Part shown: one piece after another, positions 1 through 64,000 of the stretch
How the letters are laid out: the number at the start of each line of letters is the position of its first letter
Position numbering within the stretch: position 1 is the stretch's first letter
Assembly (NCBI GenBank): GCA_028554795.2
Contig: CM068835.1
Coordinates: 34,256,901-34,320,900, forward strand
DNA: 64,000 bases
Origin: Sinohyriopsis cumingii
Taxonomy: Eukaryota > Mollusca > Bivalvia > Unionida > Unionidae
Direction: 5' to 3'
Made by a program: the position numbers and the translations under genes
The notes under the pieces: generated by a model
What the model was told of the DNA's origin: nothing
The model's database searches: none
Seen by the model: only the letters and a program-made list of their open reading frames with translations

Positions 1-259
1 AGAATCAAACAGGCAGCATACGATCCTTAGCATTTTTAAAAGAACGTTAATCAAGTGAGTACGAATACAATAGCATCTGGATGAGACGGCAATGTTATTG
101 TTTTTGAAATTTATTTCCATGCAACATTGTTTAAGTTCAAAGTTATTTAGTAGGTTATATGTAAAAAATGTTTCCCGTGAAATGAGTCCTTGTAAGTGTG
201 AAAATAGTCGTTCATGTATAAGCACAATTTAATATGAATGAATATTTGGAAACTAAATA

Positions 260-3200
260 TTACTCTGTGTATGGAGCTCTGCTTCGTGCGACTATTCGAT
301 CGGTAAATGTACCGCTTGGGTTTACAGTCACTATATCACGATCTGGTCTTGTTGGAGGAAGAAATTCTGGGACTTGGTCGCATCTTAATGTACTGCTGTA
401 AACGTATATAAGGAACTGGATCGGTACACTACTTAACGGTGCTGTCGATCCAGCTGTAAAGTCTTCCACCTGTATTGCCACTCCGTAGTAACCACTGGAA
501 CCAACGGCATTATACGTCAGTGTGCACGTAGTCTAGATTTGAAACAAATGCATGTGATTTAAAAAAATTGTCAAAGAAATATTTCCACAATTTATAGGAT
601 AGCATGCTGATGTAAGAATGCCTGCAAAATTAAATACTTTTGAGCGATATTTTGTAGAAAGATATCATTGTTGTTGTTGAGGTTATTTTCACAAATTGCT
701 CACTTCATATGACCGGTATACAACGGGGAAGATAATTTCTACCGTAAAACTCCTAACTTATTTCCGACATTCGGAATCATTTGTGAAAAGACCATAAATA
801 TAATATACATGGAACTCTTTCATCATTGCATAATGTCACAACAAATTCCACAATATTTCCGTAAAACTTATGCTGTATCTATATGATTAGGTTGTATTAT
901 ATTAAAACCATACCTGCATTCGTATGAAAATAATATGAAAGATTTAGTGGAATGATATAATAATTATACCATATAATATATTTGCGTAGCCACCATACCA
1001 CAAACGTCATCTAAGAATTTGGATAAAAGATCAAATGTTATACCTTACTGTTAGCAGTCCATATTTTCATGATCGTCGACACATATCCACACCCTTGTGC
1101 AGAAGTTGTGTTATTTATGCGACTCAGAAAGTTTACAGAAACGAGTCTTGAAATACATGTACAACATATGATTCGGATTATGAAGGCAATGTAAACTCAT
1201 ACAATAGTTTATTTTGAGGTAATCATAGTTTTAGTCAAATTGGAATTACCTCATCTAGTACAGCTCCAATGAATGCCTTACATATACTGGCACATTCATT
1301 CAGCGTACTCTCTGCCCACCTGCATCGAACCTGGTCACCATCTGGATCTGAAACTGTCGTGAGACGACAAAGATAATAATGTGTAATTAAATATAGTTTA
1401 TTGCACACAGTGTAGCTTCTTTTTTATTATTTCAAAACGTGATACTCTGACTTAGCATCGTATAGAAGCATGAATAATTATATACATATACGTAAATAAA
1501 GACAGACATATATACAATGAAAACACTTTAGATTAACTTATACGTCAATGCTTTCTGGGAAGCTAGGCAGACAGAGGTACCTGGTATCCTTATTTTATGC
1601 TGGCATCCATGTATCAGCCTCACAATAGGAGAAAGGTCGATTTGGGGAGCAGTATTCACTCGCCCATTATCAGAACGAGGTGCTAAATTTGCCTTTACTC
1701 TTATTTCCCAGCCACCGGTGGATCCAGCATGAACTAGTGATATCCAGTCTCCACCTGTAAATCTAAATGAGATACATTGTATCAGGAATTTATCTTAAGA
1801 AAAACAGCTCAACGTACTATAACAATTCCGAGAAACAAATAAAAGAGATTAAATGGCATCTTTGCAATTCGTCGTTTTCATTTTTCATTAGAACGTTCTT
1901 TACCTAAGTAATATATAATTCATGTATGATTAATTAATAATACTCGAGACACAATGTTAACTTATTTGTATGCGATCATTACGTGATTACTTCTTTGCAA
2001 CAGAGGATATTGTTTCCTACAATCTGTATTATAAATATTCCAGTGCAAGTACACGTGTTAGATAAATGCATTGATTCTGTTAACGGTGTGCAATAAATAT
2101 TATATAATCACCCAAACTCGTAGTATGAACTGCTGGACGGAAACTTATATACAAGACTCCCTCTTCCGGTTGTCCAATCTTCTGTCACACTGTAGTCCGT
2201 ACAGTAATAATCTAAACTGCCAATTGTTCCAATGCAGTTGACAAAACAGCTGAGAGATCCAGATGAGAGGAGCTGCCCCGATGAAATGGTGGTTTGGTTA
2301 CAGAAACTACTGGATCTGGTCCAACTTACTCTGTAGGAAATCTCAATCTAAAAAATGAAGTCAGCATAATAAGCACATAGAAACATAATTATCGAAAACC
2401 AATTGTTTGAATTACTGGTTTAGGCAATTCAATAGCATTCCAAATTATTTTGAAGTACACTTTCCCAATAATCACTTATTTGTAACAATAAAGACATGTA
2501 ACAATGTTCAATCTAACCTGCCATCAAGGTCATTCATAATAAACAGGTATATAATTGCTTAAATTTTGAACAAAATGCTCTAAGCAATTGTATAAGTTAC
2601 GTAAGGATAATTCCGGGGCATCCAGGGAAAAAGATTTATTAAATCAGTTTTCATATCGTCTATGACGTTAATAAAACAAAATCTGCTAGAACTTGTCTTT
2701 TCTTTATATAGCGACAGAGATGACATGCTTACATTTCAAGTGAGCTTTCAACATCGTCGATTACAAATTTTAGTATTATTTAAGTGTATGAGCGGTATTG
2801 ACTTCTTTCTGAGTTCCTTAATAAGTCGTTCCGCTCCACAACATTGACCTCATCTCGTAAAAAGGTTCCGAAAAATATCAATATTTGCACGACCAACCCT
2901 TTAATATTTATTTTTGTGCACATTAATATGAAGATGGGCAAACAGATGTGGAACTTTGTCACAACAGTGCATTTGTTCGCAAATCCCTTTTTTATCCAAG
3001 GATCTTGTCTTTCGTCCTCTAGTTATGACGTTCATTATCGTGCGCCATGAAATTAAACAATTATTACAATAAGTGACAATAAATTTGTTTGCCCCTATTC
3101 ATGACACATGATGCCCGCTCGCTTAAAAGTATGATGAGTGAAAGAAATAAGTGTTATACATTTTGTTGCCCAAAAAGGTGGATTAATAATATTTTTTTAA

Positions 3201-3502
3201 TAATTAACAATTGCTCAGAGTTAATAATTTAATATATGCAATGGAATCATTTTAGATTGCGTCTTTAAAAGCAGACATTCGGTAAGGTTGTGAATATTTT
3301 AGAATAATAAACTAGGTTTCACCTGATAAGTGAAGCCTGCTATTTTTGTCTGTGTGAGAATGATATATCGTTGACAAAATTAAATATCACATACCTCATT
3401 AAGATTACCGGTAGGTCTCCATGAAAATAATGCTCCCCTAAAATGAGATCCTGAGCAAGTGGTCAGAATGGCCACCAAAATTAATATGTACTTTATGTAC
3501 AT
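260..3502 (-). CDS. Five-exon secreted protein gene of the host (invertebrate extracellular module), possibly with a 1-nt defect
   Basis: Exons on the minus strand, from splice signals and reading frame: 3502-3395 (ATG, signal peptide), 2347-2112, 1754-1581, 1347-1250 and 532-260 (TAA). Exon 1 begins MYIKYILILVAILTTCSGS, a clear secretion signal, then FRGALFSWRP. Later exons show ISYRVSW, YYCTDYSVTEDW, DPDGDQVRCRW and paired cysteines. I associate this module (FRGxxxxWxP, ISYRxSW, PDGDxVRCRW) with extracellular proteins of molluscs and other marine invertebrates, but I cannot name the family or its function. Donors and acceptors are canonical (for example AATGAG/GTATGT, TTTTAG/ATTGAG, ACCAG/GTACC, GATGAG/GTAATT). 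Phases agree at every junction except exon 2 to 3, where the frame is off by one base beside a GGG run at 2111-2113. The protein ends soon after the module, so it may be a short family member or a truncated one. Confidence 0.68.
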
Positions 3503-6500
3503 CTCTACTGGATATGCTATCGTGAACCAAACTTGAAAAATTGTTCAGAATACCCTCTGTATTACATTTATATATATATATATCAGACACTTTAAAAAAA
3601 AAAAAAGAATAAGCTGAGTTTTCATTGGATCGAAAACCACTTCCTGCTCGCTTCTGATAACTAATAGATATTTTGCTTACCTTACTCGTGTGATAAATTA
3701 TTACTAAATATAAACTGATCTAGCCGGAAATATATATCCTTAAATAATAGAATGTGACGATAGGTCAGACGATATGATATTGAACTGCAGAATTACATTG
3801 GTATAAATTAAAGAAAGAAAATTAACTTTCATTTTAAGACAAATAAAGAAATAGCAATATAAAGTTTTCTAATTAGTCCACTGCAGAGTATTTGATACTG
3901 AAGTATTTTCATTACAAGAGCTGTACGTGACATGATGTCATAAGGTAAAATATCCCTGATGAAGACATCTGTGCATTTAAACGCCTTTTAAATAATTCAA
4001 TCTTTTGTTTTGAGGATATTAAATCAGGAAATTTCAAATTGTATTTCTCTCTTGAACCGAGAGATATTATTTAATATGACGAAATTACATCCTAAGAGAA
4101 ATCACTATCACAAAGTTGTGGGACTCGAACACTAAGGTAAATTTCACTATAAAGCAACTTCAGTATCATATCGTTATATCATCCCCTATATTCGCCTACT
4201 TTTAACAGCATTTGCTATATACATACAAATGTGCTATTGAAGAATGCACAACTGATTCACATATGTTTAAATCAAGCAAGTTAATATATCTACTAGTGAA
4301 ACAAGCTGAGTAGGTAGGCATTTTACTCATTAATGTCAAAATACAGAATTTAGTAACGTCTGTCAATAGAGTTTTCTCTCAATTCAACATTTAAAGCCGT
4401 ATAAATGTTGTGTTATTTATGCAAAACAATTTGACGAAAGAATTATCTGCCTATCATTCAGCAAATGATAATAGAAAACAGAAAAAATAGTAAACCCCAC
4501 TCATACTCTTCTGTACGATTTTCGTGAAATACTGATCGCCTCAGTGTGCCACTTACTGAATGAAGATATTATTGCATTAAATTTGCCGCACAAAGATCTC
4601 TGCTTCTTTTAACTAATGGGCTGCAATCGTGGTAAAAAAACGATAAAGGCTTTATAAACGCATGTTCATAAAATCAAATTGCCGCACTCAAGCTAAGAAC
4701 ACAAAATCTAACACAAATCACGTGCTAAATAGACAAAAATTGTTTGCATTTATAAGTGTCTTCGTTTAGAACATATATAAAACTTATCGCTGACTAATCA
4801 ATAATTCAGTACAAACGGGGAATTTGTGCACACACGTCACAACGACGGATACTATTTACATATCAGTTTGTCGATTTAAAATCAGTCTCAACTCGCTGTT
4901 GTTTCTATATTCACATGGCGTGCGTTTCATAACAAATGACATTACCTTGGAATGACCTAATTGGACTTATGTCGTTCTTTTCGTTATACAAATGCACAAT
5001 GCCTTGACATTCAAACTGTTATTTTACAACAGCCGTGTAATAATGACAAAAGTTGTACAAAACATTACAAACGTACTCGATGAAATGTATATGTCATTCA
5101 CTCAGAAAAATATTTTTTTTCATTTTGTGCTCAAATGTCAAACGTCGCTAATGTACATAACATATTCAAATAGTTTGTTCTTTAAAGGTTATTTACGGTG
5201 TTTACCGAAAATGTTCTGTTGTTTTTTGTGAGTTTTTTCGCATGACAATATTAGAAACCTAATATTCTTTCCTAACTCAACATAAGAAAACATATATTTG
5301 AAACACAGTTCAAGTGATGGAAGGGATATTGTTTTCACAATGCACATTACAAGTTCATTTTTAATCAAACTTCATTAATATTTGAACAAACAAAATGGAC
5401 AAAATTGCTAATTTTATGGGGTGAAATCATTAAATGACAATACAAATTTAAAAGCAAAATAAAATTGGAAACAGAGTATCATATGTTTCCAAATTGCAAT
5501 TACAATTTCAGAAACATATCAAAAGACAAACAAAACATATTTTATTTATGCAAATAATTACAGGGTATACAGTAGTAAATGGCTGGGTCACAACTGAAAT
5601 TTAATAGATTAACAACATTTTATATGCAGGTTGTGCTAACGCACAGAAATAGTAGCGAAAATAAAAATAATTTAATAATTATTCATAATTCAATGCCAGG
5701 TCTCCCATCTTCTTATTGTGGGACTAATTCCATTTCTTCTGCATAAAAATAAAACATTGTTTTTACAATATTGTTTGGATTCGTGAAACATTTTATATTT
5801 TTATGTAGTTGATATTCAGATTTTCTAGTACTTCTAACTGGATTTTTATACGTTCTTGTTATTTCATCAAACACTGCTTAAAATTCTACAACATTAATAT
5901 CGAGAAAATTAAATTTTACTTAATTTCATTATTTGTAAGAATGATGTCATCGTCCTTGAATATACCACACATAAAATAATGCCAACTATTCACACTATTC
6001 TTTAAGGAAAATAGTTTGTGCCTTACAAACGTCTCAGATTTGTCTCAAGATATAATCTACAGGTTGAATGATTAAGTTAATTAGTCTTCATCTATATGGG
6101 CCAAAGTACATGGCAAAAAAGATTGACTGTGCGACATTTTTAACCATCGGTCTTAAATGGCATTTAACATTTGTCGCCCTATCCACTGCAAAGAAAATTA
6201 ATTGACTGTTAGAAGATTTCGCGTGATTTCCACTAGCGGCCAGCAGATATCATACAATTGAGAGGTACGTCAAGGTATGGTATTACTGTGACTTTACAAA
6301 TTACATATAATTTATATATATCATGATACAATGTTGGAAACTGTTTGAAGCTTTATAGTCTAATTCTGAAGAAGACTTCTGTATATGTTGAAATGTTATC
6401 ATGTTCAGTTTGTAACGACCTTTCAAACATCTCGCTTTATTCTTTAAAACGGCCTCTAAAGAGGTTTAGTTCTCTCTCAAGACATTTATAAGGAAAAATT

Positions 6501-9500
6501 GTTCCATTAATGAATGTATTTGGTTGTGCTATTGTCGATGCCTTCAGTTAAATTAAACAATGGTTCCAAAATACAATAAATCATACAACTTTCCAACCAA
6601 CGAAGATACTCATAAGACGTTGGTTTGCTTGCTTGAAGTGTTCATCATCTTTAAACTGCAGTGTTTAGCATTATGTTCAAAAGACCTCTCGTCCACTCTG
6701 TTGTGGAAAAGTATAAAATGCTAGTGCAATGTTTGGCAGAGTTAGGCATCTTGTTCCTTCACGGCATCGATTGTTAGTTTAATATAGAACGTCGTAATGT
6801 TCCTGCCACTACCATCTATTCCGTAAAGCATTACGAGTACTATTACTACTGTGACGATAACGGAGGAGGAAGCCATGATTGTGGAGTTGCAGCCACTGCA
6901 TCTCCTCGAACGCTTATAGAATTACAAATGCATCTCCTGTACTGGAAGCGACCATGCAGTTACTTTACTTGGGATAATACTTGTCAGATGTTCTGGAGCT
7001 AATGTTCCCATAATGTAGGTATCCTAGATCTTTATATAACCATCCATTCATGCAATACGAATCTTCTACGACTGTCCAACAGCCAGTCAAACCGTCTGGC
7101 CAACTGCTTATATTGTCTAGTGCTGCATACCGGCATGACGTTCGTTGGTAAGTGGGCCTAAACATGAATCAGTTTGACCGGTCCTACAGTTTCTCTTTAC
7201 ATTCCTGAGGGGAGATTTAAAGCCAACCACCACATATACCATCCTGCCGCCATATGTATGCCGGTCTAGCAGACCGTCCAGTACCCTGCACGGATATGTA
7301 TACCGGCATGCCTGGTTACTTATTCAACTTTTGATCCATCGTAGTGATAATGTGACACATTCGTAGGCATATACTTTACGTATTGGCATGTGGGTTTTAA
7401 AAAGAAATATATTACTTAAATCGATTCAAAGCCTGTATTAACTTCAAACTGTGGCAGTGGAAGCAGACCATTGCGTCGCAAGTACCACCACGATGCGAGT
7501 GCAAAGTGGCAATATTTTTTAACATTTTCTTCCTAATGTTCCGTTTTTGCAACCATAAGGACCAATCCCTATAGACGTGTGAAAAACGCTTTTAATAGCT
7601 TCTAAAGTTATAATACAAAGCAGTGATTGATGTCTGAAAAACTACATTCCAAAATAATCGCACTCGCGTGCTGATGGTCATGCAGCTGAATATACTTGAA
7701 ATGATGTCATTCCTCTTCCTAATACCCCAAAAAGAATGCGTGCGTGATTTATACAGTTTGTTTAATATATTTCGTTCTATAGTTTTTGACTGATAAAATG
7801 AACGGTAATCGAACTCAGTTTTTAATTTAGTTTGATAGTTTTATGTTTATTGAATCACTATGATCAGTATTTGTTGTACTTCCTGATTTGTAAATCAAAA
7901 CTAAATCAAGTTTCAAGATAACGTGACTTCTATAAACACCTTGAAGCACTTTCCTGATTTGAAATAGAAATCACTTCAAATTATAAGGGTGCAGATTTAG
8001 TGGATGACATATCTTAAATATAGACATAGAGTGAGCAGGAAGAACTTACAAATAGACTGAACTCTCTTTGAAATGACTCAGAACAAATGGGCGGTAACAT
8101 AACTGCAGTAATCAACACCTGGAAGGTCTCACTTATAATACACCAAGCAGGAAACATGTATTCCATAAAGTAGCTATCGGAGACCTTCTTTTGATCTGCA
8201 ATTCTCTACATAGATTGGGTAATTCTAACATAGTGTTTGTTCCTTGGACAATCTGATGATTATACTTGATCGGGATTGAAAAGTGATTTTGGTGCAAGCA
8301 TCTCGAGTGATCGATAGCTCTTAGTCATTGACAAGGAAGAAAGCGTCATCACAGAGAATGAAACAATGTATTGATTTAAAATATAAAAGAACAGAAGCAT
8401 CACATCAAACCTAAGGATCGCAGTATCTAGGGAAGTTTAAAATGCTATATGCGACAATGCTAACATTATCCCTAAAGAACGAACTCACAACAAACAAAAT
8501 TTAACAGCATATAATCCATACAATTATCCAATATGTCCAATTTACCGAAGTAACGACTTTCCACCTTTATTGTCTAAACTAAATTTCGAAAGACTCGAGT
8601 AGTTATGTTACGTAACTTATTTGGGAAAACAAACCTAAAATTAAAAATGATTATGCCAGTTTTTGGTCATTACCTGAGAATGGCATCCTTTAGAAATCGG
8701 CATTTTGGAAAGCAATTTTGTATAATACTTTGCAAGGCGATATTGGTAAGCTACTATATGTACATTCTTCTCAAATCAAAGAAATACATTTCTAATACTG
8801 TTATTAAAATTCATACTCATACGTTTTTATAAAGTATTACATCTTATAGAGATCACGCTGACATACACAGGAATTTCTCATTTTAAAAATAAAACTGCTG
8901 AAAGTACTGAATTTACTGAACGCATTTTGATAGTCTCGTCTAATGAGAAGACAATAAGGAAATAATAGTGTTACAATAGTCGTACAGATAAACACAAATT
9001 TTATTTAAATTAGGCCAAACTGTGTAAAAATAACTACAATAAAAGAAACGAGGGGACATGAAAAACAAAACCCCACTTATTAAATATTTGTAAACATGGG
9101 CAATATTTAGAGCCATAATTAGCTGAGTCTTACCTTTCACCACTCCTCGGCTGGATGCAAAAGCTTCATTAGTCACGATGCAAAGGGAACGAAAATATGT
9201 TTCTAGAAAATTTCATTCTAAGAATTTGGGCAAATCCACAAAATAAAGTACCTTTCAATTAAAATAATTATAGATACTTTATCGTTAAAAAAATATCATT
9301 GAATGCAATACAGTTTTAAGTTTATCGCCTGAGCATGAATGTTTTGGTTAACATTTTCTCATTTGTTTCGTGTTGCTAGAAAATATTACCATACATAGTT
9401 CATTTGATATAACCTTTTGCTCGTTAAATTCTCTCCTTCCTAATAAAATCATTTTATTTAGAACATATATAAAATAAACACAGTCAAACCAAAACGTGTC

Positions 9501-10200
9501 TGGTCTCCGAATAACAGCATTTTCTCACTCAAAGGTTTTTCATATATTGTTATTATATATACCGTTGAAAGGCTCCAACATGCTGAGAATGAGGCGAATC
9601 AGGATAGAAACTAAAACAGTTTCCGGTTCTCGGGAGTTCCCGAAAACCACGATCAGGAAAGTAATAAAGATAACATTTTTAATTCAGCGTAAACTTTCGT
9701 AATCAAACGTAACGAGGCAATCACACACACCCAGATTTATCTTTACCATTTATCTTTACCATATTTGCTACATATCATGCTCCTGAGAAGTAAAAACCTA
9801 TGTAGAGCCTGTATGCATATCATAGACAGGGGATAAAAAATTGCCTTTCAAAGCCTGATGCTACTAGAAACAAGTGCCTAGCTTGCGCCTGGACAGTCTA
9901 ACTGTACACCTGGCGGAACAGTACTACATTAAAAGTACACGCTAGTGTAGATTTGGATTCACTTGACAAAGAGTTTCTAAACCCTCCACCATCTGATATA
10001 TAATTACCGTTCAGGTAACAGGAGTGGCACGGTTCATCCTAACACAATTATAGTGTTGTCATATTACTAACTGCCCTTTATGATACGTATTATTACATAT
10101 TTGTTCACATCAGTCAGCTTATTTCTAATAGCGCACTTTCAGCCGGTTTAATATTTATTTATTGCACCGTTCAAAATAAATCGTTTCGTTCATGTGGTAA
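3503..10200. other. AT-rich DNA without a recognisable gene
   Basis: No coding signal that I trust. ORFs are short, AT-driven and low in information. One stretch near 6,750-7,330 is richer in GC and repeats short CCGG-centred words such as ATACCGGCAT, but it gives no protein that I recognise. A dispersed repeat lies at 4,690-5,175 and is listed separately. Confidence 0.6.
4690..5175 (+). repeat. Dispersed repeat, copy 1 (direct partner at 26.53-26.99 kb)
   Basis: About 480 bp that recurs in the same orientation at 26,532-26,995, with a handful of substitutions and small indels. Shared words include CACAAAATCTAACACAAATC near the start and CGTCACAACGACGGATAC in the middle. No coding content or terminal structure lets me classify it. 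Confidence 0.8.
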
Positions 10201-10237
10201 ATAATTGCACATTGTATCTTTATATATATATTTGATT

Positions 10238-11640
10238 GCAGGCATAATGATGGCGCGCATCCATCTCAACTGTCTGGTCGGTAATGTCTCGGAAGCCATA
10301 CTGCTGGATTCCCAATGTGGCTTCAGACCAGATCGGAGCTCGATGGACATGATCTTCACAGTTAGACAAATAAAGGGAAAGTGCATTGAACAAAACATGA
10401 ACTTCTACGGTGTCTTCATAGACCTCACAAAGACCTTCGATACGGTCAACAGAGATGCACTATGTGTAATCGTAGCACGAGTCTGATGCCCTAGGAAGTT
10501 TATTAAGATGATCCGACGTTTCCACGACGTCGTGATGGGACGCGTTCTCTACAACGGGAATGTCTCTTAGCTATTGAACGTTTCTAACGGCGTGAAGCAA
10601 GGTTGCGTGTTCGCCCCATTATTACTCAACATATTCTTCACAAGTGTTCTGAACCATGCTACACGTGTTCTCCAGAAAAGGGTGTACATAAAGTACAGAC
10701 TGGATGGCTCTCTCTTAGACCTTCGCCAACTGAACGCCCAGTCCAAAACAATGGAGGAACTTTTCCTTCAACCAATTTTCGCGGATGACTGTTCTCTAAT
10801 GACACATATGGAAGCAGATCTCCAGATCATCGTTCGCGTACGCCTCGAGACTCTTCGGACTCACTACCAGTCTGAACAAGAGAGAGGTACTTCACCAACC
10901 GGTCCCAGGCACCATAGATCGTCCCCCGATTGTGTATATTGAGGCCACCTAGCGGACAATTGTCAATCACTTCAAGTACCTTGGAAGCATCTTATCATCC
11001 GATCGATCGCTAGACAAAGAGATAACAGCACGCATCAGCAACACCATTTAATCACTAGGACGATTCCGCTCTCGCGTGCTGAATCACATGAATATCAAAG
11101 TGCAACCAAGATGAAGGTATATAAAGCAGTTGTACTAACAAGCCTTCTATATGGTTGTGAGACCTGGACAACATACAAAAAGAACATCAAGCAACTTGAG
11201 CGCTTCCACACGACAGCCCTGCGCTGAATTATGGGGGTCAGATGGCAAGACAGAGTGATGAACCTAGAAGTGCTGGATAGAGAAAGCTTAACCAGTATAT
11301 GTGCGATGGTCATGAGAGCCCAACTCCGGTGGACGGGTCATACCATCCGTATGGACGAATCTCGAATGCTACGTCAGATTTTGTATCGAGCGCTATCTAG
11401 TGAACACATAAAAATTGGTCGCCCGAAGAAAAGATTCAAAGACTCCATTAATGACAGCCTGAGATGCTGCTCGATGTCTGTGACAAACCCCGAGGTTAGA
11501 CCTGGCTGGCGCGCAGCTGTTAGTAATGGGTACAAAACCTTCGAGAATACCCACATAATGAAAGATATATTGTGTGTTTTAATTCGTATGATTACAAATT
11601 GCATGCGCCAATTAGTAAATAAGATACTGAGTAGCTAATT
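10238..11640 (+). pseudogene. Decayed non-LTR retrotransposon (LINE) reverse transcriptase
   Basis: Fragments of a LINE reverse transcriptase in several broken frames. In order: QCGFRPDRSSMDMIF and FIDLTKTFDTVNR (fingers/palm, about 10,310-10,450), NGVKQGCVFAPLLLNIFF (about 10,580-10,635), and FADDCSLMTH at about 10,780, which is the catalytic xADD box with F in place of the usual Y. Then come the C-terminal landmarks QLRWTGHTIRMDESRM (about 11,310) and GRPKKRFKD (about 11,420). Stops near 10,484, 10,568 and 10,939, and frame changes between fragments, show that it is dead. No endonuclease domain is visible upstream, so it is 5'-truncated, which is typical of LINE insertion. The clade is uncertain. 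Confidence 0.88.
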
Positions 11641-13375
11641 ATATTCATGGATGTGATATTTTGTTGTAAGATAAGGTCATTTTAGTAAATACATTACATT
11701 GCTTTATGATAATGGGTTTATTAAACATGTTTACTTTGAAAAACTAGGTTTACCAGATTGATGAATTGTTGAATGCAGTAAATTTAGGCAAGGACCCGAC
11801 CTTATTGAAAAGTTAGATTGATTTCTAAATGGTTATTCGAACCTTGTTCTGGTTCTGAATTTGCATTTAACTTTTGATATATGAAATCTTGATTTGAGAA
11901 TTAGTTAATACTATCATAGCATAACCATTAGCCTAAGTGGAGTGATTTATTCCTTTCCGTTATTCATTGGAATTACAAGCCGCTCATAAATGTAAGGATT
12001 AAGCAGATATTTTGGGATTGCTGTAAATTCATTTAAAGACATTTTGTATTATATCATTGTGATAAATCAAGAATGTTTGAATATGAAAATATTCCAGACT
12101 ATTGGCATATCAGCACAATAAAATGAATTTCATTGGGAGCACATTGTAACTCATTTGGAATGATCGATATTTTTGTACTTGTGTTAGTACTTTTCAATTT
12201 TTAACTTGTTATTATAGGGAAATAAACTATTTACTGACGTTAACAAATGTGTTGATTTCCACACCTTTTTGTTACGTCGTTTAATACAGTGCGTCGTAAC
12301 ACTTTGAAACACTTTCTCTCATGACTTCATTGAAACTCAAGACATTATCACCAGGGATACGTAGTTATATCATGTACGTTGCTAACCATGAAAGACGTTT
12401 TCTGTACATAGTGTATCGTTCATTATTATATCGTATTTGTAGATTTTAAAATTTGTTGGTGCTATTTTTTCCTTTTTCGTGTGTTCTTCTTCCTTGTCAG
12501 AGAACCTGCGTGGGTATGTGGTGACACTGCTAAAATTCAGCGAAGTATAATTTTGTAATGTAGGTTTTGGAAGGAGACACACTTATGGTCGCAACTAATC
12601 TGTTTCTTCATTAGTTTATCGTAGTTAGTTTAAATTTCATGGAGTACTCACGGTACTAATTCAACTCCAATAGTAAACATATGGAAACACTATCATATTC
12701 AAAATTCAATAACTTAAAATTTCTGGGTGCTGATGATGAGACATATAATTCTTCATGCACATCTAACTTTGGTGCAGGCTTATGTGTAGAGAACACCACA
12801 TGACCCGCTGCATTTTGTTTACCTACATGTGCATGAAAAACATGCTATTGATTTTGCACCAAATGAATCAGGTGCTACTTTCATTATTGAGTACCTCTGA
12901 GTCAAGCCTGCAAGAATGCTAAAATTGCATCAGTAGAAATTTGTCTATATTTTTTTCAAAATTACAGATAGGATAAGCTCTGAAAAGATATATTTACTAA
13001 AATTTTAATTTTCATTATTAACCAGTTATGGACCACCAAACCCGTAAATACTCTATTATTTGTTCACCCATTTCTAGACTGTTTCACAGTTCTTCCGTAT
13101 AATGAGTATCGTGTGTCCTATAACCAGATTTAAAATGTTTAGAAAAAGTTGTATTTTACTCATTGATATTGGAGCATAATTGTAAGAAAGAATTGGCCAT
13201 GCTTGTGCATGGATAATAGTGCAATAGGATTTTATGTGATACCAATGTCTATAGCCAAATTTCATCCGCATTACATGTTGCTGTGTTGTATTGTACGTAT
13301 AAGTGGCTTATTCTTGTCATTAAAATAATTGTTTTCTGCCTTTGTATCTTCATGTTATCTTTCTATGGCATGCAT
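11641..13375. other. AT-rich non-coding DNA
   Basis: No gene, RNA or repeat structure that I can support. Only short AT-driven ORFs occur. Confidence 0.5.
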
Positions 13376-13925
13376 GCTACACAAAAGAAACACAAGCATG
13401 CTCACATCAGCAAGTATGACATCACAGGGTATCAAGCTTGATTTTCAAAGAAAAAAGACTAAATACATTCTGACATTGATATGGGTGTAACAGACATAAT
13501 TGTAACAGGTGACATTAAGTTCAAAATGCTAAATCTAATTTCAAGTAAGGAACTGAAGTACTAAGCGACAAGCATCGACTTGGCAAAGAAAAAACTCATC
13601 CCTCTCATTTCACTTTTAATTTTGCTATAACCATTATGTCCAATGAAGAATGAAAGTTTAATTCTCAGCGGCGGGGTTAGCGATTTTTACTTTCAGCAAA
13701 TTATGAAATAAAGTTATCTATCTATGGAATATTCAACAACAGAACGAAGACAATAAATCGTTGCCAATATATCTATGGATATATGACCAAGTGGACTATA
13801 ATCTCATGTGACATCAATCATCAACTGGGATCGATTGAAATATAAGCATGTTGCCATTTATGCCAATGTTCTCAATGCCCATATAGTCTGGATACATGAG
13901 TAATGTATTCCAAATATAACTTTTA
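13376..13925 (+). repeat. Dispersed repeat, inverted partner at 26.98-27.53 kb
   Basis: About 550 bp found again in reverse complement at 26,985-27,535. Shared words include TTCTCAGCGGCGGGGTTAGC and ATGAAATAAAGTTATCTATC. The short GC core followed by an AATAAAG and a TATC-type tail resembles the 3' end of a non-LTR element, but no coding part is present. Confidence 0.72.
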
Positions 13926-15270
13926 AAGCTAAACATCAATACGCAAAAGTAGGAGAACCAATCAAGAAACCAAGTAATCTGGCTTTCAATTTAATTGAAG
14001 AAAACTTCGTTCCCTGTGTAACAAACCAATCTCTGTGAAATGAGAAGCCGGGCCGAAAACTATTGACAAATAACACAAACATCTGGGACCTAGCGCAACA
14101 TCAACACATTGATGCTCGGCCCTAACAGTAAATTATAGTCTATACCTTAAAAACAATAGTTCAATGGTGAACGAAGAAGTTGAAGTTAACCAAAATGAAG
14201 CATTTATGTTTTTAATAGAGCAAGTTGTACTTGATGAGATAAAGGTAAATCTTCCAGATATATATTTATATAAGGATGTTGATTTTCTTCCAATGCCACT
14301 AGTGAAGTACAAAATGTTCATTTGAAGCGACTTCTGGTCTTTAGTATGCAATCTTCTCGATCGAGTATGTGTGCTGGCAAATGAAATCTCTCGTCGTTCT
14401 ATTTATGCTTTTAAACAACTCTCCATGTGAAGTCGCCTTTACAGAATATTATCCAGTTTTAGCGACCATAACCATTCCACTGTATGTACTTACCTTCCAC
14501 AATCCCTTTTTTACACTTGGAAACGTTTAGAAAGGCCTGTCTTTAGACATGTATTTAATTTTTTTCGCGAAATAATAAGCTTTTCCCATTTGATTATGGC
14601 TTTGTTTCGGGTGGTTTTACATTTAAATAAGATAGCTCAATGACACTTTTTGCCATGCAGATGATTCCGGTCTAAAAATCAAAGGTGTGTTATGATATAC
14701 ATGTTAAATTTTCGAATGAGTGGCATAAAGACGAGCACTTAACTTCTGAAAATTAGTGATCTAAGTCTGTATTCTTCTATCACTGATCCCCGGACCATTT
14801 AAAAGAAAATTAATAAATCTTTCTCACTCACTTGGTATTTGCTCAACTATGGAATTGAGGAAGTTGGCTCTCATAAACAGCTTGTAGTTTTTCTCGAGAT
14901 CGATTGCTCATGGTGATACAATTTTGACATAACATTCTTACTTTTGATCGATATACAAAAACACCTACTGGCCACCTTCAAGCAATGAATTTCATTTTCA
15001 TACGAATGATTGGCAATCACTTCCTGCTAAGAGTCGCCCTATACGAAAGCATTGTTCACAGTTAAATTTATTGTTGTATATTATTTTCTTATTTTCTTAA
15101 TTTCTTACTTTCGCAGTTGTCTATAAATTTTCTTCACAGTTTCTACAAATTCTTTCTTTTCTTTATTCTCATCTTTTTGTTGTGCATCGTTAATATTCTG
15201 TAGGTTCAATGTTAAGGTTTAATTATGCCACTTTCATTTTGACTATTCTACAAAATTTATTCTCGCTTCA
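13926..15270. other. AT-rich non-coding DNA
   Basis: No gene or structured repeat recognised. Confidence 0.45.
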
Positions 15271-15272
15271 AT

Positions 15273-15273
<1 letters not shown>

Positions 15274-15352
<79 letters not shown>
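15274..15352. repeat. (AT)n microsatellite
   Basis: About 79 bp of perfect AT dinucleotide. Open frames reading IYIYIY on both strands here are artefacts. Confidence 0.97.
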
Positions 15353-15356
<4 letters not shown>

Positions 15357-15445
15357 GTGTATCGTCAAAACATAATGGCAGTATACTGTATAATTTGTTA
15401 TTTCCAAGTGCAAATCTTATAAAACAATAGTTTGTTAAGCTACAT

Positions 15446-15556
15446 CCATACATACATACATACAAACACACTCACTCAGGCACGCACGCACGCACGTACA
15501 CATACATACATACATACAGACATACATGCATGCATACATACATACATACATACTGT
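15446..15556. repeat. (TACA)n / (CGCA)n composite microsatellite
   Basis: TACA tetranucleotide runs interrupted by a CGCACGCACGCACG block and by TGCA variants. Confidence 0.92.
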
Positions 15557-17391
15557 TATACATATCTATATTTTGAATAACCGCTGCTAGATGTCGCTAT
15601 CTATATTATATGCTCCTTTAACTTTACATTGGCAGAATCGTTTAGTATTCTACGATACTGAACACCTTGATATTATACGCACGTGCACGACAGGTGTGGA
15701 TAAAAATAGTGTAGTGTATTAGTAACTGCTTTGTAAACAAACCATGTACACTCATGTAGTAGACTTTAGGTTTTAATTTATTAGATTTGTTTGTGGATGA
15801 ACTAGAACAAATGTTTCGTGTATTTGAAAGTAGAGATGATAAAGTGAACAATGTGGACGAGTTTACTGAGTCACAAATGAAACTTTCAAACAAACAAATG
15901 AATGAACGTGATATTCGCAATATCCACAACAAACGTGAGAAACACAGTATTGAAAATACCATTCTGATCAATTTAATAGTTATTTAAGAGAAATGTTCGG
16001 ACCTTTTCGTTAATGGAATGGTTCAGACTATGAGCAGAACTCTCTTGGATATATAAAGTATTTTAAAATAGCATCGAAAATAACAGAGGGAAAGGGCTAT
16101 TGTATGTCAATCCTATACGTACCATTTACAAAGTTAAAGTACTAAATTCTTAGGAAAAATGAGACTGAAGGTTTTCGTAGAAAGTAAGAGCTTCAGCTGA
16201 TTTGCACCTTTGCGCGTTAACTTTATTGATACACTGTTTCGGATCTAGGCTAGCGATAGACGCCATACATGATACAGGTCATACCATAGCTAAGTGACCA
16301 GGCATACGTATGTCTTCTTTAGCTGGCAATAAGAATGGCAAAAAAATATACTTGCATTTTTGCATTCTGAATTTCCTCAAAATGAACTTTCTTTGCTCTG
16401 CAAATCCGAATTCCATGAGCTTGATTACACATTTCGAAATTGTAATGTAATTTCGACTATATCTCAAATGCAACAGTACTCTCCTTACTGCGCTCTAAAT
16501 GAAACGAGCATTATATTCCACAGCGTCTTTTTGATAAATACCATTAAAATAGTTCATATTAAGATTCCAAAAATTGAATGTGGAAACAGGAATACACATA
16601 CAGATGAGTCAAGACGCCTAACTCGCTTTTCAAATCAGATATACTTCATGTAAAATTACCACAAATAAATACTCATGAAATTTAGTAAAATCGACACAAA
16701 TATCAAAATCGTTTTACTAAAGACCAAAAGCAAATGTCGTTGTAATGCGCATTCATTCACACTATAACTCTAAATTTCGATTTTAAGTACACCAAAACGA
16801 CAATTCCTTTTGAAAGTGATGTCGAGAGCGCGACTAAGTTTAAACGTAACTATGTGGCATTAATATTGGTGTTGTATACCGATTAATATGCGGTTGTGTA
16901 ATTCTTTTAATACACCATAAATTCAATTACTTTTGTTCCTTGTAGTCTATTGTTATTTATATAACTAAGCTTTCGGTAGAATAGGAAAGTGAGTATATAT
17001 TAAAAATGTTGCTGCATTTGTATGGGAAAATATGAACTTGTTTTGTGGGATGGATACTGCACTGCACAAGGTCGTGCAGTTTCCCTGCGAAAAGCTCATT
17101 CATATTTACCTATACAAATGCAGTAACTGATAAAGGTAGTATGTAATTTTTGTGCATGACAGTAAATTGTAGCCATCATCTATATACAATATATTACCTA
17201 GTTAACTTTTGATCATGTGTGTAGGTTATATTTTTTAAAGTCAAAATATAAATGCGCGTTAACAAGTTAAAGTGAACCCATATCTTAAACTTCTTGTCAA
17301 GATTGGAGTAATTTCACAACAGCTAGTGCGGTAACGACAGTTCGTAGAATAATGAAGTTATTTCCTTTTGGACTAGTTGGTTAGGTGATTT
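15557..17391. other. AT-rich DNA, no supported gene
   Basis: A 66-residue acidic and hydrophilic frame at 15,787-15,987 (+), starting MFVDELEQMFRVFESRDDK, follows a TTTATTAG acceptor-like site and could be an exon. I found no partner exon or family, so I do not call it a gene. Confidence 0.35.
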
Positions 17392-17805
17392 CTTTTACGA
17401 CGTAAGTTATTGTAAAATTTAGCGACAAGTATTTCAATCTTATTGTCATTTTCTTATTTTAACATCAGTTTGAAGATATGATTAATGTTACATTTATATA
17501 CTATTTGAGAACAAACATTTGCTTGGATTCTTCATTGACTTATAAAAGTTGTATCGGACTTAAATATTAGTCATGAATTATTGTAAATGTATTAGAAGGA
17601 GAAATTCACTTGTGATACATGAATATTCTTGGCACTCAGCGCATTCGGGGACCTGGAATTCATTCGGAACACTCTATTATTTTGGACTTGTGTACAACCT
17701 TTTAGGATTATTTTGGATTTAAGTCATAATAATCTAAGTTCCTATTAAACATTTCATTTTATAACTTTGATAATTAAATTATTTGTTTCATTCGTTAATC
17801 GCTCA

Positions 17806-18080
17806 TGTGGCCAAAGTGGTTAGAGCGTCAGCCTCGGATGTAGGAAGTCGAGGGTTCGAACCCCGGCCCAGTATTACCAAAGATATATAAAAAGTGTACT
17901 AGCAGCTGCCTCGCTTGACTCTCAGAATTAAGAGGTTAGTGTTTGGACTGATCGGCCGAGTGGCATGATAATGTGATTGACAAATTGTTAAAGCTACGTA
18001 ACATTATCGTACATGTCTGCAGCATGATGGCCTAGAATTAAACATCACCATAAAGCGCCTCACTGCAGACATCGTACCGA
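17806..18080 (+). mobile_element. tRNA-derived SINE (family 1)
   Basis: The head is tRNA-like: an A-box region TGGCCAAAGTGGTTAGAGCG, and 35-40 bp later a B-box GGGTTCGAACCCC. The body includes TTAGTGTTTGGACTGATCGGC. The body continues well past tRNA length and no mature acceptor stem closes, so this is a SINE and not a tRNA gene. Related copies lie at 25.86-26.13 kb (minus, inverted-arm partner) and 37.34-37.56 kb. Confidence 0.82.
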
Positions 18081-18191
18081 TATGACAGAAAAATTAGGTA
18101 CGTTAAAAATCTAAAGGTCACATGCCCAAAACTTGTTCGTTTTGCTTCTTTCTGCACCTAATGTATGTCTATAGAGTCGTAGTACATACCT

Positions 18192-18223
<32 letters not shown>

Positions 18224-18303
18224 ACACACATACATACATACATACATACATGCAGTACGTACGTACGTACATACATACATACATATATACATACATACAT
18301 ATG
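18192..18303. repeat. (CA)n, (TACA)n, (CGTA)n composite microsatellite
   Basis: A CA run followed by TACA and a short ACGTACGTACGT block. THTHTH-type frames over it are artefacts. Confidence 0.95.
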
Positions 18304-19172
18304 TACCGGTTTTGATGTGTTCGGCAGATCAGGTTTGCTGCCGGTATTCTGTTCAACAACAACTATGTATTTCTTTCTGTGTTGTATCATGCAGTCCATC
18401 TGAAAGGTAATATGTCACTGCTGTACTAAAACACTTTCTCCACCGCATGATCTTACTACTTGTTACCGCAATTTATTTCTGACTGACATGTTGTCGAACA
18501 CCTTTGTGACTGATAAAAAAAATTCACTCGCCAGGGCACCGTTTCACGAAACGACTTAAGTTTATACACAGAATTTGCGCAAGTGTTAAACGTAAGAAAA
18601 TAGTACCCTATTTAGTAAGTGTGTTTCACAAAGACGTCCGAAGGAAAATATCGTACATATAAGAAAAACGTGTTACGTAAGCTACTCCTTTGTATCGGAG
18701 GTAGATAATAACATGGTAAAATGTAATATGTCACCTGTAAAATAATTGCAAAGGATGGAGACAAAGATGACGACTACAAAAAAAACAATAACAACACAAT
18801 GACCAAAGAATCGGAGAAAATACGCCTTGAGTTATTGAAAATATTAAAATAAATAGATATATTATTTCTGAGCAATAAAGATATGTTGCTTATTTGTATG
18901 TGCTGTTACGGATTTGTGATTTTGCCGCCACTGGGCAATGTCACAGTTCCCATAGCACACACCCCTCGCCAAAACAAAGCCTAAAAACAGAGCCTTTAAA
19001 GACCTTTAAACAGAACAATTTAACTTTAATTGTTGAAATTCTTTTCCAAAAAAGGGACATTATTTTCAAAAAGCAATGCTTTCATACTTTTAAATCCTCC
19101 GCCGGCTGAATTTAGCCGCCTATGTAGGTGCCTTGTCTGCTTAATGGGAAAACCGCTATTTTGCGTTTATAT

Positions 19173-19177
19173 GTGTA

Positions 19178-19222
<45 letters not shown>
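19173..19222. repeat. (TG)n microsatellite
   Basis: About 50 bp of TG dinucleotide. The inverted-arm partner near 24,860 keeps only a short CA tract. Confidence 0.95.
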
Positions 19223-19226
<4 letters not shown>

Positions 19227-21087
19227 AACAGACAGACAGATTATCTAGCTATAAGTAGATGAATATACATAATTTTACTAACTTGTTTAAGAGAACGGCT
19301 AAGCTGTATTTATCTATGTCAAAACAGTTATCTAATCATTTAAATATATTTACCGTCTTGTAATTCCTTCAAATGCAACCTTCTAAACATAATTGATATT
19401 CATTGCAGTACTAAAAATACAATTTTGATTTAATTTCACTTTTGCTTCAGTTGTTTGCACTGTAAGACTAAATTCTCAAAAAGGGCAACTGTATTTCATA
19501 CTTTAACACCCCTCTCTGTTTAAAGGCTCGTAAAAGTTTTAGTGGTATGTGATGTAGATCTATTTCTTTAGATCCAGATCGGGGATATCCCCAAAATGAA
19601 TCTTTTCATACGTACAGACACATACACACTTCATGAATTCTCTCATACATACACACACATATAATATTGGATTATTGAGGACTGATTCAAAGACATTCAA
19701 AAAAAGTTTTAATTCATTCCGAACATTCTATGTTTTTCAACTTGTGATAAACCATTTAGCATTACGTGGAATTTAATTCACAATACTGTACGTATCATTT
19801 GCATTTCAGTTTTTATTCTAGGGCAATAAATTATTTCTTGAAGTTTACATAAACTGATTGTTTAACTTCTGATAGGTTACATATGTTAATACCACAGGAT
19901 CGTAACACAGATACAAACGCGAAATAAAGACCTGAAGAACTTGTAATTGCAGTTTTAATTACAATGAAAGTTTTTTTTTTAATGTTATTTGTAAATTCGC
20001 ACAAGGTTAGTAGTAATGTTTCATGTGTTTGTTATGTGTGGAATGAGAGAAAAATGAATCGCTCAGTTAGCGGCGGGTAATTCTTCTGTTTTGTATTTTG
20101 TTCCTGGCAGTATTACAATTTAATCGCAACTTATATTTACAACACCAATCGAAGTTAAGTATTACTCAGATTAATTTAGCCACGTTCTTTGGTATCCAGT
20201 TTTAAGTTAATGTGAAGGGAATTATTTCCGATAGGCTAAAGCCTAATATGTGTATCATTTGACAAGAGGCACAACTGGGTCAATAACACTGAACGGGGAA
20301 TTTAACATTGATCAGGGTTACCTGGTACTTTGAGATATAGTTCTTCAGGAAGCGGACTACGAAATAAGAAATAAATGTATTGTCACTTAAGTCGTTCTAT
20401 TTATAGGATATTTTATGTTGGGGAATTGGTTCCAAAGGAACTCCTAATAGACCTCAGAGTTGATATTAAGATTACATATGTTCATGAGACACATACCGAA
20501 TGGATTTACTTGTACCTGAGTCTGCATTGCCCTTGTACCGCTCAGAGGACACATACAACATGGCTGTATGTTTACCTTAGTCTTCAGAGCAGTGTTGTAA
20601 CACGTAAGTTTTCTCTTGCAATAAAATTTTGTCTAAAGACTTCCTAGCCTAGTCATTATCCACGAAAGATGTTATTATATCTTTTAGAATATACCATTGG
20701 CAATAACGGTGGAAATCAGTTGAAATTCAAAAGATCATCATAACCAATCTATCATTTATTTTAATTAATTGTAGGTATTATCTTTACTTTGTTACAGATA
20801 ATGTCAATATGGCACATTCAATATATTTAATGATGCATGTATGCCTTAGAATCTAATGGTCGAACCGATGTGGGTGACGAAGCGACGATGACAATCCCAA
20901 TTACAATACGTATCACCCTTTATACCGAATCTCACAAAACTATTCTCTCAAATCAATTTGAGTAAAATGGTGAAACCTTAATGAGCACATACAATAACCA
21001 TATAGCTAGCCTACAAAATTTCAGTCCTATAATCAAGGTGGTTGAAGAAGCGATGGCAAATTAAAATCCCCTCTTTTGAGACACAAC

Positions 21088-21345
21088 TATAAGTTGTTGT
21101 TGTTGGGGTTGGGTTAACGCCATTTTTCAGCACACGATAGGCTATACATGGCGGCCAGTATTAATTGTGGAGGAAGAACCCGGGAAAACCCTGGGAAGTA
21201 CCACGGACCCACGAGAAGAGACTGCCAAGTTTTCTCACATAATCACATTGGCCGAATCCTAGACTTGAACCCCCGCAGACAGAGGTGAGATGGCAGTGAT
21301 CCATAACGGAGCGCTTTAGACCACTTGGCCCTCGGGGCCCCCACA
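21088..21345 (-). mobile_element. tRNA-derived SINE (family 2)
   Basis: Read on the minus strand, the head is GGGGCCCCGAGGGCCAAGTG, with an A-box-like TGGTCTAAAGCGC and a B-box-like GGGGTTCAAGTC. The body contains GGTTTTCCCGGGTTCTTCC. The 3' end is GTGCTGAAAAATGGCGTTAA and a CAA-rich tail. Other copies occur at 29.34, 29.53, 30.56 and (head fragment) 42.05 kb. Confidence 0.86.
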
Positions 21346-22082
21346 ATTGTAAGAACTTTATCCATAAATAATCATTAAGTAACAAGGAAAGCTTTCTTGC
21401 GCATCTATCATTCACGCAAACCACATATCTAGCATATATAGTTCCAATACAATTTCTAAAGTACTATAGAAGAAGAATAAATAACGAATTAGTTCCTTTA
21501 ATGCTTACGTTTTGGACAATTTGCAATTCAGTATCCCCAAAATCTCTCCCAGGAAAACGTATTGCGTATTTGCACCATCAAACACGAACCCTACAAAGTT
21601 TCACTGAAATATTATAATCGGTGTCATTGTGAGATCGACAGTCGGATGAAAGAACTACAATGTACACGATATTCGCTGAATTGCAGCCATGATAACTTCT
21701 TTGTAGAATAAAGAATGAAAAAGTAAAGATTTCCTAATTTTCTTTCCTAATTATGTTCAAGAAATATCCTCTAAGTTGGACGACGGTAACAAATCCAAAA
21801 CTGTCTGCGAATCTATACCAAACACATATCTAGCATACAAAGGTGCAATCCTCTCAACAATATCGAAAAAGAATCCATGACCAAACAATTGACTAAAATA
21901 CATTCGTAGACTATTTCTCAAAAGAAATGGCCGCAAAAATGTGCCAGTTGAAACAGACAAAACATTATTTCGTATTTATACCAACCACTTTTCTAACACA
22001 CTCAGTCTGAATAATAGATTCAGAGTGGTGTAAACGGAGAAGCCATAACTTACTGAATTTGCCAAGCACACCTTTTTCTGGA

Positions 22083-22753
22083 ACATTGTCAAACAAAAAT
22101 GGACCAGATGAAAAAAGCGAAACTTGATATAACATATCTACACTAAAACATATATCTAGTTACAAGCTTCAACAAAATCCTCTGGCAAATTAATGAACAG
22201 AAGTGTTCACTACCTGAGTTATCAAAATATCTCTTTACGACGAATTTTCAAGAACATTGTCAAAGCATGAAGCAGAAAAAGTAACACTTTTATTTTGCAT
22301 CTCGATGAACATGAAATCTAGCCCTCAAAGTCCCTCTCCCAAAACAAACTAAGCAACGTTGGATGAGAAACAATGACAGACGAAAAGACTGATTTACGGC
22401 GCCATCGACAAATCCCCGTTTGTTGCACAAGTAAGGAGAATATACATTATGTTCATTAAGCTCTCGATCAATCGTAACTTCAAGGCACATAATTAATTTA
22501 TTTGTGGGATAGGCAGTTCCAATCTACCAGGTTAAACATGAAAGTTTAATTTGTATAGCATTGTTTTCAGAACTGTAAATCATACATATATAAGTATAGA
22601 TTTGAAAATGAACGATATATTAAGATAGTATACAGATCAATCTATAAGAGTCCGTTAACATACTGGCAACATTGTATTTCTTATCAATGTCACGTGGCGT
22701 CTGCGTTTGATTGGATTTTTGATTTACGTAACGATTACCCGGTTCTACAAATA

Positions 22754-22814
<61 letters not shown>

Positions 22815-22935
22815 TGTTCCTGCTTCTTTCATGGTGAGTGAATGCATTACATAGAGACTAAGTAGTATGAACATTAAACAAATGAATACGAATAAAGAAT
22901 CTCCTCCTCTGCCTCAGCTTCAATCTATATTTCAA
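22083..22935. other. Spacer of the 17.4-26.5 kb palindrome
   Basis: About 850 bp between the inverted arms, with no gene. Its right part is a dispersed repeat carrying an AT microsatellite, listed separately. Confidence 0.6.
22625..22930 (+). repeat. Dispersed repeat with (AT)n expansion (direct partner 37.56-37.83 kb)
   Basis: Shares words such as AACATACTGGC, TCACGTGGCGT and GGTTCTACAAATAAGTTTATA with 37,558-37,830 in the same orientation. This copy has about 55 bp of AT repeat at 22,758-22,812, where the other copy has only GTTTATAGATATCATG. Confidence 0.85.
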
Positions 22936-25757
22936 TTGCTCTAGAAAAAGGTGTACTTGGGAAATTTAGTAAGATATGGCTTCTCCGTTTACTCTACTCT
23001 AAATATATTATTCAGACTGAGTATGTTAGAAAAGTAGTAGGTATACATACGAAATAATATTTTATATCTTTGCATTGGAACATTTTTGCGTCTGTTTCTT
23101 CTGAAAAATAGTCCACGAATGTATTTTGATGAATTTTGTGGTGATGGATTCTTTTCCGACATTGTTGAGAGGATTGCACCTTTGTATGCTAGATATGTGT
23201 TTGGTATAAATTCGCAGAAAGTTTTCGATTTCTTACCGTCGTCCATCTTAGAGGATATTTCTTGAACATAATTAGGAAATATAAGTAGGAAATCTTTTCT
23301 TTTTCATTCTTCATTCTACAAAGAAGTTATCATCGCTGAAATTCAGCGAATAGCGTGTACATTGTAGTTCGTTCATCCGACTGTCGATCTCACAATCAAT
23401 GACACCGATTACAATATTTCAGTGAAACTTTGTAGGGTTCGTGTTTGATGGTGCAAATACGCAATACGTTTTCCTGGGAGAGATTTTGGGGATACTGAAT
23501 TGCAAATTGTCCAAAACGTACGCATTAAAGGAACTCATTCGTTATTTCATCTTCTTCTATAGTGCTTTGGAAAATGTATTGGAACTATATATGCTAGATA
23601 TCTGGTTTGCTTGAATTATAGATGCGCAACAAAGCTTTCCTTGTTACTTAATGATTATTTATGGATAAAGTTCTTACAATTGTGTCTCAAAAGACCCCAG
23701 CCCCAACAACAACAACTTATAGTTGTGTCTCAAAAGAGGGGATTTTAATTTGCCATCGCTTCTTCAACCACCTTGATTATAGGACTGGAATTTTGTAGGC
23801 TAGTTATATGGCTATTGTATGTGCACATTAAGGTTTCACCATTTTACTCAAATTGATTTGAGAGAATAGTTTTGTGAGATTCGGTATAAAGGGTGATACG
23901 TATTGTAATTGGGATTGTCATCGTCGCTTCGTCACCCACATCGGTTCGACCATTAGATTCTAAGGCATACATGCATCATTAAATATATTGAATGTGCCAT
24001 ATTGACATTATCTGTAACAAAGTAAAGATAATACCTACAATTAATTAAAATAAATGATAGATTGGCTATGATGATTTTTTGAATTTCAACTGATTTCCAC
24101 ACTTATTGTTTATGGTATATTCTAAGAGCATGACAACGTCTTTCGTGGATAGTGACAAGGCTAGATAGTCTTTAGACAAAATCTTATTGCAAGAGAAAAT
24201 TTACGTGCTACAACACAGCTCTGAAGACTAGGGTAAAAATACATTCATGTTGTATGTGTCCTCTGAGTGGTACGAGGGCAATGTAGACCTAGGTACAGGT
24301 AAATCCATTCGGTATGTGTCCCATGAGCATATGCAATCATACTATCAACTGTGAGGTTTCCTAGGTGTTACTTTGGAACCAATTCCCCAACATAAAATAT
24401 CCTATAAATAGAACGACTTAAGTGACAATACATTTATTTCTTATTTCGTAGTCCGCTTCCTGAAGAACTATATCTCAAAGTACCAGGTAACCCTGATGAA
24501 TGTTAAATTCCCCGTTCAGTGTTATTGACCCAGTTATGCCTCTTGTCAAATGATACACATATTAGGCTTTAGCCTATCGGAAATAATTCCCTTCACATTA
24601 ACTTAACAAATGGATACCAAAGAACGTGGCTAACGTAATCTGAGTAATACTTAACTTTGATTGCTGTAGCAAATATAACTTTCGATTAAATTGTAATATC
24701 GCCAGGAACAATATACAAAACAGATGCATTATGTGCCGCTAACTGATTAGATAACTGGCTTGATATAGATAAATACAGCTTAGCCGTTTTCTTAAACAAG
24801 TTAGTACAATTATGTATAATCATCTACTTATAGTTCGATTATCTCTCTGTCTGTTCCTCAGACACACACACACACGCAAACACACACATATAAACGCAAA
24901 ATAGCCGTTTTCCCATTAGGCAGACAAGGCACCTGCTTAGACGGCTAAATTCAGACGGCGGTGGATTTAAAAGCATGAAAATATTGCTTTTTGGAAATAA
25001 GTTACCTTTATTGGAAAAGAATTGCAAGAGCTCAAGTTAAATTGTTCTGTTTAAAGGTCTTTAAAGGCTCTGCTTTTAGGCTTTGTTTTGGGGAGGAGTG
25101 TGTGTTATGGGAACTCTGACAATGCTCTATGGCGGCAAATCCGTAACAGCACATACAAACAAGCAACATATATTTATTACTCAGAAATAAAAGATCTATT
25201 TCAGTGAATATTTTCAATAACTCAAGGGGTATTTTCTCCAATTCTTTGGTCATTGTGTTGTTATTGTTGTTCTTGTAGTCGTCATCCTTGTTTGCATCAT
25301 TTGTGATTATTTTACAGGTGACATATTATATTTTACCATGTTATTTTCTACCTCCGATACAAAGGAGTAGCTAACGCAACAGTTTTTTCTTAGATCTACG
25401 ATATTTTTCTTCGGACGTCTTTGTGAAACACACTTACAAAACAGAGTACGATTTTCTTACGTTTAACACTTGCGCAAATTGTGTGTGTAAGCTTAAGTCG
25501 CTTCGTGAAGCGGTGCCCTGGTGAGTGGATTTATCAGTCACAAAGGTGTTCGACAACACATCAGTCAGAAATAAATTGCAGTTACAAGTGGTAAGATCAT
25601 ATGGTGGAGAAAGCGTTGTAGTACAGCATGACGAATCTTCAGTGACATGTTACCTTTCAAATGGACTGCATGATACAACCCAGAAAGAAATACATACTTG
25701 TTGTTGAACAGAATACCGGCAGGAAACCTGACCTGCCAAATATATCAATACCGACAC

Positions 25758-25758
<1 letters not shown>

Positions 25759-25788
<30 letters not shown>

Positions 25789-25808
25789 TGTATGTATGTA
25801 TGTATGTC
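25759..25808. repeat. (TATG)n microsatellite
   Basis: About 50 bp of TATG. The other arm has a CA/TACA composite at the corresponding place. Confidence 0.95.
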
Positions 25809-25859
25809 TGTTAGATTTTTAATCTACTTATAAGAATTTTTAGGTCATATCGGTACGAT

Positions 25860-26130
25860 GTCTGCAGCTGGGCGTTTTATAGTGAAGTTTAGCTCTAGGC
25901 AGTCATGCTGCAGATATGTAGCTTAATGTTACCTAACTTTAACAATTTGTCAATCACATTATCACGACACTAGGCCGATCAGTCCTAACACTAACCTCTT
26001 AATTCTGAGCGTCAAGCGAGGTAGCTGCCAGTACCATTTTATATGTCTTTGGTATGACTTGGCCGGGGTTCGAACCCGCGACATCCCACATCTAAGGCTG
26101 ACGCTCTAACCACTTAGGCAACATGAGCGA
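25860..26130 (-). mobile_element. tRNA-derived SINE (family 1), right-arm copy
   Basis: Reverse-complement partner of the SINE at 17.81 kb. The B-box appears as GGGGTTCGAACCCGCGAC on the plus strand, and the head ends at CTTAGGCAACATGAGCG. Confidence 0.8.
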
Positions 26131-26531
26131 TTAACGAATGTAACAAATAATTTAATTATCAAAGTTATAAAATGAAATGTTTATTAGGAACTTAGATTAT
26201 TATGAATTAAATCCAAAAATAATTCTAAAAGGTTGTACACAAGTCCAAAATAATAGAGTGTTCCGAATGAATTTCAGGTCCCCGAATGCGCTGAGTGCCA
26301 AGAATCTTCATGTATCACAATGGAATTTCTCCTTCTAATAAATTTGCAAAAATTCATGACTAATATTGAAGTATAATACAACTTGTATAAGTCAATGAAG
26401 AATCCAAGCAAATGTTTGTTCTCAAATAGTATGTAAATGTAACATTAAGCATATCTTCAACTGATGTTAAATTAAGAAAATGCAAATAAGATTGAAATAC
26501 TTGTCGCTAAATTTTTCAATAACGTACATCG

Positions 26532-26995
26532 TAAAGAACACAAAATCTAACACAAATCACGTGCTAAATAGACAAAACTTGTTTGCATTTATAAGTGTCT
26601 CCATTTAGAACATATATAATACTTATCGGCTACGAATCAATAATTCATTAGAACCGGGGATTTTGTGCACACACGTCACAACGACGGATACTATTTACAT
26701 ATCAGTTTGTCGATTTACAATCAGTCTCAACTCGCTGTCGTTTCTATATTCACATGTCGTGCGTTTTATAACAAATGGCATTACCTTATGTTGTTCTTTT
26801 TGTTATATAAATGCACACTGCCTTGACATTCAAACTATTGTTTTACAACAGCCGTGTAATAATAACAAAAGCTGAACGAAACATTACAAACTTACTCGAT
26901 GAAATGTATGTCATTCACTCAGAATAATATTTTTTTTCATTTTGTGCTCAAACGTCAAACTTCGCTAATGTACTTAACATATTCAAAAGGTCTAT
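26532..26995 (+). repeat. Dispersed repeat, copy 2 of the 4.69 kb repeat
   Basis: Direct repeat of 4,690-5,175. It abuts the outer edge of the palindrome on its left and the next dispersed repeat on its right, giving a repeat-on-repeat junction at about 26,990. Confidence 0.8.
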
Positions 26996-27535
26996 TTGGA
27001 ATATATTACTCATATATGCAAACTATGTGGTCATTGAGAACATTTGAATAGATGTCAATATGCTTATATTTCAATCGATCCCAGTTGATTATTGATGTCT
27101 CAGGAGATTACAATCAACTTGGCCATATATCCAAAAGCTATATTGGCGACGTCTTATTGTCTTCGTTCTGTTGTTGAATATTCCATAGATAGATAACTTT
27201 ATTTCATAATTTGCTGAAAGTAAATATCGCTAACCCCGCCGCTGAGAATTAAACTTTCATTCTTCATGGGACGTAATGGTTATAACAAGATTAAAGAGTT
27301 TTAAGTGAAATGAGAGGGATGAGTTTTTTCTTGGTCAAGTCGATGTTTATCGCTTAGCTACGTCAATTCGTTACTTGATATTAGATTTAGCATTTTGAAG
27401 TTAATGTCACCTGTTACAATTATGTCTATTACACCCACATCAATGTCATAATGTATTTAGTCTTTTTTCTTTGAAATTTAAGCTTGATTTGCATTCGGAT
27501 GTTTATAAAATAAGCCTAAGAGAATTTGTATATAG
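26985..27535 (-). repeat. Dispersed repeat, inverted copy of 13.38-13.93 kb
   Basis: Reverse complement of the 13.4 kb repeat, including GCTAACCCCGCCGCTGAGAA and the GATAACTTTATTTCATAATT end. Confidence 0.72.
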
Positions 27536-27744
27536 ATAAGTTGAAGTTCGATCCACATGTTGCCTAAATCGTTTAGTTCAAGTTCTTATCATCTTTGCAA
27601 ATGAAGCTGCTATTTCATATGCATTATGAGACCACAATGAGTAAGATTAGGAGGTAAAGGTCATCTGAAGAAACGTATTGATTGACACCAATTTCAGTTA
27701 AATTCTATATATCTAAGTCCCTCAGTTCTGCAAACAATCTAATT

Positions 27745-29175
27745 TTCACCAAAGACAAAATCGATCATTGTAGTACGCAGTGGAAAGATGGTGTAATAAG
27801 GCAATCAAATTAATCATTGTAGTACATAATGGAAAAATGGTGTCAAAAGAAAATCAAATTGATCATTGCAGTAAGTAATGAAAAGATGGTGTGAAACGTC
27901 AATCAAATTGACCATTGTAGTACATAATGGAAAGATGGTGTAAAAAGTCAATTAAATTGATCATTGTAGGAAAGAATGGAAATATGGTGTGAAAAGTCAA
28001 TCAAATTGATCATTGTAGTACTTAATGGAAAGATGGTGTGGAAAGTCAACCATACTGACATTGTAGTACATAATGGAATGATGGTGTGGAAAGTCAATCA
28101 AATTGATCATTGTAGTACATAATGGAAAGATGGTGTGGAAAGTCAATCGAACTGATCATTGTAGTACGTAATGGACATATGGTGTGGAACGTAAATCAAA
28201 TTGATCATTGTAGTACGTAATGGAAAGATGGTGTGGAAAGTAAATCAAACTGACCATTATAGTAAGTAATGGAAAGATGGTGTGGAAAGTCAATCAAACT
28301 GATCAGTGTAGTACGTAATGGAAAGATGGTGTGGAAAGCCAGTCAGATTGATCATAGTGGTATGTAATGGAAGGATGGTGTGGAAGTCAATCAAATTGAT
28401 CATTGTAGTACGTAATGGAAAGATGGTGTGGAAAGTCAATCAAATTGATCATAGTGGTATGTAATGGAAGGATGGTGTGAAAAGTCAACCAAATTGATCA
28501 TTGTAGTTCGTAATAGGAAGATAGTGTGGAAAGTCAATCAAATTGATCATTGTTGTAGGTAATGGAAAGATATAGCGGAAAGTCAATCAAATAGATTATT
28601 ATAGTAAGAAATGGAAGGATGGTGTGAAAAGTCAATTAGATTGATCATTGTAGTACGTAATAGAAAGATGGTGTGGAAAGTAAATCAAACTGATCATTGT
28701 AGTACGTAATGGTAGATGGTGTGAAAAGTCAATCAAATTGATCATTGTAGTAAGTAATGGAAAGATGGTGTGGAAAGTCAATCAAATTGATCATAGTGGT
28801 ATGTAATGGAAGGATGGTATGAAAAGTCAACCAAATTGATCATTGTAGTTCGTAATGGAAAGATGGTGTGGAAAGTCAATCAAATTGATCATTGTTGTAG
28901 GTAATGGAAAGATATTGTGGAAAGTCAATCAAATAGATTATTATAGTAAGAAATGGAAGGATGGTGTGAAAAGTCAATCAAATTGATCATTGTAGTACGT
29001 AATAGAAAGATGGTGTGGAAAGTAAACCAAACTGATCATTGTAGTACGTAATGGTGGATGGTGTGAAAAGTCAATCAAATTGATCATAGTAGTACGTAAT
29101 GGAAAGATGGTGTGAAAAGTCAATCAAATTGATCATTGTAGTACGTAATGGAAGGATGGTGTGGAACGTCAATCA
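27745..29175 (+). repeat. 49-bp satellite array, about 29-30 units
   Basis: Tandem units with consensus parts GTCAATCAAATTGATCATTG, TAGTACGTAATGGAAAG and ATGGTGTGGAAA. Individual units differ by substitutions (GTGGTATG for GTAGTACG, TTGTAGGT, CCAAACTG) and small indels. Two blocks, about 28,440-28,730 and 28,780-29,060, repeat the same ordered series of variants, so a higher-order unit of roughly 340 bp exists. The unit contains the near-palindrome ATCAAATTGAT. Variation within the repeats, and the lack of unique spacers, rules out a CRISPR-like array. Confidence 0.97.
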
Positions 29176-29335
29176 ACTTGCAAGAAGAATATTAATGCCT
29201 AGATGTGTAGTATGACGAAATACTCAAGGAAGCCGTAGAGTCTTGTCCCAGATTCGGATTAATGTCTGACTACTATGACGAAGTTTAGCAGCCGTGTCAT
29301 CTAGGCCAAGAAGAAAAGCATGCGAAATGAAAGTA

Positions 29336-29533
29336 TGTTGTTGTTGTTGTAATGGGTTTTAACGCCATTTTTAGCACAAGATAGGCTATACATGGCGGCC
29401 GGTATTAATGTTGGATGAAGAACCCGGGAAAACCCCGGGAAGAACCACCGACTCACGAGAAGCTACTGGCAAACTTTCTCACATACCAACATAGGCCGAA
29501 TCCTATACTCGAACCCTCGCAGACAGATGTGAG
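29336..29533 (-). mobile_element. tRNA-derived SINE (family 2), head-truncated
   Basis: Body and CAA/TTG tail of the family-2 SINE. It stops at CAGACAGATGTGAGAT, where the next copy begins with its own TTG-rich tail, so one SINE landed beside or inside the other. Confidence 0.85.
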
Positions 29534-29793
29534 ATTTGTTTTGTTGTTGCGGGGTTTAACGCGATTTTTCAGCACAAGTTAGGCTATGCATGGTGGCCAG
29601 TATTAATGGTGCAGGAAGAACCCAGGAAAACCCAGTAAAGAACCACCGACGCACTAGAAGCTACTGGCAAGCTTTCTCACATACCCACATTGGCCGAATC
29701 CTGAACTCGAACACACGCAGACAGAGGTAAGATGGCAGTGATCCGTAACGGAGAGCTCTTCTTTAGACCACTCGGCCACTCGGGGCCTCTATA
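29534..29793 (-). mobile_element. tRNA-derived SINE (family 2)
   Basis: Near-complete copy from the tail (TTGTTGTTGCGGGGTTTAAC on the plus strand) to the head (CACTCGGCCACTCGGGGCC). Confidence 0.86.
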
Positions 29794-30562
29794 AGATTGT
29801 GAATATGTTGTAAAGGAATGAGTGTGTGCGTATGCGATTTGTCTTTGTTAGTGTGTGTGTAAAGTATTACAAAACCGCAAAAATATCTTGTAAGTTTCTG
29901 CATATCATATGATACTTTTAGCACATATGTATGTATATTTAACTGTTTATTTTGATAACGTTGATAATTTTTGTTTATTAAATATTTTATTTATTTATTT
30001 CAATTTTATTAATTTTATTTAAGTTAGGTTTTCATTTTATTTAATTTCATTTTGGTTTACGGAATTCACCGTGACAATACGGCAGTTAACAACGTGAAGT
30101 TCATGTGTCGTGTTCTTACGTCAAATAGACACTAATACGAGCTGTTCCACCCTCCTGGGCAAGGAAATTGGGGTTCCTATGGGGGATGGAGTGAGAATTG
30201 TACCATAAACTCTGCCATTTGGCATACAGACCCATATAGAGGGCCCTCAACGTGGAGGAGACGACACAGGCCTCAATGCTGTCAAGTTCTTTTGTTGCGA
30301 ATTAAAAATGAGCTACAATGTTCTAGTTTGTAATACCAACCACACTGAAATGCACCTATTATGTATACAAAACAGAATATAACTTTTTAAAAATTGTAGA
30401 AGTTGGCATGGGAAGATTTCTGTTGCAATGTGTTGCAGATCGTAGCTTAGGAGTTCCAGCGGTCGATGCATTAGGGGTATATAATAATAATGTAACCTTT
30501 CCATGGTTTTGTGTTTTACCAATCATACATTAATACTACCGAGAATCAGCTAGGTTAATTAT

Positions 30563-30812
30563 GACAGACCCGAGTGTCTGAGTGCTCTAAAGCGCTCTCT
30601 GTTAAGGATCACTGCCATCTCACCTCTGTCTCATCTCTCTCGGATTCAGCCAATGCGGGTGTGTGAGAAAGCTTGTCTGTAACTTCACGTGGGTCGGTGG
30701 TTCTTTCAAGGATTTTCCTGGGTTCTTCTTCCACCATTAATACTGCCCGCCATGTATCTATGGTGTGCTGAAAAATGCCATTAAACACAACAACAACAAC
30801 AACTTAACACAG
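30563..30812 (+). mobile_element. tRNA-derived SINE (family 2), plus orientation
   Basis: Head GACCCGAGTGTCTGAGTGC, body GGATTTTCCTGGGTTCTTC, end GTGCTGAAAAATGCCATTAA and a CAACAACAAC tail. The partner in arm C survives only as the head fragment at 42.05-42.12 kb. Confidence 0.85.
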
Positions 30813-31009
30813 ACACATTATTGTAGTTTCCAAATAACAAGGTCTTGGTAGAGTTAGCATTAGTAGTATATGGGGACTATATAGCAAGAATGAGACTTTA
30901 ATGTTAAAATAGTGAGTCTGTCCTATGGAACAGCTAGGTTAATTTATTATAGACACATTATGGAAGTTTTCAAATGATGTATTCTTAAAGTTAGCATTAG
31001 TAGTATATG

Positions 31010-31385
31010 GGGACGATATAGCGCCAATGGGACTTTAATGTTAAAATAGTGACTTTGCCCTATTGCGACAAGGGGAATTGGAGAGGGGTGACGTCCCGGT
31101 ACTGGCTATTGGTGGAAGATTGGCAACAATGTTGCAAGCGGCTGACCTCAAACGGGCGGAACAGAATTGAAAGGGGCTGACCTGAATATGCGCTACTCTA
31201 AGGACAATTACAATGAAAACATAGATATATAGACATGGGTAGATATAAATACATAGACAAACATAGATTTATCGACATAAATCTATACAAAAAATATACA
31301 ACCGACATAATAAATTTAGGCAACAGATAATATGCATCTTTCGAAACAGTTGAGTGGCCCTTAAAAAGGTCGTTGAACTTTTTTG
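31010..31385 (+). repeat. Left terminal inverted repeat of Maverick relic A
   Basis: Reverse-complement match to 36,380-36,862. Shared blocks include ATATGGGGACGATATAGCG at the outer edge, GACAAGGGGAATTGGAGA, a TGACGTC box, and GGCTGACCTGAATA with CGCTACTCTA. The inner edge is the decayed histone-type stem-loop at 31,356. A partial extra copy of the outer edge lies just outside (about 30,865-30,925). Long TIRs are a family hallmark of Maverick/Polinton elements. Confidence 0.82.
31356..31371 (-). terminator. Decayed histone-type 3' stem-loop (relic A, left end)
   Basis: The minus strand reads GACCTTTTTAAGGGCC followed by ACTCAACTG. It is a mutated form of the GGCCCTTTTCAGGGCC hairpin at the other end of the same relic, with identical flanking sequence (CACTCAACTGTTTCGAAA). 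Confidence 0.7.
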
Positions 31386-31762
31386 TCTACTGTCTTCTCT
31401 TTTTATTTTCCACCAGTTCCTTATCTTATTAACTATATTTGTCGTCTTCTTCTCCTTCATTCCTTCTCCTCTTCCAACTTCTCCATCTCAATCTCTTTGT
31501 TCTATTTCATTCTCGGCCTCTTTCGTCATTATCTCATTGTATCTCCTCATCTGTTGTTTCTCCTCCCGATCATCCTGTCTTCTTTTTCCTATTTGATGAG
31601 TTCCTTTAGACTTTCTTTTGCTTTCCTCAAATCGTTGGTTTGCAAGACCTTGTGAGGGCTATAAGAGCCATAATTCAACCTTTCTTGCATTTCATGCACC
31701 ATCCCCAAATCATCCAGTACCCATTGCAACTTCTGTAACTTCTCTAATTTATTGCTCGCCAT
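31375..31762 (-). pseudogene. Decayed terminal coiled-coil protein gene (relic A)
   Basis: Starts MASNKLEKLQKLQWVLDDLG at 31,762 and keeps SPHK and LRKAK motifs, clearly the counterpart of the intact gene at 50,190-50,570 (MASNHLNKMEKLQNVMDNLG). A TAG at 31,589 ends the frame after 57 residues. The highly charged coiled-coil part and the C-terminal KIRNWWKIK can still be read beyond it in broken frames. A TATA box (GTATATAAAGT) and the conserved upstream box at 31,822-31,852 precede it. Confidence 0.85.
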
Positions 31763-31821
31763 ATTGGATTGTTCAGTGTTGAATGTTACAAATGACGAAC
31801 GCTATACTTTATATACCTCAA

Positions 31822-31852
31822 AAATGGACGTGAAGGAAAACATCCCTTCACA
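31822..31852 (-). promoter_or_regulatory. Upstream box of the terminal coiled-coil genes (relic copy)
   Basis: The minus strand reads GGGATGTTTTCCTTCACGTC, the same box found 62-65 bp upstream of the three intact coiled-coil genes. It lies at the same distance from the ATG at 31,762. Confidence 0.75.
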
Positions 31853-31879
31853 CTGGCTACACTTATCACATCAAAGAAG

Positions 31880-32993
31880 GTATGGAGTGAAATCAAAGGC
31901 CTCCTGCATAATCATCGTACGAAATACCTTCACTGGTGTTGGTCCCTAACTGTCACCTGGCTTCGTACAGGGACAAGTATCAGCTCAAGTAATTATTCTT
32001 GGCAAACCTAGGTTCGAAGGGTCTGGTACACAAGGTCTAGTCATCGCGACTGACTTCGATCTTGGATACTATCTAGTGCTCAAACTCGAAAAGATTGTCA
32101 GTGACGGTTCCATTGAGGGCTTTGCTGCTGACGATGCCAATGATTAAACGTTTGGTAACTGTCTTTGGAACAGATGATGTTAGAACTTACATCGGAGTTC
32201 AGCGGCAATGGTGAAAGGTTTCACTTCCACTTATCGTACCAATACCTTGCGGTCGCTCTGCTTAAAGTGTTTCTGATGTCGTTTCGTACTTTAGGTAACA
32301 CTTCCACGACTTAAACGTATATTCTGTACTCGTTGGCTTGGGCCATGAAATAAAATACGGTACTGCTGAGATTCAGTCTCAGGTGGATATATCTACCTCG
32401 TTCAGCAAATATATCTCTTGCAACCACAGGTTCAAATGCAAACGACCCATCTGATCAAAACTAAGCCCTTGCAGGATTTATTTCGACAGTCGTTAAAACC
32501 CACATTGTGAGGATAGTCAACTTCAGTTACGACTGTGTCGTCAAACTTGTCTTCGTCTGCGGTGTCACGTTTCCATACTACGCAAGCATCCATATGAGTG
32601 TTCTTGGCATCTTTTTCCTTCATCAAGAGATTTTCAAGGTACGCTTGGTAAGGGTAAGTATCCTAGCTGCTGCTGGCTAGTTTGTTATTCAAGCACAGAT
32701 CCACTTCGCTGAACAAGCAATGCATTCAATTGTTGCCCAAAGCTACTCTAGGATCGGCTCACCGAGCAATGTCGTTAATTTTTATCTCTTTGACTTTAGG
32801 TACAAGTAACTGCTATTCAGATCGATGTGATCTTCGGGCTGTCCTTTGATTTCAAATTTGATGGTGGTTGAGGTCGTCAAAGATGAGATGGGATGAAATT
32901 CTCTCCATTGGGATTCTTGCATCGTCATCATATTGGTGGCATGGCAAACAGATCCAGTTTTAGCTTGGAACACTTGCAAGTCTTTCGGTGCAT
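31880..32993 (-). pseudogene. Decayed Maverick major capsid protein gene (relic A)
   Basis: Begins at the ATG at 32,993 and follows the intact capsid gene at 53.6-54.9 kb nearly codon for codon: ESQWREFHPISSL, IKFEIKGQPEDHIDLNSSYL, and the loop around MDACVVWKRD. Frameshifts and stops break it many times. The 3' end is abruptly joined to the promoter box of the coiled-coil gene, so the capsid C-terminus, the Cys/His gene, the protease and two coiled-coil genes are deleted. Confidence 0.9.
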
Positions 32994-33062
32994 AATTTTT
33001 ATGTTTAATAATAAAAAACCTCCAATTCTCTGACGGTCATTCATTTCTTTGTCTTTCTAGCG

Positions 33063-33103
<41 letters not shown>

Positions 33104-33130
33104 GTCCTCCGGAGGTGTGTCTATCGTCGT
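32994..33130 (-). pseudogene. Tail of the decayed basic core protein gene (relic A)
   Basis: Short remnant upstream of the capsid start. It corresponds to the GQGRKRRRR segment of the intact core protein (54,916-55,335) and is interrupted by a TG microsatellite at 33,063-33,101. It is fused directly to polymerase sequence; see PolB relic A. Confidence 0.65.
33063..33101. repeat. (TG)n microsatellite
   Basis: About 38 bp of TG inside the core-protein remnant. Arm C has only CACACAGACACA at the matching place. Confidence 0.95.
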
Positions 33131-35256
33131 CTCGTTTTGCTTTGTCCATGCTTTTGCTTCAGGGATTTTGGAATGCCTGGCCGAGTAGCGTCCAGTGCAT
33201 CCACGTAGTCTGCGAAAATGTCTTTCTGAGCCTCGTCACCTTTGTGATAATATTTTGTCTTGGGAAAATGACAACTTTCGTACACTTCTAACAATTGGTA
33301 TCCCAGGTCCAGACCTTGAAACAATTTCACGCTATCCCACGTTTCTGTCAAGGCACGTTCTTCGAAGGTCTGTTAACATAGTTGGTATTGGTTGCTCGTT
33401 TCAGTTCAAGTACGGCACAACGGAAACATCAGTTTTCATTGGCAACGGTGAGGTAAAACGGGATGGTACAAGTCCGTGGGAGGCAAGACTTTACATTTAA
33501 TCAATCCTTCGTATTGTTGAATGTTGTCCAAATCGATGTGTTTCGTCAGCAAATGTGGTTGTCCTGCGGGGAAGTGACAATATTTTCATACGTAAAGATA
33601 CTGCAAACACTTCCAGGTATTTAATTTCTTCTCCTTTCTCCTCGTTTGCGTAGTACAGCAAACATTTAGCAGAGGTTCCACTAACATGAATCTTTCCACC
33701 ATGTGGCTAAATTAGGGATCGGTTTTCAAACGGTGGTCGTCAGCGTGTTCCCACATTTCCACCGCTTGGTATCATTGCGGTTCTAACTTCAATCGACGCT
33801 GAAAAGTGGCCTCGTATAAGTCTTCCACGGTACATTGTAAAAACTCATATTTAGTGTTACGTTGAAGGTAACCGGTTGATCAACCGTGAAATAAGCAACC
33901 GTTAAATTCGTACACGATCTTAGGGTTTTCTAAATCTCAGCCAACCACTTAATACGTTACAATAGTCTTTCCACCTCATCCGTTTCGGGCGTGTTGGATC
34001 TATTTGTCTTTCTTGTCGCAGAAGCAAGGTAGCCAGTGTAGAGCTTTTTCCGAATAAAGGCGTTTGACAAAATGGGTTGTTTGATGACGAATAACAGTGC
34101 GGCATACTAAGGAACAAGTTTTGGAAATGTTGCAGGTTTTTATTAAAGGATAGATCCCTCCGTGCTCCGTGAATAATTCTCAAACTTTTCCACAACAATG
34201 TCAATGTCCGATCAACAATAGTTTAACATTTCTTCCTGAAAGTCGAAGGGGTCCGAAGCATGAGTCTTTTACCAAGCGGAGAAAGCTTCTCGTTGTTCGG
34301 TCAGCATGTTGCCGGGTCGTAGTAGTGAGCATCAGACAAATGTGGCAGGATATTATAAAAGTGCGGAAAAATAGCCTTTGGTCATTTCTGTCACTCTAAA
34401 CCTTGTAGGCATTCGATTCAAAAGAATGGCGAACAAACTGATGGAATCTTTAAACTTCACTTGTCCCATATGGATGGAAATGAGGTTGGTTTCCTTAAAA
34501 GTGACTTTAGGACATTCGGTGCTTTGTACCGTATATTATTTGATAAGAAATTGTCCATTGTATCCCGAGAAATTGTGAGCTACCACCGTAGCGTAGCGAT
34601 GGAAATCTCCGGAAAGTTTGATGTCCTCTTGACTCCACGTTTGGCCGATAGGGTCTAAGATCCACTGGCTAAAATTGGTAGGTGTGTTACCTGCTTGAAA
34701 GATTTCTTCACGTCCTCCAGGAATCTTGCTACAGTGGCGACAATGAAAAAAGTTCGGGTTTTAGATGCTCTACTCTCACCTCGATGAGCCACGCATAAAT
34801 TTGAATCCTGAATGCCGGTTTGATCATCTTCTTCTTCTTCCTGTTGAGGTTGGTATTTTTGAATGTAGCATTCGTGTTCCAAGCCCACAGTTTGGCGATA
34901 ATTGTGACATCGTTTCTTTCCTGAACATACGTGAAGCTTTGTACTATTAATACGTAAGCATTGTCCACAAGCAGGGCACACTTTCAGGAGATGACAAGTA
35001 CTTTTCTGTTTAGAGGCCAAACACCCCTCAAATTTCCACCCACAATGCTTGTGTTGCTTTTTATTGTTATGACCATAGTCACATTTCTCATAGTAATAAA
35101 CGTATCCCAGGAATCCGGTGATACCGGTAATGGAATCAAAATGATAATCTTGATGATAGACATGAATGTATTTACCGTCTGTGAAATTTTCACCTCAAAA
35201 CAACAGTTCCAAGACATGTTACATAAAGGGTCAGTGTCTTCCCTAAAAGTATTCAT
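33131..35256 (-). pseudogene. Decayed family-B DNA polymerase gene, 5' part (relic A)
   Basis: Broken frames of a Maverick protein-primed type DNA polymerase. The N-terminal part shows paired Cys/His clusters (CHLLKVCPACGQCLR; HNYRQTVGLEHECY). The central part corresponds to frames in arm C such as RYATVIAHNFSEYNGQF. The last readable part is TWDSVKLFQGLDLGYQLLEV to FADYVDALDA. The palm motif DTDS and the C-terminus are missing, because an internal deletion joins the polymerase to the tail of the core protein. Stops and frameshifts occur throughout. Confidence 0.85.
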
Positions 35257-35720
35257 TTTCCTCTTAGTTCTATCAGAAAAAGAAAAGAGCCAACAAATGA
35301 TCTAACTTCTGATAGAAACTTTGCTAGGTGTCATGCGAAGGTTTTCTGAAGAGAAACCAGGGAACTACTCCCCATCCTGTCGAGAAAAAAGTGAAGATAC
35401 TTGCAATATCTATCAGAAGAAAGGACATTGGTTCTTATAATGTCCACAACATCAAAGCAAGACAGGCATTAAAAGGGCGAAAAGGTCAGCATACCTGTTA
35501 TCATTGTCAAGAGAAAAGACATTTATCTTTATACTGACCTAAGAAAAAAGAGAACCGACATAAGAAACAACCGGAGTAGGAGGAGAGGACTTTCGAACAG
35601 GAGGAATAGGTACCATCCAAAAAAAAGAAAATAACCCATACCCGTGAAAAAAGAGAAGAAAAAAGACGAGAAGAAGGTGCGGAAGAATAGTCGCAGAAAC
35701 CCGTGACAGTGAAGACATTT
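35257..35720 (+). pseudogene. Decayed CCHC zinc-knuckle protein gene (relic A), divergent from PolB
   Basis: The plus-strand frame includes CNIYQKKGHW and HTCYHCQEKRHLSLY, two damaged CCHC-type knuckles, followed by a Lys/Glu-rich tail. It runs divergently from the polymerase, so the pair would share a promoter region near 35.26 kb. The inverted copy is at 38,590-39,015. The matching gene of the intact element would lie beyond the right edge of this window. Confidence 0.68.
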
Positions 35721-35939
35721 AAAAAAGGGAGAGAGTGAAAGGAAAAGAAGAAAATGAACTTTATAATGTGTTGTGAAATTTGTTTGTAATTTGAAAAAGA
35801 GAATATACAAGAAATAAAAACGTAAGAGTATCTTGGTTTGTATTTTTATAATAAGGACCTACAATCACACACTCACACAGTTACATCATATAGAAAAAGA
35901 ATTTGAGTTTTATTTGATTTTGGCAAATATTAAGTAGCC

Positions 35940-36020
35940 TCTTTTCGAAGAGATGGGTGACGTCACAGGTACCTCTCTTCGGATTGGAAGACTGGCTCCC
36001 CACTGTGACTGAATATTGTA
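35940..36020 (+). promoter_or_regulatory. CRE-type element (TGACGTCA) upstream of the right-end gene
   Basis: GGGTGACGTCACAGG at about 35,950 contains a perfect TGACGTCA palindrome. The surrounding GAGATGGGTGACGTCAC recurs inside the right terminal repeat (about 36,670), and as TGACGTCC in the left one. Confidence 0.55.
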
Positions 36021-36073
36021 AATAGTGTTAGGATTGGTGAATGAAGTTAATCCGTTTCGATTCGTTCTTAAAC

Positions 36074-36080
36074 TATAAAT
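36074..36080 (+). promoter_or_regulatory. TATA box of the right-end gene
   Basis: TATAAAT lies 44-50 bp upstream of the ATG at 36,124, the same spacing as the TATA boxes of the intact element. Confidence 0.6.
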
Positions 36081-36123
36081 AACCGAGGTTCACCTCATTC
36101 CATTCACATGTTCACGTCACAAG

Positions 36124-36380
36124 ATGTGGACTAACGTTGAATCGTCTACCCTACTATCTTCGATGCTGTTCAACCCGGACTATCCCATGTATGTCAAATC
36201 ATCATGGGTTATCACGAAGATCACCGATACGGCCCTTTGGAAACAAAGAATCAATGTGGAGATGCAAGGTTGTCTGAAGTGAGTCTTAATCTATATTCCA
36301 GATGTCAGGCAAGGTTTAAGGAAGAGATGAAGACCCGTGCATTGCACTCCGTGTTAACTGAATGGTGTCAACAAAACTAA
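36124..36380 (+). pseudogene. Right-end gene of Maverick relic A, product unknown
   Basis: The ATG frame opens MWTNVESSTLLSSMLFNPDY and stops at 36,280. A second frame continues to a TAA at 36,378-36,380, nine bases before a perfect histone-type stem-loop. The region between them has splice-like ends (GTGAGT...TTCCAG) but only 23 bp, too short for an animal intron, so I read it as a frameshift from decay. I do not recognise the protein. It is not similar to the coiled-coil genes of the other end. The gene points outward to the right terminal repeat. Confidence 0.6.
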
Positions 36381-36862
36381 AAACTAAAGGCCCTTTTCAG
36401 GGCCACTCAACTGTTTCGAAAAGATGATTATTCTTTCTTGCATAACCATTATATTTGTTGGTTGTATAGTTGTTTGTTTGATAGAGTTATGTCAATAAAT
36501 ATATTTTGACTATGTCTATCTCTCTAACCATATGTATGTATATATGTCTCTCTTGTATTTGTCCCTAGAGTAGCGTGTATTCAGGTCAGCCCGTTTGCAA
36601 CACTGTTCCGACCGATTGTATTCAGCCCCATGCAACATTGTTACCATTGTTTCCCCAGACGACAGTACGGTGACGTCACCCATCTCCAATTCCCCTTGTC
36701 TCTAGACAGTCCCAATCCCTTATCGCTTTGTTTAATTTCCCTTGTAGCTACACAGTCCTACCCTTGTTGAAGTCACCTTGTCGCCATAGGGCTAACTCAC
36801 TATTTTAACATTCAAGTCCCATTGTCGCTATATCGTCCCCATATACTACTACTACTGAATGT
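36380..36862 (-). repeat. Right terminal inverted repeat of Maverick relic A
   Basis: Partner of 31,010-31,385. It is longer because it keeps more internal short repeats: on the minus strand GACAATGGGACTT, GACAAGGTGACTT, ACAAGGGAAATT and ACAAGGGGAATT follow one another. The outer edge is near CCCCATATACTACTACTAC. Its inner edge includes the perfect stem-loop at 36,389. Confidence 0.82.
36389..36404 (+). terminator. Histone-type mRNA 3' stem-loop (perfect)
   Basis: AAAGGCCCTTTTCAGGGCCA (36,386-36,405), continuing CTCAA. It has a 6-bp stem and a four-base TTTC loop, with the AAA upstream and ACYCA downstream flanks typical of replication-dependent histone genes. A purine-rich GAAAAGATGA starts about 14 bases downstream, where a U7-type histone downstream element is expected. 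Confidence 0.85.
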
Positions 36863-37045
36863 GAGATAGGCGTGCTTATACAAGCAATCCACACTTCATA
36901 GAGAGATAGCTTCTTAGCGAATATAGTTTTATTAGCAACATTGCCTGTCTAGAGATATTTTCTAAATCGGGCTGTTGTTTACACTGTGATTAGTACTGGT
37001 CGCATTCATCAAAAGGACCCCGGAAGTTGTGTAAGCAATCAAAGT

Positions 37046-37150
<105 letters not shown>

Positions 37151-37344
37151 TGTATATTTCTGTACATTTTTTATTTAAAGTGTACAGATTGTTATTGCAA
37201 CCACTATTAAATTCTACTACTATGGTTACGACTACTAATGTCAGCACTGTTGTTGCGCAGGAAGAATGAAACAAACAATTTGATCATATGTTCAATAAAT
37301 TTCTGAGTATTCTGAAGAAAGCATATTTAAGATATTTAAGGCGA

Positions 37345-37557
37345 CCGCTCCGGTGGCCTAGAGGTCTGCCTCGGATCCATCATGTTCGACCCCGGCTGAG
37401 TCAAGCCAATGACTTATACAATGGTAATATCATCTTCCTTTAAATGAGCCCAGGCTTAAGAGGTTAGTGTTAGGACTGGTCGGCCAGGTGTCAAGATAAT
37501 GTGATAGGGTGGGATCTTATTCCAAATGGCTGCAAGGGTAATGCCACAATACTAGCC
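37345..37557 (+). mobile_element. tRNA-derived SINE (family 1), diverged
   Basis: CGGTGGCCTAGAGGTCTGCC head, a damaged B-box (ATGTTCGACCCCGG), and the body TTAGTGTTAGGACTGGTCGGC shared with the 17.8 kb copy. Confidence 0.75.
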
Positions 37558-37830
37558 AGATAGTATATAGATCATTCTATAAGCATCCCTTAACATACTG
37601 GCTATATTGGTATTTCTTATCAGTGTCACGTGGCGTTTGGGTTTGATTGGGTTTTTGATTCACATAACGATTACCTGGTTCTACAAATAAGTTTATAGAT
37701 ATCATGTTCCTGGTTCTTTTATGGTGAGGGAATACATTGCTAAGAGATTAAGATATATGAACATGAAACAAATTAATACAAATAAAGTGTCTCCTCCTCT
37801 TCGTCATCTTTAATCTATATTTCCATATTA
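37558..37830 (+). repeat. Dispersed repeat without AT expansion (direct partner 22.63-22.93 kb)
   Basis: Direct repeat of 22,625-22,930. Here GTTTATAGATATCATG stands where the other copy has a long AT run. The following 38 kb stretch up to 38,590 holds no gene that I can support. Confidence 0.85.
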
Positions 37831-38589
37831 CGTATAAAAATCTTATAAAATGATCTTATTCTCAGCATCGAGATAAATATATTCAACATAGAAAGAGAGA
37901 CAAACTATTAAAATTGACTGCATTTAAATAGTATTCCTCAAAGATTGTTACTAGGGCTTATTGAAACGAGGTATCATTTGGGGGATAAAGGAATGCAAAA
38001 TTATTGGTTAAATATAAGTACTTTTGCGTATTATTGTGTGTCAATTCTATTGGTACAATATCATGTTCTACTGTCAGTAATCCAAGGATTGAAAAACCTT
38101 TTCTCACCAAAAGAAATGCATATTTTAGGAGCATTGTTTGCTTTAAGAACCTGCTATAGTTTGACGCAAGTCATTTTAACATCTGTATCACGATTGTTTT
38201 ATTAAAACTGCAACATACTTTATATTGAATTAAAACTCTAGACAAATTTATGTAGAATACAGCGTACGAGAACTTGTAGCAATTTATTCAAAACGGAAGC
38301 AAAATAATGGGGTCATTATTAGTACCAGCATGTGGCACACAAGACCGTTACAGTTGTAAATAATATATTACAAATTCAGCGACAGTCCTTACCAGTATGG
38401 CTTTAGTCTTCTATTTCGATTTCATCACATCACCATAATGCTTTTAATATTCAATTATCTAGTTCTGTGTGACTCTTCGGAACTTCATTTTGCTTCTCTA
38501 TATCTTTAATCTCCTCCTACACCTCCTCATTATCATTATTGTTATCATTATTATTATTATATTCATTATTATTATTATAATTATTATTA

Positions 38590-39015
38590 TTCCGCACCTT
38601 CTTCTCGTCTTTTTTCTTCTCTTTTTTCACGGGTAAGGGTTCTTTTCTTTTTTCGGATGGTACCTATTCCTCCTGTTCGAAAGTCCTCTCGTCCTACTCC
38701 TGTAGTTTCTAAAGTCGGTTCCCTTTTTTCTTAGGTCAGTATGAAGACCAATGTATGTTCTCTTGACAATGATAACAGGTATGCTGACTTTTTTCCCCTT
38801 TTAATGCCTGTCTTGCTTTGACATTGTGGACATTCTAAAGACCAATGTCCTTTCTTCTGATAGATATTGCATGTATCTTCACTTTTATCTCGAAAGGATA
38901 GTGAGTAGTTCGCCGGCTTCTCTAAAGAAAACCGTCGCATGACACAAAGCAAAGCTTTTTTCAGAAGTTCGATCATGGTTGGCTCTTCTATTTTTCTGAT
39001 AGAACTGTGATGCAA
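38590..39015 (-). pseudogene. Decayed CCHC zinc-knuckle protein gene (arm C)
   Basis: A 94-codon frame is open at 38,731-39,015, with CNIYQKKGHWSLECPQ, a CCHC knuckle in which the second Cys is Tyr. Further knuckle-like sequence follows in another frame, then a low-complexity Lys/Glu-coding tail. It is oriented away from the polymerase relic, as in arm A. Confidence 0.68.
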
Positions 39016-39039
39016 ATGATTACTTTTAGGGAAGACATT

Positions 39040-41235
39040 GACCCTATATGTAACATGTCTTAGAACTGTTGACTTTAGGCGAAGATTTCACAGACAGAAA
39101 ATACATTCACTTCTATCATCACGATGATCATTTCGATTCCATTACCAGTATCACCGGATTTCTGGGATACGGTTATTACTATGAGAAATGTGACTATGGT
39201 TATAACAATAAAGGGCAACACAAGCATTTTGGGTGGAAATGTGAGGAATGTTTGGCCTCTAAACCCTGTTAAGACAGGTGCATTACAAACCATGTCAGCG
39301 CACTTTTGTCTGCCCTACCTGTTACCAACTACGTCTGAAGAAGCAAAGTTCACAGCAGAAAAGTACTTGTCATCTCCTGGAATTGTGCCCTACTTGTGGA
39401 CAGTGCTTACGTACGAATAATACAAAGCTTCACTATGTTCAGGAAAGAAACGATGTCACACTTACCGCCAAATTGTGGGTTTGGAACACTAATGCTACAT
39501 TCAAAAATACCAACCTCAACAGGAAGAGAAAGACGATGACCAGACCGGCATTCAGGATCCAAATTTATGCGTGGCTCATCGAGGAGAGAGCAGAGCATGC
39601 ACAAACCGAACTTTTGTCATTGTCGCCACTGTAGCAAGATTCCTGGAGGACGTGAAGAAATCTTTCAAGCACCTAACACGCCGACCAATTTTAGCCAGTG
39701 GATCTTAGACCCTATTGACCAAACGTGGAGTCAAGAGGAAGGACATCAAACTTTCAGGAGATTGCCATCGCTATGCTACGGTGATAGCTCACAATTTCTC
39801 GGAATACAATGGACAATTTCCTATCAACTACTATACGGTACAAAGCACCGAACGTCCTAAAGGCACTTTTAACAGAACCAACCTCATATCCATCCATATG
39901 GGACAAGTGAAGTATAAATATTCCATCAGTTCCTTTGCCATTCTTTTGAATCGAATGCCTACAAGGGGTTTGGAGTGACAGAAATGACCAAAGGCTATTT
40001 TTCTGCACTTTTATAATACCGAAGCCGATCAACATGCTATCCTGCCACATGTGCCTGATGCTCGCTACTACGACTCTGACAACATGCCGTCCGAACAACG
40101 AGAAGCTTTCTCCGCTTGGTAAAGCACTCATGCCTCAGACCCCTTCGGCTTTCAGGAAGAAATGTTAAAGTATTGTTGATCTGACATTGACATTGTTGTG
40201 GAAAAGTTTGAAAATTATTCACGGAGCAGGGAGGGATCTATCCTTTATTAAAAACATTTTCAAGGCTTGTTCCTAATATACCGCACTGTTCTTCGTCATC
40301 AAATAACCCATTTTGTAAACGCCTTTATTCGGTAAAAGCTCTACACTGGACACCTTGTTTCTGCGACAAGAAAGACAAATAGATTCAACACGCCCGAAAC
40401 GAATGAACTGAAAAGACTATTAGAAAATATTCGGTGAATGGCTGAGACTTAGAAAACCCTAAGATCGTGTACGAATTTAACGGTTCCTTATTTCACGGTT
40501 GTTCAACCGGTTACCGTCAACGTGACACTAAAAATGAGCTTTTACAATGTACCATGGAAGACATGTACGAGGCCACTTTTCAACGTCGTTTGAAGTTAGA
40601 ACCGCAATGATACCAAGCGGTGGAAATGGGGAAACACGCTGACGACCAACGTTTCAAAACCGATCCCTAATTCATTCACATCGTGGAAAGATACAAGTTG
40701 GTGGACTCTCTGAACCAGAGGAACAGTTTATATGGAGGATCGACGAATGCCAAACGTTTGCTGTACCACGCCAACGAGGTGAAAGGAGAACAAATCAAGT
40801 ACCTGGACGTGTTTGCTGTATCTTTACGTATGAAAACATTGTCACTTCCCTGCAGACACCCAAAATTGCTTACGAAACACATTGACGTTGACAACATTAA
40901 ACAATACGAAGGATTGATTAAATTTAAAGTCTTGCCTCCCACGGACTTGTACCATCCCGTTTTACCTCACCATAGCCGTACTTGAACTGAAACGAGCGAC
41001 CAATACCAACTATGTTGACTGACCCTCAAAGAACAAACCTTGACAGAAACGTGGGTTAGCGTGAAATTATTTCAAGCTCTGGACCTGTGATACCAATTGT
41101 TAGAAGTATACGAAAGTTGCCACTTTCCCAAGACAGAACATTATCACAAGGGTGACGAGGCTCAGAAAGCCATTTTCGCAGACTACGTGGATGCACTAAA
41201 CGCTACTCAGTCAGGCATTCCAAATTCCCTGACGC
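39040..41235 (+). pseudogene. Decayed family-B DNA polymerase gene, 5' part (arm C)
   Basis: Plus-strand counterpart of PolB relic A. Readable pieces: KCDYGYNNKGQHKHFGWKCE, CHLLELCPTCGQCLRTN, RYATVIAHNFSEYNGQF and YKLVDSLNQRNSLYGGSTNA. The final part reads VKLFQAL to FADYVDALNA in broken frames. It ends in the same junction to core-protein sequence as arm A, so the internal deletion is older than the inverted duplication. Confidence 0.85.
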
Positions 41236-42030
41236 CACAGGAAGGACAAGGCAAAAAGAGACGACGATAGACACACCTCCGAAGGACTTCACACAGACAC
41301 ATTTATATAAAGACAAAGAAATGACTGACCGTCAGAGAATTGTACGTTTTTGATTATTAAACAAACAAATGATGCACCAGAGAATCTTGCAAGTGTTCCA
41401 AGTCAAAACTGGATCTGGTTGCCATAACACACACTGTGATGATGATGCAAGAATCCCAATGGAAAGTATTTCATCCCATCTCATCTTTGACGAACTCAAC
41501 CACCATCAAATCTGAAATCAAAGGACAGCAAGAGGATCACATCGATCTGAATAGCAGTTACTTGTACCTAAATGTCAAAGAGATAAAAACGAACGACATC
41601 GCTCGGTGAACCGATCCTAGAGTAGCTTTGGTCAACAATTTCATGCATTGCTTGTTCAGCGAAGTGGATTTGTACTTGAATACCAAACAAGCCAATAGCA
41701 GCACGGATACTTACTCTTACCGAGCGTACCTTGAAAATCTCTTGATGAAGGAAAAATATGCCAACAACACGCATCTGGATGCTTGCGTAGTATGGAAACG
41801 TGACACCGCAGACGAGGACAAGTTTAACGACACAGTCGTAACTGAAGCTGACTATCCTCACAATGTGCACTTTAACGACCGTCGAAATAAATCCTGCAAA
41901 GTCGTAGTTTAGATCAAATGGATCGTTTGCATTTGAACCTGTGGTTGCAAGGAAAGTATTTGCTGAACGAGGTAGATATATCCACCTGAGACTGAATCCC
42001 AGAAGTACCGTATTTTATTTGATGGCCCAT
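41236..42030 (+). pseudogene. Core-protein tail and 5' half of the major capsid gene (arm C, decayed)
   Basis: GGACAAGGCAAAAAGAGACG at about 41,245 matches the basic segment of the intact core protein. The capsid start ATGATGCACC lies at about 41,370. The capsid frame can be followed to about 42,030 with breaks: VNNFMHCLFSEVDLYLNTKQ and TYSYRAYLENLL both match the intact protein. It is cut there by a deletion that joins it to SINE head sequence. Confidence 0.88.
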
Positions 42031-42052
42031 GCCACCGAGTACGAGAGAGATG

Positions 42053-42118
42053 AGAGAGAGTTGAGATGGCAGTGATCCGTAACGGAGAGCGCTTTAGACC
42101 ACTCGGCAACTCGGGTCT
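42053..42118 (-). mobile_element. Head fragment of a family-2 SINE
   Basis: GATGGCAGTGATCCGTAACG to CGGCAACTCGGGTC matches the SINE head. It is the arm C partner of 30,563-30,630. Confidence 0.8.
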
Positions 42119-42317
42119 GTGATAAGTAACCTAGCTGAATCTCGGTAGTATTAATTTATGATTGATAGAACACAAAAACCTGCAAAAGTTACATTAGTAT
42201 TATAAAACCCTAATGCATCGACAACTGGAACTCCTCAGCTACGATCTACACCACTCAATGCAACAGAAATACTTCCCATGCCAACTTCTACAATTTTTAA
42301 GTAGTTCTATTCTATTT

Positions 42318-43512
42318 TGGTACTTTTTGTATCGCTACAATACCCTGTCTCTTTAAGTAAAGTATTATTAATTTTATCAATTTTCATTAGCCTAAACTTA
42401 ATTAATTACTACTTTTTATTCAGCGTCATTTAACTATTTTATCTTTTTGGCTCATGGTATACTTTGAGTAATCAGCTATTAGATCTTGAACAAGTGCAAG
42501 GAAATTGAAATCAGCACATCAGCATGTCTATAATACCCATCGTGGAACATATTTTAATATTAAAAATCATACTGTTCGCTAGCTGTCAAGTAATGAAATT
42601 GCTTCCTCAAATAACGCCATCTAAATCATGATTGTTTGGCCTTTAGAATCTCATATTATGGTTTTTCAAGTTGCTTTTGAAGTTGAACGTTTCATGACCT
42701 CTTATTTCGTTTGAAGTTACCTTACCATTGCGAAGGGAAAAAAACTTTTTTGCATTTGCTCTCAAACATTCGTCTAATTTGTAAGCAAACTACAGTTTTC
42801 CTATACTTTTATGATTAGTTGTGAATTCACAGTCATACTCGTTGCTGGCAAAGTGTATCCCAGTTATTTCCCTGTCATTTTGTCTTCATATATGGTACAG
42901 GCAGATCAAACGGTATCTTCTATAGATTCAAAACAAAGTTAATTCTTTTTCAAGCTGACTTCGATCCATTTAAACAGGGTAAATTGGTTAACAGTGTATG
43001 GAATTAATTGGTTAAAGAACATCGACTTTAACCATGTCCAATCCCTACTCCTCGTCCTTCACCGTCCGTTAGAAATTCTAAGCCTCGTTAATCAACAGAT
43101 CAACAAAGTTTTCTTTATCTATCGAAAGACTAGATCATACTCATACATAATTAAAAGTTAAATAAAGATGAGTGATGTTAAAATAATTTTAAAATTTTAC
43201 ACATTGCATTGCGAAGAAATAAACAAACATAAGTTTTTATTTTCTAACATTGCTAACTCAAGATAGTTTTTCATTCAACAGTATAGTTATTAAACCAGGT
43301 GGAAAAAGGTTTCTACGGGATATAGGTTAGGAAAGAACAGAAAAAATATTAAATAGCCCATATATCATTAAAATAGAACTAGCCATACCTAATTGTAAAT
43401 ACATTTATTTTAATTGTTCACTGATATGGAAGAAATGCATGAGAATTTACAAAATGGAAATACTGATTGTAGGAATAAAATTCATGACTTAAACAGACTA
43501 AGATATATGGAT

Positions 43513-43591
<79 letters not shown>

Positions 43592-45115
43592 TCAAACAGA
43601 AGGAAAAAACATTAAGAGTATATTTGACTGCTGTTGACAACTGACCTTGACTAGGTTGTTAATTGACCTCTTATCTGGAATTGTTCTTAAAGATTTATAT
43701 GTAGTAGCAAAATGAATTAGCGATTAGGTAATGTATTGACTACCTAATTAATGACTGAATTCGGAAAGCAAAGCCAATACACATTTTTATTTGTTGTATA
43801 ATTTATACTTCTAGGTGACCTTCGTCTTCGGTTTCTGAATCTTGATTCCCTGATTGATTTGTATGCTATTATAATTCATATGCATTTAATAAAACCGATC
43901 TGCTCTGACATTTTATCCTCTATTTTGTGGTATGTGGAGTCACAATGTGGGTTGGTGCTACTGTTATCAAACAATTTGTCCGACCCTTGTATCAGATTTC
44001 CATTAAATATTCTGAGTACCGGGTTCTCAGAATTTTCCAATAAGATTTTGAAGGTAGGCGTCTCAGGATTTCTCATACATTTTGAAGGCAGAGATTGTAT
44101 GTATCCTAGGTTTTATTGCTATAACTGCTTTGCCCAGTGGCCCAGGATTCGTGAAATTGTGAAGACCAATGGCATACTTGCATTAGCAGCTATGTTAAGG
44201 CCAAAAGTCTATGATTTGTTTCATTAATATTTCCAGACCAGTGACTTAGGTACAAAGTCAAAGGTTAGGGGTAACGACCAAATGGCATGTGGCCCAGAGC
44301 ATTAATATTCTAGAAAGGTGACCGATGGCTTTCAAAAAATAACAAATTGGGGATGGTTGAATGCTAGCTGAAAATTTTCTTAAAGTGAATGCAAACTGTT
44401 TAACCGGTATAATCTGACTAAAAACGGATTTTGAAAACCCAGAATCGATCGAAGCTATATAGCTACCCGTACAGATGTGACATTATGTGACCTATGAGAT
44501 CATTACTGGGCATATGTAGCTTTAATAGAGACATATTAATCTTCCATCGCTTAAAAATGTTCAAATCCGTGCAGAAAGAATATTGATTTTAACCCTTCAG
44601 TAAGATGTCATAGTTAAGATTATGTTAATCCAAAAGAAAATACTGGGGCACAATTTGTTGAGCTGGCTCAGAGAAATTGTTGGCTCAGTGTGTGGCTTTG
44701 TTTATAAAAATATTCGTAGGAAGATTACCTTTACGTCTATGGACAACACGGTCAATTTTCTTACATAATATGATTTTAGCATCCGTTTGCATGTTTCAAG
44801 TGGGGTTTCTTATTATATCTCTTGAAGAAGTACCGCAGACAATCGATGAGCTTACGGACAAAAATTAGTGGGCTTGATATGGATTGGTTACAAGTTACAG
44901 GTCATCAGTGCCTGAAATATAACGAGCAATTTTGTTGTTGATATGTATCTATAATGCTATCAAATTCGCACAACCACCTTACATATATTACGTACAGCGC
45001 TCATTCAGTGCATAACTTTACATACGAAAAACACAGGTTCATTCAACACGCATTGTTTTGACAGCCCTCATGAACTAAATTCAAAATTATTTTTTTCGAA
45101 CAGCAGTTACTGGTT
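42318..45115. other. About 2.8 kb present in arm C but absent from arm A
   Basis: The two arms align up to AGTAGTTCTATTCTATTTTG and resume at TAGAATACATAATAGGTGCA. The stretch between has no counterpart in arm A. It could be an insertion in C or a deletion in A. It holds an AT run (43,517-43,588) and a few frames of 60-120 codons (for example 43,859-44,227 +) that I do not recognise. I saw no terminal repeats or target duplication. Confidence 0.6.
43517..43588. repeat. (AT)n microsatellite
   Basis: About 72 bp of AT dinucleotide. Confidence 0.97.
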
Positions 45116-45541
45116 TAGAATACATAATAGGTGCATTTCAGTGTGGTTGGTATTACAAACTGGAGCATTTTAGCTCATTTTTAATTCACAACAAAAAAAC
45201 TTGACATCATTGAGGCCCGTGTCGTCTCCTCCACGTTGAGGCCCCTCTATACGGATCTGTATGCCACAAATGGCAGGGTTTATGGGACAACTCTCACTCA
45301 TCCCCATAAGAGCCCCAATTTCCTTGGCCAGAAGGGTGGACCAGCTCGTATTGGTGTCTATCTGACGTAAGATCACGACACATGAACGTTACGTAGTTAG
45401 CTGCCATATCGTCACAGTGAGTTCCCTAAACCAAAATGAAATAAACAAAAACAAAACAAAATTTAAAAAAAATTAATTCAATAAATAAAGAAAATATTTA
45501 ATAATAAACAAATAGTATCGACGTTATTAAAACAAACAGTT

Positions 45542-45702
<161 letters not shown>

Positions 45703-46075
45703 CTACAAGTATATTTGAAAGACCTTCATAATAATATGCATCGTCCATATGATATATAGAAACGTACAATATATTTTTGCGGTTTTGTAATACTTTGCAC
45801 ACACACTTGCAAACAAAGACAACACGCATACGCACACACTCATTCCTTTACAACATATTCGCAACCTTATAAAGACATCAAAATATTGTAAATTACAAGT
45901 TTCATTTGAATATGGTACAGATTTTCATTCCAGCTCGAACAAATGCCTTTCATCTAAACTTTCTTTTGTGCATTCGTACTTGTACCGCAGTGAAGTCAAC
46001 ACAAATAGATTTGGGAGATTCGGAAGCAGTCTAAACACGACTTTTTAACACAATAACGTACAAACACCAAAAACT

Positions 46076-46318
46076 ATTTGAATTTAATATAAATCTACGA
46101 AAACCTTCTGCATTCTTACCGAAACTGCACTACATATCACAATAAAGTTAAAACACGGGAAATGATTTCAATTTAACAGAATCTACGAAAACCTTCTACA
46201 TTCTTACCGAAACTGCACTACATATCACAATAAAGTTAAAACACGGGAAATGATTTCAATTTAATCGAATCTACGAAAACCTTCCACATTCATGCTGAAA
46301 CTGCACTACATATAACAT
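46076..46318 (+). repeat. Short tandem array, unit about 88-94 bp, nearly three copies
   Basis: Units contain CTACGAAAACCTTC, CGAAACTGCACTACATAT and AAAACACGGGAAATGATTTC. The last copy is cut short. No function seen. Confidence 0.9.
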
Positions 46319-46319
46319 T

Positions 46320-48420
46320 AGTTCGGACCTCCAACTTGAGCGAAATGAAGCCTAATCATGTTCCTAATTTTCAGAGGAGAACAAATTATACCTATTTTTG
46401 TTTCCGTGCCTTTTCTTACAAATTATTCGTTTCTGTAATGTTTCTGCTTGTCGATTTTCTCAGTAGTGTAAATATTCCGACAAGCATGATCGGGGCTCCA
46501 GACAAGATTAACTAGAAAGGAATGTTAATAATGTTCAACATTATGAATTTTCCTAGATATGAAATATCTCAGAGACGATTACGTGTCCTATACTGCATGG
46601 TTGTTGCCATTACATATGGTGATAACGTTACTTATTTCTCAAACAATACATCAACGATAACATCTCTTTAACATATTCAAATACAGAGTAAATACTGGAA
46701 GCAGACATTCACTATCGCCATGCAAAAGGCACTGGAGGAAAAAGAAAGGCGGTGTTGATCTGGACAAAAGCATGGAACGTACTGAAGCCAATATAGCATA
46801 AGTTAACACTGTTCAACTGGACATAAATTAAACGAATATATATTTAGTTGCTTGAAATACAATTATTTCACCATATTTATGTTTAAAGAAATTTCAAAGG
46901 CAACAAAAATTCGTTCTTTTTGTAACTAGTGGCATCAGTATTCGGATCCCTTCTGTAACACTCCCTTATACAAGAAGGAATGGTCCATTTACATACCTTA
47001 TTGGGTTCGACTTGAAGTGAAAACGAGGTAAGGAAGTCATGTGTCCCAGCCTGATTGTTGCATCTTGATCACCCTGTCCAGTCACCGTAGATTCCTTCTC
47101 CTGATACCAACTTACCTCCGAACACAGAGCCCTCTACAGATTCACATTGAAGAAGGATTGCATTTAAACTTGTGTCATCCCTGCTGTGTTGGTTGGGTTC
47201 TATCTGAATGGAAATTATGGCAATAAAATAGGCTTGCTTTTAAGCAAAGATCAAATAAAACATTTCGTCGAAGTTATTGTCTAATTACGGCATGTGGGTC
47301 ATATACTAACCTGAACTTTACCCCTTAACCTCTGACCTTCCCCCTAAAGTCATTGGTCCACCGGCCCCCAAATTAAAGTTTTACTTAAAGCATGGGTCAC
47401 TGGCCTATAAAATATTTAATGAAAATAAACCTTTTCGTGAAGAAATCTGTGTATGTGATAGTCAAAATTATGTTAAACACACCGAAAAGATCTAAGACAC
47501 TTGTCACATTTTTATGAAAAAAAGCATTGACGGTCATTATAATTTTTATGAAAAATAACTGTGCCGCTGGTTATTAATTTAATTAGAAAACCTGGATTTG
47601 ATAGTCAAATATTTGTGCCAAAATTTGTGCGTCTGGTAATCAAAAACTTTTATGCAAAAGCTTGCCACAGTTGTCTTTAAAGTTGTATCCGAAAACAACT
47701 GGACAGTATGTCATCAAATGTTTGTGAAAAAAACAACTATTTGCCAGTGATTATAAGCTTTGCTTGAAAAAGACTAAATCAATGATTTTTAAAATTGAAT
47801 TAAAACCCCAGTTCCCATATAAGACAGTTGGAAAAATAACCTAGCCACACATACATTTAATTCACTAAAAGACTTAACATAAGATAACAGAAAGTATCTA
47901 GTTAATACAGTATTATTTGTTAATGAGATCTATGTACGCACAATCATTGAAAAATGTATATAATTTTAATTTTAGGCCGAAACATATATCTCGTATTAAA
48001 CTCAGATCTATGTATGTTTCATATATAGTCGGAAAAAAGAAGGTCAAGGTCATTCTACTGAGACAGAACATGCAAATCAAACATTTCCAACTTGTGCTAA
48101 AACCAATCAATAAGCTATGCGCATGTTACCTATCATAATTCTGCCAAACAATGGGGTCACATATGCAGGTTCTTTATGCTATACGTTTGGTAGAAAGTAG
48201 TAAACGTGAGCTTGGTTTTCAACAATTTTGAAGGTCATATACAATAATCAAGAGCAATACGTAATTGACTTACATTACGAACAGAAATGTCCATTAAATA
48301 TTAACTGTATGCGGAGACAGATTACACAGGGAACAAAAACACTTTCACAGGATAGAGAACCAAGGACAACCTCATGCAGGGGATAGTTGTTATGAGAGTT
48401 TATGAAAAATTCTATCATAA
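46320..48420. other. AT-rich DNA, no supported gene
   Basis: Only short frames without recognisable motifs. Confidence 0.45.
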
Positions 48421-48424
48421 ATAT

Positions 48425-49040
48425 AAATCAATTTGACAGTGATAGATACCTACTCAAAATATGCATCGACAGACGTTGGAAACACAAATATTTCTAATAT
48501 TTTACGAATGAAAACTAAAAAAGATACAATTCGATGAAGGATTTTAATTTAATAACGTAAAGTTTAAGATATTATCTTTCAAACAAATATTTAATAAATT
48601 TTCAATCTCTCAGACAAGTAGACTAGTAGACAAATTTCATCGATATCATAGGATAAGAACTTAAAGTATGTTAATGGAAACGACACATGGATAGACATAT
48701 TACAAAACTTTATTGATGTATACAATAGATCACATCACCGATCTAGAGACGTGTCGCCAAGTGAAGCAGTGAACCACCAATCAGTTCCAAAGTATAAATT
48801 AGCTTATCCATCTACCATACCACAGTGCATATGGCGTACCCAAATATAAATCGGGCAGAAATTCAAGATCTCAAATTATGAGTCTACGTTTCCTAAATAA
48901 TATCTTCCAAATTTCAATCAAGAGATTTGTATAATGAGAGAAGTAATATCTGGACCCAACATTATTTAAATTATATATTCAAAGGGAGATAATATGGGAG
49001 GAATTTAATTGTTTACAAGCAGGAGTTGTCTCCATTCAAC
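48425..49040 (+). pseudogene. Decayed Maverick integrase fragment (third element)
   Basis: In broken plus frames: LTVIDTYSKYAST (about 48,430-48,470), the rve-core strand that reads FCVIDVFSKFAWV in the intact integrase. Then IDILQNFIDVYNRSHHRSR (about 48,695), matching YIDILPHLVQAYNQSYHRS. Later YLPNFNQEI (about 48,905) matches YLPNWTTEL. The part with the second Asp and the Glu is deleted. Base composition is as AT-rich as the host, so it is old. It lies within 1 kb of the intact element's terminus but belongs to a different lineage. Confidence 0.82.
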
Positions 49041-49838
49041 AATGAGGATAGCATAATTACATAGCAAAGGATATGTGATAGCAAACTGGGAGAAATAGAA
49101 TGTCTATTTTAATAGCTGGAGCATGAAGAAAATAGTGTTTCCTTAAAGTAGGTACTATTTTATATATGGTTGTAAATACTATGGTTCTTATATGTGAAAT
49201 ATAATTGCAGTGGAAGTCATTACCTGGAATTTTAGTTATCAATTTAAGTATATTGATCAAAAGAAATATAGTAAACCAACCTTCACATGATGTACACATT
49301 GAACAAATATAATTAAATTTGAATAGTTTATAACTGAGGAAAATCAACGGATGCAACCAAACAACAATTACCTGTTAATGTGACAAAGCTACAAAGGATG
49401 TTTTATATTCTCTCTCGATAATGTCGTAATTTAAAATCCATAGAAAAGACTAAAAACATTCCAAAAAATTAGAGAGAAAGAAATATTACTACGTAACTGA
49501 TACAAAATATCCTTGATACAACAATACCAAAATATCAAACATAGAAATTACGGTCTTCCCTAATTTCTATTAGAAATAGAAGAGAACTTAATAGAACAGC
49601 ATTGAAACTAAAATGAATTGTTGCAAGAAAACTACAAGACCAGTTTAAAAGAATACAAATTAAATGAATACATATTTGAAGCTGGAATTAAAACTAACAA
49701 ACAGTTTTCTTTATCAAAAGAAAATGGACCCTTCTTATATAAGGTGGAATAATTTGCAATTTACGATTACTAAAAGTCCAGTTCGATTTGTCAATTTAAC
49801 GAACCAGGGAAACATGATAATCAGCATTATGAGTAGTG
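49041..49838. other. Host flank of the intact Maverick, no gene recognised
   Basis: AT-rich. A 68-codon frame (49,664-49,870 +) runs into the terminal repeats and has no family that I recognise. Confidence 0.45.
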
Positions 49839-49840
49839 AA

Positions 49841-50055
49841 GGGGGACACTTTACGTACAATGGGAATTAGCATTAAAAACACCCTTGGGACACTTTACGT
49901 ACAATGGAAATTTAACATGGAGAAAAATCGTGGGACACTTTACGTACAAGGGGAATTAACATGGGAATAAATCGTGGGACACTTTACGTACAAGGGAATT
50001 TAACATGGGAATAAATTGTGGGATACTATACGTACAAGGGGAATTTAACATGGGA
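49841..50055 (-). repeat. Terminal tandem repeats of the intact Maverick (element end)
   Basis: Five units of about 45 bp, each starting GGGACACTTTACGTACAA and followed by GGGGAATTTAACATGGG with small changes. The ACAAKGGGAATT core is also the short repeat inside the terminal repeats of relic A. That, and the distance of about 320 bp to the first stem-loop (about 345 bp in relic A), place the element's end here. The other end is beyond the window. Confidence 0.75.
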
Positions 50056-50116
50056 TTTTTTTTTTTAAAAAAGTTTTTTTTAAAATTTAAATTTTAAATT
50101 TAAATTTAAAAAAGGG
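50050..50116. repeat. A/T-only palindromic tract
   Basis: T12, A6, T8 and then nested AAATTTAAATTT words, about 60 bp with no G or C apart from one G. It could fold back on itself. An assembly artefact in a hard homopolymer region is also possible. Confidence 0.7.
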
Positions 50117-50157
50117 GTAGGCAATTCAAAGACTATCTCTTTTCGAGAAATATGGCT

Positions 50158-50173
50158 GGCCCTGAAAAGGGCC
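50158..50173 (-). terminator. Histone-type mRNA 3' stem-loop, gene 1
   Basis: The minus strand reads AAAGGCCCTTTTCAGGGCCA (stem GGCCCT/AGGGCC, loop TTTC), 17-32 bases after the stop at 50,190. A purine-rich CGAAAAGAGATAG follows about 12-25 bases downstream. An AATAAA (50,181-50,186) sits between stop and hairpin, so polyadenylation cannot be excluded for this gene. Confidence 0.88.
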
Positions 50174-50189
50174 TTTGGGTTTTATTCTT

Positions 50190-50570
50190 CTAATTTCTTC
50201 TTTTCCTCCACCAAGTTCTTATTTTATCTCCTACACTCTTCTTCTCTTTCTTTTTTTTCTTCTCCTCTTCTTTCTTCTCTTCCTCCTCTTCTTTCTTCCT
50301 CTTTTCATTTTCTTCTTCTTTTTCAATTTTTTCATTCCATTCTCTCATCCTTATCCTTTCCTCTTCATCCTCCTTTTCCTCCTTTATTTCTTTCAACAGA
50401 TCACTAATGATTACCTTCATTTTTCGTAAATTGTTTATCTCCATCTTCACTCTATGGGGACTATATGAGTAGTGATCCTCGTTTAGGTTAACCAACATTT
50501 GCTCAAACATTCCTAAATTGTCCATGACGTTTTGCAATTTTTCCATTTTGTTAAGGTGGTTTGACGCCAT
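50190..50570 (-). CDS. Terminal coiled-coil protein 1 (charged, WW-Arg tail)
   Basis: 126 residues. The N-terminal 60 residues (MASNHLNKMEKLQNVMDNLG, then SYSPHRVKMEINNLRKMK) form a short helical domain shared with the decayed gene at 31.4-31.8 kb. Residues of about 60-112 are almost entirely Glu, Lys and Arg, a long charged helix or coiled coil. The C-terminus IRTWWRKRRN is conserved in the relic (KIRNWWKIK). It is the outermost gene of the element. Function unknown. The position, the charged helix and the histone-type 3' end are the only clues. The ATG at 50,570 lies 62 bases from the conserved upstream box, as in its paralogues. Confidence 0.85.
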   Translation of the reverse strand: MASNHLNKMEKLQNVMDNLGMFEQMLVNLNEDHYSYSPHRVKMEINNLRKMKVIISDLLKEIKEEKEDEEERIRMREWNEKIEKEEENEKRKKEEEEEKKEEEKKKKKEKKSVGDKIRTWWRKRRN

Positions 50571-50620
50571 CTTCTTTGTATTCTTTGCAGAATGGTTTGA
50601 ACAACTAATACTGTGGGTTC

Positions 50621-50729
50621 TTATACGAAAAGCGCGAACGTGAAGGAAAACATCCCCCTAAAACATAAAATGGATCTTACCTAGATGATGACCCAACATC
50701 GCGCGTACGTGAAGGAAAACATCCCCCTA
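50621..50729 (-). promoter_or_regulatory. Promoter of coiled-coil gene 1: TATA-like box and two copies of the upstream box
   Basis: The minus strand reads GTATAAG (50,621-50,627). Upstream is the box TGTTTTCCTTCACGTTCGCG (50,632-50,660, led by GGGGGA), and a second copy lies at 50,699-50,729. The same box stands before genes 2 and 3 and before the relic gene. Confidence 0.75.
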
Positions 50730-50938
50730 CTTTCTCATTTCATATAATATAACCCTAACTATACTCTTCACATACGCTAAGAAACCCATAATTTACTATT
50801 CACACCAACATACCTGAGCTCTTACAAACACACAAACACACACTTCCACTATTAATAAAGAGTTAGTGTTTATATTCACACTACTCTACCTACACACATT
50901 GGCAAATTAATAGTTATTTCTTTTCTAGAGTATTGGGT

Positions 50939-50954
50939 AGCCCTGAAAAGGGCT
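50939..50954 (-). terminator. Histone-type mRNA 3' stem-loop, gene 2
   Basis: The minus strand reads AGCCCTTTTCAGGGCT and then ACCCA, the canonical histone downstream flank, 30-45 bases after the stop at 50,984. A purine-rich AGAAAAGAAATAA follows at about 50,912-50,925, as expected for a U7-binding element. No AATAAA lies between stop and hairpin. Confidence 0.9.
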
Positions 50955-50983
50955 GTTTTGTTTGGAACTTCATGGGCACCTGG

Positions 50984-51322
50984 TTAATGGTGGCACCTTC
51001 CAGGCCTGGCGCCACATACACATCTTATCCCCCAGTTACTTTTTACCTTTTGGGGGGAGAGAGCAGAGGCAGGATATGTTGCTTCAGAATCCCAATTTTC
51101 ACTCTCTGGGATTTTGAAATTTCTTCTCTCCTTTTCCTCCTCCTCTTCTTTGCTTCTTCTTTCCTCTTTATATCTTCTTTCTTCTTCTTCTTTGTTTCTT
51201 CTTTCCTCCTCTCTTATCCTTCCCTCCTCGACAATGGCTTCCGCGGCCAGTTCATTTAATATGCGCCTGGCATATTCCAGATGCACATGAAGTTCCAACA
51301 GTTTCTCCAGTCTCGTGTTCAT
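50984..51322 (-). CDS. Terminal coiled-coil protein 2
   Basis: 112 residues, starting MNTRLEKLLELHVHLEYARR. A highly charged Glu/Arg/Lys helix covers about residues 35-68, followed by a C-terminal segment unlike that of protein 1, ending with three cysteines' worth of CVCGARPGRC. It is a tandem paralogue of genes 1 and 3: same promoter box, same ATG spacing (64 bases), same 3' structure, same N-terminal pattern (M-x-S/T-x-L-x-K-L). The charged middle is typical of drift in low-complexity regions, so homology rests mainly on the flanks. Function unknown. Confidence 0.8.
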   Translation of the reverse strand: MNTRLEKLLELHVHLEYARRILNELAAEAIVEEGRIREEERRNKEEEERRYKEERRSKEEEEEKERRNFKIPESENWDSEATYPASALSPQKVKSNWGIRCVCGARPGRCHH

Positions 51323-51371
51323 TTTTGGTGTTGATCAATCAACAAGGGTAGCTGGACTGCCGAACGAGTTT

Positions 51372-51415
51372 CAATTTATAGTGAAAGCGCGGACGTGATG
51401 GAAAACATCCCCCCT
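51372..51415 (-). promoter_or_regulatory. Promoter of coiled-coil gene 2
   Basis: The minus strand has a TATA box CACTATAAATTG (51,372-51,383) directly preceded by the conserved box GATGTTTTCCATCACGTCCG (within 51,386-51,415, G-run at its 5' side). A weaker second box, TTTAGGTCCGCGCG, lies near 51,465-51,480. Confidence 0.8.
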
Positions 51416-51765
51416 AATATAAAATTGATCTTACCTAGATCATGACCAAAAAAACAACAACAACGCGCGGACCTAAAAGAAACACTCGCTCACTTTTTTA
51501 TGCTACCCATCACTATTGTAAAATTTTTTATAAATCACTTTAATAGACTATCCACATAAGCAATCCAATCTAACCCCAAATATACACCTCAAACACCAAA
51601 AAGACTTAATTTTAATCTACTATCCTCACCAACTTACGTTAGCTCTTACAAACACACAAACACATGCCCTCACATTTTTTAAGAAAGAGTAAGTGTTTAT
51701 ATTCACACTACTCTACCTACACACATTGGCAAATGGATGGTTATTTCTTTTCTAGAGTATTGGGT

Positions 51766-51781
51766 AGCCCTGAAAAGGGCT
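51766..51781 (-). terminator. Histone-type mRNA 3' stem-loop, gene 3
   Basis: The minus strand reads AGCCCTTTTCAGGGCT and then ACCCA, 28-43 bases after the stop at 51,809, with AGAAAAGAAATAA downstream (about 51,739-51,752). The 70 bases beyond are nearly identical to those downstream of gene 2, showing recent tandem duplication or conversion of the whole 3' region. Confidence 0.9.
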
Positions 51782-51808
51782 GTTTTTTGTTTTTGCTATG
51801 GCATTCTT

Positions 51809-52174
51809 TTAGTTTCTAAGAATGCGATGTCCTCTGAGGATAGACTTTCTGGCAATAGGTCTGCTTCTTCGGAAAGAGAAGAAGAATTCTTTGGTGTCGA
51901 TACGACAATCGACAAAGCCTCTGTCAGCTTCAGGTTGCTGCTGTTGCTGCTGTTGCTGTTGTTGCTGCTGTTGCTGCTGTCTCTGAAGTCTGTACTTCTC
52001 TGTCCATTCTTCTTTCTCCCTGTTCATTTCTTCTCTGAAGAGCTCTTCTATCAGGTCTTCAGTGATTTTTAACATTCTCACATTCTCTATTTCTTCTGGT
52101 TTCGGTATCAGACTGTGTCTGACCCTATGCAGATTCACGTAGGCTTCGTTGAGCTTAGCTAGTTTGGAGCACAT
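51809..52174 (-). CDS. Terminal coiled-coil protein 3, with a polyglutamine run
   Basis: The start is the ATG at 52,174 (MCSKLAKLNEAYVNLHRVRH), 65 bases from the promoter box. The upstream in-frame TTG at 52,198 is not a plausible start. The protein has 121 residues with helical N-terminal half, then about 17 consecutive Gln encoded by mixed CAG/CAA codons (about residues 64-80), then a basic C-terminus with RRSRPIARKSILRG. Paralogue of genes 1 and 2. Function unknown. Confidence 0.8.
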   Translation of the reverse strand: MCSKLAKLNEAYVNLHRVRHSLIPKPEEIENVRMLKITEDLIEELFREEMNREKEEWTEKYRLQRQQQQQQQQQQQQQQQPEADRGFVDCRIDTKEFFFSFRRSRPIARKSILRGHRILRN

Positions 52175-52226
52175 CTTCTTAGGAGGATGAGTCGACAATG
52201 GATGGCTAGACTGGGAACAACCCGGT

Positions 52227-52268
52227 TCTTAAAGTGAAAGCGCGGACGTGAAGGAAAACATCCCCCCC
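52227..52268 (-). promoter_or_regulatory. Promoter of coiled-coil gene 3
   Basis: The minus strand has the box TGTTTTCCTTCACGTCCGCG (with G-run and GA before it, 52,239-52,268), followed by CACTTTAAGAA, a degenerate TATA, at 52,227-52,237. Confidence 0.75.
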
Positions 52269-52383
52269 ACACGGTTTTCGAGCCGCAACGTTCATGAGAG
52301 GGATAGTAAGAAATGAAAGAGCATCAATCCAACATTCTTCTAGCTAAACAAAAGACAAAGGCATTTTTTCTAAACACAACATT

Positions 52384-52389
52384 TTTATT
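52384..52389 (-). terminator. Polyadenylation signal of the capsid/protease block
   Basis: AATAAA on the minus strand, about 105 bases beyond the protease stop. There is no histone-type hairpin here. The rest of 52,270-52,492 is AT-rich with no gene. Confidence 0.55.
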
Positions 52390-52492
52390 CAAAAATCACT
52401 TAACACTAAACAACAACATTTTTAACAATAATCCAACACTTTAACATCAAACAATTTTTTCAAATCACAAACATTTTTTCTTCAATTACTAA

Positions 52493-53053
52493 CTACTTTG
52501 AACAGGGCTGACAACGTTGTGAATGAAATTGTGATTTCCACTGTTGGAAATCATTAGGCCATTGATGGACACTACGTTTCCTAGCTTGAGACAAAAGATA
52601 AGCATAATGGTCACAAAACCATCGATCTACTTTCACATCGTTTCTAGCAGAAGACCGAGGATCGAAATGAGTCACTAAATGTTCTAAGGAAAAGCCCAGG
52701 CTGCGATGATGCAGAAAATACACACAGTACTGTCCACACACCAAGGAATCTGTGCCTTGTAATTTCACGTTATTGAATCGGGTGGTTTGAGCATTTCTTC
52801 TCATAAAGTCGATGATATCGTCTTCCAAGGGGGGCAATCCATACGAATCGAAATATTCCACACATCCTTCTTGAGGAAAGTAGACGGCTACCCAGTGGGT
52901 TCCTGGGAGATGACTATCGTCCGTGTTGATCACGTAAGCTTGATGGTCTTTAGGTTTGCGATGAGGGAGTTCATCTTTAGCACAGACGACGGGATTCCAA
53001 GAAGACGTATACGAACTGTGGTTCAAAAGGTAATAAAGTTCCCAGGTATCCAT
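52493..53053 (-). CDS. PRO: Adenain-like cysteine protease (virion maturation)
   Basis: 186 residues, close to the roughly 200 of adenovirus protease. The catalytic set is visible: His53 in GTHWVAVYF, Asp69 in EYFDSYG, Gln99 in LQGTDS, and Cys106 in LVCGQYC, matching the adenain order His, Asp/Glu, Gln, Cys. In adenoviruses and Mavericks this enzyme cleaves core and capsid precursors after DNA packaging. Candidate target sites are present in two neighbouring proteins here. It is the last gene of the capsid block, 22 bp after the Cys/His gene, with a poly(A) signal beyond. All catalytic positions are intact. Confidence 0.95.
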   Translation of the reverse strand: MDTWELYYLLNHSSYTSSWNPVVCAKDELPHRKPKDHQAYVINTDDSHLPGTHWVAVYFPQEGCVEYFDSYGLPPLEDDIIDFMRRNAQTTRFNNVKLQGTDSLVCGQYCVYFLHHRSLGFSLEHLVTHFDPRSSARNDVKVDRWFCDHYAYLLSQARKRSVHQWPNDFQQWKSQFHSQRCQPCSK

Positions 53054-53075
53054 TGTTTTGTGTTTGTTTTCTTCT

Positions 53076-53582
53076 TCACAGGTAATAATAAGTCGTCAAT
53101 TCGATCCTGACTTTTTGCTTGAAAATGTCTGACGAATAAACGGTTATTCGTTCTGTTTCCTCACTCTGATTCAGGAGAGCTTCGATACGATGGATCTCTT
53201 GAGTGGTTAATGGTGGACAAGAATGTTCACGCAAGTCTTTATACCACTGGTGCAACACGTCTTTGTTCGAGATGAGACTCCAAGCTTCGTCCAGATACTC
53301 GTCCAATTTTTCTTCTTGACTTAACATTAGGCATTTATCGTGTTGAATTTGACTGGGATGATCGTTTTGACATCCATAACAATTTTTCTTGATCAATTCC
53401 GTCATTTTGTCGACCAAGTGTTTGGCAAAACAGCAGACTAAATGGGCTTCTTGTTCTGGCCATCTCGACTTCATCATGATATCTTCTTCGTCTTTGTCTT
53501 GAGATTCTTCTCCTTCCACGGTCTTCTTACATTCCATCTCCAAAGTTTCTCCACTAGGTAAAGAGGGATAACAGTCTTCCAT
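53076..53582 (-). CDS. Conserved Maverick protein with Cys/His cluster, function unknown
   Basis: 168 residues. An acidic N-terminus is followed by a helical region and the cluster CYGCQNDHPSQIQHDKC (Cys68, Cys71, His75, His81, Cys84), probably a metal site. I have seen this C-x2-C-x3-H-P-S-Q pattern in other invertebrate Maverick and adintovirus gene sets next to capsid genes, but no function is known to me. It sits 6 bp after the capsid stop and 22 bp before the protease, so all three are probably expressed together. ATG at 53,582. Confidence 0.8.
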   Translation of the reverse strand: MEDCYPSLPSGETLEMECKKTVEGEESQDKDEEDIMMKSRWPEQEAHLVCCFAKHLVDKMTELIKKNCYGCQNDHPSQIQHDKCLMLSQEEKLDEYLDEAWSLISNKDVLHQWYKDLREHSCPPLTTQEIHRIEALLNQSEETERITVYSSDIFKQKVRIELTTYYYL

Positions 53583-53588
53583 GGCTTT

Positions 53589-54896
53589 CTAATAATCTAG
53601 AATGACTTCTCTCAAACTGTTGATTTCTATGGTATTATCGAATTCTGCATACAGGATGACGTTCACTGTCACTGGTAGTTTATCTGCAAACTGAAGTTCC
53701 ACACGAATCTGGCCAGATTTTATAGGGTGGAAATGTCCCTCGTCGCTGCCTTGGTCTGGAGTGAAATCGAAAGCCCACAAAGCATAGCCTCCTGCATAAT
53801 CGTCATACTCAATGCCGTGACTGGTGTTGGTTCCTAACTGACCGGTGGCTTCGTACAGGGACAAGTACGATCTCAAGTAATTCATCTTCTTGTCACTAAA
53901 GTCAGGTTCGAAAGGTCGGGTACACAAGGTCTTGCCATCACGACTGACTTCGACTTTCTTCACGTTGAAGTGTTGAAAGTTGAAAGGATTTTCTTTGAAG
54001 GCTCCGTTGAAGGCTGAATTCGAGACCATACCAAGGATTAAACGCTTGGGTAACTGTCCTTGGAACAGATGATCTTCGGCTATGGATTGAAGGTTAGCGG
54101 GAATGGTGAACGTTTTCACTTCCACACGTCGTATGGGATACTTGGCGGTTGTTCTGCTCAACGTTTGACTGATGTCGTTACCTACTTTGGGTAACACTTC
54201 CACGCGTCGTACGTAGAGTTTGGCCTCCTGGATTATGCTTTTAGGAGCCTTAGCAGGATCAGCAGCTATCAAATGGAAAGCGGCACTGCTGCGATTCAGT
54301 CTCAAGCGGACATTCACCCCGTTCAGCAAATATTTCTCTTGCAACCACATGTCCAAATGCAAACGATCCATCAGTTCTAAACTCTTCTTCTCTAAGATTT
54401 TGCTTTCTCTTGCCTCAAAGCCGGAATTGCTTCCATCTGTTTTTTCGAACTTGCCCGCTTCGTCAGCTACCCACAGCACGCAGGCATTGAGATGACTATC
54501 CTTGGCATCTATTCCGTACGTCAAGAGATTTTCCAAGTAGGCACGGTAAGGGTATGTATCCATGCTGCTGCTGACTAGTTTGTTATTCAAGTACAAATCC
54601 ACTGAGCTGAACAAGGAATGCATGAAATTGTTGACGGGAGCTATTTCGTCAGCGTCATCTACTCCACTATCATCTTTTTCTAGAACTTGGACTTTCAAGT
54701 ACAAGTAACTGCTATTCAGATCGATGTAATCTTCGGGCTGCCCCTTGATTTCAAATTCGATGGGAGCGGAATCGGTCAGTGAGGAGATGGGGTGAAATTC
54801 CACCCACTGGGATTCTTGCATGGTCATCATGGTGGGGGGCATGGCAAACAGATCCAGTTCCGTCTTGGAACAGGCGCAAGACTCTCGGTGCATCAT
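53589..54896 (-). CDS. MCP: Maverick major capsid protein (double jelly roll, hexon-like)
   Basis: 435 residues, within the usual range for the short Maverick capsid family annotated in animals as F54H12.2-like. Landmarks: FHPISSL, EFEIKGQPEDYIDLNSSYLY (about residues 46-66), VNNFMHSLFSSVDLYLNNK, TYPYRAYLENLLTYG, and a C-terminal VNVILYAEFDNTIEIN. The family forms the trimeric hexon-like capsomer. The start is MMHRESC at 54,896, since the relic copies keep the same initiator. The frame is fully open, whereas two decayed copies lie at 31.9-33.0 and 41.4-42.0 kb. It lies between the core protein (19 bp upstream) and the Cys/His gene (6 bp downstream). Confidence 0.95.
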   Translation of the reverse strand: MMHRESCACSKTELDLFAMPPTMMTMQESQWVEFHPISSLTDSAPIEFEIKGQPEDYIDLNSSYLYLKVQVLEKDDSGVDDADEIAPVNNFMHSLFSSVDLYLNNKLVSSSMDTYPYRAYLENLLTYGIDAKDSHLNACVLWVADEAGKFEKTDGSNSGFEARESKILEKKSLELMDRLHLDMWLQEKYLLNGVNVRLRLNRSSAAFHLIAADPAKAPKSIIQEAKLYVRRVEVLPKVGNDISQTLSRTTAKYPIRRVEVKTFTIPANLQSIAEDHLFQGQLPKRLILGMVSNSAFNGAFKENPFNFQHFNVKKVEVSRDGKTLCTRPFEPDFSDKKMNYLRSYLSLYEATGQLGTNTSHGIEYDDYAGGYALWAFDFTPDQGSDEGHFHPIKSGQIRVELQFADKLPVTVNVILYAEFDNTIEINSLREVILDY

Positions 54897-54915
54897 TTTT
54901 TGTTGTTGCTGTGTC

Positions 54916-55335
54916 TCAATAATCGAAAACGTCTAAGTCTCGAACGGTTCTTCTTTTCTTGGCCTTTCTCGCTTGAAGTCTGGTGAAAGGGTGTTTTCTT
55001 CTTCGTCGTCTCTTTCTGCCTTGTCCTTGCTGAATGCTTGACTCGGTAGCGTGCAGGGCATTTATAGGTGTGTCTCGTCGGTCCAAAATGTCTTTGCCCG
55101 TTTGCAGCAAGACATTTTTGCCTGCCCTCATGAAGGCTTCTTTAGGGTTTTGTTTGTCGATGATGACATTTTGGAGAAATTCTTTGCCTTGTGTCAGTGC
55201 CGCATCTTTCAAGGCGTGCAATCCGCGTGTCACCATCGGTTTCAACACTGGGGCCACCGAACGAAAGGCCGATTTTAACATGTCTCCTAAACCGTGTCCT
55301 CGCTGTCGAGCCACCCCTTGGTACACTGGATACAT
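54916..55335 (-). CDS. Basic virion core protein, adenovirus pX/pVII-like
   Basis: 139 residues. N-terminus MYPVYQGVARQRGHGLGDML, a helical middle, then GQGRKRRRRRKHPF and a second basic run KAKKRR. Small, basic and next to the capsid gene, it resembles the DNA-condensing core proteins of adenoviruses and their Maverick counterparts. Two spots fit the adenain consensus (M/I/L/N/Q)-x-G-x-G: QRGHG (residues 11-15) and QQGQG just before the Arg run, so the protease may release the basic tail. The same basic segment survives in both relics. Confidence 0.75.
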   Translation of the reverse strand: MYPVYQGVARQRGHGLGDMLKSAFRSVAPVLKPMVTRGLHALKDAALTQGKEFLQNVIIDKQNPKEAFMRAGKNVLLQTGKDILDRRDTPINALHATESSIQQGQGRKRRRRRKHPFTRLQARKAKKRRTVRDLDVFDY

Positions 55336-55342
55336 GACTTAC

Positions 55343-56278
55343 TTACGAGTCGTGAGAGAACCGTTTTCGAAAATGGAGTTTCACCGTGACTTTTCCTTTG
55401 GTGAATGGAATATTTTGCCCCAAATCTCCTTTTATAGCAATGTTGACCGTGTCCAAGTACGACTTGCTGACGGGTAAATAGTGAGGATGGACAAATTCGC
55501 GGTGAACGTGGTAAGTGTTTCCACCTTCCTCGTCAGCGTTTGTGGCAGAATCCACTTTGAAAGGAATGACACGCAGTAACGGCACGGAGGTGTGTCCCAC
55601 CACGTTGTACTCCACTATATCGGAATACACAAAGATCAAATTCAGTCCTTGGTTCAGTTCTACCGGGAAACGAAAATACCTGGCAAAAATATCGTTGTCG
55701 GAAATGACTGGCAATTCGTTTTTCTTTATCATGACCATTCTCATCTCCGTGTCACCGCCCAATATGTCAAACAATTCAGGACAAAATAAGAAAGACATGA
55801 ATTTTTTGGACCCCTCAGAAAATTTCATCAGAAAGCGACGAGCTATTTTGTGGTATTCCAGGGTGACACTTTTTTGGACATTACTCAAAGCTTTATGGAA
55901 CACGCCATTAAACCTGGAAGCTATGGCGCTGACCAAATGATGACCACTGAAATAATATCCTGGGAGAATGGACAAGTTGTAGGTCCACGTTTTAAGTTTG
56001 TCATCATAGGTTCTATTGGTAGATGTGCCAATTTTATCCAACTCCCCTTGCAATTGTTGGTCATGAACTTCCACCTTAAACCAATTTTGCTGGGCAATGA
56101 TATTTTGGACTTGGGTTGGGTGAATCATTTCCACTAAAGCCACTTCCCAATGGGCTTCGTGATCTAAGGGGATGGCTTGAGGTAATTTGGCCGTGTAACA
56201 GCACAACGTGTTGTTGGGAAACACCTCCATGGAACTGTCACTGGGTAAGGTTAAGTAAAATTGGTTTTGGTGACTCAT
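55343..56278 (-). CDS. Maverick minor capsid (penton-like, single jelly roll) protein
   Basis: 311 residues. The N-terminal FYLTLPSDSSMEVFPNNTL, followed by AKLPQAIPLDHEAHWEVALV and EMIHPTQVQN, is the signature of the Maverick penton family, which fills the five-fold vertices. The C-terminal part carries FVYSDIVEYNVVGHTSVPLL and the end motif VTVKLHFRKR. ATG at 56,278 overlaps the TGA of the membrane-protein gene by four bases (ATGA). The core protein follows after 7 bp. The frame is intact. Confidence 0.9.
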   Translation of the reverse strand: MSHQNQFYLTLPSDSSMEVFPNNTLCCYTAKLPQAIPLDHEAHWEVALVEMIHPTQVQNIIAQQNWFKVEVHDQQLQGELDKIGTSTNRTYDDKLKTWTYNLSILPGYYFSGHHLVSAIASRFNGVFHKALSNVQKSVTLEYHKIARRFLMKFSEGSKKFMSFLFCPELFDILGGDTEMRMVMIKKNELPVISDNDIFARYFRFPVELNQGLNLIFVYSDIVEYNVVGHTSVPLLRVIPFKVDSATNADEEGGNTYHVHREFVHPHYLPVSKSYLDTVNIAIKGDLGQNIPFTKGKVTVKLHFRKRFSHDS

Positions 56279-56691
56279 AATTCTAGAGTTCTGTGGCTGT
56301 CCGAGGGGATATTACTGGACGTCAGAGGCGTGTCTCCGCCCAAAATGGGGTTCTGGTTGTGGTTGTTGTTGAAGTGGTGACTGGCACTGGCACTGGACAC
56401 AACGTTCCCGTTTGAGGAGAATTTCAGGGAGGGATTGGGAAGTAGGTAACCGATGCAACTGCTCAATAAAATGGTCCACAATTGTTTGTCTCCTTGTTGC
56501 AAACTCAAATTGGCGATGGCTGCCCCGATGACACAATACACCACGAAGATTTGGCAGAAAAAGACGATTTGCGTTTTAGGCACACGTTCTCCACACCACA
56601 CCCACAAGGGTTGTTTTTGTAAATCTTGCACAGAAGAACTAGGGGAAGAAGGACTGGTCGACGTAGCTGCGTCTGCTGTGTGAAAGGGCAT
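56275..56691 (-). CDS. Small two-segment membrane protein of Mavericks
   Basis: The start is the ATG at 56,691 (MPFHTADAATS). The in-frame GTG at 56,700 is unlikely. 138 residues: Ser/Thr-rich N-terminus, WVWCGERVPKTQ, then a hydrophobic segment IVFFCQIFVVYCVIGAAIA, a short loop, and a second one, LWTILLSSCIGYLLPNP. The pattern (W..C...VPK, QIF.VY, IGYLLPNP) is one I know from genes beside F54H12.2-like capsids in many invertebrates. Its role is unknown, perhaps a virion membrane or assembly protein. The stop overlaps the penton ATG. Confidence 0.82.
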   Translation of the reverse strand: MPFHTADAATSTSPSSPSSSVQDLQKQPLWVWCGERVPKTQIVFFCQIFVVYCVIGAAIANLSLQQGDKQLWTILLSSCIGYLLPNPSLKFSSNGNVVSSASASHHFNNNHNQNPILGGDTPLTSSNIPSDSHRTLEL

Positions 56692-56696
56692 GATGG

Positions 56697-57809
56697 TCAC
56701 TTCTTCTTTTTATAGTCGATGACTTGCGAAGCGTCGATCCAAGAATCGAAACTGGGTGGATATCCTTTCCAACGTACTTTGACTTCTTTGACACGTCGTT
56801 TGCCCACTTTACGGGTTCTGCGTTCGAGAATGCTTTCGATGTCGTACACGTCGTCTTCTTTTTTGGTGACACGTTGTAACTCGGGCAAATAAAACGTTCC
56901 TTTGAGTACTTCTCCGTTCATGTCTTCCAATTTATAGACGGCAGGATGACGGCCATGTACTCGTCCAGTGACGCGAAACAGTTCGGTCGTCCAGTTAGGT
57001 AAGTAACCTTTGTCGAAAGTGCGTTTGGTTTTGCCAATGCGCACCCAATCTCCTACGGTCAACTCTCCACTTTTCTTGGGGACAGCCCTCGTCGGGGACG
57101 TACCGAACAGGCGCTCGAACACCAGCACTTCGTTGTCGGGAGTCACGTCTTGCGGGGCACGTCCGATGCTTCGATGGTAAGATTGGTTGTACGCTTGCAC
57201 CAGGTGCGGTAAGATGTCGATGTACTTCAGAGTGTGGTGATGCGTAAAATATTTCCACATGCGTTCTTTCAAAGTGCGTTGAAAACGTTCCACGATGCTG
57301 GCTTTGGTTTCGGGATTCTCGGTGGTAAAAAAATGAATGTCACGTTTCTTTAATTCTTTTTGGAAAGCTTGATTCAGAAATTCGGTGCCTTTGTCCGTTT
57401 GCCATCGAAGAGGGCGACGACCGCTTTGTTTCAACACCCGTTGCAGGGCTCGCACTAACTCGCTGCTGGATTTGGAAGTCAAGGGTACGACCCAGGCAAA
57501 TTTGGAAAAGACGTCGATGACACAAAACAAATATTTGTAACCACGATTGTAGCTGGCCAAATGAGAGACATCGGCTAAATCGGCTTGCCATTGATGATCG
57601 ATACCTTCCACTCGGGTGCGACTTCTGGCAAACTTGCGTCGAATGGGTTTGTGTAAAGTGTAGGTAGCTTGTTCTTGTAACCATCGTTGCACTTGAGGTA
57701 AACGGAGACTTTTCAGTCGCGTTTTGGCAGCACGATACAATTTTTGAACTCCTGCGTAACCTGCAGGATGCGAGGGATCGTAGTAAATGCTAGCTAAGAC
57801 TTTTTCCAT
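56697..57809 (-). CDS. INT: Retroviral-type DDE integrase with C-terminal chromodomain
   Basis: The start is the ATG at 57,809 (MEKVLASIYYDPSHPAGYAG). The GTG 36 bp upstream is disregarded. 370 residues. The rve core has Asp77 (WQADLAD), Asp139 (QTDKGTEF) and Glu174 (ASIVERF), with 34 residues between the last two, as in active integrases. Then come YLPNWTTELFRV, and a chromodomain at about residues 318-365 (YDIESILERR to VRWKGYPPSFDSWI). Integrases of this type insert Mavericks and adintoviruses, and the chromodomain may steer insertion to marked chromatin. The frame and catalytic set are intact. Confidence 0.95.
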   Translation of the reverse strand: MEKVLASIYYDPSHPAGYAGVQKLYRAAKTRLKSLRLPQVQRWLQEQATYTLHKPIRRKFARSRTRVEGIDHQWQADLADVSHLASYNRGYKYLFCVIDVFSKFAWVVPLTSKSSSELVRALQRVLKQSGRRPLRWQTDKGTEFLNQAFQKELKKRDIHFFTTENPETKASIVERFQRTLKERMWKYFTHHHTLKYIDILPHLVQAYNQSYHRSIGRAPQDVTPDNEVLVFERLFGTSPTRAVPKKSGELTVGDWVRIGKTKRTFDKGYLPNWTTELFRVTGRVHGRHPAVYKLEDMNGEVLKGTFYLPELQRVTKKEDDVYDIESILERRTRKVGKRRVKEVKVRWKGYPPSFDSWIDASQVIDYKKKK

Positions 57810-57829
57810 TTTTTGTGTGGATTGGTGTG

Positions 57830-58474
57830 TTAATAAGGCACCCACTCTTGGAAGAGGCTACTCTTTTTCTCTTGGGGTATTTTCTTGGATTGCAAGGCTT
57901 TTCGTGTGCGACCGGCAATAGGTGTCGAAGAGGAGGAGGAGGATGTCTGAGCGGGGGATATCGGTTCTTGTTTCACTTCTGTCTTCACTTCTGTCTTCAC
58001 TTTCTTTTTCTCTTGTGAGGAAGAAGGGGTGGCCATCATCTTTTTAATCCATCCAATTCTGGAGGTAGGTGGTGTTGTTAACTTGCGTACTTTTTCTGGT
58101 GGAGTTTGAAACCCTTCTTCTTCTTCTTTTCCTTTTTCTGTCTTGGTCACGGGTACTGGTGGTACTGGTACTGGTACTGGTGATGGTGCTGGACTTTTCA
58201 TCAAGGTCTTAAAATCTTTCAAAGTGGGTAGAGCTGTTTCGTCTAAAGCTTTCTGGTGAAAGAGTTGCAGTCTTTGTAAGAGTTGACCGTACTTTTGCGA
58301 TTTTTCTGTTTCGGACAAATCTTGGCGATCCAGCAAGGATTGCAATTCGTGTTGTAACTGGGACATCTCGCTCAAATTGGGATTGGGAGGTAAATGCGGG
58401 GTGCGTTGTTCTTGCCACCGATGGTATTCCATCCATCGTTTGTAAGGCACTAAAGCTAGTTTTCGTCCTTCCAT
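57830..58474 (-). CDS. Conserved Maverick protein of unknown function, Pro/Lys-rich middle
   Basis: 214 residues. The N-terminal 90 residues, starting MEGRKLALVPYKRWMEYHRW, are predicted helical (SQLQHELQSLLDRQDLSETE). The middle has repeated PVPVP, and the rest is Lys/Ser-rich and probably disordered. It ends in SLFQEWVPY. I do not recognise a named family. It lies 20 bp upstream of the integrase and downstream of the hydrophobic-tail protein. A TATA-like GATAAAAAGG lies about 45-55 bases upstream of the ATG. Confidence 0.75.
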   Translation of the reverse strand: MEGRKLALVPYKRWMEYHRWQEQRTPHLPPNPNLSEMSQLQHELQSLLDRQDLSETEKSQKYGQLLQRLQLFHQKALDETALPTLKDFKTLMKSPAPSPVPVPVPPVPVTKTEKGKEEEEGFQTPPEKVRKLTTPPTSRIGWIKKMMATPSSSQEKKKVKTEVKTEVKQEPISPAQTSSSSSSTPIAGRTRKALQSKKIPQEKKSSLFQEWVPY

Positions 58475-58517
58475 GGGGTTGTCAGGGGTGAATTCTGAGA
58501 TCTTGGGACTTCCGAAG

Positions 58518-58528
58518 GCCTTTTTATC
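58518..58528 (-). promoter_or_regulatory. TATA-like box of the 58,474 gene
   Basis: The minus strand reads GATAAAAAGGC, overlapping the stop of the upstream gene, 44-54 bases before the ATG. Confidence 0.5.
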
Positions 58529-58910
58529 TTGCTCCCATCAGTCCTCCCAACATGGTTCCCAAGACTCCTTTCAGTATGGGGCCTAACAAGAGAGGTAAAA
58601 TACCTCCACGTTGGACCAACATCTTCTTTTTCTGACGAATGGGAACTTTCTTTTGAACCATTTTCCGAAGAACGTGACGATGTTTGCCTAAGCATAGTTT
58701 CTGGTGTTTGGACAAAGGGATCGTGCCTTTCAAAACGTTCAAACAACATTCGCACACGGTATCGATGACCTCTTTGGAGGCCGTTTGAATGAGTTTTTTT
58801 CGTAGGGGTGGAGAAGCTTTGGACAGGACAGATAACAGGTCCCCATGTTTGGCTAAACGTGGTGGCAGTCCTTTCCTTTTCTTTCCTTGGGGTTTTCTGG
58901 AGGGTGACAT
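58524..58910 (-). CDS. Virion-type protein with hydrophobic Gly-rich tail
   Basis: The start is the ATG at 58,910 (MSPSRKPQGKKRKG). The upstream in-frame GTG (58,940) would fall at the transcription start predicted from the TATA box. 128 residues: basic N-terminus, a helical core (LRKKLIQTASKEVIDTVCEC, then LKGTIPLSKHQKL), and a hydrophobic tail GILPLLLGPILKGVLGTMLG. Related proteins are common in invertebrate Mavericks and adintoviruses. The tail suggests membrane disruption or capsid anchoring, but this is inference. QRGG/I and MLGG/L fit the adenain type-I cleavage consensus. The helical core is shared with the next gene upstream. Confidence 0.82.
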   Translation of the reverse strand: MSPSRKPQGKKRKGLPPRLAKHGDLLSVLSKASPPLRKKLIQTASKEVIDTVCECCLNVLKGTIPLSKHQKLCLGKHRHVLRKMVQKKVPIRQKKKMLVQRGGILPLLLGPILKGVLGTMLGGLMGAR

Positions 58911-58961
58911 CTTTGAGTCTTTAGGAGCACCTAAAAACACTGATACCCTACTCGGTCACAG

Positions 58962-58973
58962 GCCTTTTTTATA
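58962..58973 (-). promoter_or_regulatory. TATA box of the 58,910 gene
   Basis: The minus strand reads TATAAAAAAGGC, 52-63 bases upstream of the ATG at 58,910. Confidence 0.65.
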
Positions 58974-59919
58974 CTGGAACGCGTCGCCACTGATTGTCTT
59001 TACGTTTTATCAGTTTGAGGACAGGCATGACACGTCGTGCAGGGGTACGTAACGGACTAAATCGAGCCAGTTCTTGCTTGGACAAATCCAGTAAACTTTG
59101 TAACATGCCCGATCTTTCTTGAACTTTGATTTTGGGAGAAGGTACTTTGTGAGCAGCAGCCACTGCCGCTAAATGGGAAGGTCCTGCCACTGGGGAAGTT
59201 CTTTTGGGGGTCATCAACGGAGAAGTTCTTGGTGTGATCAACGTCTCCAAGTACTCTTCAGTTCCTGGTGACATCAACGGAGAAGTGGACAAACGTGAGG
59301 CTGCCGGAGACGTTGTGGCAGGTCGTGGTTTGCGAGTGTAAGGTTGCGTCCTGGCCGAAGTGCCTCTCTTGCGACTAGTTTTCTTCTGTGGACTTTTCTT
59401 TTTCTGAGGACTTTTTCTCTGTTTCTTTTTCTGGGGGCTTCTTTTCTTTTTCCGGGGTGATGGTGGTGGTGTCTGGTAAGAGGAGGGTCCCGCCACTGGA
59501 GAAGTTCTTCTTGGGGACTTGGTCTTTTTCTTTTTCTTCTTGGGGCTTCGTTGGACTTTTGTCTTGGGGATAACTTTGGGGGCATTAGGATCCCATCTTA
59601 AGAGTGAGCGAATGATGACCCCTCCTAGAGTACCGCTCCCTCCAGGTTTCAAAATGATTTGTTTTTTGGTTTGAGTGTCGATGCGGGGATCGGCCAGTTG
59701 GACCAAAGCGACTTTGTTTCGATCGAAAAAGCGTTGGGTTTGATGAGGAATCTGAATGATTCCTTGGAGTAATTGACGTGCCGTCACCGTGAACCATCGT
59801 AAGACTTCTTTGAGACTAGCTTCTAAGACACGGGCTCGTGTTTGTGGATCTTTTTCTCGACTGATGCCATACAAGGCACGAATCAATTTGACGGGAAGAT
59901 GAGACTGAAGGGACGTCAT
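58969..59919 (-). CDS. Basic SPKK-repeat virion protein (histone-H1-like tail)
   Basis: The start is the ATG at 59,919 (MTSLQSHLPVKLIRALYGIS), 39-46 bases after a TATA box. The frame is open further upstream but overlaps the ATPase gene. An in-frame ATG at 59,979 overlaps the ATPase stop and lies before the TATA box. 316 residues. Residues 1-110 are a helical domain paralogous to the 58,910 protein: same order of R..LI..AS.E, LL.GII.I, Q, K..L, then a GG motif. The rest is a disordered basic tail with SPKKKKKK, SPRRTSP, SPRKKKRSPQKKK and repeated TSP. SPKK-type repeats bind the DNA minor groove in sperm and H1 histones. Likely role: condensing element DNA in the particle. Confidence 0.82.
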   Translation of the reverse strand: MTSLQSHLPVKLIRALYGISREKDPQTRARVLEASLKEVLRWFTVTARQLLQGIIQIPHQTQRFFDRNKVALVQLADPRIDTQTKKQIILKPGGSGTLGGVIIRSLLRWDPNAPKVIPKTKVQRSPKKKKKKTKSPRRTSPVAGPSSYQTPPPSPRKKKRSPQKKKQRKSPQKKKSPQKKTSRKRGTSARTQPYTRKPRPATTSPAASRLSTSPLMSPGTEEYLETLITPRTSPLMTPKRTSPVAGPSHLAAVAAAHKVPSPKIKVQERSGMLQSLLDLSKQELARFSPLRTPARRVMPVLKLIKRKDNQWRRVPV

Positions 59920-59957
59920 GTTCACACTGTGTGAGACAGACGAAAAAGGGTCTGAGG

Positions 59958-59965
59958 TTTTTATA
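59958..59965 (-). promoter_or_regulatory. TATA box of the SPKK-repeat gene
   Basis: The minus strand reads TATAAAAA, 39-46 bases upstream of the ATG at 59,919. Confidence 0.62.
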
Positions 59966-59975
59966 GATTTTTTTT

Positions 59976-60719
59976 TCATGGGGAGTGAAATGAAGTCGAG
60001 GACGGAGACGTGTACAGGACAGGCCCTCCGTCTTGGCACCAGTGGTGAAACAAGTGGGTACGAAATCGCAAATCCTCGGGGGTCGTAGGTTTCAAATCGA
60101 CGAGCAAATAGGCGTGTGGCGTTTGAGTGGCATCGTCGTACGCCTGAGTCAGCCAAGGCGTTCCTAACTGTTTGGCTAAGACTTGCACTTGCGATTTATC
60201 TCGAGGGCTTTTAAACAAGACCACGTAATGCGCATTGAGACTGATGGTGCGATGGGCTTTACTTTGTTGAAACAAATTTTGGGTGATGTAAATGACACTG
60301 GCATTACGGTGATGCCCTTTGCGCGTGAACCACAATTTAATTTCTTCTTCGTCTTCTCCTAACATGTCGTCGAAAATGACCAAATGGGTTAGACGGGAGT
60401 CAGAGACGATGCCGTCGTCTTCTTTAGGAATGCCTTCCACAAACACGATGGAATCGCCTTGACTTTCTCGCAAGAGGCTGTACGCCGATTGCCACTCTTT
60501 GTAACACCACACGATCCGTTGAGGGGGCCGATCGATCAAATGATGTTTATGTTCGATCAAACGTTTGACGAATTCGGTTTTGCCCGAACCGCCAGGTCCA
60601 GCAATGAGCATGTTAAAGGGATGGCGAAGATACAAAGCCTCCCAACTGGCACGATCTAAGTGTTCGTCGATGACTTTGACAGTAGAGGAAGAGGGAGCAG
60701 AGACAGCAGAGGTAGCCAT
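59976..60719 (-). CDS. ATP: Genome-packaging ATPase (FtsK/HerA, A32-like)
   Basis: The start is the ATG at 60,719 (MATSAVSAPSS). The frame extends to a TTG at 60,764, but no earlier ATG exists and the TATA box lies at 60,768. 247 residues. Walker A GPGGSGKT (41-48) follows HPFNMLIA. Walker B is HLVIFDDML (112-120). Then come YITQNLF (a sensor-like Gln) and the SPRDKSQVQVLAKQLG block typical of Maverick packaging ATPases. The enzyme pumps DNA into capsids. The frame and ATP-binding motifs are intact. Confidence 0.94.
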   Translation of the reverse strand: MATSAVSAPSSSTVKVIDEHLDRASWEALYLRHPFNMLIAGPGGSGKTEFVKRLIEHKHHLIDRPPQRIVWCYKEWQSAYSLLRESQGDSIVFVEGIPKEDDGIVSDSRLTHLVIFDDMLGEDEEEIKLWFTRKGHHRNASVIYITQNLFQQSKAHRTISLNAHYVVLFKSPRDKSQVQVLAKQLGTPWLTQAYDDATQTPHAYLLVDLKPTTPEDLRFRTHLFHHWCQDGGPVLYTSPSSTSFHSP

Positions 60720-60767
60720 GGTATGAGAAATGTCACTTGTGACACGAAAAAACAAACAAGACAAGAG

Positions 60768-60775
60768 TTTATATA
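60768..60775 (-). promoter_or_regulatory. TATA box of the ATPase gene
   Basis: The minus strand reads TATATAAA, 49-56 bases upstream of the ATG at 60,719. Confidence 0.65.
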
Positions 60776-60790
60776 CTTTTTCAGAACACG

Positions 60791-60796
60791 TTTATT
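60791..60796 (-). terminator. Polyadenylation signal after the small-ORF cluster
   Basis: AATAAA on the minus strand, 12-17 bases beyond the stop at 60,808. Confidence 0.5.
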
Positions 60797-60807
60797 GAAT
60801 GTTTTTT

Positions 60808-61137
60808 TCAAATATGAACACGAAAGACAAAAATACATACAACCCAAATAGTGATGTACAGGAATATAAAACACAGCAAAGTGATCAAAGTGAAATATAA
60901 ACAAGTGTCTGTACAACATGTTTTGGGTAACCAAGATGTCCTAGGGACAGTGTGTAATGTTCTTACAGTCTCTACATGAGGTATTGTCACACAAGTGTCC
61001 TCCCGGAATGACCTTTCAGGAATGTCCATGACAGTCCTGTCCTGAAGCGAGTGGTTGTTCTCGGTGACGGGTTCTTCTGGCACCGTCACTAACACAGGTT
61101 GAAAAGTAACTTTTTTCCTTGAACAACTCTTGTGCAT
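60808..61137 (-). CDS. Small C-terminally anchored membrane protein, unknown
   Basis: From the ATG at 61,137 (MHKSCSRKKVTFQPVLVTVP) it has 109 residues. An ATG at 61,194 in the same frame is an alternative. A hydrophilic N-terminal part is followed by a strong hydrophobic segment near the C-terminus (CLYFTLITLLCFIFLYITIW), suggesting a tail-anchored membrane protein facing the cytosol. It overlaps the neighbouring frame (61,016-61,357) by about 120 bp. Not recognised. Confidence 0.5.
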   Translation of the reverse strand: MHKSCSRKKVTFQPVLVTVPEEPVTENNHSLQDRTVMDIPERSFREDTCVTIPHVETVRTLHTVPRTSWLPKTCCTDTCLYFTLITLLCFIFLYITIWVVCIFVFRVHI

Positions 61138-61357
61138 ACTGGGCCACTTCTTGGGTCCAAGCCTCAAAACCCCCCTTTTTCCAATCACGAACATCTGTCC
61201 AATGAGGGTGTAAGTCACAAGCTACACACACATCGTCATACACGTCTTGGGTCGCTAAAAGTTGACGAATCTTTTTTTCCTGTTGAGGTCGAGAAGTATC
61301 CAGATGAAAACGCAAGGCTTTGAGCAAAAGGAGTTTTTCGTGACCATTTAAGGCCAT
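61016..61357 (-). CDS. Small ORF, unknown function
   Basis: From the ATG at 61,357 (MALNGHEKLLLLKALRFHLD) it has 113 residues. The frame continues upstream only to a GTG. A helical N-terminus is followed by VCVACDLHPHWTDVRDW. Its ATG overlaps the end of the 61,572 frame by ten bases, as in compact viral gene clusters. No family recognised. The last 40 residues overlap another frame. Confidence 0.5.
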   Translation of the reverse strand: MALNGHEKLLLLKALRFHLDTSRPQQEKKIRQLLATQDVYDDVCVACDLHPHWTDVRDWKKGGFEAWTQEVAQYAQELFKEKSYFSTCVSDGARRTRHREQPLASGQDCHGHS

Positions 61358-61572
61358 GGAGGTGGTAAGTACTGATCGTAAAGAGTCCACAAAGAATCGG
61401 CTGGTAAACGAAATCCCAGAAAACAAGTCACTAAGACACACACCACTTGTCGTCCAAAATTGAATGGATACAGTTCTTGTAATAATTGATGGTAATGATC
61501 CACGGTTTGAATATGGTCATTGAGTTCCTTCCACGGAATCTGTTGGATGACATGTGACATAAACCGTGGCAT
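61348..61572 (-). CDS. Small ORF with hydrophobic segment, unknown function
   Basis: 74 residues from the ATG at 61,572 (MPRFMSHVIQQIPW), or 70 from 61,560. It includes a hydrophobic stretch VVCVLVTCFLGF. A TATA box (61,582-61,589) is so close that only the second ATG or a later one would lie in its transcript, so this promoter may in fact serve the 61,357 and 61,137 frames. It overlaps the end of the F-box-like gene. Confidence 0.42.
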   Translation of the reverse strand: MPRFMSHVIQQIPWKELNDHIQTVDHYHQLLQELYPFNFGRQVVCVLVTCFLGFRLPADSLWTLYDQYLPPPWP

Positions 61573-62035
61573 GGCAGCCTGTTTTTATATTCTCTTTTTT
61601 TCGGATGCAATAGACGTACTTTCTAGCCAGAGATCTTCGTTCTCCAGTAGGGAATCTAAATCTTGCATACTGTAACCGAAACGTCAGAGTTCGTTTAGGT
61701 GTTTCCTCTTCCTCTAAGTAGATTCCACGTAAAATATGTTGGTAATCCTTTAACTTGTCTTCCTCAATGTATTGCTGTAGGTGAATCTCGAAGTAACCAT
61801 AATCATGAACATGTCGATCATTAGCGACCTCAAAGTTTTGAACAATGTCTGACCATTGAAAGAATTTCTGACGAATCAGTTCTCTTATACCATTCAAGTA
61901 CCAGTGGTTAAAGATCTGGTGACGTATCGGATGCAATTGTTCTTTACGTTTCACTTGTATTTTCACCAGCTCTCGGTAAATGCGTTCTCTCAACTCCACA
62001 GGCAAAGCACGAATGTTCTCTTGTAAAGTATCCAT
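61517..62035 (-). CDS. F-box-like protein, tandem copy 2
   Basis: 172 residues, starting MDTLQENIRALPVELRERIY. The first 35 residues are almost identical to those of the next gene upstream (62,503), and the two align throughout with decreasing identity: QLHPIRH, NHWYL, W.DI, DYQH, CIR. The N-terminal LPVELRERIYRELV resembles an F-box (LPxELxxxIxxxL), the Skp1-binding motif that viruses use to redirect ubiquitin ligases. The resemblance covers only the first helices, so the call is tentative. It extends about 20 residues beyond its paralogue's end. Confidence 0.62.
   Translation of the reverse strand: MDTLQENIRALPVELRERIYRELVKIQVKRKEQLHPIRHQIFNHWYLNGIRELIRQKFFQWSDIVQNFEVANDRHVHDYGYFEIHLQQYIEEDKLKDYQHILRGIYLEEEETPKRTLTFRLQYARFRFPTGERRSLARKYVYCIRKKENIKTGCHATVYVTCHPTDSVEGTQ
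61582..61589 (-). promoter_or_regulatory. TATA box upstream of the small-ORF cluster
   Basis: The minus strand reads TATAAAAA. A start site 30 bases downstream would fall near 61,560. Confidence 0.55.
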
Positions 62036-62047
62036 GAATAGGTCATA

Positions 62048-62503
62048 CTAAATCCTCTTTGGTCTGACACAAGAAATGTACTCTTTGCACAAACATGGTT
62101 TCACTTCAGTGTCGAATTTAAATCGTTGAGTCACTAATCTACACATTACAATTCGTTCAGAAGTTTCCTCTTTCACCAAGTTGACATTGTGTGAAAGATG
62201 TTGGTAATTCGTTAACTCTTCCTCTGGAATTCGATGCAATACGTTTACAATGTAGTAGATAGAATCGTCAATACCAAACCATTCCTTTTTATAACCAGGA
62301 GGTCGTTGATCAATGTCTGTCCAATGGAACACTTTCAATTGAATCAGTCCTTGTATAGCCTTCAGGTACCAGTGGTTCAAACACCGGTGACGTATCGGAT
62401 GCAATTGTTCTTTACGTTTCACTTGTATTTTGACCAGCTCTCGGTAAATGCGTTCTCTCAACTCCACAGGCAAAGCACAAATGTTCTCTTGTAAAGTATC
62501 CAT
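62048..62503 (-). CDS. F-box-like protein, tandem copy 1
   Basis: 151 residues, starting MDTLQENICALPVELRERIY. Tandem paralogue of the 62,035 gene, 12 bp apart. The conserved N-terminus (LPVELRERIYRELVKIQVKR) is strikingly constant next to a much more diverged remainder, consistent with selection on the F-box-like motif and free change in a target-binding part, or with local gene conversion. Target unknown. No TATA box seen. Confidence 0.62.
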   Translation of the reverse strand: MDTLQENICALPVELRERIYRELVKIQVKRKEQLHPIRHRCLNHWYLKAIQGLIQLKVFHWTDIDQRPPGYKKEWFGIDDSIYYIVNVLHRIPEEELTNYQHLSHNVNLVKEETSERIVMCRLVTQRFKFDTEVKPCLCKEYISCVRPKRI

Positions 62504-62531
62504 AAACAGATGATTATGGTAAGAAGTTACT

Positions 62532-63275
62532 TCAATGTCTCGGTCCCACTAAAGGTAAGTAATGACAATTCGGTGACCATCGAGCATGTTCTACGTAGGC
62601 CGAATCTTGCGGTTCCCAGTGGTGAAGTGACACACCGCAACTGAAGCACTTGACTTTATCTCCTTCGCCCAAGTAGAAAAATCCGGCTCTGGCTAATTCT
62701 TCGGGGGTCGGTCCTCCCAGATACTTTGGCCATTTTCCTTTGAACGATTGAAGACGATTTTCAAAGTCGCAGTATTCCGACGAACGCACAGGAAACGAAT
62801 ATTCGTTTTTCACAGGTTCGTTTCGATGAGGGTTGAGTGAAATGGGTAGGAGTTTGCTCAGGGCTGGATGACATCCGTAGGGAGGTAAACGTGAAGGTCG
62901 ACATTCCCCTTTAAAACGAAACCCAGTAAAATGTCCAAGAGGACGAGCAGCATCGCTTTCGCATCCCACAGGTTTGACACGCACAGCATCACTTTCCATG
63001 ACAGGGGTAGGGGCACTAAAGTTCCCATGATGCTTTACGGCATCGCTCAGGTCACAAGGTACAGCATCGGTCCCATCGCAAGGCTCACAATCGCACTCGT
63101 CTGCAAACTCCGTTACGCAATTACAATGGTAACCACATGGACAATCGCAGTTTCCTTCCGGACATTTTCCGTCACAATGCATGGGTCTTATCCATCCAAT
63201 ATTAGTCACACTAGAGGAAGATACAACTTTTTTACAATCCCCAAACTGGAACGATGTCTCTTTCAAAGTATTCAT
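62532..63275 (-). CDS. BIR-domain protein (inhibitor-of-apoptosis-like) with Cys-rich N-terminus
   Basis: 247 residues from the ATG at 63,275. The C-terminal BIR is complete: R...F..WP (residues 174-182), LARAGFFYLGEGDKVKCFSC, and zinc ligands Cys210, Cys213, His230, Cys237 with the exact C-x2-C-x16-H-x6-C spacing. Residues 34-67 hold a dense Cys run (CPCGYHCNC, CDCEPC) of unknown fold. There is a single BIR and no RING, so it is not a standard E3-type IAP. BIR proteins of DNA viruses block or delay host cell death, and an anti-apoptotic role is plausible here by family. It sits between the polymerase and the F-box-like genes. Confidence 0.9.
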   Translation of the reverse strand: MNTLKETSFQFGDCKKVVSSSSVTNIGWIRPMHCDGKCPEGNCDCPCGYHCNCVTEFADECDCEPCDGTDAVPCDLSDAVKHHGNFSAPTPVMESDAVRVKPVGCESDAARPLGHFTGFRFKGECRPSRLPPYGCHPALSKLLPISLNPHRNEPVKNEYSFPVRSSEYCDFENRLQSFKGKWPKYLGGPTPEELARAGFFYLGEGDKVKCFSCGVSLHHWEPQDSAYVEHARWSPNCHYLPLVGPRH

Positions 63276-63320
63276 CTTGTTTGCTCGGTCTTGGTAGTCA
63301 CAATGAACTATCGATCTTGC

Positions 63321-64000
63321 CTAGGGTTCCTTTTTTATATACAGACCAATACCGACGTGACCGTACGGTAAGGTGAAATGATTGGGAAGTCGAACTCGCT
63401 TCTGGTATACAATTTGATAGACTTTTTCCAAGGGCCGACTGACGATGTGGTGAGTGGGTAAACGTACAATTTTGTTCGGTTGGTAGGTGGTCACTTTAAA
63501 GTTTCCATCCTCTCCCGATTGCAAGGCTTCTTTCAATACCCCAAAGTTGACCACTCGACTGGTACGATAATTCAGAGTCAGTCCTTTCACTTTGCACGTC
63601 GTGTGCACTTCTCCTTGTTTGTCACGGTATTCGTAGCCGTAATTTTTGGGACCGCCACTGACGAAACTTAGAATCTTGTCGTCGGGATGTTCGTCTGTCC
63701 AGGCTCCTAAACGGTCTCCTTCGATGTTAGGGTGATGTTGAATCGGGTGATGGATGTAAATGCAACTGTCCGTGTCAAAGTACAGGACGCGTTCCCCTAA
63801 CAGTTCTAAAGCTTCGTACAATTTTAAGCGAGCATGGGCTGTCACGTAAGCCGCAATGATGACATTTCCAAAAGGGTCGTCTTGTACAAAGTCCAGATCT
63901 TCTTCGTAATTGACCAAGATTAAATTCTCTCGAACGACGTCCACGTGTTTCATGTATTTGGTTTTGTCGTGAATCATCTGGAAGTAGCGGGAAGGTTCTG
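63321..64000 (-). CDS. POLB: Family-B DNA polymerase, C-terminal part (runs off the window)
   Basis: The frame is open to the window edge, where it reads [15 protein letters not shown], so the true start lies beyond 64,000. Palm motif C is YFDTDSC, with the two catalytic Asp. It is followed by PKNYGYEY (the K-x-Y motif) and KGLTLNY, as in protein-primed polymerases of Mavericks and adintoviruses. The enzyme would replicate the linear element from its ends. Decayed copies of the 5' part of a related gene lie in the relics at 33.1-35.3 and 39.0-41.2 kb. Confidence 0.93.
63331..63341 (-). promoter_or_regulatory. TATA box of the BIR gene
   Basis: The minus strand reads TATATAAAAAA then GG, 56-66 bases upstream of the ATG at 63,275. 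It lies inside the 3' end of the polymerase gene. Confidence 0.65.

What the first reader, a model, noticed from the sequence alone, without database searches (positions are those of the whole stretch)
50158..51781. Maverick terminal genes end in histone-mRNA-type stem-loops
Three consecutive element genes each finish 17-45 bases after the stop with GGCCCTTTTCAGGGCC or AGCCCTTTTCAGGGCT, the exact shape of the replication-dependent histone 3' hairpin (6-bp stem, TTTC loop, CA-rich downstream flank). Each is followed 12-30 bases later by a purine tract (GAAAAGAGATAG, AGAAAAGAAATAA) where the U7 snRNA target sits in histone genes. Genes 2 and 3 have no AATAAA between stop and hairpin; gene 1 does. 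None encodes a histone. In animals this hairpin binds SLBP and makes mRNAs that are unpolyadenylated and stable only in S phase. A selfish element or virus using it would tie expression to host DNA replication. I know of no description of this in Mavericks.
Basis: partly seen in the sequence, partly recalled or inferred. Interest (0 to 1): 0.93.

Follow-up and report, generated by a model that had tools for sequence, protein, structure and literature searches.

The report
Mavericks disguised as histone genes
A virus-like jumping gene, present in very many copies in a large (probably mollusc) genome, ends its small accessory genes with the same RNA hairpin and processing signal that its host uses for histone genes, and starts several of them with a histone-gene promoter motif, as if to be switched on when the cell copies its DNA.

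Summary
The window holds most of a 19.8-kb Maverick (348/349-identical TIRs, ATTATG target duplication). Its three leftmost genes, and two at its right end just outside the window, each end 16-29 nt after the stop in RGCCCTTTTCAGGGCY, then 13 nt, then GAAAAG. The host's H3, H4, H2B, H2A and H1 genes end in the same kind of signal (13-14 nt). None of 16 other ORFs of the element in the window does. The exact hairpin occurs 53,873 times in the genome (reversed control 0); 97 of the first 100 fit arrays of this element. In an older lineage sampled by protein, 13 of 20 copies keep it within 2 mismatches (0 of 1000 shuffles). Unexpectedly, g1-g3 also carry a promoter motif of host histone genes: g2 shares an exact 24-mer with H2B and a 21-mer with H4. 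Best reading: five accessory genes built as histone-gene mimics, processed by host SLBP/U7 and so tied to S phase. RNA evidence is missing; U7 and SLBP were not identified here. Ten paper searches found no description.

The parts
49826..49831 (.). target-site duplication ATTATG, left copy (right copy follows the right TIR in L080)
49832..50180 (.). left TIR of element B, 349 bp, 348/349 identical to the right TIR (L080:5302-5650)
50158..50173 (-). histone-type hairpin GGCCCTTTTCAGGGCC ending gene g1 (inner edge of TIR)
50139..50144 (-). GAAAAG tract (putative U7 target), 13 nt after the hairpin of g1
50190..50570 (-). g1, 126-aa acidic ORF with basic C-terminus
50632..50653 (-). histone-type promoter motif, proximal, of g1
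50701..50722 (-). histone-type promoter motif, distal, of g1
50939..50954 (-). histone-type hairpin AGCCCTTTTCAGGGCT ending gene g2
50920..50925 (-). GAAAAG tract, 13 nt after the hairpin of g2
50984..51322 (-). g2, 112-aa ORF
51387..51408 (-). promoter motif of g2; lies in an exact 24-mer shared with the host H2B promoter
51465..51486 (-). distal motif of g2; overlaps an exact 21-mer shared with the host H4 promoter
51766..51781 (-). histone-type hairpin AGCCCTTTTCAGGGCT ending gene g3
51747..51752 (-). GAAAAG tract, 13 nt after the hairpin of g3
51809..52174 (-). g3, 121-aa ORF with poly-Q and basic C-terminus; at least 150 copies of 100% identical protein in the genome (listing limit)
52240..52261 (-). 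promoter motif of g3
52493..53053 (-). protease-like ORF (Peptidase_C5 E=0.0086, below cut-off); AATAAA 103 nt after stop, no hairpin
53589..54896 (-). major-capsid-like ORF (name recalled); no hairpin
56697..57809 (-). integrase (rve + chromodomain); no hairpin
59976..60719 (-). packaging-ATPase-like ORF (Pox_A32); no hairpin
31398..31762 (-). decayed g1 homologue in the older element A (51% identity over 68 aa, 37% over a further 63)
31356..31371 (-). decayed hairpin GACCTTTTTAAGGGCC of element A (19.9 bits, below cut-off; placed by homology of the flank)
31822..31843 (-). promoter motif (4 mismatches) of the element A g1 homologue
36124..36279 (+). MWT-family ORF fragment of element A, 52 aa to a stop (28/52 identical to the element B copy)
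36389..36404 (+). intact histone-type hairpin of element A
36418..36423 (+). GAAAAG tract, 13 nt after that hairpin
31067..31386 (.). left TIR region of element A (aligned part, 79% identical to the right)
36376..36700 (.). right TIR region of element A (aligned part)

Best explanation
The window carries most of a Maverick/Polinton whose five end-proximal accessory genes are built as mimics of the host's replication-dependent histone genes: single-exon ORFs, a 3' end made of the SLBP-type hairpin plus a U7-type GAAAAG tract at the host spacing and, for g1-g3, the host's histone promoter motif. Inferred working: RNA polymerase II transcribes these genes in S phase; host SLBP binds the hairpin and U7 snRNP binds the GAAAAG tract; the pre-mRNA is cut a few nt after the hairpin; the unpolyadenylated mRNA is exported, translated and degraded like histone mRNA. 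The element would thus make its small (probably early or regulatory) proteins when the host replicates DNA, while the other 16 ORFs tested (capsid-like, integrase, ATPase and so on) lack the signal; AATAAA sites lie behind two of them. Shown: anatomy, conservation, identity with host histone signals. Inferred: SLBP/U7 use, lack of poly(A), S-phase timing, role of the five proteins.
For: (1) Host standard: H3, H4, H2B, H2A and H1 of one ~8.3-kb tandem repeat unit end in RF00032 hairpins (35.0-39.4 bits), then 13-14 nt, then GAAAAG; the five element B genes have the hairpin, 13 nt, GAAAAG. (2) Specificity: 5 of 5 accessory genes of element B have it in sense orientation 16-29 nt after the stop; 0 of 16 other ORFs tested in the window do (best 5 mismatches of 16). 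(3) Genome: 53,873 exact hairpins, reversed control 0; 97 of the first 100 fit arrays ordered like the element, 9 of them complete five-hairpin arrays (no null was run for the ordering). (4) The 63 hairpins in 30 fetched loci and the window all lie behind six element gene families; GAAAAG at 13 nt is exact in 51 of 63 and one letter off in 10. (5) Genes whose hairpin had not fetched the locus: 30 of 33 have one (<=3 mismatches, >=5 pairs) within 230 nt; in the 3 misses the protein match ends early. (6) Among copies that have it, the hairpin (mismatch 0.062 in g2, 0.047 in MTE) and GAAAAG (0.028, 0.000) vary less than the spacer between them (0.160, 0.157). (7) Older lineage sampled by protein: 12 of 20 within 1 mismatch, 13 within 2; no shuffle of 1000 had fewer than 3. 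(8) Promoter: g2 shares a 24-mer with H2B and a 21-mer with H4 (shuffle maximum 15); host H2B and H1 match the motif at 1 and 2 mismatches, 20 shuffles of the repeat 6 at best; 11 of 11 testable g1/g2 copies have it upstream. (9) dN/dS 0.13 (MWT), 0.43 (MTE), 0.19 (g2).
Against: No transcript, 3'-end or protein-RNA data. Host U7 not identified (best 29.3 bits, below cut-off 34; of two pattern hits the one examined lacks a clear 3' hairpin and neither is an RF00066 match). The SLBP domain search found nothing (its controls rang nowhere, so uninformative). g1 and MWT hairpins lie in the TIR. g2 and g3 hairpins in the window score under the Rfam cut-off. Covariation is thin: two pairs with double changes, one of them only in host H1. 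MTE and MWT lack the promoter motif (no match at <=5 mismatches in L080), and the host H3 promoter shares at most 9 nt with the element promoters. In the older lineage the hairpin varies about as much as the coding part (0.201 against 0.185), 7 of 20 copies have 3 or more mismatches (a level that 1000 of 1000 shuffles also have, 124 with 5 or fewer), and GAAAAG is exact at 13 nt in only 9 of 20: these copies are decaying. The rates leave out copies without a hairpin. No RF00032 match at E<=1 in 5 of 5 fetched Maverick loci from MAGs of other hosts, several of them partial or decayed.
Confidence: 0.82

Rival explanations
1. The hairpin works in the mRNA (SLBP binding, stability or export), but the transcripts are mainly polyadenylated further downstream, so the genes are not strictly coupled to S phase.
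For: AATAAA lies 3 nt after the g1 stop in the window copy and upstream of the hairpin in one g1 variant (L019). That some animals and tissues polyadenylate histone mRNAs is recalled; one search lists papers on C. elegans histone 3' ends and maternal histone mRNA, seen as listings only.
Against: No AATAAA/ATTAAA within 250 nt of the g2 stop and only one ATTAAA at 192 nt for g3; the GAAAAG tract at host spacing is needless for a mere SLBP-binding role.
Confidence: 0.09
2. The hairpin is a DNA-level element of the TIR (replication origin, packaging or integrase signal) that merely looks like a histone hairpin.
For: g1 and MWT hairpins lie at the inner edge of the TIR in element B and in element A.
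Against: g2, g3 and MTE hairpins are internal with different downstream sequence; the five of element B are in sense orientation after a stop codon; the same hairpin-spacer-GAAAAG unit ends host histone genes; g1-g3 also share the histone promoter motif.
Confidence: 0.03
3. Relic: an ancestor picked up a histone gene end and the modules were copied along without function.
For: Exact 24-mer and 21-mer shared with host H2B and H4 promoters suggest capture; g2/g3 units are duplicates; in the older lineage hairpins decay like the coding part.
Against: Hairpin and GAAAAG vary less than the spacer between them in two gene families; same module in two lineages whose MWT proteins are 28/52 identical; an outer G-C pair is replaced by A-U in the g2/g3 family.
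Confidence: 0.05
4. Only the host transcription factor motif is shared, and the hairpins arose by chance or assembly error.
For: None found.
Against: 53,873 exact genome copies against 0 for the reversed pattern and Rfam scores up to 45.6 bits.
Confidence: 0.01

Closest known systems
Replication-dependent histone genes of the same genome (RF00032 hairpin plus GAAAAG tract)
   Same: 6-bp hairpin with 4-nt loop, A-rich 5' flank, 13-14 nt, GAAAAG; promoter motif shared with H2B, H1, H2A (reverse, 4 mismatches) and, for g2's distal motif, H4; single-exon ORF
   Different: the proteins are not histones; element B loop TTTC against host TTTT, TTTC and TTTA; g2/g3 have the outer pair A-U; the genes sit in a mobile element
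Maverick/Polinton elements (vertebrate set of PMC8097293; four passages seen by term search)
   Same: TIRs, 6-bp target duplication, intronless ORFs (passages); integrase, capsid-like and ATPase genes (recalled for the family)
   Different: histone-type 3' ends and promoters; the terms histone, stem-loop, polyadenyl and hairpin occur 0 times in that paper
Bracovirus histone H4 (one passage of PMC12819152 seen; primary paper not read)
   Same: a virus interfering with the host histone programme
   Different: that virus encodes a histone H4 variant that suppresses host H4 mRNA; here no histone is encoded, only the gene signals are imitated

Membership tests
Maverick/Polinton | terminal inverted repeats | tested here: met
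   349 bp, 348/349 identical
Maverick/Polinton | 6-bp target-site duplication | tested here: met
   ATTATG on both sides
Maverick/Polinton | retroviral-type integrase | tested here: met
   rve E 2.4e-14 with Chromo
Maverick/Polinton | packaging ATPase | tested here: met
   Pox_A32, 29.5 bits over cut-off 22.8
Maverick/Polinton | capsid proteins and adenovirus-type protease | tested here: inconclusive
   capsid-like ORF: no Pfam match, 1534 homologues of which 120 were listed, named ones uncharacterised, one with PF21738; its capsid name is recalled; protease E 0.0086, below cut-off
Maverick/Polinton | protein-primed DNA polymerase B | tested here: inconclusive
   only a 218-aa piece in the window, no Pfam match; label rests on a recalled motif
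Histone-type mRNA 3' end | RF00032 stem-loop behind the stop codon | tested here: met
   over cut-off for g1, MTE and MWT of element B and MWT of element A; g2/g3 in the window 31.0 bits, below 34
Histone-type mRNA 3' end | downstream element at host spacing | tested here: met
   13 nt then GAAAAG in element B, host genes 13-14 nt; exact in 51 of 63 hairpins of the fetched loci and window
Histone-type mRNA 3' end | complementarity to host U7 snRNA | tested here: inconclusive
   U7 not identified
Histone-type mRNA 3' end | SLBP binding and unpolyadenylated transcript | not testable with these tools
   needs RNA; SLBP gene search gave nothing and its controls rang nowhere
Replication-dependent histone gene | encodes a histone | tested here: not met
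   no histone family in g1, g3, g2, MTE or MWT
Replication-dependent histone gene | host histone promoter motif | tested here: met
   g1-g3 yes; MTE/MWT no

The most novel reading that the evidence does not exclude
A virus-like mobile element has turned a set of its genes into histone-gene mimics at both ends (promoter and 3' processing signal), making non-histone, unpolyadenylated, S-phase-restricted mRNAs. This would break the rule that histone mRNAs are the only unpolyadenylated protein-coding mRNAs of animals, and with about 10^4 copies (inferred) the element would own the great majority of exact hairpins of this form in the genome and could compete with histone genes for SLBP and U7.
Probability: 0.7. 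Interest if true: 0.95.

Novelty: new variant of a known kind. Interest (0 to 1): 0.92.

Why it matters
[quoted passage not shown] A selfish element that copies both the promoter motif and the 3' signal would be a natural exception, would explain how a nuclear element times its genes to host replication (dividing germ line, early embryo), and gives a natural panel of 5 genes and thousands of copies for asking what the hairpin, U7 site and promoter each contribute. It also suggests a cheap marker (RF00032 behind non-histone ORFs) for finding S-phase-coupled genes in other viruses and elements.

Tried and rejected
Relatives in viral contigs: capsid-like protein, its alignment, integrase and g3 alignment found none; hairpin scans gave 0 and 10 hits, and the 10 loci have no RF00032 match at the gathering cut-off. 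Contaminant Mavericks in bacterial MAGs (L001-L005) show no RF00032 match at E<=1 and no promoter motif at <=5 mismatches; L001 has an AATAAA about 300 nt behind its protease-like ORF (read by eye). U7: Rfam and a pattern built on a recalled Sm site gave no credible gene (of the two pattern hits L081 was not found again by the script, being on the other strand, and was not folded). SLBP domain: nothing, uninformative. Structure prediction of g3 was switched off. Covariation is too thin to lean on. TIR-signal and chance readings rejected as given under rivals. The upstream mismatch rates were not used because copies differ there by indels; one search used 12 g2 and 13 MTE copies that have a hairpin, leaving out 2 MTE without one. 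In one search, 1 of 20 loci (L101, best 8 mismatches) was dropped from the mismatch rates but counted as a miss; its shuffles were of single letters. In one search, 3 of 33 were misses. Only 30 of the 75 RF00032 matches were read, and that search scored 75 of 589,472 candidates. The grouping accepts partial arrays of two. The copy number of about 10^4 is inferred from the counts.
Full report
WHAT IS THERE. The window is C12:34256901-34320900 of a 2.90-Gb genome. The right part of the window is a Maverick, here element B: left TIR 49832-50180, right TIR in the next 10 kb (L080:5302-5650), 348 of 349 positions identical, ATTATG on both sides, about 19.8 kb in all. It carries an integrase with chromodomain, an A32-type ATPase, a weak adenovirus-type protease match and an IAP/BIR gene, a capsid-like ORF and part of a polymerase-like ORF without a Pfam match.

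THE HAIRPINS. The three hairpins are exact. Two more end the genes at the right end: MTE (L080 4269-4835 minus, hairpin at 4241, 27 nt after the stop, 41.2 bits) and MWT (L080 from 5055 plus, hairpin at 5309, 23 nt after the stop, 35.6 bits). So the element has five hairpin genes: g3, g2, g1 pointing to the left end, MTE pointing inward and MWT pointing to the right end. None of the 16 other ORFs tested in the window has the hairpin within 200 nt of the stop: the best has 5 mismatches of 16. AATAAA occurs within 250 nt after the stop of the protease-like ORF and of u128b, and 3 nt after that of g1.

THE HOST STANDARD. Histone genes of this genome lie in ~8.3-kb tandem repeats. One unit (L076) has H4, H2B, H2A and H1 and the end of H3, and all five end in RF00032 hairpins of 35.0-39.4 bits. 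After the hairpin come 13 nt (H3, H4, H2B) or 14 nt (H2A, H1) and GAAAAG; the five genes of element B and the MWT gene of element A have 13 nt and GAAAAG. The host loops are TTTT, TTTC and TTTA; element B's is TTTC.

HOW COMMON. The exact hairpin with its following A occurs 53,873 times in the genome, the reversed pattern 0 times. Of the first 100 places, 97 fall into groups ordered as in the element: 9 complete (16.5-20.9 kb), 7 with four, 4 with three, 6 with two; 3 are single (lenient for pairs, no null run). g3 has at least 150 copies with 100% identical protein (listing limit). In a search of the genome with RF00032, 75 matches were scored of 589,472 candidates; 30 were cut out, and the hairpins that brought them in all lie at element genes, none at a histone gene. 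About 10^4 elements is my inference.

CONSERVATION. In the 30 loci plus window, 63 hairpins lie behind six gene families: g2 12, g1 10, g1 variants 5, MWT 20, MTE 15, g3 1. GAAAAG at 13 nt is exact in 51 of these 63, one letter off in 10, worse in 2. Counting only genes whose hairpin had not fetched the locus, 30 of 33 have one; in the 3 misses the protein match ends early. Among copies with a hairpin, the hairpin (0.062 in g2, 0.047 in MTE) and GAAAAG (0.028, 0.000) vary less than the 13-nt spacer between them (0.160, 0.157). In the older lineage A, sampled by protein and not by hairpin, 12 of 20 copies are within 1 mismatch and 13 within 2, at the same place behind the gene; no shuffle of 1000 had fewer than 3. 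Six more have 3-5 mismatches, which 124 of 1000 shuffles also reach, and one has 8; GAAAAG is exact at 13 nt in 9 of 20 and at 12 nt in 1. There the hairpin varies as much as the coding part (0.201 against 0.185) but less than the spacer (0.355): these copies are decaying. The genes are under purifying selection (dN/dS MWT 0.13 from 11 copies, MTE 0.43 from 9, g2 0.19 from 6). Covariation is modest: outer G-C to A-U in the g2/g3 family and C-G to U-A in host H1.

THE PROMOTERS. Unasked for, a motif upstream of g1 (twice), g2 and g3 turned up in the host histone repeat: 1 mismatch of 22 upstream of H2B, 2 upstream of H1, 4 in reverse upstream of H2A, while 20 shuffles of the repeat reach 6 at best. 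g2 shares an exact 24-mer with H2B, and its second, distal motif shares an exact 21-mer with H4; 200 shuffles of the H2B stretch reached 15 at most. 11 of 11 testable g1/g2 copies have the motif within 250 nt upstream. The exact 23-mer GATGTTTTCCWTCACGTCCGCGC occurs 30,227 times, reversed 0. It is absent from the MTE/MWT end, and the H3 promoter shares at most 9 nt. The MTE/MWT end has TATAAATA and GTGACGTCAC (by eye). What binds the motif is unknown to me.

MECHANISM. The combination says that these five genes are meant to be read and processed like histone genes. The steps SLBP binding, U7 pairing, cleavage, lack of poly(A) and S-phase timing follow from what is established for histone genes, not from tests here. 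U7 and SLBP were not identified in the genome by these tools. The role of the proteins is unknown: small, with basic C-termini (by eye), no Pfam family over its cut-off. I think regulatory or early proteins most likely.

KNOWN OR NEW. Ten paper searches (titles and abstract starts seen) listed nothing on histone-type ends in Mavericks or viruses; no paper holds both 'histone mRNA' and 'polinton'. The library holds open-licence papers only. Term searches inside two papers: the viral-histone review PMC9145170 has 0 hits for stem-loop, polyadenyl or SLBP; the vertebrate Maverick paper PMC8097293 has 0 for histone, stem-loop, polyadenyl. PMC12819152 (passages) states that S-phase histone mRNAs are the only unpolyadenylated protein-coding transcripts in animals. 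No RF00032 match was found in 5 of 5 Maverick loci from MAGs of other hosts, several of them partial or decayed, so the trait may be confined to this lineage. Relatives of g3 (9 proteins) and MTE (20 proteins) exist in other collections, but their DNA could not be read here.

CHECK.

Noticed in passing
window 30000-45500: Element A sequences lie in a large inverted arrangement (arms about 30005-35689 and 38585-45557) around an AT microsatellite at about 37044-37150.
   Followed up: partly
window 62532-63275: The element carries an inhibitor-of-apoptosis (BIR) gene (PF00653, E 1.3e-23).
   Followed up: no
window 61517-62035 and 62048-62503: Tandem pair of related ORFs (88% identical DNA over 204 bp); no Pfam match for the first.
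   Followed up: no
window 27758-29180: Tandem array of about 1.4 kb with period near 98 or 49 bp (by eye).
   Followed up: no
L001-L005: Bacterial MAG records (symbionts of Escarpia and Bathymodiolus and others) contain contigs coding for Maverick capsid-like proteins, probably host contamination.
   Followed up: partly
L080:4269-4835 (MTE): N-terminus of MTE is rich in acidic and bulky residues (NPDLLSEEVNWDFVDFL), reminiscent of a transcription activation domain (recalled resemblance, not tested).
   Followed up: no
protein P0122: An extended g3 homologue reads, before its Met, GVFSIASALVPYKAG, which would fit translation of the promoter motif and a TATA box; suggests the motif is kept in a relative (by eye, DNA not seen).
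   Followed up: no
L076: The histone promoter motif is shared by H2B, H1 and H2A (reverse), with a variant at H4, but not obviously H3: a candidate histone-specific regulatory element of its own interest.
   Followed up: partly
L002:11734-11798: Weak type-P1 twister ribozyme-like match (28.9 bits, cut-off 67.2, E 0.037) behind a decayed Maverick capsid-like gene.
   Followed up: no
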